From Anadara kagoshimensis (taxonomy: Eukaryota; Mollusca; Bivalvia; Arcoida; Arcidae), in assembly GCA_021292105.1 (NCBI GenBank), contig CM037870.1, positions 41,511,076-41,575,075 of the forward strand: DNA of 64,000 nt, in the 5' to 3' direction. A model generated the notes under the pieces. That model saw only the letters and a list, made by a program, of their open reading frames with translations, did no database searches and had not been told where the DNA came from. This document shows, piece after piece, positions 1 to 64,000 of this stretch; positions within the stretch are counted from its first letter, which is position 1, and the number at the start of each line of letters is the position of its first letter. The position numbers and the translations under genes are program-made.

Positions 1-439
1 ATGACTCCATGTTTCGACAGTATTTTCAATGCATAAAAGTAATCCTTATTTTAGTTTAAGTTGAATAATCAAGAAGAAAAAAGTTAAGGATAATTTACAA
101 ATAACACCCCTACTGGAACCAAAATGACTGCGCAAAGGGAAGTAACTCGTCAAAAAAGGAATGCCATATTTTCGCATAGAATAACGATAATTGAATATCT
201 TGGTTAATCGGAACTAGGGTATCGGTAATCAATCATCAATGACATATGTAAATTCAAAGCCTTTTGTTATTCGGATTGCTGCTTTACAGAAAGATAAAGA
301 ATAATACTTTTGTGAATTTGGAAGAGTAAATAATCGGTGAACTAAAGAAAACTAACATAGGAAAGTTCAAGTTGTACAGTGATATTATAAAAAATAACAC
401 AGTTATCGATTAGTTTTGGGTATAAACAGAACTATACAA

Positions 440-526
440 GTGTGTGCGTATTGAATACCAGGTGTGTGCGTATTGAATACCAGGTGTGTGCGTATTGAAT
501 ACCAGGTGTGTGCGTATTGAATACCA
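440..526. repeat. 22-bp minisatellite, 4 copies
   Basis: GTGTGTGCGTATTGAATACC plus AG, repeated four times almost without change. It produces a spurious repetitive ORF on the minus strand. Confidence 0.95.
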
Positions 527-1138
527 ATATTCAGAAAGTTTGAAATTGATGCATCAGAATCATATACATGATAATCTGACATGTACATGATAAACAGTTT
601 TGGAAAAATCCACAGTTTGATTGGAGATGTTGATCTTATTCTACAGATGGCACATGCCAATCACTGTAAAAAATGAAAGGTTCTAAACTGCTTCCTATAG
701 TTGCTCAATGAAAATTATCTGTCGGACCCGACCGCCGGGATATGTAGTTTGTTGATTTGCTACCTTCGGATGATTCGGTAGTTAAATATTGAATAAAATA
801 TTGAATAAAATAAATTTTATTCAAGGTGCCCCAGTAGACCAAGTTGTTTTCGCAAGAAGATTTTGGTCTACTTTTTCAGTAGAATATGTTGCTCTTGAAA
901 AACATAACGGAAGATTTCCGTTTGATGAAAAACTGTATCTTTCAATGTTTTACAGAGGTTATTTTACCCCCTTTTTGAAAAGAAATATCATGCTAAATTT
1001 AAAAGTTATTTTTCATAGTTAACTAAAACAAAATATAAGAATTAAACCCCCCGGAGAAGCGTGTGAAAACCTCCACAAAAATATATCCAGAAAATGGGAT
1101 TTTTTATTGATAAAAAGGAATGAATGTAAAGATCTGCG
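527..1138. other. No supported feature
   Basis: AT-rich. A 77-aa ORF at 789-1022 (plus) has no recognisable domain, no splice context and no homologue I know, so it is not called. Confidence 0.5.
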
Positions 1139-1215
1139 CGAGGTCGAGTAGCTTAGTAAGTAGTCCCGCTAACATCGGGAGGTTCACGGGTTCGAGTCCG
1201 CTTCAAAACAGCTTT
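1139..1215 (+). mobile_element. tRNA-like sequence / SINE head
   Basis: A box-A-like stretch (TAGCTTAGTAAGTAG) and a perfect B box (GGTTCGAGTCC) about 40 bp apart, as in a tRNA-derived SINE promoter. No foldable full tRNA cloverleaf was found. Confidence 0.5.
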
Positions 1216-2571
1216 CAAATACTGTACTTTATCTACAAACCGAACAATTTGTAAACTAAAAATCAAAGTATTTATGACTATTTTATTAATTTTCTTACCA
1301 GTGTCCATATTTTCTCTGACTCGCTTTCAAGAATTGTAGATAAATAATACACAAACAATATATACAATACACAGTGATAGATTTGTGCGCCTTTCCTTTT
1401 CAACAAAGTTGATCAGAAATGCCGGGAAACATTGTAACTATGTAAAGTGCATTATGACGTTTTTCTCCATTAGGATGATGGGAAAGGGGACATAGAAAAT
1501 AAAAACGAAAGTAACGAATATCAAATTAAAATTCTCAAAAAATCCACGGATTAGCTAAAATAAAACCGAAATTCAATATTGATAAACCGACCTAAAAGTT
1601 CAACTTTAGTAAACAAAATAGTGTAAAAAGGTTTTCGCTCCCTATGGACAACTTTAACTCAAAATGAAGGGAAGTAACTCCAAAATAGAGGACGTGAAAT
1701 ATTGACATATTCCGTTTGTTCTTCTCTTCCGTCGGGGAATCATTGTTGACATTATCAACAAAAGGAACAAGCGAATGTTATTGAAGTGGTTTAATGTCTG
1801 TCATACAAGCAATGGACTTATCCAGGGTGTTACTTATGCTGGCATATTACAGGACAGTAAAGTATGGCTCGTGTCGAGAGTCGTTCTCAAATCAACATGG
1901 CATTGCCTGTGTTTATCGTATGTGGATTATCAAACGCATAGTAGACCTAAATATTCTTAAAATGAAAAAGTTAAATTATGTACTTACATTTTGCGAATTC
2001 AATTTTATCCAATTAACGTTCCAAAAAGATAAAATTATATCCAAATGTCTGATGCATTTTGGTAATGCCGCCATTTTCACTAAGCTAAACATGGCTGACC
2101 GCCTAAATTTCCAAAGTAATATTCCATTTTTTCTGCATGCAGGCAATACAGCATTCAAGTTCTTGAACTGATACATTGCAAAGCATTATAAGTTTCCTAT
2201 AAACATACCTGAACGCCCCTTTTTGTGATGAAATAGAATCGACGCTGCTTTATGACGTTTGTTCATGACGTCACGACCACCATAAACCCAAAGGTCAGAA
2301 ACGTCAATGACCTCAGCCTAGCTATCTAACCTAGAGATTCTATTTACTTGAATCATGTATAATTATGATAAATAAATAATCTCATTGTGTCCTAGTTAAT
2401 TTAGCTAGCCTTTTTAAAAGTGTGTTGTCATATACCATTTTTAAAATTTTAATCATTAAAAATGGTATGAGTGTTAAGTGAGAAAAAAATTGCATGATTA
2501 ATTTCCTAGTTCCACATTTCATTTGGTACGTAAACCTTATTAGGCTCATGAATAAAAAAATAAAAAAAAAT
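1216..2571. other. No gene seen
   Basis: Overlapping open frames on both strands at 1775-2176 show no domain. A family F fragment (GTCATATACCATTTTT) lies at 2430-2470. Confidence 0.5.
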
Positions 2572-2775
2572 CGTTATAACGCGAAATAAAGGCGTAATAT
2601 CGCGAATTGAAAGGCGTAATTTAGCGCGAATTAAAAGGCGTAATTTAGCGCGAATTAAAAGGCGTAATAACGCGAATTAAAAGGCGTTATAACGCGAAAC
2701 AAAGGTGTAGTAACGCGAATTAAAAGACGTTATAACGCGAGATAAAGGCGCAATAAGCGTTATCGCGAAATAAAG
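2572..2775. repeat. CGCG-containing minisatellite, ~9 copies of ~22 bp
   Basis: Unit approximately AATAACGCGAATTAAAAGGCGT with small changes. CpG-rich units stand out in an AT-rich setting. Confidence 0.9.
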
Positions 2776-2841
2776 ATGCCTACCATAATGATGTGGAGGT
2801 CCTGGGGTTTAATCTCTATCCCCTCTTTACATTCATATTAA

Positions 2842-2843
<2 letters not shown>

Positions 2844-2882
<39 letters not shown>
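2844..2882. repeat. (TG)n microsatellite
   Basis: Uninterrupted GT dinucleotides for about 39 bp. Confidence 0.98.
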
Positions 2883-2885
<3 letters not shown>

Positions 2886-4034
2886 CACAACTATATGCAA
2901 TGTAATAAGCTGTTTTATATGTATTATTTCTATGAAAATTCAAAAACTGCACATCATCCAATCCTGCGCTGAAATGAACATACTATTTCAGTAAAACATA
3001 AAGAAAGGTTTCTCTTCAATGTTAAAGTTTTTTCATAAAGAGTATCATTTTATATATGGGAATGGAAATCTTTTAAGTAATCTGAAATATAAACATTGAT
3101 AAACATGGGTAATATATAAATTTGGCACTAGCGATAAGCCTTTTCTTTGACAAGTGCTTTAAGAGCGAATAGATTTAGTTCAATCTATTTTGGCACGGTT
3201 GGTAATGTATTCCTGGCACCAGATTTTTATTGTATTTTTATTTAAACGTTAGGCTACATCAGCAATTTTCGGCTATTCGCGACGAGAGCAGGTTTATTAA
3301 TCTCCAAACCCAGTGATGATTCCGGTTTTTGTCTCATAAATACTCATTTGAAATCTAACGTGACGCGTCGATTTCAACTTGAATCCTTAATATTCATGAA
3401 TAGGTTAATGTTTATGAACGATAAATTTCCAAATCACGTGCCTAGGCAGTGACATATTATTGAGTTCGAAAACTGGATCAAGCCGGCGCTGCTGTGAGAA
3501 GAATACTTTCTATTAGAAGTTCGTTGTTTGTTTTGTGGTTTAACTAGAATAAAATTAAGAACCACTTGGTTGCCTCAATCACAAAATGTCATTTTTTTTA
3601 AACATTGCAATTTTAACAGTCTCGGGAACTTTTTACGCCGTGAGACTATTTGGGCATTACTCGGAACAAATAAGGTGCTTCTTTCTAATGGTCGGAAAGT
3701 AGCAGAGGTCAATGTATTTAATATGTCTATTCCTTGAATATAGCAAATTTCCATTTTCCTCACATTTTGCTTTAAAAGACTATTACGTTTTAAATGTCTC
3801 TTGCTTCAAAACTTAAAAATTCGAAGGGACCTTGAAATTTCTTAATTTATCAATTTAGACTGCTTTAAGATGTGACTATCTCAAAGTCAGTGCAGACAAG
3901 CATACCACTGCACAAGCCACAAGATCCCCAGTGGTTCCGGGTGAACCAGTCGATACTCTGTCCTCTTAATACCGAAAGTAAGACGAAAGCATGATCTCAC
4001 ATTTAGTCTTATGTATATGCTTCTTCTGCTTATG

Positions 4035-4390
4035 CTATATTTGTTTCAAAATAAATACGCTATGGTTGAGGTTGTTCCCACTATAGGAATTTATACAACG
4101 AAGCAAGTTACTTACAAATAAATTGTTGACGCAAAGGCCTAGCCCTAAAAAGTTTTATGACCGTCATCAATATATTGTTGATAAGTATATTATGTCGCTG
4201 TGTCCAAAATTACACTAGAAATATTGACTTCTCATAATAACATATTCCTTTCATTCCACATTTTGATTTCACAGGTGACGGGTGTAGCTAGCCAAACAGG
4301 AGGCGTTTACCTTTCCGGAGCAACCGGCCTCACTTACCTCGTGGATGTTTACGTGTATAGAAGTTTTTACTTTGCTTTGGTATGATGGTA
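4035..4390 (+). repeat. Dispersed repeat family A, copy at 4 kb
   Basis: Starts near AATACGCTATGGT, passes through TTATACAACGAAGCAAG, ATTGTTGACGCAAAGG and AGTTTTATGACCGTCATC, and ends with AACAGGAGGCGTTTACC and TCCGGAGCAACCGGCC. It is colinear with 19755-20110. I recall this 'CCGGAGCACCTGG' repeat from bivalve genomes. Confidence 0.7.
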
Positions 4391-4437
4391 AGGACATGTT
4401 TGATTAAGGTGTATAAAGTTAATGAAAGGATGAAAAG

Positions 4438-4740
4438 GCATGTGTTGCATGCGGTTGCTCGTCGTCGGACTGCAGCTGCAAAGATCGGGGGTTCGATTTC
4501 CGTTCGAGACGGACATATGTTGAAACCGTAGACTCGTTACATTATTTCACGCTCCTGCTGACTTATCTGGTATCAGCATAATGGATGTCCAGAGAACCAC
4601 AACATCTGCACATGCTGTCTCGGCGACCAATAAGCCATACTAGCACCACCGTGTTATATGGCTATAAAACCAGAAATTGATTGCAACACATTATTAGAAA
4701 AGAAAAACATGACCTCGTGACAAAAATAAAGCCATGTAAC
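4438..4740 (+). mobile_element. tRNA-derived SINE-like element
   Basis: A B-box-like GGTTCGATTTCC near the start is followed by a non-tRNA body (GGTATCAGCATAATGGATG and on). Only the promoter box supports this call. Confidence 0.35.
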
Positions 4741-5475
4741 TGTAACACGTAAATGATTAACTCGTACCTCTGAGGAGTTTCCCGCCAGAACCATATAATT
4801 CTACAAGTGATTTTTAAAAACTGTGTATGAACAATGACACCATTGTCATAAACAACTTTTTGAATTTAATGATAAAATACATTAAAAAAGTGGAATATCA
4901 GTATGACACTATTTATACAAAATAGCATCGTGTAACAGCAATTTAGTACATGGAATTAACACAAATAATACTACGGTCGACACTCATGGAACGTCCGTCT
5001 ACTATTTTTTAAAAGTTGATGGACCCCAATGATATAATTTTGATTGATAATGTTTAAACAACAAGGTTATATCTCCTGTTTGATTGAGTAGATGGTCAGT
5101 ATGAAATCTTCATGGCATATAATTAATGGCACCGATTCCATTGTAAGCAATTTAGTACGTCTCTTTTGTTGCCGCAAAGTTAATCAGCATTTTATAAATG
5201 ATAACTTAAATTGAAGGATAAATATACCGTCTTGCTCTCTCTCAACTTCTTAAGAGAACCCCAATAAAATACAGTAACCGTTCAATAACCCATACGCTAA
5301 GGTAAAAGTGAAATACCTGTTTTGGACGAGAGCAATACAAATGTGACGGCATTTATCACTAACACGAATTGTGTCATCCTGAAAGTGGTGGGGAAGCATG
5401 TTCTAGAATGGCGGACATTTTTTGTGTTTTAATTTACTTGCATAAATTATTAATTGTCATGTTCTGTACCAGGAC

Positions 5476-5485
5476 TGAGAGAGAG

Positions 5486-5520
<35 letters not shown>
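5476..5520. repeat. (GA)n microsatellite
   Basis: GA dinucleotides with two GATA interruptions. Confidence 0.95.
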
Positions 5521-6135
5521 TGTCTCGTTGTCAAAAAGTCGAATGCATGCACGTGAGGACATTTCAAATAAATAAAAACAAGTATCTCAATGCATACTTA
5601 AAAAAGTGAAAAAGCATATAAACCTATTTCATTTGTAACTTTTGCTAATTTTTTATTTATAAAAAATAAAATAACACATGCCATAATGCACAATTTAATT
5701 GCTTAATTGCCAAATTCAATATGCAAACTATAAGCTCGTGCATTTAATGGTTATATATAGACACAATTTTATCGCAAATTCAAACCATATCATCAATAAA
5801 ATTCAATTGTATCATTCCATGTCCATAAACAGTTCAACACAGAGATAATGGTGCAACACAAGTACCTAAAAGAAAGTGAATAGTTTTGTCTTATCTAAAC
5901 AAAAAGCAATTTATAAATGTTACGATTCATATGTTCAACTTATTAATTCTATGACAAACCCCATCAAGATTATCTTATGCATTTAACCATTCCAATCTTA
6001 TAAAATCAAACAAGTGACACGGGGTCTGTATTTTAAAAATAATATTAAAACAATACACAATCTGTAACTATAACGAATATTAATTTGTTATGTCAAGAAA
6101 AAGCAATAAAAATCAATAAAGCATATAAAAATGAT

Positions 6136-6336
6136 ACAGTATACTGTAGATTTGTTTATTTTCGCGGTGTACTAATTTTCGCTTATTTCGCGGTCGTTTG
6201 TTTTGCGCGAAAATTAATGCCCAGCGAAAACTGCATTATTCTTATTGTGTTAGTACATACTTAGAAAACGCGAAAATTTAACTACGAGGTTAAGGCTTAA
6301 TTCCATATGCCTCGAAAAAAATGCGTTTACAGTAGC
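6136..6336. mobile_element. MITE-like element with TIR CTACTGTAAACG, copy 1
   Basis: Its right end (GCGTTTACAGTAGC) is the inverted complement of the left end of the copy at 9202. Both share internal TTTTCGCGGTGT and TGTTTTGCGCGAA blocks. Confidence 0.65.
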
Positions 6337-6501
6337 TTAAGTTTGCAACACATGTAGAGATGGAACTTGCACCGGGAAATACTGTTAAACGCTACAGCAA
6401 ACAGCGTCACTAGGCTGACTGATGATGAATAGTTTTTTCCTTATGAATTTCATGACTGAATACATTCCAAAATAATATTGTCGTCATATACCATTTTTGA
6501 A

Positions 6502-6507
6502 TTTATT
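6502..6507 (-). terminator. Candidate polyadenylation signal for the MIB-PARP gene
   Basis: AATAAA on the minus strand, 128 bp past the stop codon. The region is AT-rich, so chance occurrence is possible. Confidence 0.35.
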
Positions 6508-6634
6508 TAATGATAAAAATCAAACAATGAATATATAATACAAATGTATTGCATGTTATGAATATACGATTTGTTTCATTTCGTTTATAACCAAATAGTC
6601 CAAGTCTCTGCAGAATTCCTCATTGTAGCACTGA

Positions 6635-8759
6635 TTATTCGTATTTTATTATATATTCGGGATAACACTGATTAAAGTCAAATACACAGTAAATCCTAGG
6701 TTTTTCTGTATAATCTACGACTGAGTCATAATTATCCGGCGGTTTCTTCAGTTCTGGATCCCCAAACGTCACCCTACCGGCTAATACCTTGGCCAAAATT
6801 ATATGTCGATAACCCTGGTCATCCGGGGAACAATAAGTATCCGATAAGCACGGACTTGTAGCAAAATATACACCTTTACCATGCATAGTACCAACGTTTT
6901 CACCGGCTAATCTGAAATCAAAGTTTTCCTCACAAATTCTTTTTACAACCTCTGGTTTTGTTCCATGGAATAAACTGACCTCGTTCTCGTTACCCCTGCC
7001 AAGTTTATTTTCAAAAGCTTTCTTCTTTCTGAAAAGAGAGAAAGGAGACATTTGAAGTTGATCGAGTGTGTAATGACTAGATCTATACCAAAAAACTACT
7101 TATTACGAGCTTTACTGACTACAATGTAGCTATCATATTTAGATATTTTTATATTTTTTTGGTTTATTTATTTACATGTATTTAATTATTTTTAGTAAGA
7201 TTGAATCAAAACAAGTTATAACTGAAAAGAAATGTTATTATGTGATGCGCCAAAAATTGTTTCTGTGAAGTTTCATAAAAATTGTCAAATGATTTTTCGA
7301 GAAAAGTAACGGGTTGCGAGCAACCAGGTAGAGCTGAACGCTGAAAAATAGGTTGTGATTTGTTTTGTACTAGAAAGTCAACACGTGCAAGTCGCACATT
7401 TTAACCTGACACCCCGTGTAACGACAAACTTGGCAAGAATAGGAACCTTTGGCTAATTGTCCTTTATGTTATTAACCCCCTTTTCTCCGAATGTCCCATC
7501 AATGATGTAATCTATGACTATCGCCGTACACTAACTTACAAGTGACAATAAATTTTTTAGAATCAAATCTAACAGATTTTGCTAAAATAAACTCGTATGC
7601 ATATAATGATATCAATGCTTTAAATGAAAACACATGTACAAAAAGATAATGTTGAATAATAGGTGCCAGTACAAACAAGAGGAACCAAGAACACGGCACA
7701 ACAAACAAGAAACACGGGATAAACGACTCAAAGGAAACATCTTTGATACTTTTAATCCCTTGGTAACTACAGAATCCTTTACAGATAGAATATTCCCAAG
7801 AGACGATCTCGCTTTTTCCATCACAAACAATGGTATAATAATAACCACAGAAATCTTTACAAATATAATATTCCTACATTTCCATCACAAACAATGGTAT
7901 AATAAAGAAGTATTATTTCAATCATCATTTCATTTCACGTTCTATAGAAATTCAATAAAGAAAATCCTTTAAACACGAACATTAATGGGACTTAATAAGC
8001 ATTTACAATTAGTTGTTATTGTCTGTCCTTTAAAGACTATCTAAGGATTATGTATTTCTTTCAATGTGTATCTGATAGATAACATCATGCACTTAGCATA
8101 TTGATAAATCAAAAAATAAAAATAATAAAAGTGTTTTGTAAATGATAGCAATGCGGATTGGCAAACAACATTGACCTGTCCGCTTGACCCTTCATTAGGG
8201 ATATCAATATATAGGATGATCCACCATGTAGATGGGTAGTGTTAGAATTCACAGTTCATACATACATACATACACAATGCACATGATTTGTATTTCTTAT
8301 TAGGGAGACGAAAGAAGTGCTTGTGTTCCCTATTGATACATATACTCGTCCTTAATAAATATTTTAATCAAAGGTCAAGCAGACAGGTCACTGTTGTTTG
8401 TCTTATAATATGTATCATTTATCTGATTCCTATACCGGTATAGATTAATGGTTTTAGTCCAAGATTAAAGTATTGATATTGGTATAAAATCAGACCTATG
8501 TGATTAATAAACTCGGATTTACATTGAAATATATGGCCAATTATGATATAATGTCTTGTATCTTTATGTTTTAAAAAGCTCTTGATAGTCACCCAGGGCG
8601 ATTTCATTGATGTGTTTTTCATATTCTGCTTGCTTATGTACAGGGGTCATTGCCATTAAACAATACCCTTACCAATTGCCTTTCGTGTAATATACTGATG
8701 ATACGCAGTGGGGATTTAAAGGGGGGTTGCGGGGGTTGCAACCCCCCCTTGAAAAATTT

Positions 8760-8820
<61 letters not shown>

Positions 8821-9751
8821 AGAGATGACCCCCATATGTTAAAACAAAATTATTTTCTTGCCCCCCCCCCCCCCCCCCATCGGGGCTCTGCCCTAGACCC
8901 CTCGTCTCTGGAAGCACCTAGCATTGATATAATTTTCAACCCCCTGTTTCGAAAAATCCTGGATCCGCCCTTGATATGTGTGTTAGATGATTCACTATTA
9001 TATCAAATGTCTTAGCCCGAGTTTTATTCGGTGGTCTCATTGACATCTTGTGGTGAATGTCAAGTTCAGTACAAGCTTAGTTGCTGAATGGTTAAGATAT
9101 GGGTAGCTAATGGCTGAAAAGCTGCCGAATGACATACTAGTAGATAGCAGCTACCATAACGCCGTTCAAATATAGCTAACGTTGATTGTGCCAATTTGAT
9201 ACTACTGTAAACGTATTATTTTCGCGGTGTATTAATTTTCGCGTATTTCACGGTTGTTTGTTTTGCGCGAACATTATTACCGAGCGAAAATTATATTATA
9301 CTTATTGTGTGTTATAGTATATATTAAATCGAAAATTAAACCTAGGCGGATATGTCTAAATTTCAGATACCTCGAAAATAGATACACGCGGCAGTAAATA
9401 CGTAATTCGTTAGCCTAGTTTTAAACTTTCGTCAGGCCTATACAGTACCTACTTATTCAGCTGGTAATTTCTACAGGCTTTGAACTAATTACTTACACAG
9501 CATAAAGTTCCCACAAGTACTTGTTTTGTACTCGTATTATTTCTTGGACCTTTCTTTCCTTCCTTTTTGGAAAACCTTTTAGTAGTGTTTCTTCAACGTG
9601 TTTGTACTCTGTCTTCTCAATCGGATCTGCTTTGTTGAGAGACACAAATAGTAACGGTTTTCCTGCCATGTCACTCCAGTGAAGAGGTAGGTATATTCCT
9701 CCACCAGCACCTGTCTTCTCCTGCTTTCTTTCTTTAGATGTTTTCCACAAC
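6635..9751 (-). CDS. Exons 17-18: PARP/ARTD catalytic domain (H-Y-I type)
   Basis: Exon 17 (9751-9497) carries the N-terminal half, YLPLHWSDM...EYKHVEETLLKGFP...IIRVQNKYLWELY, close in style to PARP14/15-like domains. Exon 18 (7028-6635) carries LFHGTK (His846), GKGVYFA (Tyr879), the LAKVLAGRVTFGD strand and PRIYCVFDFNQCYPEY, which aligns Ile937 with Glu988 of PARP1. An H-Y-I triad is typical of mono-ADP-ribosyltransferases rather than polymer-forming enzymes. The domain runs to the stop with no tail. Exon 16 ends in phase 2 and exon 17 starts with the completing base, so ankyrin and PARP parts share one frame. Confidence 0.88.
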
Positions 9752-12700
9752 CTGGTTAGATAATAAGGTGTCTTGTATTTAGGATAAAAGTATATAATGT
9801 GATCTAGTGGTCATCCAGAAAAATGAGCACTAGACCTCCCGGTATTATTGGGTTATTGGAACTGTTCAGTCAAGATACAGCGGGTTACATAGTCTGACGT
9901 GACACCGTGAGTAACAACTATACATGATACATAGCAGAGAGTTTTGGAAGTGATTTTACAAGCTATTTTACAAGTTTATACATACATACATACATACGCA
10001 CGCGCGCGCGTGTGTGTTTGTGAATTATAAGATAGATTTAAATTTAAATTAAATTAAATTAAAACAAACAATACAGGAACAAACAAGTTTAATATGGATA
10101 AAACTGTGTTCTCTTTGATTTGAAAGATTTTTTAACAAAGAAATTTTATCTTCAATGTTTTATATAATTGTCTCAAGTTATTTATTCTTCAAGTAGTTAA
10201 TGAAATATATATATATGAAGCAGATGTAATACCAGTAAAATAGTACAATTAAATAAAAAGCACTTGTACTTCACAAGACTACAAGACACATTAAGAACAT
10301 GTAACACGTAGCTTTTAAAGTAAAAAGCAAATATTTTAAAACTGCTAACTGAAATTGATCAGTCATTGGGTAAAATAACATCTGATGTTTCAAATTTATA
10401 ATGCAAATATTATTTTTGATCCTGTCGGTTACGTTATTTAATCATAAATACTAAAGATCTATATGGGAACTTTATTTAATCATACCTTTGTAAATACGCT
10501 CTAGATACTTGTGGCGCTATATCCAGTGGTGACTTCTTAACTTTGTTTAAAACTTTTAAGCTGGCTCCATGTTCAACCAAAATACATGCGATGTTCGCCC
10601 AGTTGTTATCCGTATCAGAAAAGCCTGGACTCTGAAATAAAAATGTAGTGTTTAGAAATCACCAATCAGAAACGATAAGTGGTATACCATTTGTCTGTAC
10701 CACACACCACTATATAAGAATACCGTTGGCTCCTCGTAACTATATTTCGTCAGCTGATTTCTATCTTTCAGCAGGTCTTTTGCCAAAAGATTTTCATATC
10801 TCGGTCACTCGACAACCGGATGTCGACTCTTTTTCCGTTAGCACACTTTCGACAGTATTAAGTTTTATTATTTGTTGTATAAAAGTTCCAAACTAGCACA
10901 GCAGTGTTGTATATTTACATGTATAAACAAACTTACATCACTACAAATATTAAAACACAATTTATTGCCTATAAACTTTATGCCAACTAATACATAAACC
11001 CCATACAGTACCCCCATACATTCTATTACACATACTACGTAATGCAATGTTAATATGACGTCATATACAAATAACCAAATTTAGCACCAACATAAAGACA
11101 AAGGTCAAGTCAACCGGTGTTACATAAAAATGTTACCAAAATTAAATGTTCGTATTATATTTCCGTGATTACAGCACTTGTTTTATAAGCATTTTATTTT
11201 ATGGTATACATAATAACAGACATTGGTATGCGACAGATCATAGCAACGTGAATTGGGTTTCATGTGTACACATATTACGGTTTTTTTTTTTACAAAAAAC
11301 CCGTTTAAAATCGAAATTGAGCATGAAATTTAACATGGAACTTCAGAGCGTCCAGGGTAATTTTGGATACAGACACTATACTTTTCCACAATATTGTGAT
11401 GACGGCCATAAAACTTTTTGATGGCCTCTATTAGCCTCGACTTGCAATATCCCTAGTTAACAACTTATTTTTAAGCAGTTTTTCTTCGTTGTATAAAGTT
11501 CTAAATTATCTACAATCTTACCGTTTGAAGGATTTGGGTAGCATGTAAAGGAGTGTTGCCATCTTTGTCCTGAACATCAACTTTCGCTCCTGAAATAATT
11601 ATACTATTATAGAATTGCGGTTAGGCTTCTGACATATTGATAATCTTCATAATTATCGTACAATTATTATATGATAGACGCTTTTATTGCAAGTTATTGG
11701 TGTAATCAAATTGGGAGTGTCTGACATTGTTTGGTACAACTATAGATTGGATATAATACAATATGTTATGTAAAACAAAGCACCTGTCAATTACAGATCT
11801 GTACGTTTATAAAGTGATGGGTTTAACTGTGTGCCCATTACAGTGATGACCTTATACAATGTATATTGCAACAACTAGGTTTCGAATATAAAGTCCATTT
11901 AAAACTCTTTTTCCACAAAATTTGTTTTAAATAGGTTGGTTTTTGAAAAAAATTCTCAGGAGCAAAATGTAAATTTTGGCTGCCGTGAATGGAAACATAG
12001 AACAACTATATATATGGTCAATAACAAGTTAAGAAACACAGCAAAACAAATGACACCGTTCTAATAAACAAAAACAACATACCATTCTCTAAGAGAAACT
12101 CAGCCATAGGTAAGTGTCCCGCTTTTACTGCTAGATGTAATGGTGTCTGTTGTAAACCATCTAATGAGTTGATGTCAGCTTTACCCTTAATATAAATATA
12201 TATACACATTTAGTATGATTAAAAACAAACATAGCAGTCTATATCCAAATCACAATCCCAAAAGCGAAGTAAACACTTTGAAAACTAGCAAACAAACCCA
12301 CGCACGCAAACTCGAAGGGAAAAGGGGCTCGGTGCTCTGAAAATTGTTTCAATAAAGCCAACAACGCGACAAAAGTTGTCTGTTACTTGTTTGGATTTGG
12401 AATAAATTTGCCTACGTCACCAAGTTTACATTTTCTGAATATATTTTGCCATACATATTACTCCATACTTGCTGCTTGTTTAAAAGAAATTTGTCTCATA
12501 CTTTAAAATTTACTGAATGAGTTGCTCTTATACGATCCCACACAGATACAGAGCTTTTCTACTACCAAGATAATGCTGATTCAATTTCTATTTTAATGTT
12601 AATCATTTTGTATATGTAATTGAACGAAATACTAGTACATAGTTTCAGAAAAAAAGTTTGATGAACAAAAACCATAAAAATACCAATATTATAATCTAAA

Positions 12701-14931
12701 GAGCTCACCAACTCCGATTTTATTGGAGATGTTCATCTTATCAATCAATATTTATATAAGCATATATCAGATTACCACTTAGAACAACTGTATATGAACA
12801 TGGATAATTGCTTTTGGTTTATTAACTGGTGACGTCATTTCATTATTACAGAGTTATTTTTAGAATGAATATTTCTTATCTAAAAAGTTACATCTTTGTT
12901 CCTAACAGATTCCAGCGTAAAGCCATGGGAGCAATTTCACCAAAATATTCTGGTAGATAAGTGCTATTACTATTTTAGACTATTTAAACCATGTTTTATT
13001 GTCTATATAATTTGTTTTGTTTATTTTAGTGTTCACTATCTGTGAGGCCGTTCTCCATCTTTTCGAACATTAAACTATTGACAAGGGGTTTGATTGAATA
13101 TAATTTTGCAGCACCAGACAGTCGTTTTGGAATTAAATTTATCATCAGCATTGCTCGGGCCAAAATTGTGGAAATTCATATATATTTAATATGATGAAAT
13201 GAGAAAAATAGAACGAACAGCATGTAAACTACCAAATCCACCTCAGGCAATGCTTTATATAGCACAGTTACACTATTGGTGTTGAAGCAAACCTACCTTC
13301 TTTACTAATATTCTCATTATGTCCCTGAGGTCATTATCTGCCGCAATGTGGCAGGCAGTATAGCAACCCTTAGACTCAGACATATGTCGATTTACCATTG
13401 ATGTATCTCTGCTTAATATCATGTCTACAGCACTGAAACGAGAATAAAATTAAAACTTAACGTACTCTGGTTTTGTTAAAATTATTTGTATAAATCAAAG
13501 TCAATGTCTGCGTCCAACGAAAAACCAATTTCTGTTTTGAAAGCATTGAGGTTATCTAATCAACTGAACATTTAATGTAATAAGATGATTCCGATAATGT
13601 TTATTTTTAGACTTCCCTGGTGGAAGTTTGCCAGTTTGCAAAGATTTAATTTCGCTTTGGAATTGTGATTTGGATATAAACCAATGTGGGTTTTTTTATG
13701 TACAGACAAGAATTATCTTCCGACAAAAAATACATGTAAATACCTTTTTGTTATTTATCATCAAATATAACCACAGAGTCCTGTTTTTATACATTTTACA
13801 AATCAATGAACAATATACTACACAAAAATCGTAACATCACAGCCTTATTTTTATAGTCAATAGTCAGTTGCAGCTACCTATAGTTTGCGATGTCTGGATA
13901 TCAAGATCTATCAAATAATGTCCGCTTTTCTAGGTCAACAAGTAGGACCAGAAGTACTGTCATAGTGAAACAAAACCCATATAACACTTACATTTGACAC
14001 TTTTTGATACAAGCCCACTGAAGCATGTCAAAACCATCTGCATTTTCTGTCTCAAATTTTATTTTTGTTTTTGCCTTCAGTATCTGTTTGACAGCATGTG
14101 GTTGTTCATTGCTTATTGCGTCATGTACAGCAGTGCCACCACTAGGACTCTGAAACATATCAATTGCTTTTATGCAATGTCTTTAGAATTAATTCACTTG
14201 ATATCATTTTGTTATTGTGACCGATCTTCTAAAGAAGAACGTTTAAAAATTTGCTGCTTTAACTTTTTATGTCCTGTCTTTAGTCTTATTCCAGAGTTTT
14301 TAATTGTTCCAGTTTTTGTAGTACATAAGACATTTCAGAGAGCGGAGTACAGGGTATCGACTGATAATCTTGTTGTGCGATCAATGTACATTATCTCAAT
14401 CGAGATTAGCACTTCATGAAAGAATTGCATTTTGTACCATCCAGAATAAATCATACTACATTTTATTATACCTCATTAGAAAAATACGATGCTATCTGTA
14501 ATTTGATTTGATCGTTGGATCATGTGATCAGGGTGGAGAAAACATCGTGTATCCCTCTGAAAACATCATATCCCACCTCTTCGGAACACACCATGACGTC
14601 ACAATTATATGACGTCAACGATGGAGAATCGGTCACGACGTTCTAGCGTTTGCCCCCGATGTGTTCCGATAGGAGAAAAAGGCAATGAATCGGAAAAGGG
14701 TGATGTTTTTAGGTTGTCTTTTTTGAATATTTTTCTTTCTGTCTGTCTTTCTTATTGCAATGGTTATCTTTCGCCCGAGGGAAATGTGACTTGTTCAGGG
14801 TGAACAAATGTTCATATCTCCCTCACTCAAAGGCAATAAATGTATACTATTCTATTCAAAAGCTCATAAATTGCTGAGCATTTAGCATTACAGTAGGTCT
14901 AACTGGTAGCAAGTACAAATGCAGCGTGTGT

Positions 14932-14975
<44 letters not shown>

Positions 14976-14982
14976 TGAGGAA

Positions 14983-15019
<37 letters not shown>

Positions 15020-18000
15020 ACCTTCACATGTAAATCAGCACCAGCTTCTACTAAATGACGTACACATTCCGGTCTGTTTTCAATCACGGCCAGATGCAAG
15101 GGAGTTATTCCTTTTTTATTCTTCACCTCAATATTTGCTTTGTTTACAATTAACAGCTTTTCAACTGTAGCCTTGTGACTGAAAAAAATAAGTTTCAGAG
15201 TCTGAAATCAAATTCTACTCACCAGTGTTTTCATCTTAAAGTATCATTTTAGTATTAAAAATAATTAAAGAAATGTTCGTTTCATGGGTTTACTACATGT
15301 ATAGTAATTACGTTTTGTTACGAGAAGCTGCAGGAGGACCAAAGTCAATTAGGAACAGAAGAAAAACAGTCTGGTTTCATAAGCTAGAATATCGCCAAAA
15401 CAGCTGCAGCAACAAAGGAGAAAGTCACTAATTTATAAGAAAGACAGCTGGAAAGCCTTATATATATGCGGGTTTTTAAGGTAATCGTTATAGTAGATGT
15501 GCCATTTGTTTAAGGTGTTTTGAAATCGCATTTAAGAAACGAAAAAATGAATTATGTACATAGTGCAAATTTAAACAAGGTGAGATATGTAGATAAACCA
15601 TCATTTACCTTTTCTTTTTATTACTAGTAATTTCTTTTTTTCAATTAATTTTCTATTTATTTTACTTACTTTTTTACACATATATGGAGAGGTGTGTTTC
15701 CGTCTTTATCTGGTTTATCGATGTCAGCTTTAGCTTCAATTAGACATTTCACGATAGGTTCATGTCCTTTCTGACAAGCTACTTGTATAGCGGTCACTCC
15801 GTCTTCCTCTACATTTACCTGTATATATTTATAACATGTGTCGTGGATGCTTGATTTGTGTGCTATTTTGTTAATAGATTTAATGGATTTATTCTGATTA
15901 CAAAATATCAACATAAAAAATATAAAAATGAATGATTCTAATAATGGTGTAGTATAAAATGGGCATCCAGTTAGGCAATACAAAATAATAGCAAGAAACA
16001 AGACAACAGTGCCATCTTTAGAGGTGCTAATATTTGATAAAAATAATCATATTTAGTCTAAAACATACTTTTTTAAATCATTAGTTTTATAGGTCGCCCG
16101 CGATATGATGACAGAGTGTTTGTTTATAAACAGGGAGGGTTATATTATTAAAATAACGCATTTATATATAGGCAAACAACTTTGACCTGTCCGCTTGACC
16201 TTTCATTTAAATATTTATCACGGGCCAAGTACATCTGTGTATAGGGAACACATGTGTTTATTCTGTATACATCATGAGATATACTTACTTCATAAAGTAA
16301 ACCTGTGTACTGTGTATGTATTAACTTGGATATTAACAATACCCATTTAATTGGATGGGCCCTCCTATATGAATATTCCTAATGAAAGGTCAAACGGACA
16401 GGCCAATGTTGTTTACCTTTATACTCTATGAGGTGAGTATATCTCATGATGTATACAAAATAAACACCTTTGCTCCCTATAGACGATTCTATTTTTCGAT
16501 ACAAGTGGAGTTATCTTTCTTTATAACTAGAGGGCGCTATTACGTCAGCCATTACAAGACTGATTCAGTCATTGTTTACAGTAGCGACGTAATATATACA
16601 TGTGTGTAAATCGAAACTTAATTGTAACTCTTAGCAAGTTAATTTCATTGTTAAAATGCCTTACGTATCTGGAGGAGGAAAACGCTGTGTTATCGTAGGT
16701 TGTCACAACAACCAAAAGAAGATCTACGAATGGAAAAAACGAAGAGGAGGCGCTGTCAGCATATGTTGCATGTTGATTAAAAATTAAAAAAAAATAATAA
16801 TAATAAAGTAAATCAAGATCACATTTGTTGTAATTTTTAATGTCTTGAGTTCAGAAATGCTTGTTTACACACTTGTTAAGATTATTTCACTTTTTACTCA
16901 TCATGTTACTTACAAATGTATATAAAAATTGCTGCTGAAAAAAACATGTACCGTTATTTGACAAAAGAACCGGGAGCAAAATTTCTTGACTTGACCGGGG
17001 TTCAACCCATGGACTGTCACTCTCAAGACGTTCAAGAAGTAATTGGCCTGATCGACTTCTCATATGCTAAGAATTTGAGATTCTTTATTCAAATTGAACA
17101 ATAACATCATAAAGACTATCTAGAAGAGTATTTAGCATCTTCAATCAGATTATAATATAAAAAAGTTAAAAAACTAAATATATGATTATGTACAAAATTT
17201 CTTGTATTCATCACAGAGGATAAACCTTCCCGCCTGAAAATCATCCACTAAACGGACAAGCATATGTTTAAAGTAAAATGATCTTACTCTGGGTAAGAGT
17301 TGATTGATGAATTCCTCATCATAATTCACATCAATTGTGACATGTTTCATGGGATCAGATTTCCATACAAAAAACTTGCATTTTATTATATTGGTGCAGT
17401 GCATTTGCATCTGAACCTTGTGATAATAACCTTTTTCTCTCCTTTTTGTTAATTTCACAACCCTGTTGTGTTTTTATTATGTCATAGTTCTTCGAATCGC
17501 TGGTCAATTCACTAATTGGTTTTAATGGGCATTTTATCTCCAACAATGTTTCGTTTGAAACAATTCCATCTGGACTTGCAGATCGGAGAGAAATGTTTAT
17601 GTACAACTGTGCCAATGGTATTTACAGTGCAGTTGTGAACATTTTTATTTTGGTTCTGATGATTTTCCGTGTTACTGGCAGTGTTTCACTTGAATCGAGT
17701 GTACAAATGATTATTAACCAATTCTTTTTTAATATCGAATGTAGCCCCGGAGCATGTTCTTATAAATTATATTCCCTACAGGCAGCGCCTGTGATGTACT
17801 GTGTATATTTCAACACCTATCAAATGTTATCGGATATATTTTTAATTAAATTTAATTATATAATTAATGCATTCCAATCATTGATTACCCTTTGCTGACT
17901 TACAATGTCCCGGAAGTCTACTTTCGGTTTTACTTTTCCAACAGTGTTAAACACTTAAATCTGATAATAGGGATTAGTACTACATATACATTGATGTTTA

Positions 18001-20539
18001 TCAGTCATCATATCGAAATCTTTATTTCTAAATAAAATGCGACGAATGCTAATTAGAAAAAACAAACTGTATGAAAACACTATCGATGTTTAATAGGAAT
18101 CAGTCTTGTAATGGCGGACGGTCACGTGGTTTCAAGATGGATGCGCCCATTGATTTGACGATAGAAACGTCTTAGATGAACTTGGTCCGAGATAAATATT
18201 TAAATGAAAGGTCAAGCGGACAGGTCAAAGTTGTTTACCTATAGCTGAATATAGTGAATAGAAAAATATATAACCACGTTTTGCAGAATTTACTTTGACC
18301 ACCTATAAACAAAGTTTTGGAGAAAAGTGGAATAATAAATTTTTAAGGCACAGTAAAAAATCTTTTACTTATATCGAAGCCGTAAGTTCATTGCTGATGG
18401 AGGAAATCGGAGTGTCAGGAGAAAACCGCCTGTCTTCGTCAAGGAAACCGGAGTGTCAGGATAAAACCGCCTGCCTTCGTCAAGCAAACTCACAAAGATA
18501 TAATTTTAATTGAAAGTAAAATTTTAAAATAAAAACCTTGATATTATAGTGCAGTTAATTTATATTATTTTAAGCATTTTTACAAAGAACATTTCAGACG
18601 CTCTCCATTTGGAAAATTAAATAAAAGGTATTACCACAGTCGGATTTTCCCTGACGTAATCTTGTACAAGAGCCACATCTCCTCCTAAAACCAGAATTAT
18701 AAGCGATTTTTTAGGCTTGACAGTTTCCTGTCTTCGGTCTGGCTCAAATACTGTAAAAATAAAACGAAACATGAAATATACTGGATGCAGGATAATGCTA
18801 TAAAGAATTCAAGTTTAAATTAGTCGACATCGATAGTCAAGGTAAAACTTCAAAGCGAAAGCGAAGAAGTGCGTTTAAAACAGGAATGATAGGTGAAAAA
18901 TCATAGGCAAAGTGAGGGCTCATTTCATACAATGATTACTGTGAAACATAACATTGTTTTTTTTGGCCTTATCCGACAAACTCAAAAATGTCCAAAACAT
19001 GCAGTACGGGCCTGTCGAAAGTTTAACACTCAAGCTAACGAATAAGTGCCGAATCGGAATAGCATATGTTAGCAATATCGGCAGATTTTCAGCAGCAACT
19101 ACCTACCTCTTGACAGCTTTTTTAATCACCAGCTATCCATATATCTGCCACTTGGCTGCCAAGTATTGATGCCTTTTCGTTAGCTCTATGTTAAACTTTC
19201 GACAGCCATGTACTGTACTCTGGACAAAAACATGCGACTATAGACTTTGGAATGTTCACGACAAATTCACTTAACCAGTCCAAACTCATAAATTGAAACC
19301 AGTGAGTAATTAGTTAAATTAACTACACATTCCACCTTTGACAGAATGTGTGAAAAAAGAGGAAAGAGATGTAGAAATAAACCAATTAAGGAATTAATCT
19401 ATATTGCTAGTAAGTTATAAATTACAATTATTCAGATTAGGAATCTTAAGACTAACTGTCATGACGGAAATTTGTGGGGATAAACAAATCATTAAATAGT
19501 GAGACTTACTGAATTAAGTTGTATAAGTATTAATTTGTTTTAATGATGTTTTTAAACATTGGTGCTATAAAAATAGAAATGTTTTTGATGCCGTTAATGC
19601 TTGACAAAAATAGAATTGTTTTACCTCAGTTATGACGCTCACGAAAGGGTATACATGTATTTGAAACTGTATGACAAAAATAACTTCAATTTTTCTATTG
19701 TAAACTTCCTTTCCTTTTGTATGCAGAAATAATCCTGCATCTCCTGCTTATGGTGTATTTTTTCACAATTAATACGCTATGGTAGAGCTTACTTTATACA
19801 ACGAAGCAAGCTGCTTACATATAAATTGTTGACGCAAAGATATTGCAAATCTAGGCTTATCAAGGTCCTCAAATAGTTTTATGGCCATCATCGCAATATG
19901 GTTGATACGTGTGTTGTCTCAATCGAAAATTATCTTGTTTGATTACACACATAACGGGTGAAGCTAGGTAGACAGGAGGTGCTTACACTTCCGGAGCAAC
20001 CGGCCTTACTTCCTTGGTTGAAGTTCAGATGTGTTACTTAATTTGCCGCTTTCAAAATTTTATTTTGCTTTGTGAATGTGGTTTGGACATGGATTGGTAT
20101 GTTTTTTTTTTGTTATAATGTAAAGACGATTTGGTGTTTTTGTTCAATTGCATTTGATGTTCCAGATGTTTGATAAACGTTGATTAATTGCATTTGGCCA
20201 CTTAATTTATGACAACAGTAGAATTGTGTTATAAATGTCTTTTTGATGTAAAGACGATTTCCCCGAATTTCTTACATTTCTTTTTATGTAGATTCTCTGG
20301 CAGTGGTGGGGCCTTTTCTGTTGTCTTGATATTGCCTTCATCAACACTCTCTAGACATACTGGACTAAATAAATATTGTTTTCCATCAATATGAACAGAT
20401 ACATCCCCATCATCGTCAACATGTACTACTCGTCCTAGCTTTCCTAAAGTCTGAAAAACAAAACATAAAATGTTATACATACTAAGATATATGATATGAA
20501 AGCAATGTGGATTGATAGAAAATGCAAGGTCAAGATCAA

Positions 20540-20588
<49 letters not shown>

Positions 20589-23500
20589 ATTTTGCAATTG
20601 ATCTGTGGACACTATTAGCTCTGTTACGCCTAAGTCAACGTTGTGGAGACAAAACTCGCGTCCCCAGGCATATATACGGTAGGTTATTTTTAATTTTTAC
20701 TCTATTTCAAAGCCGTAGGGTTGGCTTATATGGAGATTTTTTACATTTTCTTAACTTGCCAATTTGCCCCACATTGCAAGTAACTGAACGTGTTTGGAGG
20801 GGCTATTATGAGGCTCCAACAAACCAACCCCACTACATTTACATTTGTATTATATATGTGTATGAATTAATAAAATTCTAAAGTAAGGATTAGTATTTTG
20901 TGCTTTGGTGAACACTATACCTGATTGTAATTATCAGACCAGCCACCATGACCTTGCTGTAAAGCTGAAACCTTTGCCTTATCACCAAACACACGGACTA
21001 AATCACCTTTCTGAAACGTATGTACCTAGTTTGATGGAAATAAAACTAATATTTTACTCAGAGCATTTGGAAAACAAATTGCTCATAAACATATTTATTT
21101 TTGACAATATTCATATTGCAATTTATTGTACACTATACACCGATCTAAATACCATTTGTATTTATTTTAACGTACATGTAACACTGTGTTATGTTTAAGT
21201 GGTCGATAAAAAATTATTATCACACGCAATAGACATCTGGCATTTAATTTTGTGTTCGTTTTTTATACGTGATAGGTGTCTTCAGCTCGAACGATTGATT
21301 CGCTCTCGTTTATCAGGATGGCAATTTGCAATCAAAAGAAGAAGAAGAATGCGAATACAAAACCAAACGTTTTGAATAATCTCTAATGAAGTAAATCATA
21401 GCACAGGAATAAAATTTGGGAGTCAGTTGCAGAAACATTTACATGAAAAATCAGAAAATTGCGTTAAAATAGAAGAAAGAGGTTTGTAACTTGACAAGCA
21501 ACTAAGAGCACAATACATTATAAGAACAGATAATTACATGTTATATCAGCCAAATAAAAAAAGAATGGCAAAACATACTTGAAAGATCAGAAACTCGCGG
21601 TAAAATAGAAGAAATCGATTTGTAACTTGACAACGTAATTGAGCACAAGGGCACAATACATTATAAGAACTGATAATTACATGTTGTCTCAGCCAAAACA
21701 GTAATGGAAAAAACATACTGGGAACAGTATAGTGGTTATGTTTATATTCGGAAAAACCGAGGCCATTCTACTTTATTAATTGTAGTTACTGTAGTTACCT
21801 AAACTTTTACTCACCTTTGTCAGACACAAGTAGTTCAAGGAGTACATGTTACCATCTTGGTACTGGACTCTTACAAGTCCTGCTACTATGATTTGTACCA
21901 CCGTTCCAGTCTGTGCTAAACACTGAAACAAAATTGATTACTTTTATACAAAATTGAATTTTCAATAGCTAAGGTGTAGTCGTGAATTAAAATCAACAAC
22001 TTTAAATCTATAATTTCAAATTGATCATAGGTTTGACTCCAATAAGTCACTTAACCCACAATTTGTTTAGGAAATTCATTTGCAAACAAATAGAACAATT
22101 TTGAAAGATAAAATGAATGTGTTTAAAGTGAAATTTTCTTTCATAAAACTAAAACCGCCAATATCATCACACATTCAAATATATTGTTCTATCTATATTA
22201 GTTTCGAATCCAAAACAGAGTTGCATGACAAATATAATACTTTCGTCATAACATCCGCAAATACATTTGAATAAAATGCTTTGACAATTTTAAGTTGTCA
22301 AGATTCATTGGCATAAAATTTCATCGTAATTTTGAATGCAATACATGTCACATTGTTCATCAAAATTGTCTGATTCTTGGTTCGAGCAATACTGATGAGG
22401 AATTCGATTTCGAAACGACCATCTAGTGCTGTGCTGCAAAATTAAAACGGTTTGTGATAATTACTACATTTAATGTAATGTTTAGTGTCTTTATGTGCAT
22501 TTTGTTAAGAATGGTTACCTGACTCATGGCGTCACTCCATACTCCATCCGACAACTTTTGTATATTTTTCATCTGACTCTGTGTAAGATGAACTTGTACT
22601 TTGTCACCAATGGTCAGCTCGGCCTTCTTTATGCAATCAAGATCTAAATTCAAAACGAAATATATGACATTGTATAGCCAAAACGGTAACAAAGAAACCC
22701 AAACCGAAGAACAAGACGTAACAAACAAACGTAATCAAGAAACCAAGACCAGGACCATTCGTTCGAAGCTTGATTAGTTTAATCAACTGATTAGTTTAAA
22801 ATTAGAATTTTAAATAATCGCATTTATGTTGTGAAATTAATATTGAAAATTTTGAAATTGAACATTATTTCACCAATCTAATTAAGCACATCATTAGAAA
22901 ACTATTGACTTGATAATGGTATGGTGATTTTATTTGATGTTTTTAATTTCTGTCAATCAGTGATTAAACTAATCAAACTTCGAACGACTGAGTCCAGATA
23001 AACGCATATGGAGGCCACTAATAAGTACTTGTCTACTTAACCTAATAAAAATGATTCAGTGGCTTGGTTCATGAACATATGGAGGAGCCAAGTGAACCTA
23101 TTTTAGCCGAAGTATTGAACATAGGAAAAGCAACCCATCTAGAGTTCATTCTTTCTTTCCGTTTGATACATTATGACCGAAAAAAACGACAATCCAATAC
23201 AATCATATATAATCAATGTTACTACAGCAATATGTTGACATAGAATGACATCCTTGCCTTTAGTATAAGTTTCCCTGAAAGCATTTATCTATTTCACACC
23301 TTATGCATGGATATCCACTTTTATTAAAGAAATAATTCAATCAAAAGGATTCATTTTCTGTTTGCGTGGATTTATGGGAGATAAACTTAATTTTTTGTCA
23401 CCTCGCGCAATTTAAACGTTACAATATTACAAGTGCTTGTAGTTCACAAACTAAACAATATAAAATCGATTCCTTTATAACATTAGTTGCTGATACTGGC

Positions 23501-26500
23501 GTCAGTAGTATTAATTGCGATACAGTCACAAGTCTGTCGAAAGTTTAACACAAAGCTAATGAACTATTGTCGAATCGACAGCTCATCTCGTCAGCTATAT
23601 CTCGACAGCTTTTTAGCAGCTGTTATCTGTCTCTCGGCAGCTTTTTGGTCACTGGCTAACCATATATCGGTCACTCGACAGACGAGCTTCGATTCCTTGC
23701 CGTTAACTCGGTGTTAAACTTTTAACAGGTCTGTATATCTAATAGACCCGATAAAATTGGATTAACTTTCGTGTTTTTTATGCAAAAGAATTTTCTACAG
23801 GTGTTGTATACAACTGTGGAGAAAGAAATGAAAGAACACCAATCAACTTGGGGAGAACTGGTGAAGATGGCACAAGACAGAGACAAGTGGAAAACTGTAG
23901 TCCTTGCCCTATGTGTCCCCGGGCATAAAAAGGACTAGGTAGGTAGGTAATTGTATACAAAAGACAATTAAAACATTATAGCATACCGACAACTGGTAGA
24001 TGTTGTTTGTAGTATTTATATCCGTCACCAGCTTTAGTGTATAACAGATCTACTCTTCCCTCTGCACCTAGTCTATATGTCTCTACGTTCTTCTGTTTAC
24101 TCCATTTTACACGAGCAGCACTTCGCTGTGTTGTCGAACTCCAATCACAGATTTCATCAATAATTCCCTCGGACCCATCACCGCCTGGTAAAATGAAGAA
24201 GGAAAATACAGGTATGATGTCCTTGCCAATAGCTACACCAACCACATAGAAATAATAAAGATACATTTCTATTTTCAAGAAAAATTAAAGAAAAGAGGTA
24301 ACACGAAAATATCAAGAATCATGTTTTTATGAACATGAAATTGTTCCAAATTGTAAATGCTGTCAACCCATGTCGTAAGATGAAATAAGACAAAATGTAT
24401 TTGTGATTGCAAATAAATTGAAACTTGAATTTTAAATTGTTAAATTGGAACTGCAAGAACTGTTTTTAACCTCTAGATATCTTCTGTCATGTGATGTATC
24501 AAAAATATAACTTATGAATTTCATTTAAATTTTCATTTCAGCTCAGTTGAGTGAAACAATATATTTCGCTTTTATGCAGTTGTATTTTAATATATATAAA
24601 ACCTTATCGTCATTCGTGGGAATATTTACCATCGGTGTTCCGCCATTCCCAGTGTGGTCCTCTAGTAACTTGTGCTTTTGGAAAAAGACCTTTTGCTAGA
24701 CAAACCATATCCTTTGAACTATTTCTTGAAGGAAGTTTGACGCTGTAGTAAAACAGTAAACTTATGTAAAATTCAAAATTATACATAACACTCGTTGATC
24801 TTTAAGATTTGATATATGTTTAAATGTGTCGCATGTTTCGCACAAAATGGAAAATTCCATTTCTTAATCTTAATCTTAAAACATTTCCTAATCTTTATCC
24901 AAAAAATAGAGCTGTCTCTGGGGAGCCAAATACCCCCGACCCCAATATTTAATGTTTTCCGCGACCTTGACCTTTCCATATGACATTAGTTCAAGGTCAT
25001 GACACACCGTTCGGCCATGGAGATAATTCATGTGAAGTTTTATGACAGCCGTCCAGAGCAATTATGAGATATGGCCAGACATACTTTCACGGGGACCTAG
25101 ACCTTTCCAATATGACATCACCTATATCCAAAATCACAGCCTGTTGTTTATATGAGCTAATAATGTTTTGATTTAAAATTAATCCAAGCAATTACCCATA
25201 AAATGTCGTATTTAGATAAATATTCAGTAACTAAATGCAACTACTCTATCATATTGAATAATAAATCAATCCCCAGGGATAACTGGTCATTAGTGTTGCT
25301 TATAAAAAGATATTTAACTTGATAAGCATTAAACAAAAATCAATTATTACTAAAGTATTCTTGACAATGAAAATATCTAATAGTGGAGATATAGAGATAT
25401 TGACAAGAATTAAAATTAAATCGATGATACATTTTTGACAGACATGAAACATACAGTCCAACCTGTCTTAAAGGCCACCTCTATATACGGGTCACCTGCT
25501 TTTAAAGGCTAGTAAAATTGTATCCCAATTGTTCTTTATTTGTATTATTTGAACCTGTATAAAAAGACCACCTGCCCATAAGGTCACTATTACTGGTTCC
25601 CTTGGGTAGCCTTTAAAGACAGGTTTGACTGTTGCTAGTTCTGAGCTAGAAGTGAAACGTTGATTTTGAGTGTATATATAGTATGTACTTACATGCTGTG
25701 AAATGGTTGAACAACACGTCCAAATGTATGGTTGACATCATGTTTGTCCGACATGTAACATTTGGTACATAAGTTTATGTTTCCACAATCAAGACATAAC
25801 CATCGGATACCCCAGATTGTTTTAACATTACACCCACTACAGCTACAATTCGGATGGTTTACTCCTGAATTAAGAAAAAAAAACCCATAAAATCATATAA
25901 ACTACAGTATATATAAAAACTGTGAAGAACATACTTCATTTGTCCCAGGGAGTTTAGTGAATCAAAAACAAACATTTACAGTTCATATCCATAGCACAAT
26001 TCCAAAAGCGAAGAAAATTTCAAAACTGGAAAATTAGTTAAACACGTGAGCTTTCACCGGGGAAGTGAGGACGGGTGTTTTAGAAGAGCAAGCGCACACG
26101 TCACGTGTGAAATCAAAGTTGGGAATGAAAGGAACATGAAACTACATATATGTATGAGACGTCAAACATTTGAGATACACAAGAAAGTACCGGCTGTACA
26201 ATCAGACTTCACCCTTTTTTCATTGTAAAGTAATTAAAAATCTGAAGATGATATGGTTTGTTTTGAATGGATGTAATGGTAACGGTTAAATATTAAATGA
26301 CATTTGGGCACTTGCTGTCTGCGATAATCAACTAGAGATGAAACGGAACAAAATTGAATGACAAACCCATTCATCATTGTAAATAAAAAAGATACGATAT
26401 GGACTATTGCAATAAATAATTTTAGTACCTGTTTGTGCATTGTCGAACAAACACAGATCAAACGAATTATCTTTGGCTTTGTAAATCCGCTCTCGACCTG

Positions 26501-26633
26501 CGTCCCACAAAACGGAAACTGTTTTATCACCAGATTCTGATTGGTCAACAATTGTCCCGAGATGCCCTTCTCCGCCATCTTGCTCCTTGCTTGACCAATC
26601 AGGTCCCCTTACTACACGAGTACCAATATACAT
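6635..26633 (-). CDS. MIB-type / ankyrin / PARP fusion protein (18 exons, 955 aa)
   Basis: Exons read on the minus strand: 26633-26429, 25864-25693, 24742-24630, 24184-23987, 22643-22519, 21922-21815, 21010-20921, 20450-20276, 18750-18635, 15818-15670, 15178-15022, 14149-13992, 13432-13297, 12185-12083, 11589-11522, 10631-10486, 9751-9497, 7028-6635. Every junction has AG/GT boundaries and phases join without a stop (2868 nt). The order is MIB_HERC2 (about 3-68), ZZ finger (70-118), second MIB_HERC2 (143-215), MIB REP modules (230-395), ankyrin array (about 408-740), PARP catalytic domain (about 757-955). Residues 1-740 are colinear with mind bomb E3 ligases, which then carry RING fingers; none is visible here. 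By family knowledge the front half would bind substrates and the end would transfer ADP-ribose from NAD+. An in-frame stop at 26658-26660 supports the ATG at 26633. The exon model is inferred; the individual domains are clear. Confidence 0.85.
8161..8402. mobile_element. Inverted-repeat element (family B), 242 bp
   Basis: Ends GCAAACAACATTGACCTGTC and GACAGGTCACTGTTGTTTG are inverted repeats of about 35 bp, the same termini as the 2.1-kb element at 16.2-18.2 kb. Confidence 0.75.
8706..8960. repeat. Dispersed repeat holding (GA)n and a C18 run
   Basis: GGGGGTTGCAACCCCCCC, (GA)n at 8762-8825, a poly-C tract at 8861-8878, then CGGGGCTCTGCCC and TCCTGGATCCGCCC. The two spurious RE/SL-repeat ORFs here come from the microsatellite. 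Confidence 0.75.
9202..9397. mobile_element. MITE-like element with TIR CTACTGTAAACG, copy 2
   Basis: Left TIR intact (CTACTGTAAACG), right TIR degraded (CACGCGGCAGTAAA). The interior matches the copy at 6136-6336. Confidence 0.65.
9981..10020. repeat. (CATA)n/(CG)n/(TG)n compound microsatellite
   Basis: CATACATACATACATACG followed by CACGCGCGCGCG and TGTGTG. Confidence 0.9.
10486..18750 (-). CDS. Exons 9-16: MIB-like ankyrin repeat array
   Basis: Exons 18750-18635, 15818-15670, 15178-15022, 14149-13992, 13432-13297, 12185-12083, 11589-11522 and 10631-10486 encode about eight to nine ankyrin repeats. Clear examples are DGNTPLHICVKK, KGITPLHLAVIENRP, GGTAVHDAISNEQ, LQQTPLHLAVKAGHLPMAEF and DKDGNTPLHATQILQT. 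The final partial repeat (NKVKKSPLDIAPQ) matches the last ankyrin unit before the RINGs in MIB1/2, so the array is complete in the mind bomb sense. Intron 9, between 18635 and 15818, holds the 2.1-kb inverted-repeat element. Ankyrin arrays bind protein partners; none can be inferred here. Confidence 0.88.
11310..11455 (-). repeat. Dispersed repeat family A, 3' part, minus orientation
   Basis: GTCCAGGGTAATTTTGGATAC and ATTGTGATGACGGCCATAAA match the minus-oriented copy near 47.7 kb. Confidence 0.6.
14934..15018. repeat. (GA)n microsatellite touching the exon 11 donor of MIB-PARP
   Basis: Imperfect GA run ending three bases from the donor at 15021/15020. The transcript reads GTAACTCTCTCTCTC immediately after the exon. 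Confidence 0.9.
16656..16787 (+). pseudogene. Truncated THAP-like ORF (43 aa) inside the inverted-repeat element
   Basis: It reads MPYVSGGGKRCVIVGCHNNQ, then KKIYEWKK and a stop soon after. The C-x4-C near the start followed by NNQKK.. is the pattern of THAP domains in transposon proteins. Later zinc ligands are not kept in frame. Confidence 0.45.
17186..17615 (-). pseudogene. Decayed YqaJ-like exonuclease domain fragment
   Basis: Two overlapping minus frames carry pieces of one domain. The first (17615-17355) has ASPDGIV and LLEIKCPLKP, the catalytic Asp and E-x-K of the YqaJ/lambda-exonuclease nuclease fold. The second (17458-17186) has GYYHKVQMQMHCT, CKFFVW and YDEEFINQLLP, the following helix and strand. 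A frameshift near 17460 separates them. Such genes are carried by DNA elements in many invertebrates. It is not intact. Confidence 0.65.
18380..18490 (-). mobile_element. SINE core fragment, internally duplicated
   Basis: Two tandem copies of a 48-bp unit (CCGGAGTGTCAGGA...CGCCTG..TTCGTCAAG). On the minus strand this reads GGCGGTTTTCTCCTGACACTCCG, close to the core of the SINE at 28.7 kb. Confidence 0.4.
19009..19207. mobile_element. MITE (family I) with TIR CTGTCGAAAGTTTAACA
   Basis: Left CCTGTCGAAAGTTTAACAC and right ATGTTAAACTTTCGACAG are inverted repeats; AAGCTAACGAA and TTCGTTAGCT extend the pairing. Related copies lie at 23528-23736, 10738-10866 and (reversed) 59420-59545. Confidence 0.75.
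19755..20110 (+). repeat. Dispersed repeat family A, copy at 19.8 kb
   Basis: Colinear with 4035-4390: AATACGCTATGGT, TTATACAACGAAGCAAG, TTTTATGGCCATCATCGC, AGACAGGAGGTGCTTAC, TTCCGGAGCAACCGGCC, ending in ACATGGATTGGTATG. Confidence 0.75.
20276..22643 (-). CDS. Exons 5-8: MIB REP (SH3-like) modules
   Basis: Exons 22643-22519, 21922-21815, 21010-20921 and 20450-20276 encode two copies of the MIB repeat: ELTIGDKVQVHLTQSQ...GVWSDAMSQ with QTGTVVQIIVAGLVRVQYQDG, then KGDLVRVFGDK...GHGGWSDNYNQ with TLGKLGRVVHVDDDGDVSVH. The GHGGW..(A/N) and LG.(V/L)G.V signatures match the two REP units of mind bomb proteins. The last exon ends in a proline/lysine-rich linker (EKAPPLPENLHKKK). Junctions are phase 0 up to exon 8, which ends in phase 1. 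Confidence 0.87.
20543..20584. repeat. (AG)n microsatellite
   Basis: Uninterrupted AG dinucleotides in MIB-PARP intron 7, near exon 8. Confidence 0.97.
22385..22430 (+). ncRNA. Hammerhead ribozyme-like motif, copy 1
   Basis: GCAATA, core CTGATGA (22392-22398), stem II GGAAT/ATTTC with loop TCG, intact GAAAC (22412-22416), ATC at the cleavage triplet, then TAGTGC. Stem I has one mismatch. It is the only copy keeping both CTGATGA and GAAAC with a stem II. It lies in MIB-PARP intron 5, antisense to the gene. Confidence 0.6.
22759..22988. mobile_element. MITE (family H) with ~30-bp TIR
   Basis: Left TCGTTCGAAGCTTGATTAG and right CTAATCAAACTTCGAACGA are inverted repeats, with pairing continuing through TTTAATCA and CTGATT. 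AT-rich interior, no coding. Confidence 0.75.
23528..23736. mobile_element. MITE (family I), second copy
   Basis: CTGTCGAAAGTTTAACAC at the left and GGTGTTAAACTTTTAACAG at the right, with TCTCGACAGC blocks inside, as in the copy at 19 kb. Confidence 0.7.
23801..23938 (+). pseudogene. C-terminal end of a non-LTR retrotransposon reverse transcriptase
   Basis: Frame from 23801 to the TAG at 23936-23938 ends STWGELVKMAQDRDKWK then TVVLALC, the usual C-terminal signature of RTE/CR1-type ORF2 proteins. A GTAGGTAGGTAA-like tail follows. It lies 48 bp from exon 4 of the MIB-PARP gene, on the opposite strand: a 5'-truncated LINE insertion. Confidence 0.6.
23987..26633 (-). CDS. Exons 1-4: MIB_HERC2, ZZ zinc finger, second MIB_HERC2
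   Basis: Exon 1 (26633-26429) begins MYIGTRVVRGPDW and continues EQDGGEGHLGTI, the MIB_HERC2 signature, close to mind bomb 1/2. Exon 2 (25864-25693) has paired cysteines CSGC, CLDC and CTKC followed by HDVNH, the ZZ finger that follows the first MIB_HERC2 in MIB proteins, with the conserved WGIRW stretch. Exon 3 (24742-24630) starts the second MIB_HERC2 (VTRGPHWEWRNTDG) and exon 4 (24184-23987) completes it (GGDGSEGIIDEICDW). In mind bomb proteins these modules bind the tails of Notch ligands; whether this protein does so is not known. Exon phases are 1, 2, 1, 1. Confidence 0.9.
25452..25633. mobile_element. MITE (family C) with TIR ACAGTC.AACCTGTCTTTAAAGG
   Basis: ACAGTCCAACCTGTCTTAAAGG at the left mirrors CCTTTAAAGACAGGTTTGAC at the right. 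The interior has ACCTGCTTTTAAAGG and TTCCCTTGGG. Other copies: 28917-29290 (interrupted) and 63310-63497. Confidence 0.8.
25975..26170 (-). repeat. Dispersed repeat family A, minus orientation
   Basis: CACAATTCCAAAAGCGAAG, GTTAAACACGTGAGCTTTC, GGGAATGAAAGGAACATG match other reversed copies (43.6, 47.6, 59.6 kb). Confidence 0.6.
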
Positions 26634-26666
26634 CTTAAACGAAACACAGATGCCAGCTTAATTGAA

Positions 26667-26668
26667 AA

Positions 26669-26715
<47 letters not shown>

Positions 26716-26716
26716 A
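26667..26716. repeat. (AAAT)n microsatellite next to MIB-PARP exon 1
   Basis: About 12 AAAT units 34 bp upstream of the proposed start codon. If transcription begins further upstream it lies in the 5' UTR. Confidence 0.97.
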
Positions 26717-26780
26717 ATTTCATTTAATTTATACACATAAATGTTAATAAAAGCCGTAACCCCAGACGCACACATAGTAT

Positions 26781-27510
26781 AATAACATACGTGGCGAGTG
26801 TTGCTGGCTAAACAGGAGGCGGTTACCCGTCCGGAGCACCTGGCCTCACTTCCCTGATAAAAGCTCACGTGTTTCAACTAATTTGGCAGCTTCAAAGTTT
26901 TTACTTTGCTTTGGGTTTGTAGTTTGGACGTGGATGGATTGGTATGTTTGTTTTTACTTTGCTTTTGGATTGTGGTTTTGACATGGATGGATTGGTATGT
27001 TTGTTTGTTTTCACTTTCCTTTGGAATTGCGGTTTGGACATGGATGGATTGGTATGTTTGTTTTTACTTTGCTTTTGGATTGTGGTTTTGACATAAATGG
27101 ATTGGTATGTTTATTTGTTTTCACTTTCCTTTGGGATTGCGGTTTGGACATGGATGGATTGGTATGTTTGTTTTAACTTTCCTTTGGGGTTGCGGGTTGG
27201 ACATGGATGGATTGGTATGTTTGTTTTACTTTGCTTTGGGATTGTGGTTTAGATATGGATGGGTTGGTATGTTTGTTTTACTTTGCTTTGGGATCGTGTT
27301 TTGGACATGGATGGATTGGTATGTTTGTTTTCACTTTCCTTTGGGGTTGCGGTTTAGACATGGATGGATTGGTATGCTTGTTTTCACTTTCCTTTGGGGT
27401 TGCGGTTTAGACATGGATGGATTGGTATGTTTGTTTTCACTTTCCTTTGGGATTGCGGTTTGGACATGGATGGATTGGTATGCCTTTGGGATTGCGGTCT
27501 GGACATGTTT
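26781..27510 (+). repeat. Family A copy whose 3' end expanded into a ~60-bp minisatellite
   Basis: From 26795 it reads as family A (AACAGGAGGCGGTTACC, CCGGAGCACCTGGCCTC). From about 26895 the terminal piece (ACATGGATGGATTGGTATG, TTTGTTTTCACTTTCC, TTTGGGATTGCGGTTTGG) repeats about ten times. Several frames stay open and give spurious MDWYVCF repeats. Confidence 0.85.
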
Positions 27511-28664
27511 GTTTTTGAAAATTCTATTCAGTTTCCTGTATTGTGCTTTTGTAGGACCTTACTTTAACAACTAGTCCCCAATAACGCGTGGGGAGGAGTG
27601 GGGATTGATTGTTATAATAAGCTAGCCTTCATGTCCAAAGGTTTCTCAACTCTATGGGTTCATCCTGACCAATCAAAAGTGAGAACGTTATGGGTTCACC
27701 CTGGCCGATCAAAGTTCCTTGTAATAGGTTTTTACCTGGTTGGCTCAGTATCTGTGTAATGGACTGAGTGGTCTGCGATGCTTATATGCAACTTTTGGCG
27801 AATGTACTAGCACTCTAAATGTCACCTTAAGTACACACTAATACAAAACAGATCATAAATATTAGCACAGATACACGCATCACATAAATGTATGATTAGG
27901 ATCGTCTTTGAGAAGAATAAGAAAATTGTCTCGATCGTCGTGGATTGTAGCAAATCTGTTGTATCGACGTAAAACGACATTGAACAAACCGATAACGCGA
28001 ATATTTGATGTATGAATAAGCATGTGACCTTACAAACTATATACATATTTATATAAGGTTATCGTAATGTATTCAAATCATGCATGTACGTGAAGAGAAG
28101 AGACAATATGTTTATACCAATTTCAGAAGACGGTGATGTGAATTTCATACCCGTACATAATGTATCTCCGAAAATCTGTCTCTCTCTCTCTCTCTGCGTG
28201 TGTTAAATTTTACCTGGGTATATGTTGTCATGTAACATCTAAGTCAGCCATTTGTAAACAATTTTACTTCCTCTTTCGATTTGAAAAAACGGCTCTTAAA
28301 TTTATGATAGTATACCTGTGCATTTAAACTAGAGTTATCTACCTTTATATAACCCGGTACAATAACCGACAATAGTGATCAATCACTCGTATCAAATATA
28401 TAAAGTGTAACGAATGACTAAATGTAAACAGCATAACTTCTGATCCACATGCATATTATATACTCGGAATTGAAGACGAAACTATAGCGACAGGCGGACA
28501 TTTATATGCACAGGGTGACAATATGTACCCTCATTGTCCAACCAGTGTCGATTAGTTTAAAGTTTCAAACATATAGAGGTGTGTTTTTAGCTGTGGTTTT
28601 AATCCATCAAACATTTTCCATAAACGTTTTACTTCAACAATACCCTTATTATAACTCTCTAAAA

Positions 28665-28910
28665 TGTTACGGGGTATCAGTGGCTAAGTGATTCAAAACA
28701 CGCACTTACGGACCACGGTGCCTCTCACAACCTAGGCTCGAATCTCACTCGGGACAGATCCTAGTGTGAAAAAGTTTGTCAGTGTGCCGGAGGTCGCTGG
28801 TTTTATCCGGCCACTCTGGTTTCCTCCACCAACTTAAAACTGCTAGTCTCGAAATTTTTGAAAGAATTTTGAATTGTGCGTAAAACCCTATTATTCCACT
28901 CTACTTTACA
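28665..28910 (+). mobile_element. tRNA-derived SINE with metazoan core
   Basis: A tRNA-related head with A box (TGGCTAAGTGA) and B box (GGCTCGAATCTC) is followed by a core reading 'gtgccggaggtcgctggt' and 'ctggtttcctccacca', the Meta-type core seen in many bivalve SINEs. An AT-rich tail follows. Confidence 0.7.
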
Positions 28911-28916
28911 TCATGT

Positions 28917-29290
28917 ACAGTTGAACCTGTCTTAAAGGCCACCTATATATAAGGCTAACATGTCGCGTTTAAAAGGCCAGTGAAATTTTGTACCAATGGA
29001 GTTCGCCGCTGTACCACGTGATCAATACCTCTTAACGTTTGTGCGGAACATTTTGGAAAACGTCAATATCACAAATTCCCAGAATAACGTATTTTTACGG
29101 GAAAACGTAATATTGTGCGATTCTATGTCCACTGGAAACAGGCGTTTTTTCCGTGTTATTGGAACCCATATATAAAGGTCAACTGCTTTTAAAGACCAGT
29201 AAAATTTTATCCCAATTGCTTTTTATTCGCGTTTTTCTAAATTGTATACAAGGACCGCCTTCCCATTATGGCCATTATATAGTTGTAAGC
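28917..29290. mobile_element. Family C MITE interrupted by a family D element
   Basis: Left ACAGTTGAACCTGTCTTAAAGG and later AGACCAGTAAAATTTTATCCC are family C. Between them, from about 29005, GAGTTCGCCGCTGTACCACG is the terminus of family D (39451-39629). Confidence 0.65.
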
Positions 29291-29439
29291 GTCCTCTGTA
29301 GCGGCCACAGGTGGCCTACTCGTTTTCGAACTCTACAGAGGTGTCTTTAGCGTGCACTGAGACACGAGACCTCGGTTTTGAGTGTTATTCGAAAGACTAT
29401 TGTAGTACTGTAGGCTTTTTACAGCTCTAGTATGGACAG

Positions 29440-29560
29440 GAGATAAAATTCATCTCAGAAAATTTCCGAGTTCCGAGTGGAGTTCGAACCCACAATCCTT
29501 CACTTAGAAAGCGAATGACAGTATCACTCGACCATATCCGACCAAGTTCCAAATTTCGTT
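29440..29560 (-). mobile_element. tRNA-like sequence on the minus strand
   Basis: Read on the minus strand it gives GGTCGAGTGATACTGTC and later TGTGGGTTCGAACTCC, i.e. A- and B-box-like promoters of a tRNA-derived SINE. It sits 0.4 kb upstream of guanylate cyclase 1. Confidence 0.45.
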
Positions 29561-29945
29561 CACCGTTCATACGTAACAGTATACACTCCTCTGTTTGATA
29601 TATATTTATAGATATGTTTGTTTACAGCCAATATCGTTTCTTGAGTTACACAACATCTATATAAATTATCTTGACATTTAATCAGACAGGTCTTTCTAAC
29701 TAGGTATCTTCATTTCAGCATCAAAGCCGAAGTAATTTTGCGACATCATGGTTGAAAACAAGTAAATTCTAATATTGATCAGGAAGAGTGGTTAGATAAG
29801 CTGGTTGGTGTACATGTATGTATATAATACTTGATAATTACCAGATACAGGGATAATCCTGATAGCTACCAAACAACAACTAATAAAAAGAAAATAAGTG
29901 AGGATTATATACTGTTATGTATAAAAATAAACGATATTTGGTTAA

Positions 29946-37351
<7,406 letters not shown>

Positions 37352-37508
37352 CGCACTGATACTATAGCTACTTAACCAGTAAATATTGATATATTTAGTG
37401 CACCAAAATTATAAGGAAAGGTTATGGAAAATAGATAGTGTATCGAAATCAACCAACATACCGGTATATTGAAACTATGTATTGTGCTAGATTAAAAGGT
37501 ATATTGAA

Positions 37509-37514
37509 AATAAA
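37509..37514 (+). terminator. Candidate polyadenylation signal for guanylate cyclase 1
   Basis: AATAAA 158 bp after the stop codon in the 1.2-kb gap between the two convergent cyclase genes. Confidence 0.35.
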
Positions 37515-37929
37515 CGGTTTATTGGTGCTAAACTATGTATATGGGAAACAAGAACTACTGCAGATTCAAATACTGCATCTAAACTTATTAGTGAATATGT
37601 TTATTTATAAAGGATAAAATACCAAACAAAAGCAAGTAAATGTACATATTTATGAAAATCCATACAGAAAAATATACAATAGTAGATGTGTTAGAAAGAT
37701 GTTATTCACTCAAAAAGCAAATTTGACAAATTGCTAAGTTATACCCATTATGTGTGCTTTAAAACATGCAGAGCCTTTTTTACAGACAGCAACAAACTCG
37801 AATGTAACAAGAAGTTCGATCAAGAAACCAACAAAATATTACATTATCTTTAGAACATTTAATTTATAAACAAAAAATAACAATAATTTCTAATTACAAA
37901 ATATACAATAAATTAACAGACCTGATTTT

Positions 37930-37936
37930 GATATAT

Positions 37937-38000
<64 letters not shown>
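37930..38000. repeat. (TA)n microsatellite between the two cyclase genes
   Basis: About 70 bp of TA with one shift, in the 1.25-kb convergent gap. Confidence 0.97.
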
Positions 38001-38002
<2 letters not shown>

Positions 38003-38132
38003 AGTCCATCAAATGTTGATGTGTGAAATTACATATAAATCTGTATCCGAAACTTTTTGACAGTAAATCCTATTATGAAAATGTCTGAATCAGCCATGTA
38101 ATAAAATTTAATTCATTGTCACATATATTTTA

Positions 38133-38133
<1 letters not shown>

Positions 38134-38174
<41 letters not shown>
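38134..38174. repeat. (CA)n microsatellite between the two cyclase genes
   Basis: About 20 CA units. Confidence 0.97.
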
Positions 38175-38176
<2 letters not shown>

Positions 38177-38596
38177 GGTGTCATCTCGTTATAAATGTAA
38201 TGGAAATATGAATAAAAATTACAATTACAGTAGAAATTTAAATCATTAATGACATTCGTCACTGTCGTACATGTAGATCATAAAATAAAACAGAAATATC
38301 AATATACAAAAGTCAATGTGAATCTGAAGACTAGTAACAATGAGCATGATTTTTACAGTCATTACAAGATAATAAACGCTACAAAACTTTAACAGCATAT
38401 AACAGCTTTTGTTTAAATATATAAACAAACTAAATAAAACAAAATGAATCAGCTCTTCAAAATCGAATGTTTCACAGACAAACTAAACCTTTGTCAATTA
38501 GGGCGGTTTTTGACCTTGTTCTACTGTCCTTGTCCGCGTCGAAGTTCTTTGTCCTTGTTCTCTTTCTTTGCTTTTGGTCTATTGCCTTTGTCCCGT

Positions 38597-39220
38597 TTAG
38601 TGTTTCATCATTTCACCATCACTTCTAAATAACGGAGAGGACTGTGTTCTGAGAACCTTATCTTTATCTTTACATCGTAGACGTTTGACAACATCTGCGT
38701 TAGGACTTCCAAGCAGCCAATATGTTTCCATCAAGCCTTTGCCCTGTTTAAGAACAGATCAAAAGTCGCATATGTACAAATATTTTGGTCCGATTAGAGA
38801 CGGTTCATACGGACCTTCTAAAAAAGTTAAATAGTATATTGGCAATAGTTATTTCGAAAATTAGCAATTATTATTTATATAATTTAGATTATTTGCATTA
38901 ATTATATTGAAGTAAATTAGCAATAGTTTTATAAAAATAATTTAATTTGACATATTTGGTTTTATAAAACTAGAAAACTAGAATATACTTTGATATTTAC
39001 TAAGGTAAACTGTCCGTCTGAAATGTTGATTTTTACAAATAAAAGCAAGTTCATTTTCAATAAAGTTTCAATAAGCCAATAAGATTTGTAGACAGTAACA
39101 GTTTCAGATCAATTCTGTAAATTCAAAATATCTGAATTTAGATTTTAATTTAAAAAAGAATGCCTTAACGCCGTAATGTAAAGTAAAGTGAAATAAAGTA
39201 AAGTAAAGTAAATAAATAAA

Positions 39221-39269
<49 letters not shown>

Positions 39270-42200
39270 CATACCTTCACTTCTATTTCTCCTCTGTACT
39301 CTGTTGTAAAGCCACCGATTTCGTCTAAAGCTGCTTTGCAGAATTTACTGATGTGTATCCTCAATGCTAAATAATATAGATGTATGTCATATTGGCTCGT
39401 ATGGTAAATAAGAACTAGACAAAGTAAGATGTAACTGAAATACATACAATTGGGTTCGCCGCTGTACCACGCGATGCCTCCCTAACGTTTGTCCGGACAA
39501 ATTATTTCTATTGTATATGGAATCATAACATTTCACTTTTTCCCTTAAAATGGTGTTATAACGCAACATAAACATATTTTCAAATACTCGGGGTGTTGTG
39601 TTGACTACGTGGTACAGCGACAAACCCCATTAGACATCGTAACAGTCACCAAGAGTTAAAGCACAACAAAACATTATACTAAATCAAAATTTTAAAACAC
39701 TGCCTATATAAATTTACAAAATATAAATAACATAATTATGTACAGTATTCAAGTTTCAATAGATTCTGAGGTGTTTAACCAGCACGCTGATTTTACAACC
39801 ATGCGATATGCGTTGTACGGACTCTCTGAGCTAGCACTTTAAAGTTGCACTAGGTCCGCTAATACAAGACGGACCTTAAAATAAACTAGCCCACTTCACG
39901 CATGCACGAACCTGGTCTTAGATTAATCCTTTAATATAGATATTAATTAACTTGCTTAGATAAAAAAAATAACTGATGCTACTTAAAATATTACAACAAC
40001 CAATTGTAGAAAAAAGTTAAGAAAACCCAATATGCAAAGTCTGTGGATTGATATGAGATAGTTGGTATTCAAATGACCGTGTAAGCAATTTGGGGGTTCA
40101 CCAGCGTACCACGTTATCAATGCCCTATAACCAAACGGTATGGAAAATTCCTGTAATAACGCCGTTTTTTTAAGGAAAGCAACAACTTAAACAGATACAT
40201 ATCCAATTAATTAGGACTGTTATGGGGTATACCGTGGTAAGATGGTGAACCTTATTTCAAGTTTTACGTAACTTACGTAAACTTGTAGATTCCATTCTGG
40301 ATGCTGTATTCACTGTGTCACCAAATAAACAATATCTCGGCATTTTGTTTCCAACAACTCCTGCAGCACACGGACCTGCATTTATAAAATTTAAACAAAG
40401 TTAATTTTCCGCTCGAGTTTAGAAAAATTGGCGACGGGATGTATCAGTGTATTCCGTCCGTCCGCCTGTCTGTCCGTTCGTAGTGATTTCTGTAAGAAAA
40501 TATAAGTGGTCGGGATTTACAAAACTTTGATACTAAAAAAATACATTATGACCACTTTTCCTCTTGTTATTTGCAAACAAAACTTTAACAATATACTTAG
40601 TTTAACTCATGACATTTCACAATATAAGTGAGGCCGGGTGCCCTGGAAGAGTAAGAAGCATGGAAAAATTTCACGACAAACTATTGTAAAATATGGGTCT
40701 ATATTTCCCCATTACGATAACATATATGACAAAATTAGCAATGCATATTCACAAATGTTTTATATGTTCTTTTTGAGGCTAAGTGCTCTGTGAAAAACAA
40801 GCTGAAAAACTGAAAACAAAAAAGTCGTTTATCAATAAAAACATTAAAAAACAAAACTCGCCATTAAACAATATGTCATACGTGCTTTTTGAGGTTAAGT
40901 CTTCTGTGAAATACAAGCTGAATCAACTGAAAACAAACGTCATTTAATAATAGTTTTTAAATACAATACTCATCATAAAACTTTATGTTTTTTTAAAAAC
41001 ATGTGTGATGGACCGTACTACAGTACAATGTATATACAAATGTACATGATTAGGAATAGGAAAAAGCTACCATCGCTGGTTTTAGTAGAAGTGTTCCTCT
41101 AGTGAAATGAAACATTAGCAACTTGAGTCTCTTTTCCTTTGTAAGTTAAGAATAGTTGTAGGTGAAACGTAAACATATTATGACTTCCATTTTGTAAACC
41201 ACACTTTGAACTACTTTATATGCGGTCGTTTTTCTCCACAGTAATTTAAAGTGAGAAATATAAAGTGGTACTATTTCAATTAAATTATACAAGTATATTG
41301 CCTGAAACGGATGTCTGAACTTGTGGTTGTTATAATTATTAAATTCATAAAAAATAAAAGATGCATAACGTACCTGTGTGACAACCAACCCGGACTTGAA
41401 GTTTTTCCTTTGGTAAATGAGGAATTGAAAACGTCATCGTTCTTGCTATCAAGTCTAACGCCATTAAAGCAATTTCCAAAGCATGTCGATTACCATTAGA
41501 TACAGGGATTCCGCTGACAACCATGTACGCGTCCCCAATAGTCTCAACCTTATATACATCGTATATGTCCAGGCAGTCATCGAAAAACGCATACAGCTTG
41601 TTTAAAAACTCGATTACCTGTATCGGGCTTATCTTAGAAGACATTGTTGTGAAGCCTACTATATCACTGAAGAAAATGGTCGCACTTTCAAAGAACTCCG
41701 CAGCAACAGTTTCTTTACGTTGCAGCTGAAGCGCTACTTCATAGGGCAACATCTGATGAAGCAGCTCCTGTGCTCGCTTCTTTTCAGCATCTAGATTCTT
41801 CGATTTAACCGTTAGGTCTATAGCTATCGTCTGCAACTTTGAAGCAAGTTTATGCAGCATAATAACAACTATAGGAGCAGTAATGGCCGACATGATGAAG
41901 ATAAATACCATCAGTACGACTGTATTCTCCGCCATGTTGGTTTCAGTTTCAATCGAGAGCAGGATATAGTTTTCCAAGTCTGATTTAATTTTGTGAAGTA
42001 TTTCGAGATATGTTAATGCTACATCGACAAATTTATGTCCGAGTTCTACCGATGCATTTGAATAATACGAATAAGCTTTAGATATCTTATTGAAGGTGTC
42101 AAAATCTTCAAAAATTTCAGAATAGTGAGATTTGTGTTTTTCAACTATCTGTTCAGCTACTTGTGAATAACTCTTGGCTGATTCTAAGTGATTGTTTGTC

Positions 42201-42895
42201 ATTTCAGCGTTACATCTGAGGTCGTTATATTCAATCTGGCTTACGTTCCCATGAGTAAAATAGTATTCGCCCACTGTCATATATATCCCAACAGTTTCTT
42301 TTGCTATAACAATGGTTTTATATGCCACGACTTCTTTCCATAAAGTTTTGTGCTCTATTCTGCCTACCAAACTTTGAAAAACATTGACAAAACATGAATT
42401 TATATCAGTATAATATTGTAATATATGAAAATGTATGTCGTTTGCACCAGTTGTTAAGGAGATATTTGCACGTTGTCCTACCAAATATCGCTCTAGGTCG
42501 TCTGAATTTTGAAATCCACAGACTGGCCATTTTGGTATGAACTCCAAGGTATTTATCGTCTGCTGGTACGCTTTCTGTACTTCAACACTATCCTGTTCTC
42601 TGTTATTTTGAAGAGAGTGCATGGTCTGTATTCGTTCAAGTTGAACAGCATGGATAAATTTCCCGATGTTAATTCCAATTTTAACTTGTGCCTTAGCATC
42701 GTCTAACGTAGTTTTGTCATGAAGCGACTCCGCTAGCTGCAGGGCACCAAAAGCAGCAAGTCCACACAAAGGAATGATAACGACCGATACCAGACGACAT
42801 AATAATAAACGTTTGCCAGATGTTGACATCGGATCTGTATAACATTTCCCTCTTACAACGGCAATATTTTCGTGATATTTTTCTCCTCTCGTCAT
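38597..42895 (-). CDS. NIT-type membrane guanylate cyclase, paralogue 2 (4 exons, 619 aa)
   Basis: Exons 42895-41374, 40375-40277, 39366-39275 and 38743-38597, in frame. It begins [14 protein letters not shown] and has the same plan as the plus-strand paralogue: TM1 ([15 protein letters not shown]), helical NIT-like region, TM2 ([17 protein letters not shown]), [14 protein letters not shown] helix, and cyclase domain with [20 protein letters not shown] and [15 protein letters not shown]. Metal-binding Asp, guanine-selecting Glu and Cys, and catalytic Asn/Arg are all kept. Exons 2 and 3 are 99 and 92 nt in both genes with the same phases. The last exon is longer and ends in a basic tail rather than the short C-terminus of paralogue 1. 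The two genes end 1.25 kb apart, tail to tail. Confidence 0.88.
39222..39266. repeat. (CT)n microsatellite next to the exon 3 donor of guanylate cyclase 2
   Basis: On the transcript strand, (GA)n begins eight bases after the donor at 39274 (GTATGACTGAGAGAG). Confidence 0.95.
39451..39629. mobile_element. MITE (family D) with TIR TGGGTTCGCCGCTGTACCACG
   Basis: Left TGGGTTCGCCGCTGTACCAC and right GTGGTACAGCGACAAACCCC are inverted repeats. A degraded copy lies at 40085-40240 (GGGGTTCACCAGCGTACCAC) and another is nested at about 29005. Confidence 0.8.
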
Positions 42896-43619
42896 TTTCG
42901 CAACAACGATCTGCTATTAGTTTTACTGGTTGCAGTAAAACTTATTCGTGCTTCTGAATTGCCTTAAATTTTTGATAAAATTAACTTCTAATATTTAAAA
43001 CCAGAAGTATTATTTTTCTTTCCGCTGTGTGCTTAGTTTAGATGACAGCGCACCACAAAAAGGTAGTCACAACTTTCTTTCAATTCACGTGTCTGCTTAC
43101 ATGTAGATCAAATTATTTCTGAAAATGGTCTGGTTTAAATCCAACTTATTTAAAAGATATTATATTTTTGCGTTGATGAAAAAAACATAATTTGACGTTT
43201 CTGGAATTAATAAATAACATCTATCCTCTTATCGTCACAGTGCATCTGTTGTTTAATCATTCTATCTGTTCATTGACTGAAAATAAAGAAAATAAAATCC
43301 AACAATAATCGGATTAGGGACGGAATATTACGGAATCTTTAAATGATATAAGTTTACGGTTATTTGATTTTGGTTATTAATTATCTATAATCAGAAAGAA
43401 GAAGATATTCTTCTGTATTAGTATAAGTTCAACTCAGTTCTGAGAAAATCTCTTGATTTTTCTGTACTGATAATATTTAACATCATGCAATGTCTGTCTG
43501 CAATGTTTGCATTGTTTGCATTACAATGCAAGCGATAATTGGAAATCACAACGTGTTCTTGAAGAAAACTGTCCTTGATCAACTAAATCAAAAAGAAACA
43601 AACAAACCAGTCCATGTTT
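42896..43619 (-). promoter_or_regulatory. Upstream region of guanylate cyclase 2
   Basis: AT-rich and free of repeats apart from short ones; it should hold the promoter and any 5' UTR. I see no clear TATA box with initiator. Confidence 0.3.
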
Positions 43620-43900
43620 AAACCACAATCTTTAATTCCAAGCAAAAGCTTTGAAAACCGGCAAAATAAGTTAAATACGTGAACTTCCATCACAGATGTG
43701 AGACCGGATGCTCGAGACGATTAAGCACCTAGTGTTTAGCTAGCTACATCAGTCACGTGTGTAATTGAAATTAAGAATGATAGGAACATGTTACTTTGGC
43801 ACGTCAAATATATCCAGGTGACAACAATATTGTGTTGACGACAATAAATCTTTTGATAGCCTGGATAAGCATAGGCTTGCAATATCTTGCAAGCGGCTTA
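43620..43900 (-). repeat. Dispersed repeat family A, minus orientation
   Basis: AACCACAATCTTTAATTCC, AAATACGTGAACTTCCATC, GGATGCTCGAGACGATTAAG and later GATAGCCTGGATAAGC. Confidence 0.65.
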
Positions 43901-44249
43901 ATTGAGGTGGACTTTAAGGCAAGTTTAACTGTACAAGTTATTCACCCCACAGATAGATTTCTGTATTTTAGTATATGAGTACTATTACAATAAGATATGA
44001 AAATTAGTTAAAGATCGTGCTCGTGTTATGTAAAATTGTCCTTATTATAAAGTTCATTACTGATGTGATATCATCACCATTGATAGTGTTATCGGTATAC
44101 AAATAAATCACGTAGATATATCACTGATACAATCCCAGATGATAATTAAATCAAATCACGTGTGTTTTATCAAACATTTATCAAACTTTAGTAATATAAT
44201 TTAGAAATATTATCCATTTAGTAATACACCTTCTACGTATAAAGACCCC

Positions 44250-44300
44250 ATGATGAGTGAAACAATTAAACAACGAGGGAAAACAGAGACATCTTCCTAA
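44250..44300 (+). pseudogene. Truncated duplicate of the TRIM-like gene's 5' end (16-codon ORF)
   Basis: ATG-ATG followed by codons for SETIKQRGKTETSS and a TAA at 44298. This matches the start of the intact gene 166 bp downstream (MSEMSKQRGKTEAST). Similarity extends at least 30 bp upstream (shared 'agtaataca') and past the stop ('agacaac.cttt'), so about 100 bp was duplicated in tandem. It is either a dead 5' fragment or, if it lies in the mRNA leader, an upstream ORF copying the protein's own N-terminus. Confidence 0.65.
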
Positions 44301-44418
44301 AGACAACACTTTCAAAAATTGGATGATATTAGTTAGTTTTATTGAACACTTATCAACGTTTGCCATGCATTTAACATATTTAAAATTATAAACCATTAAG
44401 TAATACAAAACCACTAGG

Positions 44419-46260
44419 ATGAGTGAAATGTCAAAACAACGAGGAAAAACAGAGGCGTCTACCGCTAGACAACGCTTTGGTGAAAAGAGAAAACCAGAGG
44501 AGTCTCTAACTACATCTTTTAGTAGACGTTCTGTATCGGCCATCAAATTCGTTGAAACAGCAACACATAATGGTGATAATGGTGACAAAGACAAAAAGCA
44601 TTATGTTCGATCAACCATTCCTAAAAAAGATTCCGTTCCAAAACCAAAAGGTGGAAAATTAATTGCTCTAAAAGTCAAAGGACCGTTAAATTCGACAGAT
44701 GTTTTAAAGCGTCAAAAGGACCAGACACCGTCGCTTACAGTAAATAAAGTGGATTCTGATAATGGCAAAAAATTGAGTGTTTCTAAACTTGGGGAGGAAA
44801 TTCAAAATGACCAATTACAAGAAAGCACGGCTTTCAGCGCGGAGGATTCTATAGCAAGTTCTAACAGTTCCGTGGGCGTAAATCAGAATGATAAAATTAA
44901 GCAGGGGTTTTCGGACATATTTAATGAATTGTGTAATGTTCATATACCAACTTTCCAAAGAAAGATAGAACATGTAAAAAGTAAAAGAGAAGAAAACACT
45001 CAAGTAGGTAATGAAATAAAAGCTCAAATCACATCAAGAGGCTCCGCTTTAAAGGAAACGATTGATGACGTAATGTCTGCATTGATACAGGAGGCAGACG
45101 ATATCCGGTGTAAAATTGACCACGATCTTAACGAGACGCAGAATGTATTGGAAACAGGTCTTGGTGACCTGAAATCTGAAACTGAAAAATGCAAATCGGT
45201 TATTGAGAAAGACGAAAGTGAATATGTATTAGAGTCGATTGGTACGACGCAATCAAGAGTTCGGGAACTTATTCCAAAACAGTCACTGAAAGTTAGCAAA
45301 CTGCCTGTTTTCACAACTCCTTCTGAGTCTGAGGGTATCGGTGCAGTTCGGGACTTATTTGGCAAAGTTTCAATTAACCAAGCGGGTATAGGTGGAAAAT
45401 TAAAAGAGAATAGCTTGGACGAACATTCTAAAGTTGAAATCGAAATACAAAATTCGTTTAACAACGGTAAGGATGCCATTGCCTCTATATGCCCGGTCAA
45501 TTCGTCGTCTGCCTACATTCGCGCGGTCGGTTCTAATTCTCTGAATTTAGTTCATTCAACTGGAAAAATTATTAAAACAGTGAAATCAACCACAAAAATT
45601 AATGCATTTGCCGTGTCATCAAATGGAACAATATATATGTCTTGTCCAGATGATCAAGATATTAAGAAATCTAATCCAGATGGATCGGTTGACATTTTTA
45701 AGAAACTGTATCCCTTAAAATCACGTTGGGTCAGTGTAACAGAATCGGGTGATGTTTTTGTGTCCGTGGTTGATGCCTGGAGCTACAAAATAAACCCAAA
45801 CAGCAAACGACTTATCAAGAAGTACTCAAAAGAAGGAAAACTTTTAAAAAACATAGAACATGAAAACAAGCAAAGGCTTTTCCAAAACCCGCAAAAAGTG
45901 AGTTCTAGTTTGTGTGGAGATATTGCAGTAGTTGACCAAATCGGTGATTACAAAGGCAAAATTGTTGTTGTAGACAAGGCAGGAAAATTGAAATTCCGAT
46001 ACGCAGGTCCACCAAGCGGGAAACCATCAGTGACCTTTGATCCCAGTGACGTATGCTTCTATGAGGACTGTTCCATCATTGTGGCGGATCAGGCATCGCA
46101 ATCAATCCATCTGATTGACCAGAGGGGAAACTTCTTGAAGTATTTATATTCGGCTGATCTGTCGGTGGTGACATCGTTAAGTCCGGTATCTTCTTTGGAT
46201 AGTTTGTTGTGGATTGGATTTCAAAATGGAAATGTGAAAATTACAAAATTGGTGATGTAG
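44419..46260 (+). CDS. TRIM-like coiled-coil/beta-propeller protein lacking RING and B-box (613 aa)
   Basis: A single uninterrupted ORF. Residues 1-150 are basic and disordered (KQRGKTEAS, KKDSVPKPKGGK). Residues about 160-290 form a coiled coil with the ETIDDVMSALIQEADDIRCK / LNETQNVLETGLGDLKSE pattern typical of mollusc TRIM2/TRIM56-like proteins. Residues about 345-613 form a six-bladed NHL-like propeller (AFAVSSNGTIYMS, VSVTESGDVFVSV, DPSDVCFYEDCSIIVAD, LLWIGFQNGNVKI). There is no RING, B-box or zinc ligand set, so E3 activity is not expected; a scaffold or adaptor role is inference. Lack of introns fits a retrocopy or the single-exon TRIM style of bivalves. AATAAA lies at 46347. Start is the first Met; Met4 is possible. 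Confidence 0.8.
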   Translation: MSEMSKQRGKTEASTARQRFGEKRKPEESLTTSFSRRSVSAIKFVETATHNGDNGDKDKKHYVRSTIPKKDSVPKPKGGKLIALKVKGPLNSTDVLKRQKDQTPSLTVNKVDSDNGKKLSVSKLGEEIQNDQLQESTAFSAEDSIASSNSSVGVNQNDKIKQGFSDIFNELCNVHIPTFQRKIEHVKSKREENTQVGNEIKAQITSRGSALKETIDDVMSALIQEADDIRCKIDHDLNETQNVLETGLGDLKSETEKCKSVIEKDESEYVLESIGTTQSRVRELIPKQSLKVSKLPVFTTPSESEGIGAVRDLFGKVSINQAGIGGKLKENSLDEHSKVEIEIQNSFNNGKDAIASICPVNSSSAYIRAVGSNSLNLVHSTGKIIKTVKSTTKINAFAVSSNGTIYMSCPDDQDIKKSNPDGSVDIFKKLYPLKSRWVSVTESGDVFVSVVDAWSYKINPNSKRLIKKYSKEGKLLKNIEHENKQRLFQNPQKVSSSLCGDIAVVDQIGDYKGKIVVVDKAGKLKFRYAGPPSGKPSVTFDPSDVCFYEDCSIIVADQASQSIHLIDQRGNFLKYLYSADLSVVTSLSPVSSLDSLLWIGFQNGNVKITKLVM

Positions 46261-46346
46261 CAGTCAGGTAGTTATAAATTCTGAATAGTAAACGGTTTTA
46301 ATTTAATTAACTGACTGACACAATGTATTAGAAACACTTTAGTTTA

Positions 46347-46352
46347 AATAAA
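46347..46352 (+). terminator. Candidate polyadenylation signal for the TRIM-like gene
   Basis: AATAAA 87 bp downstream of the stop codon. Confidence 0.4.
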
Positions 46353-46694
46353 ACAAATATTTCGCAAAAGATTTGAACTTCGTCTCGGTTCACTCGCACA
46401 AAAATCAAATATGGTGAAAAATTTTTATTCACTAAGAATATTTTTCATTTTGTAGACTAAAAATTCTACTGACAGATTTTTTTCAGCTCGTTACAGGCCT
46501 AAATTCGTTACATCCATCTTCAATATAGATGAACTCCACTGTTTACAGAATTCCAATCGGGTCCGGCTGTTTCTTCAAACCTGTTATTTTCATTACTTTT
46601 TGTTTTGGAAAATGCGATGTAAACTGTGTTCTCATTAAAATACTGCATGTTAAAAAATCAATTTTGTGTGGTTTGTTTCTACTTTTTGATTACA

Positions 46695-46865
46695 CAATTG
46701 GCGGATGCAGCTAGCTAAACAGGAGGTGCTTACCATTCCGGAGCATCCGGTCTAATTTGCCTGATGGAAGTTCGTGTGTTCTACAGTTGACAGTTCCAAA
46801 GTTTTTACTTTGTTTCTGGATTGTGATTTAGACATGAATTTGTATGTTTGATTTTTGATTAATAA
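46695..46865 (+). repeat. Dispersed repeat family A, plus orientation
   Basis: GCGGATGCAGCTAGCTAAAC, AGGAGGTGCTTACCATTCCG, then TTTTTACTTTGTTTCTGG and TTTGTATGTTTG. Confidence 0.7.
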
Positions 46866-47519
46866 AATTGGAATTTCAAAGTATATAAGAAACATCTGTG
46901 AAGGCGCACCAGAAAAAAAAAGTTTCACAGTTTTTATTTTGGTTTTGGATTGTGATTTGGTAATGGATTGGTATGTTTGTCCTTTTACTGTTATCGCTCT
47001 ACAAAAGTATTTGAAATTCGTATACACCGCTGCATAGCATTTGATCATAATGTTCAGTGCCTGTAAGAGGTTTATAAAGGATTTATAAATTGCTGCTCTC
47101 ATTATACGTTATGTTGTGTTCTGTTCCTTCCTGTTTGATGTATAAAGTTCTTGGTTGCAAAATGCAAGTTAGTCAACAACAATTAGCAAACCTTTGATCA
47201 GCAACTGTCATCTGAATTTGCTGGAAATATGGTGATTTATCTTTTACTTGTCATCAAAAGCAGGATATTGGTTGGTTGTAAAACAAGTGGGAACAACATT
47301 CTGATAGTACTATAACCACATCTCTAGGCATTTACACCGGTGCTTGTCAAAAGCCGGGATTTTCATAACAAGTGGATAATATTTATTTGATTTTTCTTGT
47401 CCTGCATTGTCTAGTCATTTTTATGATTAACTTTTATTGTGTCGTGTTCTTTGTTGAATTATATGTTGGCTTTTCAAAATATACATGTTTTTCAGTTATA
47501 AATTTTATAATTCTTATTT

Positions 47520-47900
47520 TAATTATAAACAAATATACAATTCCATGCCCGAACCACAAAACATCTTTGAGACTTACAATTTAGGGTAAACGCTTGAACT
47601 TCAACCAGTGAAGAGAGTGCGGCTCTCCGGAAGGGTAAAAACATAGCTTCAACCGCCAAGTGTTTAATGAAAATTGGGAAAGAAAGGAACATGGGACTTT
47701 GGGAAGTCAAATATGTCCGGGGTAATCTTGGATACAGAGACATCATACTTATCAACAATATTGTGATGACGGTCATAAAACTTTTCTAGGGCCTTAATAA
47801 GCCTACTAGACCTGTAATATCCAAACGTTTTTTTGTCAGCACTAAAGTACCCGTAGTAGGAACAAGTTCTACCATAGCGTATTAGTTGTGTAAAAATACA
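47520..47900 (-). repeat. Dispersed repeat family A, longer minus-oriented copy
   Basis: GCGGCTCTCCGGAAGGGTAA, GGTAATCTTGGATACAGAG, GTGATGACGGTCATAAAAC and CTACCATAGCGTATTAG: the mirror of the copies at 4 and 19.8 kb, including the AATACGCTATGGTAG start. Confidence 0.75.
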
Positions 47901-48202
47901 TCCAAGTAAAAAAATAACAAAAGCTCTCGATGTTTGATTTACTTTTTATAAATATAAAATAAAACAAGCCATAACGTTTAACGGCAAAATAAATATATAC
48001 AGCTTAAACACAGTGGATACATGTCGCAGAGTAGGACGTTTCTGAGTTACTTAATATCCTCTCCGGTTCTGTATTTTATAATACACTTCCGGGAATAAAT
48101 TTTAGGCATACCTACTTCCGTTTTTTTTTGTTGTCAAGGACGCATAGTTGCAAATACCGGGAAATTTGGTTGATTGTCAATATGTAGAGGGCAAAGTATT
48201 GG

Positions 48203-48418
48203 TGTGCCATACCGGGATGCAATTCCTATGGAAGGAAAGACCCCAGAAAATATCCTCTCCTGGAAGAAATGAATTTTTTACTGTTTCCAAGTAAGAAAGA
48301 CACACTGATAAAAAAGAGAAAATGGCTAAATGTCATTAGACACCCTCTCGACTACGATCTAAAACCCTGGCACAGGGTGTGTAATCGGCATTTAATTTTA
48401 ACTATTCCTATGGAGTAA
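48203..48418 (+). pseudogene. THAP zinc-finger domain fragment
   Basis: Translation from 48203 gives CAIPGCNS..., then FLLFPSKKD, KKRKWLNVIRH and finally VCNRHL before a stop at 48416. C-x4-C, the FP and KW positions and C-x2-H match a THAP DNA-binding domain. There is no ATG in front (an in-frame stop lies at 48185) and it stops soon after the final ligand. It is probably a remnant of a THAP-bearing transposon, or an exon of an unrecognised gene. Confidence 0.65.
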
Positions 48419-48999
48419 TTACGGTCATGATACACCGACCAGGGCCGCTACTTCAATTTTTAACAGAAACCGCCAGGATCCCGAATTCATGGATGATGGG
48501 TACGCCATGCCATTGTTGTAAGATTAACTTAAATTTATTAGCAAAGTTCAAATTAAACTTTTAAGTAAGACATGTTAGACAATTACAAGTCTCTTCACTT
48601 CCGGAACTTAGAGTTGACGAAATGCCATGATGAAATGATAATTTGAAGAAAGCTTGCGAAATCGTGTAAACACGGTAGTAAACCGGAAGCATGGATGCCT
48701 AAAAAATTGACCACGTGACCCGATATTATACTACACAAAATGGGATTCCGGACTATCCCGGAAACGGCCTATTGTTAAGATGGTGGACTCGTTATGGATT
48801 CTAGGGTAGTAGGTTAGCATGGTTGAGTTATCATAATTATAGTGCATATATTACCTCGTAAATGCAAAATTGAATGCACTTTGGTCATTACATGTCATTG
48901 CAACCTAGAATAAACAACAATGCTGTTAAAGATTTGACCGGTGTTCATGTACATTTTCATATGTTCAAACATATTGCCCACTTGCAAATACATGTAATA

Positions 49000-50190
49000 C
49001 CAGTATTTCCCAATCTATAATGTTAAATGTTTATCTGACAAGACAAAGGTAAAACTTCTTTTTGACAAGAACAATGGCAAGATATCTATCTTTCAAGAAG
49101 AACGGTAAATACCTGCCAGGCATAAAAAAGTGATATCTGTCAAGAACAATTTAAAATTGAATGTACAATAATATATGGTAAATGCCTATCTGAGAAGAAG
49201 AATGTAAATGCTTATTTAACACGAACAATGGTAAATCTGACTGTACAATAATAATGTGATCAAATGTCTATCTGAGAAAAACAATAGTAATTTTTAATGC
49301 ACAATAACTATATGGTAAATGCCTATCTGAAAAGAATAATAAAATACCTATCTGATAAACAATGGTAAAATTGACTGTACAATAATATTGTGATAAAATG
49401 CCTATCGTACAAGAGCAATGGTATATGTCTATCGTACAAGAACAATGGTAATTGTCTATTTTATAAAAACAATGGTAAATATGACTGTACAATAATAATA
49501 ATAATAATATAATAAAATGCCTATCTGAGCAGAAAAATGGTAAATGCCTATCTAAGCAGAACAATGGTAAATGCATATCTGACCAGAACAATGGTAAAAT
49601 GAAAATAGTTACAGAAAATACCTATCTGATACAAGCAATGGTAAAATGCCTATCCATCAAGAACAATCATAAAATTGAATGTACAATAATTATATGGTAA
49701 ATGTCTATCTAACAAGAACAATGTTTAAGTTCAACGTACAATTATTACATTGCAAACGCCTATATTACAAGAACAATGGTAAATTGACTTAAAACTAAAA
49801 CAATTACACCACACGTAAATATTATAAATGATGAATAAGTGAAATGTTTAACTGACAAGACAAAAATAAAAAAAAAAAATTTTGACAAGAACAATGGCAA
49901 AAGGCCTATCTTTCAAGAAGAACGGTAAATACTTGTCAGGCATGAAAAATGGTTATCCGTCACGAACAATTGTAAAACTGAATGTACAGTAATTGTATGG
50001 GTAATACCTATCTGAAATGAGGAATAGTAAATGCCTATCTGTTCAGAACAATGACAAATGCTATCTGACAAAAACAATGACAAATTTGACTGCTCAATTG
50101 TAATAAAAAATTCCTATCTGACAAGAAAAATGGTAAAAATGGTAAAATTGAATGTACAATAATTATATGGTAAATATCTATTTTACAAAA
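49000..50190. repeat. 1.2-kb degenerate array of TGCCTATCTGACAAGAACAATGG-like units
   Basis: Phrases 'aatgcctatctga', 'aagaacaatggtaaa' and 'gactgtacaataata' recur dozens of times with variable spacing. A 107-aa minus ORF within it is a repeat artefact. Confidence 0.8.
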
Positions 50191-51146
50191 AAAAAATAAA
50201 AAATTAAATATTAAAAATTATGAATGTTGCCATATCAAAATAATTATCCATAAACTTTTTAAAAAAGAATAAGGGCACCATATAGGCTAATCTCATCATG
50301 CACTACCATGAGACTTTCATCTACTCAAAGTTGGGTCAATCTACATCGAATGTAGGTCGATTGTTGTTTATCTTGGCCTGGTAGTAACTAGAGAATTTAC
50401 AAAGAATAGACATTATATATTTCGCTAAACCAAAATGTTTGATGAAAACGTTTCGTGTTTTAAATGGATATATATGTAATTAAACTATTCACAGTAACTA
50501 CGATTATCTTGAATCTTACTTTTTAATATTCCCTACCTATGTAAGGCCTTCCCTACTGTTTCATACTGGACCAGTACTTTTAATGGAAAGGGTTTGCAAT
50601 GAAATAACTAAGTACATATTATTTGCATACTAGTATTCTTTCTATAGATATTGGTTGATACATGGTAAGAATTGAAACATTAAATTGAAAATAAATCGCT
50701 CGATAAAAAAGTTATATTGATGATCTGTTTGTGTGCTATTTATAGTAACATTGGTCATCTGTGGTGTCGATAGATTTTGATTAGTTTTTTACAACATAAA
50801 ATACGACATAAGGGATAAAAAACACTAATTAATATTAACAGCAATGAACTGCTAATGTGATACAACCCAACACAGAAACCGAAGAACACAAACTAACATA
50901 TACTGTAATCACTATCTGTTATAGATCTTTTTTTGCCACCAAAATTTCAATCCATGTTGGGAGCATGACTTAAACTGGATCCACTGCCACATTTGTTTTT
51001 TTTTTCAATGATAAGGAACATTAGAAATAAGTAAGCGGTAGTATTGCTTTTACAGTAACTAATCAGTATTCTGTAATGTGGAATCCAGACTAAACTATGA
51101 ACAAAATATAGTTGTTCTTCAAAAGATGATCTGAATGTGTAATAGT
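50191..51146. other. Region downstream of the GPCR gene
   Basis: AT-rich, probably the GPCR 3' UTR near 51.1 kb and then intergenic sequence; no coding or repeat structure recognised. Confidence 0.4.
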
Positions 51147-51501
51147 CTAAACGCTGTCATCATGTGTTCGCTTTGACGTCATACCTCTGGAGATCATTGT
51201 AGAGCGCGTTATTGACGTTGATTGACGCCGTAGATAATGTGGACTAAGCACTTTGTAGTTAAAAGCCATAAACACAATTGGATTTGCAACACTGTTCAAT
51301 GGCGCCAATGCCATAAATATAAAGTAGACTGGGTGATTATCAACCACTTTAAAGATATTAAGCAACATGTTTATACTAACTGGGCTCCAGGAAATTACGA
51401 AAACTGAAAAATATAAAAAGAACGATATAAATGTGAATATACTATTAAATATCGTTAGGGTCTTGTCAGACAATTCTAAAATAACTTAGTCTCAAAATGA
51501 T

Positions 51502-51540
<39 letters not shown>

Positions 51541-54500
51541 CTGACTGATGTATTGATTGATTGATTCTATCCTTACGTCCCGTTTAAGATAAATTTACAT
51601 ATGCATAATATAGGTAATGCGTTTAGGGGCTCTTATCATGGAAAATGATTTTGGTGTCGTTTGGAGCGGAAAAGTGGTGTTTTACAACTTTTAAATAGTT
51701 ATATAACTTATCGAGATGGTCTATTCTGCAAATGTAGAGAAATCGGATTACCTCGATGATATCGACTTTCAGAAGGGGAAATGTTTACAGTGATCTGAAA
51801 TTTCAACCTAGTTGATGAAAGCCTCTACACTTCGTATGCTGGCGGAGACCCCTCTCACCCAAAGGGCCTACCCTATTTTTTTGAAATGGATGTCTGGTCC
51901 TTAAGTAAATAAATAATGATGTAGTAATGTAAGCAACACTTCATGTTAGCGTTATCGTTTTCTTAATTGTTGCAGCTACCACTGGACCTTATTAATAATA
52001 CGTAAACAAGGTACTTGTTTCACAAAGATGGTAGACACTGAGGACACAGACAATAGGTTTTTTAGGTTAGAATTTAAGGGTGTTCTGTGGTTTTAATACC
52101 AGTGTCAAAATAAACTTCTATAATGTATTCGCCAATGATGAATTTCGTAAACAAATAGGCCGGTAAAATCAATTTTTGCATTAGAAAAAGGACCGACAAA
52201 AACTATTTCCGGAAAATCTGGTATCAAGCATAGTAATCAAAAGAAAGTTGATGCGATGCAAATCTTTATTGTGCATTTGTACGTGATGTGTATGTTTTAT
52301 GAAATACAAAAAGGATAACGCAACAAAAATGACAGATCCGTAATGGAATTAATAGTTTGTAAAATTAATATGTGGAAAGAATACAACTGATACTACCATT
52401 GGAAACTCACCTGACACTACAACAAATGTCATGATGATGCTCTTCATTTTTGCCTGTGTCATGATTCTACTATCATTGTTCACTACACTGTCTCTGTGTA
52501 CAAGTTCCCGGGCTACAAGTAAAATGATACAATTCAAAATATTGGAACAAAAATGTGTTATAAGAAACATAGCATTAAAACCGGTAAGCAAGAAATAAAC
52601 GCTCTCCTTTGATATAATATTTATATTATGCCTACTTTTAAGTAAAAATCCCGTATTCCGTGTGTAAATTAAGATGTTATGATAAATTAATACATCAAAA
52701 ACTAAGATATGCTTAATCGTTCAAAGTATTGCCTAAAATTTGGTGAATTACATTCTGGCCCTTTTTTCTCATTTCAATTTAAAAAAATTGCATTTCCACA
52801 AGTTTGGTCTAAGCACTACTGATGAGTTTTATTCGACCTGCCGTTTTGTGCTGTATACAAATGTTCCGAATAGGACTCTGGCAATGTTTAATAAATTAAA
52901 TGGAAATGCTATCAATACATTTCATATAATTACAGGAAGTTTACTCTTGCATACTTAATTAATTTCCAAAGGGAGATAACTAGATGACAATTTTTTCACT
53001 CCGTAAATTACTAGTTTGTACAAGTTCCATTTTCAACAAGTACACTTTAACCAACAATTTCATACTTTCTGCTTCTTAAAACTCAAAATTAAAATTAACA
53101 GCTCGCCACATAGGCTCAATTTTCTGCGGTCAATTGTTAAACAGGTATATATTCCGATATTTTACCACTTTTGCGGATCACACAGATAATTGAGCATGTC
53201 TAATAAATATGAAGATCAAAATCTTAATGCTGTTCAGATCATGACAAGTTCTAAAATCGTTCTACTATTAGAAAATTTTTGTAACCATGAATGAAGATCT
53301 AACTATACTAGGTTTAAAAACTTGATAGAGTTTCATGCCCTGATGCTTTATGAGAGATAAGCCATGCTTCTCAGTATTCTGGTTCAAGACAATAAGACTG
53401 GTAATAGTTTTACTATCTAAAATAAATGCGACATTGAATGAAGGTCAACTGTAATCTTCACAACTTAAATAGAGATTCATGTACATATAAACAAAGGTTC
53501 AACTTAACAGCCAATTATGTACATGACAAAACGTATTAAAAAGTTGAATTGTTTCAGACAACCGTGATCACCATGTCGTACATTGCCAACACCTTTGCAC
53601 ATATAGTAGAACACCATGCCTTGATACCATTTATGAATTATCAAGCTTGTTTTTTTTTTTTTGTTCCAGTGTATGACAAAACAAGGGTTTTTATATATTG
53701 AACTATTTCAGGTCACTGTTACCATGGATGGAGATCAAGTAAAAACTAACTGTGTCATTCCTGATATCATATATAAAACTTTAATCTTCTACTTCTGAGC
53801 ATAACGGTTCATGAAAAATGCAATACTACCTTCATGGCATTGTGACCTTGAATGAATTGCCAAGGTCAACAAAATTTGAAAGTTCGGTAGATCTTCGTGT
53901 CTTGATGTTATATTTGAAGTACTCGTATAATGCCAATGGTAAATTGAAAGGTTTCAGTATTTCAGTCCATTTTTGACCTTGAATAGAGAACAGGTTCCAT
54001 TATCAATGTTCTTACGGACATGTAAATGTTGTTATATGGACCAAAATGGCAATTTGGCTGTATTTGTACCACCTAGATATGATATTCAAAATACGAAAAA
54101 TGTTTCAAATACAAAAACTCCATAGACTAAAAACATTTAATATGAACCCATACATTCTCTTGCTAAATCTGAAATTTAATAATGTGTAAATTATTGTGAA
54201 TTATCTAAAGATAGATGCATGTGCATACAACTATATAGGTAAAACACTCTTAAGTTTTGTTCTTATTCTGATTATATAAAAGAGTGTTATCTGGGATAAT
54301 GTCACAACAATCTATACATAATTAATAAATTTCAGATTTAATAATGACTCAAAGGATCCATTCCAAATAATATTTTGTGTTTGAAATACTTTATTAGTAA
54401 AAGGGAAAACATCTTAATACTCCGGAAAATCGTCTCATTTGGGGTATGTACACTATAAGCAGGTGGTCAATATTAGGCCACAATGGCGTTTTGGGTTCGT

Positions 54501-57500
54501 ACGACTATTACTCTTGCATTAAAATTTTACCGACGAAGGACGCCATGCGATGGATAGTGGAAATTTGAATAGTTCATATTAGGCATTCTCTTAAGTAAAA
54601 CCTAACGACACGATGCTTTGTTATATATACATGCACATTCTGGCGTTGGTTTTATTATAATGCATGCACTTGCAGCTATTTAAATGCATAGCTGAAGAAC
54701 GTATAACTGCCATAGGTCAATTCAACCAAGAACAAATTGTTAAAACTAAACTACATTAGTAAAAAAAAATACAAGAAAGACATATTCGACCCATTGGTTA
54801 TAAAACCAGACACATTACACCCATGTGTATAGATTTTTATTTACAGTGAAAATTCGTTAACTTCGTATAGGAAAACAACATTGGCCTGTCCGTTTGACAT
54901 TTCATTAGGAATATTCATATATTAAAATCCACTCAATACATGAGTAGCGTTAGGATTCGCAGTAAATACATAAACACATTACCGATGATTATTATTCACA
55001 TCATATAGACGAAATACACACGCGTGATCCCTATTACTTACATTAACTCGTCCATGATAAATATTTAAATCAAAGGTCAAGCAGGCAGGTTAATGTTGTT
55101 TGACTATATGCATCATTGATCGCAAAAAATATGACAAAGATAAAACTGAAAATATCGCGATTTCGCGTTATGTAGAGCATTTGAATACAATTATATTTAA
55201 GTTATCGAAGTTTGACTGTAATTTTATCGATCAGAGAAAAATGAAGATAATTCAAACCTCGTCCATCTGTACGATATTCCAATAAATCAATATCGCCCAA
55301 AACATTTCCAACTAGACGAAATAAGAAGCATGAGCGATATAATAGATTGAGAATATTTTATATGCAATCTGTTAGTTGTTAATGGATTAGAAATAATTGA
55401 TATGCAATGAATTAAAAATAATTGATACGCAATTTGTTAGTTGTTAATGAATTAATAATAATTTATATGTAATCATCTGTTAGTTGTTAATAAATAGAAA
55501 ATAATTGATATGCAATTTTAAGTTGTTAATTAATAAAAAACCACTGGTATGCAATTTGTTAGTTGTTAATGAATAAAGAATTACTGGTAATTAATTTGTT
55601 AGTTGTGAATGAATACAGAATCACTGGTATACTTTTTGTTAATTGTAAATACTTAATCAAAAAGGAAAGTTTTATTCAAGTTCCAAAAGGAAAAATTATT
55701 GTTGTATTTATTCAAGTTAAATTGTAATGACTGTTAATAGCAACATGAGCAAAGCACAGCTTTATATACCTCAAAGCACAATATGCGCATTACTGAAAGC
55801 AACGAAATGACTGGTATAAGTATATAACAATAATATTTAATATTATCTTAAGTTAAACTACTTTTTCTGTTCTTTGTGACAGGGAATTTCGCAAACAGGT
55901 TACACAAGATACATTTACCTTTACGAAGGACCCAGTTTCACTTTCCTGGTGGAAGCTAACTTGTTTAACTTAGGTTTCCTAGCCTCAAAGGTTTTACATT
56001 GCTTAGAGGTGTTGCATTGGACATAGATTGGTTTGTTTGGTTTTGATTTCCAAATAATAAAATTGATTTGAATGAAGTTTGATGGACCCGACCAAGCTCC
56101 CAGTCTTATTAATAATATTGTTAGGATTGATGTATTTATATTTGCTTTCTTGCTAATTAATTTTGTCACTATGTATGTGTACTGGTCATTCTTACTTGAG
56201 CTTCTAATCCGCTGTCTTTTAGCAACTGGCACCCCACTATTCATCCGTAACCAAATTGAGCAAACAATTAGTGTGTAGCAAACAAATATGATTAAAGCTG
56301 GAACTGCCACTGCACCACATACAAACAGTACTATGAAGAACTAAAATAAATAACAATAAAGATCATGGCATACACTAACATTAAAACTTGAAATTCCTCA
56401 AAACATAAGGTTAACTCCTCATGCAAAATATTCCCTAAGCTAAATTTGGTAAAATATATGTTTGTCCCTTTGGTATCTTTTGAACATCTTGAAAACAATT
56501 TTGGTGTCATTATTTTGTTCCAGGCACTACTGATGAAGAAAAGTATTCCTAAACGGCCGTCTAGTGCTGTAAAATTAAAACTGGTATAATACGTTAATCA
56601 CACATTCAAAAGTAGTGCCACAGAAATTAAAGAATCCAAAATAATAATAGAGCAATGTAAACCAACGATCTGGACAATAATATTAGGCCAAAGGTCAAAC
56701 TTTCTCTATCTCGCACAGTGAAAGGTGATACTATTATTCGCATCCATTGTACAATATTTTCTGTCATTTTTGCGAACCATAGAACCCGATAAGGCTCAAT
56801 CTCAATATTGAAGGATCTCGGTGATATTTAAAGCTTTTCTTTAGCTAAATTAGGTCAAATAAATTTTGAACCTTTGGGAATCTTTTCAACATCTTGAAAA
56901 ATAAATTTTTTATTCACATTTTTTGCCCCAGCACTACTGAGGAGGAATTGTATTCCTAGTGCTGTAGAGATAAAACTAGTATAATATGTAATTAATAAAA
57001 GCCAATATTTCTACGTACGTCAAATCTTTGATGAATATCAACTAACAATGTATACTATATACTTCACTGTCAATATCGTTAATTCTCAAAATTCTCCAAA
57101 AGCATTTACAATATGCCACTAAACATCTCTAGCCTTGTAAGTAAACCGAATTAGATTGATAATAATGCGTGTCTACAGGTTTTTTTCTAAAAATGTCAAT
57201 ATCATATACCATTTTTTAAAATTTAATCATAAAATACATTCAAAAATGTCGTATACCATTTTTGAATGCATTTTATGATTATTTTTTTTAAAAAAAAGGT
57301 ATATGACATCAGTATAACAAAAGCTTACATTGAAAATTAGAGTATTCAACAAAATGAAATGTACAATTGGCACATTTAAGACTTAGTACCTTAATATCCG
57401 ATTTCTCATACGTCAGGTCACACATTGTTTTTCCAGGGAAGGAAAAAGTGTTGGAATTTATACCCTGTGGAATAGCAAAAAGCATGGCGACAATCCACCC

Positions 57501-60254
57501 GAGTATAGTTGAAGTGTATTTATATCGTTTGCCTCTCCCTATGTGTTTAAGTGGCTGTAGAATAACAAACAGTCTGTCAAGACTAATTATGACGAGCATG
57601 TTGCTGGAAGCGTAGGGCATCACGTGACTCATATACATATACAGACGACACATGATCAATCCTGCCACCCACCCGATACTTGTCCGTTGTATTGCATCAG
57701 GTAGTAGGTAAACCAGACCCATTCCAAAATCTACAGAAAAAGGAATAAAATAAAAACGGCAATATATATTATAATTTTAGAAAGTGCAAGAATCCACATT
57801 TTTGTGTAGTATTTGTTTGTTATTCCCGATTTTATTGTCCACAGTACAGCACTTTGTTTTACATATTACTTTATTTTTAATTTTAAGAGTCCCAATAGAA
57901 TACCAATAAATAGTAATAACTTAAATGAAACAAACCATAACCTTTAAGAGTAATGAGACAATTTTGAAAGTGAACGGACTCTGGACATGATGAACAACCA
58001 CCTATATAATTTATTCTATAATATTTTGGTCTGAGCACTACTGATGAGGAATTTTATTCCAAAACGGCCGTCTAGTGATACAAAATTAAAACTTGTTTAA
58101 TAATAATTGCAATCAGTTACTTTCCTGGTGGACTAAGTTTTCCAGAGAATAGCGTTAATCTAGGAGGCAATACATTGTATTGTACAGATAAATATTGTTA
58201 ATCAAAATTATCTCCTTCGTAAATTTAAAAATTCCTCAAAAACTAAACTATGCTTTTATCGTCCAAAGTATTGCCTTAGGTGGATTTGGTGAAAAAAATT
58301 CTTCCATTTTGTTAATTCAACTTCTTAAAATAAATTTTAATTCCCACGATGTTGGTTATGAGGAATTTTGTTCCAACACACGGTCATCTAGTGCTGCAAA
58401 ATAAAGTTCAGCAATAATTATATCATTAAGACCATAGTACATGTTGCCTATTATTATTCCAAGACATCATACTTGGTTTATGACAATGTGTAAAAATTAC
58501 CATTACCAAAGGAACGAAATCTTACCAGCTATTGATAGTTGTAACACGAAAAATGTCAGTCTGTTTCTCTCTGGTTTGCGAAGAATACAGGTTATCAATA
58601 TACCATTTAACATTAGTATTAAAACAATCTCCACCCACGTGATTATATGTGCTGCATTCATATAGTCCTATCAAAAACATAACAAAATAGAATACACATT
58701 TAAACACGGCAGTAAAACATTGTTATAATATATAACACAACATTGATAATATGACAAATGGGTGTAATCAGCTTACCATGTTATTGTTACACCAATCAGT
58801 TTGTGCTAAGCGTTATGGAATTCGTTAACGTCGCAAAACTTTACGTGGTTTTCATAATAAAATATCATCCTGTGATACCCCATGTTCATTTTTGTAAACA
58901 ATAGTTCCACAGAATCTTTATGGGACATCATGTGATACATTATGACATAGCTCGTGACGTGTTTTAGGACCATCACGTGGTGCGTTATGGGATATCATGT
59001 AATGTGTTTAAGGAATAACACGTGGTGTTATGGGATATCTTGTAATGTATTTTAGGACTATCACGTGGTGTGTTTTGGGAAAGCACGTGTTGCGTATGGG
59101 ATATCATGTGATATTCGGTTAGGGATTCCACATAGTTCGTTGGAGAGCCTAGTAAGGAATATTAAATTATTGTTCTTTTAACGTTTGAAACAAAAGCTTT
59201 AGATTCGACATCCCTATGTACATGCAAATTGTTTTGCTTACACCTAGTGCAATAATTACGGAAAATAAAATAAAGGAGTACAAACGTTTATTTATTTATC
59301 GAGCAACGTCCGTAGCGTAAGGATAACGAAATACCACTGTTATTGTAGAAGATTTTATGATTCGAGATGACAGAGCAGACCTGACGGAAGTTAAAGACTA
59401 ATCTAATGAAAAGGTGTCAAAGGTCGGCTGCCGAATAGTCGAGGGACCTGTAAGAGTTGTCGAATAGAGACGAGGGACCGATAAACGCTGTCGATTCAAT
59501 ACTTTTTTGTTGGCTTAGTGTTTAACGTTCGACATGCCTGAACTGTAGATGTTCTGTCCAAGCTGTAAAAGTGACCAAAATAAATAAATAAATGTCTTTT
59601 CTGTATGTACCAGGAACATACCAATCCATGTCCAAATCACAATCCCAAAGCATAGTTTAAAACCCTGAAACTGCCAAATTAAGTTAAACACGTGACACGT
59701 TGACTTCCGTCAAAGAAGTGAGGTCAGGTGCTCCGGAAGGGTAATCACCTGCTGTTTAGAAAGCTTTATTCGCCACACGTGTAATTAATATTGAGAAACG
59801 ATACATGGAACTATGACACGTCAAATATATCTAAATTAATCATGGATGCAGAGACATTAATGTATTCATTCTTTGAATTTTTTGTTATCTTATTTTAGTT
59901 GATTCTTTGGATTTTTTGTTATTTTATTTTAGTTGATTCTTTGTATTTTTTGTTATTGTATTTTTGTTTATTTTTTGAATTTTTTGTTATTTTATTTTAG
60001 TTGATTGTTTGTTGAATTTTTTTGTTATTTTATTTTTGTTTATTCTTTGAAATTTTTGTTATTGTATTTTTGTAACATACGTACCTCATAATGATATTAG
60101 CATTTTTCACAGAAGCACTTGAATTCGTATTGTCAACGTCAATTCTTGATCCATTTATTTCAGATGAGTTGGCTCCTGCGTTCAGCATCTCGTTTGTCTG
60201 TAATCTGTATAAAAAGGAATAAAATGATAAGAAAAGGGTTAGGATTAGTGCCAT
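51147..60254 (-). CDS. Class A neuropeptide GPCR, vasopressin/CCAP/NPS-receptor-like (6 exons)
   Basis: Exons 60188 (or 60254)-60081, 58667-58526, 57730-57390, 56340-56196, 52512-52411 and 51403-51147, in frame: 364 aa from Met 60188 or 386 aa from Met 60254. The N-terminus has glycosylation sites (NSS, NGS). TM1 WVEIVLILMLNGILI; TM2 with conserved Asp (SIADFGMGL); TM3 cysteine (MCRLYMYM) pairing with an ECL2 cysteine (KTMCDLTY); SLDRL at the DRY position; TM5 VPALIIFVCYTLIV; TM6 SWSP at the CWxP position; TM7 LNSVANPIVF at the NPxxY position. The YASSNMLVIISLDR stretch recalls vasopressin, CCAP and NPS receptors. G-protein signalling at the plasma membrane is expected; the ligand cannot be told. 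An acceptor AG at 60205-60206 suggests a 5' UTR exon and start at 60188. Confidence 0.83.
51500..51567. repeat. (GATT)n microsatellite
   Basis: GATTGATT repeats with one GACTGACT interruption, in the last intron of the GPCR gene close to exon 6. Confidence 0.95.
52812..52852 (+). ncRNA. Hammerhead ribozyme-like motif, copy 2 (degenerate)
   Basis: GCACTA and CTGATGAG are kept. Stem II and the GAAAC box have decayed (TTTTATTCGACC) and the 3' arm is TGTGC. It is preceded by the same AAGTTTGGTCTAA leader as other copies. It lies in GPCR intron 4-5, antisense. Confidence 0.4.
54866..55108. mobile_element. Inverted-repeat element (family B), second full copy
   Basis: TATAGGAAAACAACATTGGCC at the left and CAGGTTAATGTTGTTTGAC at the right, with the same interior phrases (ACTCGTCC.TAATAAATATTT) as 8161-8402. 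Confidence 0.7.
55365..55640. repeat. ~45-bp tandem repeat, ~6 copies
   Basis: Unit contains TGATATGCAATTTGTTAGTT then GTTAATGAAT and AAAATAA; copies vary. Confidence 0.8.
55870..56070 (+). repeat. Degraded family A-like repeat overlapping the GPCR exon 4 region boundary
   Basis: CAAACAGGTTACACAAG, TTTCACTTTCCTGGTGGAAG, GACATAGATTGGTTTGTTTG. It ends about 125 bp downstream of exon 4 on the GPCR strand. Confidence 0.5.
56524..56567 (+). ncRNA. Hammerhead ribozyme-like motif, copy 3
   Basis: GCACTA, CTGATGA (56530-56536), imperfect stem II, AAACGGCCGTC, TAGTGC. The six-base stem I is perfectly complementary and the GTC triplet is present; G12 of the GAAAC box is not. Confidence 0.5.
56931..56962 (+). 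ncRNA. Hammerhead ribozyme-like motif, copy 4 (stem III and GAAAC deleted)
   Basis: GCACTA, CTGAGGA, stem II GGAAT/ATTCC, then directly TAGTGC. The segment that would hold GAAAC and the cleavage triplet is missing, so it cannot cleave. Confidence 0.4.
57195..57312. mobile_element. AT-rich palindromic MITE (family F)
   Basis: ATATCATATACCATTTTTTA at the left and AAAAAGGTATATGACAT at the right, with an inner AATCATAAAATACATTC / GAATGCATTTTATGATT pairing. Related pieces lie at 2430-2470, 6480-6520, 62140-62260 and 63655-63700. Confidence 0.75.
58035..58078 (+). ncRNA. Hammerhead ribozyme-like motif, copy 5
   Basis: GCACTA, CTGATGAG (58041-58048), perfect stem II GGAAT-TTT-ATTCC, AAAAC in place of GAAAC, minimal stem III AC[GGCC]GT, GTC triplet (58070-58072), TAGTGA. 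The G12 to A change fits CpG decay (CCGAAA to CCAAAA). Confidence 0.55.
58349..58395 (+). ncRNA. Hammerhead ribozyme-like motif, copy 6 (degenerate)
   Basis: TTATGAGGAATTTTGTTCC, then ACACACGGTCATCTAGTGCTG: stem II and the 3' arm are recognisable but the 5' arm and core have drifted. Confidence 0.35.
58920..59110. repeat. ~54-bp tandem repeat with CACGTGGTG motifs
   Basis: GGGATATCATGTAATGTGTTT and TTAGGACTATCACGTGGTG alternate about four times in GPCR intron 1. Confidence 0.8.
59420..59545. mobile_element. Family I MITE fragment, reversed
   Basis: GGCTGCCGAATAGTCGAG, AGTTGTCGAATAGAGACG, TTAGTGTTTAACGTTCGAC. Confidence 0.55.
59610..59850 (-). repeat. Dispersed repeat family A, minus orientation
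   Basis: CCATGTCCAAATCACAATCCC, AAGTTAAACACGTGACACG, GTGCTCCGGAAGGGTAATC, matching the copies at 12.2 and 43.6 kb. Confidence 0.65.
59855..60075. repeat. ~35-bp T-rich tandem repeat beside GPCR exon 1
   Basis: TTGATTCTTTG, AATTTTTTGTTATTTTATTTT repeated about six times. It ends a few bases from the exon 1 donor at 60080/60079. Confidence 0.85.
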
Positions 60255-62139
60255 ATTATAACTGTTTTTATTTTTCTAATTGAAATATTAAAAAAATATA
60301 AAATGACAATAGGTGGAAGGAGAAACAACTAGCGATGAAAATAATACCAACTTGGAGAAAAAATTATATGCATATAAGTTACTTGTACAAGAACTTTCTG
60401 TGTCCTATTTTAATAAGGGAGTCATAAGACCCGATGAAAAGACTGTAAACAACGTATTTTTAAAATTACGAATTAGTACATTAGAAGAAAATATTGTTGC
60501 AAAATTAATAATAATAATAATTTAAAAAAATTAAATTTAAAAAAACCAGTAAAAATGTCCTAGATGATCAGATATTGCATATCGAATCAATCTATTTACG
60601 AAATAAGGTAATTTTCCAATGTCTTTATGAACTTGGAAAGAATAATGGGCTGTCTCAAATTGCATAAAAGGCGAAGCCCGTGTTTTTACCAATTCAATCA
60701 CGAGCACTTTTACATGCGTGACGTTGTTGCTGCACAATTACCTTATTTCTCATATTTACAATATTTATAAAGATTAATTTTATTGCCAATTACATTTTCC
60801 AAGTTAATTTGGAAACAATTTTGAAATGCGCTGTTGTTACACCTTTTCAGAAAAATGGATCGTCTCCTGTCAGTCAAAGAGAGCATTTCACATCTGACAT
60901 CATCACGTCAGCGCGTGGAGCAATGTCAATGTTGCAAAGTATAGTCGATTTCAAATACTTTATTGAAGCAAAGATATTGCAATTGTAAATACTTACGTAT
61001 AGTCCAAAAAGAGATAAAATAGAGATATTTAAAATAATTGAGATAAATGAAATCTCTTTTTCATTAGCCTATTTAATGTATGTGTAATTTAGAAGTATGA
61101 CAAAAATTTGAAATTTTGTTATATATTCAATATATTCATAAAGCATATTTTTATGTATGTATATGCAACTGCTATGAAACATTACAGAATGTAAAAAAAA
61201 TGTGCCAAGGAAGCAGTGATACAAAAATTATCAATCGAAATTAAAAAAAAATACATGACTATGTTTTACAAACTTTAATTTATATTGAAAGGCTCCTTTA
61301 CTTCCCTGATTTCTATCCATTTTCATAATAAACTGCTATAGATCGAACTCACAGTTGAGAAATCTTGAGTTCGACGTGTCGACCGCCAGATTCGTTTTGA
61401 TGTGGGTTATGTGAATCTTTCTTGAGCACCTTCACAACATTGTTTCTAAAGCTATCACGCCTTATTGCCACATATAGCTGTTGGATAGATGTTTTGAATG
61501 TATTCAAATACTTGAATTACATACCTATTGTCACACCAGTACTGCAAGTTCAAATGAAGATTTTTAAAACATTTGTGGTACTTTTAAAATTTAAAGACTT
61601 ATCGTTAAGGATTTTGAAACAAAACTGCCTCTGGCGCATTTTGATTTTGAATAGAAATGAAATGCCATATGTACATCACCCGCCATTTTACCGATTCAAT
61701 CACAAGCATATTCTTCATGCATGTTGCTACAATTAAGGGAAGCCAATAAGTCAAATTGCCCTCGTGGAGAGAACCAACATAGCAACATAATATGAAATAT
61801 CTAAATTTTGCAGAACGTTAGTTTTCCACTTATTTTAGCAAGAATTCCGAAAGGCGCAATTTTAAAAAAAGAATTAAATGTTGATAATAATAATAATAAT
61901 AATAATAATTCTTACCTTTTGATCTAAGCACGGACAATTACAATGTTTCGTGATATGAATAATATAAAAGTCTTTACACTATTCCTAAGTACGCACACAA
62001 GTGGTTGAAAATTAAAACCAGTGATTCTAAATCGCCGGTATCAATAACTGAATTTTTTTTATATACTGTATACAAGAACTGTTTTTGGTCACATAAAGCC
62101 CGGATATGTCTAATCTACCGCAGTGGTATAGATTTGTCA
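60255..62139. other. Intergenic region upstream of the GPCR gene
   Basis: It would contain a GPCR promoter and a possible 5' UTR exon. A 70-aa plus ORF at 60313-60525 has no recognisable domain. (AAT)n lies at about 61889-61909. Confidence 0.4.
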
Positions 62140-62260
62140 TATATAATTTTTTCAAAATTTAATCATAAAATACATTTTAAAAAATGATGTATGACAATAT
62201 CGCCATACACCTTTTTTTAATCTAATAATAAAATACATTTAAAAAAGTATATGACAGATT
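62140..62260. mobile_element. Family F MITE, tandem or inverted pair
   Basis: TTGTCATATATAATTTTTTC, AATCATAAAATACATTTTA, TGTATGACAATATCGCC, then a second ATAAAATACATTTAAAAAAG. Confidence 0.65.
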
Positions 62261-62518
62261 CACCAACGAGACATTTTTTTAGTTTATGGTTATTCACATG
62301 ATTCCCTGCTTGTCTAAAATCTGCTGTTGTGTAATGAGAAGTAAAAACAAGAGCATGGCAGAAAAATATCCAACTTAATGATAAAATTAAATAATCAATA
62401 ACATCGTGATACACCAGTACGACTTAATTGTTTTTAATATGTCTGTTTCGCATTCAATTTTGTCATTCCCCCTTTCAGACCGTCATGATTATCTAAGTAC
62501 TAGTAATTAGATGCGTAT

Positions 62519-62522
<4 letters not shown>

Positions 62523-62563
<41 letters not shown>
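62523..62563. repeat. (GA)n microsatellite
   Basis: Uninterrupted GA dinucleotides. Confidence 0.97.
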
Positions 62564-62564
<1 letters not shown>

Positions 62565-63309
62565 AATTCAGTATATAAATATATCGTTCCATTTTCCTCG
62601 ATTCTGCAAAACTAAATGTATCTATTAAAATTGATGTATTTATAAGTATTTTAACGTAAATTTCATTACATCTACATTATTTCATGTTTTAATGTCAAAT
62701 GCGGTCTAAAGTCAGGAGTTTTGTCATCAGCGCTTATGTGTTTACCGTTTCTTGTTTTGCTTTTGTTGTTGTTTCCTTCATTTACTTTCATTGATAAGTG
62801 TTCTTGGTTATACAGGTTGTTGCCAAGCATACGTTTCAGAATATTAAATGAAACATACGTGTAGATGAAACTATCAAAATCCAACAAGTAGTCTTCATTG
62901 ATCTTTGTTTTTAGTGTAATACACAAGTTTTTATATATACATGTATATATATTTCACCTACAGTCAGGCTCATTGTTGCAATGCAGGCTTACCAACTAGT
63001 AGTATTTGACATTCCTTTTAATCCTTATAAATATTTATATGGGTCTTATACTATTTTAATCCTGTAATGACAACTGTGATGATTCGAATTTAGAAATGGT
63101 AAAACTTTTTTAACTTTTCATCTATTTATTAATATTATTTCATCTGGGAAAAAATACTGATAAGCTACATAATCCATAGAGGATTTTATAACCATGGTGG
63201 TTTTAAAGAGGTATTACATGTTAAAATGGTCACCTCCTATTGTTTCTCTAGGTATGTATAGATCAACAATTTTCTTTACATTCTTCGAATATTCAAATTT
63301 TCTTATTTG

Positions 63310-63497
63310 GTATACGGTTAACCTGTCTACAAAGACAACTCAAGGGAACCAGTAGAAATGGCCTTTATAGGCAGGTGACCTTTATATACAGGCTCAAATA
63401 ATATGAATAAAGAACAATTGGGATACAATTCTACTGGCCTTTATAAGCAGGTGGCCGTTATATATATAGAGGTGACCTTTAAGGCAGGCTGGACTAA
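63310..63497. mobile_element. MITE (family C), third copy
   Basis: AACCTGTCTACAAAGACAAC at the left and GACCTTTAAGGCAGGCTGGA at the right, with ACAATTGGGATACAATTCTAC inside. Confidence 0.65.
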
Positions 63498-63776
63498 TAG
63501 TATTTGATATTAATAAACAACAGGGATTCAGTTAAGTTGTGTAACAAAATAACGACATAATTTATTTCTTTTAAATTTAAGGATCCTTAGAAACTAAGTA
63601 TATCAGGCATCTAAGTATTTCCTTAGCTAAATTTTGTTAAATATATTTAAGTCCTTTAGTCACATACCATTTTTTAATCCTAAAATACATTCAAAAAGTA
63701 AAATAAATTAAAATAGTGGTGATACTTTGGGTATTTTTCAACCCCTTAAAAATTTGATTTCGCAATCTTGGTCTAA

Positions 63777-63808
63777 GCACTACTGATGAGGAAACGGTCG
63801 TTTGGTGC
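63777..63808 (+). ncRNA. Hammerhead ribozyme-like motif, copy 7 (stem II deleted)
   Basis: GCACTA and CTGATGA run almost directly into GAAACGG, with TTTGGTGC as the 3' arm. Stem II is absent. It follows the same 'ttggtctaa' leader as copies 2 and 5. Confidence 0.4.
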
Positions 63809-64000
63809 TGTAAAATTGACACTGGCATAATATATACACATGTATATATATTATATATATTACATCATATTAATGCTGCAATTATATGTAATTTGATAAA
63901 TAGCTACTTAATGGTAAGAAAGGAAAATGTATCATTCTACCAATATGAATGTGATAAAAAGACAACATTAACATTGTTGTGTTTACTTAAGTTAACTATC

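Follow-up and report, generated by a model that had tools for sequence, protein, structure and literature searches.

The Mind bomb proteins MIB1 and MIB2 are RING E3 ligases built from MIB_HERC2-ZZ-MIB_HERC2, REP and ankyrin modules, with RING fingers at the C-terminus. PARP12 and PARP13 combine CCCH fingers, a WWE domain and a PARP catalytic domain. In tankyrases, the C-terminal PARP domain comes after ankyrin repeats. Among human PARPs, ankyrin clusters are unique to tankyrases, according to a 2023 paper (PMC10450202). Here we describe a gene of the clam Anadara kagoshimensis, found in a 64,000-nucleotide stretch of DNA (the window), whose protein runs MIB_HERC2-ZZ-MIB_HERC2-REP-ankyrin-PARP. 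We consider it probable that this is a functional bivalve gene, MIB2-like with PARP12-like catalytic exons in place of the RING, whose product is predicted to bind proteins via its MIB modules and to mono-ADP-ribosylate. No description of such a MIB-PARP chimera was found in the titles and abstract openings of the one paper collection searched.

The gene (MIB-PARP paralogue B) occupies 26633..6635 of the minus strand. The sequence-only reading had chained 18 exons in frame, and this chain is borne out by coordinates, GT-AG borders at 17 of 17 introns, compatible phases and a single stop, at the terminus. All 18 exons exist where that reading had placed them, except that the acceptor of exon 7 is moved from 21010 to 21025. 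Judged by comparison with related sequences, the new position is the most likely one: the shift adds 15 nt, encoding an in-frame VHTFQ that P0006, the Tegillarca relative, also has and that recurs at the MIB2 exon border, and lengthens the open reading frame from 955 to 960 aa. A colinear homologue, P0018, shares 46% identity with residues 2-960, and a chance origin of the gene is therefore excluded. The features are as follows.

Exon 1, 26429..26633, minus strand: start codon at 26633 and first MIB_HERC2; 88% identity to Tegillarca P0006 over 67 aa.
Exon 2, 25693..25864, minus strand: ZZ zinc finger, from the exon model, Pfam and the MIB1 alignment.
Exon 3, 24630..24742, minus strand: beginning of the second MIB_HERC2 (exon model, Pfam).
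Exon 4, 23987..24184, minus strand: second MIB_HERC2 (exon model, Pfam).
Exon 5, 22519..22643, minus strand: REP (MIB SH3 repeat), from the exon model and MIB1 alignment.
Exon 6, 21815..21922, minus strand: REP (exon model, MIB1 alignment).
Exon 7, 20921..21025, minus strand: REP, with the corrected acceptor and the residues shared with P0006.
Exon 8, 20276..20450, minus strand: end of REP (exon model, Pfam).
Exon 9, 18635..18750, minus strand: start of the ankyrins (exon model, Pfam).
Exon 10, 15670..15818, minus strand: ankyrin (exon model, Pfam).
Exon 11, 15022..15178, minus strand: ankyrin (exon model, tblastn of P0001).
Exon 12, 13992..14149, minus strand: ankyrin (exon model, tblastn of P0001).
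Exon 13, 13297..13432, minus strand: ankyrin (exon model; P0024 matches weakly by tblastn, E 0.006).
Exon 14, 12083..12185, minus strand: ankyrin (exon model, Pfam, tblastn of P0001).
Exon 15, 11522..11589, minus strand: ankyrin (exon model, Pfam).
Exon 16, 10486..10631, minus strand: last ankyrin, phase 2 at its end (exon model, tblastn of P0001).
Exon 17, 9497..9751, minus strand: linker and N-terminal part of the PARP catalytic domain, with phase 2 at both ends (exon model, PARP15 alignment, tblastn of P0001).
Exon 18, 6635..7028, minus strand: remainder of the PARP catalytic domain, including the catalytic positions H, Y and I; stop codon at 6635-6637; 131 aa align to P0001 at 66% identity (exon model, Pfam, PARP15 alignment).
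AATAAA, 6502..6507, minus strand: possible poly(A) signal, spotted by eye some 130 nt past the stop.

The MIB_HERC2, ZZ, Ank and PARP domains, for which the sequence-only reading had proposed a search, were all detected above curated Pfam cut-offs: two MIB_HERC2, one ZZ (the weakest accepted match, 23.3 bits against a cut-off of 21.4), two SH3_15 (the MIB REP repeats), ankyrins and PARP. The further ankyrin-type models Ank_KRIT1 and ANK_LRRK2 fell below cut-off, and fragments of intron 9 gave zero Pfam matches. Residues 3-373 are colinear with the MZM-REP part of human MIB1 (4xi6; E 2.9e-78), and residues 19-214 of the 215-aa product of exons 17 and 18 align to the PARP15 catalytic domain (E 1.7e-29), with PARP12 matched as well. 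The protein thus has a MZM, a REP and a MIB-type ankyrin domain, the last judged by the fold of an Ostrea relative against 8v0e (TMt 0.89). It differs from MIB1 and MIB2 in lacking the C-terminal RING fingers, whose position is taken by a PARP catalytic domain (PF00644) with the NAD-site His and Tyr present. No RING was found in the protein by Pfam scan, and tblastn with seven RING-bearing MIB proteins (E up to 10) gave no match of their RING parts to the minus strand within the gene; the RING-part matches obtained were chance-like (E 1.7-6.6), either outside the gene or on the plus strand, and very short exons could escape such a search. RING exons within or after the gene, including any used instead of exons 17 and 18, were accordingly not detected by tblastn.

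Compared with PARP12 and PARP13, whose type of PARP domain is the nearest in our trees, the protein has MIB modules and ankyrins instead of CCCH fingers and a WWE domain, neither of which was found by Pfam scan. The order of ankyrins and PARP resembles that of tankyrase, but kinship with tankyrases was rejected: the Pfam scan found no SAM domain, the catalytic Glu is missing (tankyrase is of the H-Y-E type), and the tankyrase PARP match is weaker than that to PARP15 (E 7e-8). The ankyrin fold of the Ostrea relative, moreover, was closest to that of MIB1 (8v0e) among the matches listed.

AlphaFold2 modelled this Ostrea relative with a mean pLDDT of 84.8 (64-92 in the PARP blocks) and a pTM of 0.43; given this pTM, we make no prediction of domain arrangement. 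Its nearest solved folds, among the matches listed, were the MIB1 MZM-REP and the MIB1 ankyrin domain. Because no PARP domain was among the 50 PDB fold matches listed, the assignment of the PARP fold rests on sequence. In a viral fold search, the matches shown were mostly ankyrin-repeat proteins.

The sequence-only reading knew of no described protein joining MIB and PARP domains. The join is not unique to the window gene: MIB_HERC2 (PF06701) and PARP (PF00644) occur together in at least 13 database proteins, whose sources are oysters, pearl oyster, scallop, freshwater mussels, lungfish and lamprey, as gathered from searches in which 4 of 15 matches, 12 of 84 matches, and 2 among 120 listed of 1,303 had this combination. 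A MIB RING (PF13920 or PF13923) is listed for none of them. The architecture search that had been proposed thus shows the chimera recurring in several bivalves and also in lungfish and lamprey, and the core of the earlier claim, a MIB-type substrate-binding half joined to a PARP domain without RINGs, is supported and kept in relatives. Nine of the 13 are named as MIB-type E3 ligases in their sources, three as hypothetical protein or Poly [ADP-ribose] polymerase, and one is unnamed. P0001, P0018, P0022, P0035 and P0174 carry names that imply a ubiquitin ligase, yet they have the domain set of the window protein, with PARP present and no RING listed.

Two relatives bear on whether the ankyrin and PARP parts belong to one transcript, a split between them having been raised as a possible refutation. 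P0002 (954 aa), one of the 13, lies on a contig of 3,031 nt and P0005 (partial, 648 aa) on one of 2,682 nt, and both carry the two parts joined. P0005 is 84% identical to residues 354-988 of a second clam gene, paralogue A, in which the matching exons 8-18 span about 15.8 kb of genome. Both contigs fit spliced cDNA, judged by their cDNA-like size and source label rather than by reads. In the Tegillarca model P0006, which stops after exon 17, ZZ and some further parts are missing as well, so exon 18 is not demonstrated in that species.

Besides the window gene and paralogue A, the A. kagoshimensis genome holds MIB1-like and MIB2-like loci. Paralogue A has 18 exons encoding 988 aa with no internal stop (the borders of exons 13-15 were placed by hand), and its intron phases match those of paralogue B at 17 of 17 positions (1,2,1,1,0,0,0,1,0,2,0,2,0,1,0,2,2). 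The window gene belongs to a bivalve MIB-PARP group with MIB_HERC2, ZZ, REP, ankyrin and PARP in one open reading frame and 18 exons of common phases, a phase pattern compared between the window gene and paralogue A alone. The MIB2-like gene at C14:33.03 Mb shares exon borders and phases with the window gene over the MZM, REP and first ankyrins. Its post-ankyrin intron, read by hand, is in phase 2 and lies about 7 residues downstream of the MIB-PARP counterpart; the gene has no counterpart of intron 14, and one ankyrin exon could not be placed. On the same chromosome as the window gene, at C14:1.745 Mb, a WWE-PARP gene (WWE above the Pfam cut-off; PARP12-type CCCH model below it, E 3.6e-4, fingers probable) shares with MIB-PARP the site and phase of its PARP-internal intron. 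For its pre-PARP intron, phase 2 (donor 6998 with acceptor 8464), chosen by hand, is the likeliest of several readings; the automatic choice, phase 0, has poor sites, and the sites of a phase-1 alternative are good. Because that phase is uncertain, a phase match at the supposed breakpoint is not proven.

The shared intron sites, together with the trees, suggest that MIB-PARP arose by exon shuffling, with a MIB2-like and a PARP12-like gene as partners: the RING exons of the former may have been replaced, through recombination in introns, by the two catalytic exons of the latter. In the PARP tree, the bivalve MIB-PARPs group with the clam WWE-PARP gene at 100/99 (100/96 in an earlier tree). On one or two origins, AU results vary with the half and the taxon sample. 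A single fusion in an early bilaterian, inherited by bivalves and vertebrates and lost elsewhere, is possible, if somewhat doubtful. Domain order and the two partner families are the same in both groups, and one MIB-PARP clade was not rejected for the MIB half (p 0.31, coelacanth P0031 included) and only nearly so in the first test of the PARP half (p 0.064). Once both WWE-PARP exons were included, however, a MIB-PARP clade excluding the WWE-PARP gene was rejected (p-AU 0.005). In the best PARP tree, a branch (83/79) separates all MIB-PARPs and the clam WWE-PARP gene from the remaining sequences, as would fit a single fusion if the PARP part of the WWE-PARP gene came from a MIB-PARP. Against it, the vertebrate MIB halves group with frog MIB2 (87/94), and the ankyrin-PARP spacer, measured by eye, is about 75-100 residues in lamprey and lungfish versus about 25 in bivalves. 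A grouping of vertebrate MIB-PARP with vertebrate PARP12 was not rejected (p 0.23). We put forward only tentatively the view that at least two conversions, in bivalves and in early vertebrates, turned a MIB2-type ligase into an ADP-ribosyl writer via a PARP12-type domain, and that its clients (for example RIPK1-like proteins or others of the NF-kappaB pathway) would be re-addressed from ubiquitin to mono-ADP-ribose in innate immunity.

The catalytic residues bear on what the PARP exons do. In 15 aligned MIB-PARPs, H and Y are each kept in 15 of 15, while the third position, in a column that we take to be that of PARP1 Glu988, is I in 12, V in three and E in none; the window protein is of the H-Y-I type. 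Mono-ADP-ribosylation is predicted as the activity on account of this pattern. Active mono-ARTs commonly have I, V or L there; some PARPs of the mono-ADP-ribosyltransferase subset, such as PARP13, are inactive. With I or V in place of E, the PARP fold might be retained as a scaffold binding NAD or protein, with MIB-PARP competing with MIB1 and MIB2. A MIB protein without a working RING can still bind: RIPK1 binding is reported to persist in MIB2 RING mutants (PMC5912950). Such a pseudo-enzyme is unlikely given the intact NAD-binding His and Tyr and the PARP exons, which are the best-conserved part in three of six comparisons; in the other three (P0024, P0022, P0035) the MZM part is conserved better. 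That two neighbours were wrongly joined, a truncated MIB2 paralogue ending after its ankyrins and a separate PARP gene starting at exon 17, is highly improbable. In its favor, the introns flanking exon 17 measure 734 and 2,468 nt, the window gene is known from genomic DNA alone and the Tegillarca model ends in that exon. We reject the misjoin because paralogue A repeats the join and matches in exon number and phases, the database proteins and cDNA-sized contigs repeat it too, and exon 17 has an open frame without a Met ahead of its PARP part (LPLHW).

Our favored reading is thus of a MIB2-like protein that would bind proteins, possibly MIB-type clients, through its Mind bomb MZM, REP and ankyrin modules, and would attach single ADP-ribose units rather than ubiquitin to them or to itself, perhaps in innate immune or cell-death signaling. 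For annotation, MIB-PARP chimeras often carry ubiquitin ligase names in databases. Bivalve immunity studies report "MIB2" among genes linked with resistance to Pacific oyster mortality syndrome (PMC10491289) and as up-regulated in stimulated mussel haemocytes (PMC7773633), and such studies may partly concern an ADP-ribosyltransferase. Since a single animal holds MIB1-like, MIB2-like and two MIB-PARP genes, it can be tested whether reader or writer determines target choice. If the reading is true, these genes would represent a natural swap of post-translational modification, in which one type of substrate reader serves two writers.

The sequence-only reading had proposed that 18 in-frame exons on the minus strand (26633 to 6635) encode a Mind bomb-type protein ending in a PARP domain rather than RING fingers (MIB-PARP). 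When these exons were cut out and joined, they gave an open frame with one stop (955 aa), and all 17 introns were GT-AG. Pfam bore out the proposed domain order, with two MIB_HERC2 domains, ZZ, two SH3_15 domains (the MIB REP repeats), ankyrins (best Ank_2 stretch, residues 413-503) and PARP (787-931), all above cut-offs. The crystallised human MIB1 MZM-REP (MZM being MIB_HERC2-ZZ-MIB_HERC2) matches the N-terminal half, residues 3 to 373 (E 2.9e-78), and the catalytic domains of PARP15, PARP12 and PARP14 match the product of exons 17-18 (best E 1.7e-29). The exon count stood, but the exon 7 acceptor had to be moved 15 nt upstream (start 21025). This adds VHTFQ, which is present in the Tegillarca granosa relative P0006 and is consistent with the MIB2 exon border, and gives a product of 960 aa. 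P0006 is 88% identical to the window gene over 67 exon-1 residues; in the PARP region, where the match covers 40%, identity is 77%. By this closeness the host is taken for an ark clam. Since both exon 7 acceptors (21010 and 21025), 15 nt apart, are in frame, either could be used, and the REP region could come in two isoforms, one of them lacking VHTFQ.

Other features of the window
17189-17621, minus strand: two overlapping open frames in intron 9 with the motif SPDGIV...LEIKCP, reminiscent of the YqaJ-type nucleases that mobile elements carry; Pfam matched neither frame at E 0.01
26880-27570: minisatellite-like array directly upstream of exon 1, with repeated peptides in several open frames (by eye)
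29946-31619, plus strand: ORF with NIT, HNOBA and guanylate cyclase domains (Pfam)
41345-42895, minus strand: ORF resembling that at 29946-31619, on the opposite strand
44419-46260, plus strand: single-exon ORF of 613 aa, perhaps, as an impression only, a TRIM/NHL-like combination of coiled coil and beta-propeller

Three homologue searches combined found MIB_HERC2 and PARP together in at least 13 different proteins. The PARP part retrieved 15 proteins, four with both domains, and the MIB part retrieved 84, with PARP present as well in 12; the lungfish PARP part gave 1,303 matches, at least two with both domains among the 120 listed.

Holders of the MIB-PARP architecture
Oysters and pearl oyster: Saccostrea, P0002 (an oyster-like contig protein), Magallana (two), Crassostrea virginica, Ostrea, Pinctada
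Other bivalves: Ylistrum (two), Potamilus, Sinanodonta
Vertebrates: the lungfish Protopterus, the lamprey Lampetra

RING domains (PF13920/PF13923) are absent from the domain listings of all 13, and a rescan at E 0.01 found no RING match in any of eight proteins (six of the 13, the partial protein P0005 and coelacanth P0031). P0031 has the MIB half and stops before any RING or PARP. Among the matches listed, gastropod proteins (Haliotis, Lymnaea, Biomphalaria, Batillaria) lack the combination. Because two modelled MIB-PARP genes span 20 and 25 kb, the short contigs encoding P0002 (954-aa ORF in 3,031 nt) and P0005 (648-aa ORF in 2,682 nt) are most simply taken, from their length, as cDNA; P0005 is 84% identical to paralogue A, a second clam MIB-PARP, from exon 8 of the latter onwards. 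Precomputed Pfam accessions also place MIB_HERC2 with PF08477 and PF16095 (presumably Roc and COR) in Mytilus P0092, and with PF00017 (presumably SH2) in thrips P0027. The MIB reader may have been shuffled among effectors more widely.

The genome that carries the chimera also has MIB1-like and MIB2-like genes. The window lies at 41,511,076-41,575,075 of contig C14 in a 1.115 Gb assembly. A MIB1-like locus on contig C4 reaches 93% per-exon identity to wasp MIB1, with matches spanning residues 1-622 of the 1,058-aa query. The MIB2-like locus (C14:33.03 Mb) reaches 86% per-exon identity to Haliotis MIB2, with no RING visible between the last ankyrin exon and the end of the stretch examined. C14 also holds paralogue A at 17.47 Mb and a near copy of it at 19.50 Mb. 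Paralogue A has 18 exons (13-15 placed by hand, one junction having been open in the automatic chain), 988 aa and no inner stops, and shares all 17 intron phases with the window gene; in a splice test of both copies, 15 of 16 junctions were resolved in each and the identical junction failed. Most blocks of this pair share 90-97% identity, in introns as well. Other C14 loci are likewise doubled 0.8-2.2 Mb apart on the one contig (14.56/15.91 and 48.16/50.00 Mb), as are loci on C2 and C19. The whole pattern, paralogue A and its near copy included, resembles haplotypes left uncollapsed in the assembly, or a recent segmental duplication. Further MIB-like loci carry MIB_HERC2, REP-like and ankyrin exons (C14:48142001-48163634) or MIB_HERC2 exons (C14:48179794-48182973).

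We read MIB-PARP as a probable product of exon shuffling between MIB2-like and PARP12-like genes, because intron sites and phases are shared and PARP trees group the bivalve MIB-PARPs with a clam WWE-PARP gene (100/99 and 100/96 in two trees). The MIB2-like gene and both MIB-PARPs have common phases at corresponding borders from MZM through REP into the first ankyrins (phase 1 at NQD|GG and NTD|GG, for instance, and phase 0 at LTK|VH); intron 14 of the MIB-PARPs is missing from MIB2, and one MIB2 ankyrin exon was not located. The post-ankyrin intron of MIB2 (read by hand) and the pre-PARP intron of both MIB-PARPs are phase 2, about 7 residues apart. The WWE-PARP gene, of the PARP12/13 kind with probable CCCH fingers, sits on the MIB-PARP chromosome at C14:1.745-1.756 Mb (1745001-1757000, loci L034+L031); its WWE match is above the Pfam cut-off and its PARP12-type CCCH match below. 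A phase-2 intron splits its PARP domain at the MIB-PARP site (LWxxYx|K). Its pre-PARP intron was read by hand as phase 2 (donor 6998, 6/9 consensus positions; acceptor 8464, 14/20 pyrimidines). The automatic procedure had picked phase 0 at poor sites (3/9; 3/20), and a phase-1 pair with good sites (7/9; 14/20) would cut off the WWE exon end. If phase 2 is right, the MIB2 and WWE-PARP introns would join in frame.

In the MIB-half tree, bivalve MIB-PARPs form one clade (100/100, repeated in a quick tree) of two subclades, the window gene falling with the oysters' B group, and vertebrate MIB-PARPs adjoin frog MIB2 (87/94). Forcing both into one clade was not rejected (p-AU 0.31). For the PARP half without the clam WWE-PARP gene, uniting all MIB-PARPs gave p-AU 0.064 with one taxon set and 0.005 with another; with that gene added, they fall together in the best tree of the second set (83/79), and in that set vertebrate MIB-PARP with vertebrate PARP12 was not rejected (p 0.23). 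We lean, weakly, towards separate bivalve and vertebrate origins.

PARP family members without the catalytic Glu at the third position are expected to perform mono-ADP-ribosylation. All 15 aligned MIB-PARPs (the window protein and partial P0005 included) retain His and Tyr of the NAD site; at the third position, 12 have Ile, three have Val and none has Glu. MIB-PARP is therefore predicted to be a mono-ADP-ribosyltransferase. When the window gene is compared with P0018 and P0004, conservation is highest in the PARP exons (53% with each; 40-50% elsewhere), and so it is with paralogue A (49%; 37-45% elsewhere); with P0024, P0022 and P0035, the MZM part ranks above PARP. In an AlphaFold2 model of the Ostrea relative, a mean pLDDT of 84.8 with a pTM of 0.43 supports the predicted domains, not their arrangement; among solved structures, the model best matches MZM-REP and the ankyrin domain of MIB1. 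For MIB2, one study reports RIPK1 binding that needs MZM, and RING mutants that keep binding and lose action (PMC5912950), so in the MIB family the reader can be separated from the writer. We thus propose that MIB-PARP would bind MIB-type or diverged clients through its MIB half, and would then put ADP-ribose on them or on itself.

No description of the chimera was found among the papers listed by full-text searches of one paper collection, and a 2014 survey of PARPs across life has in its main text no word that starts with mib, herc2, mollus, oyster or crassostrea. MIB2 has been reported in the immunity of oysters and mussels, where MIB-type database names make a mix-up of MIB2 with MIB-PARP possible. 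The architecture is already in databases, often under ligase names, yet undescribed in the literature searched. We therefore take MIB-PARP as a PARP variant new to that literature, one in which the PARP family is carried on a known ubiquitin-ligase chassis.
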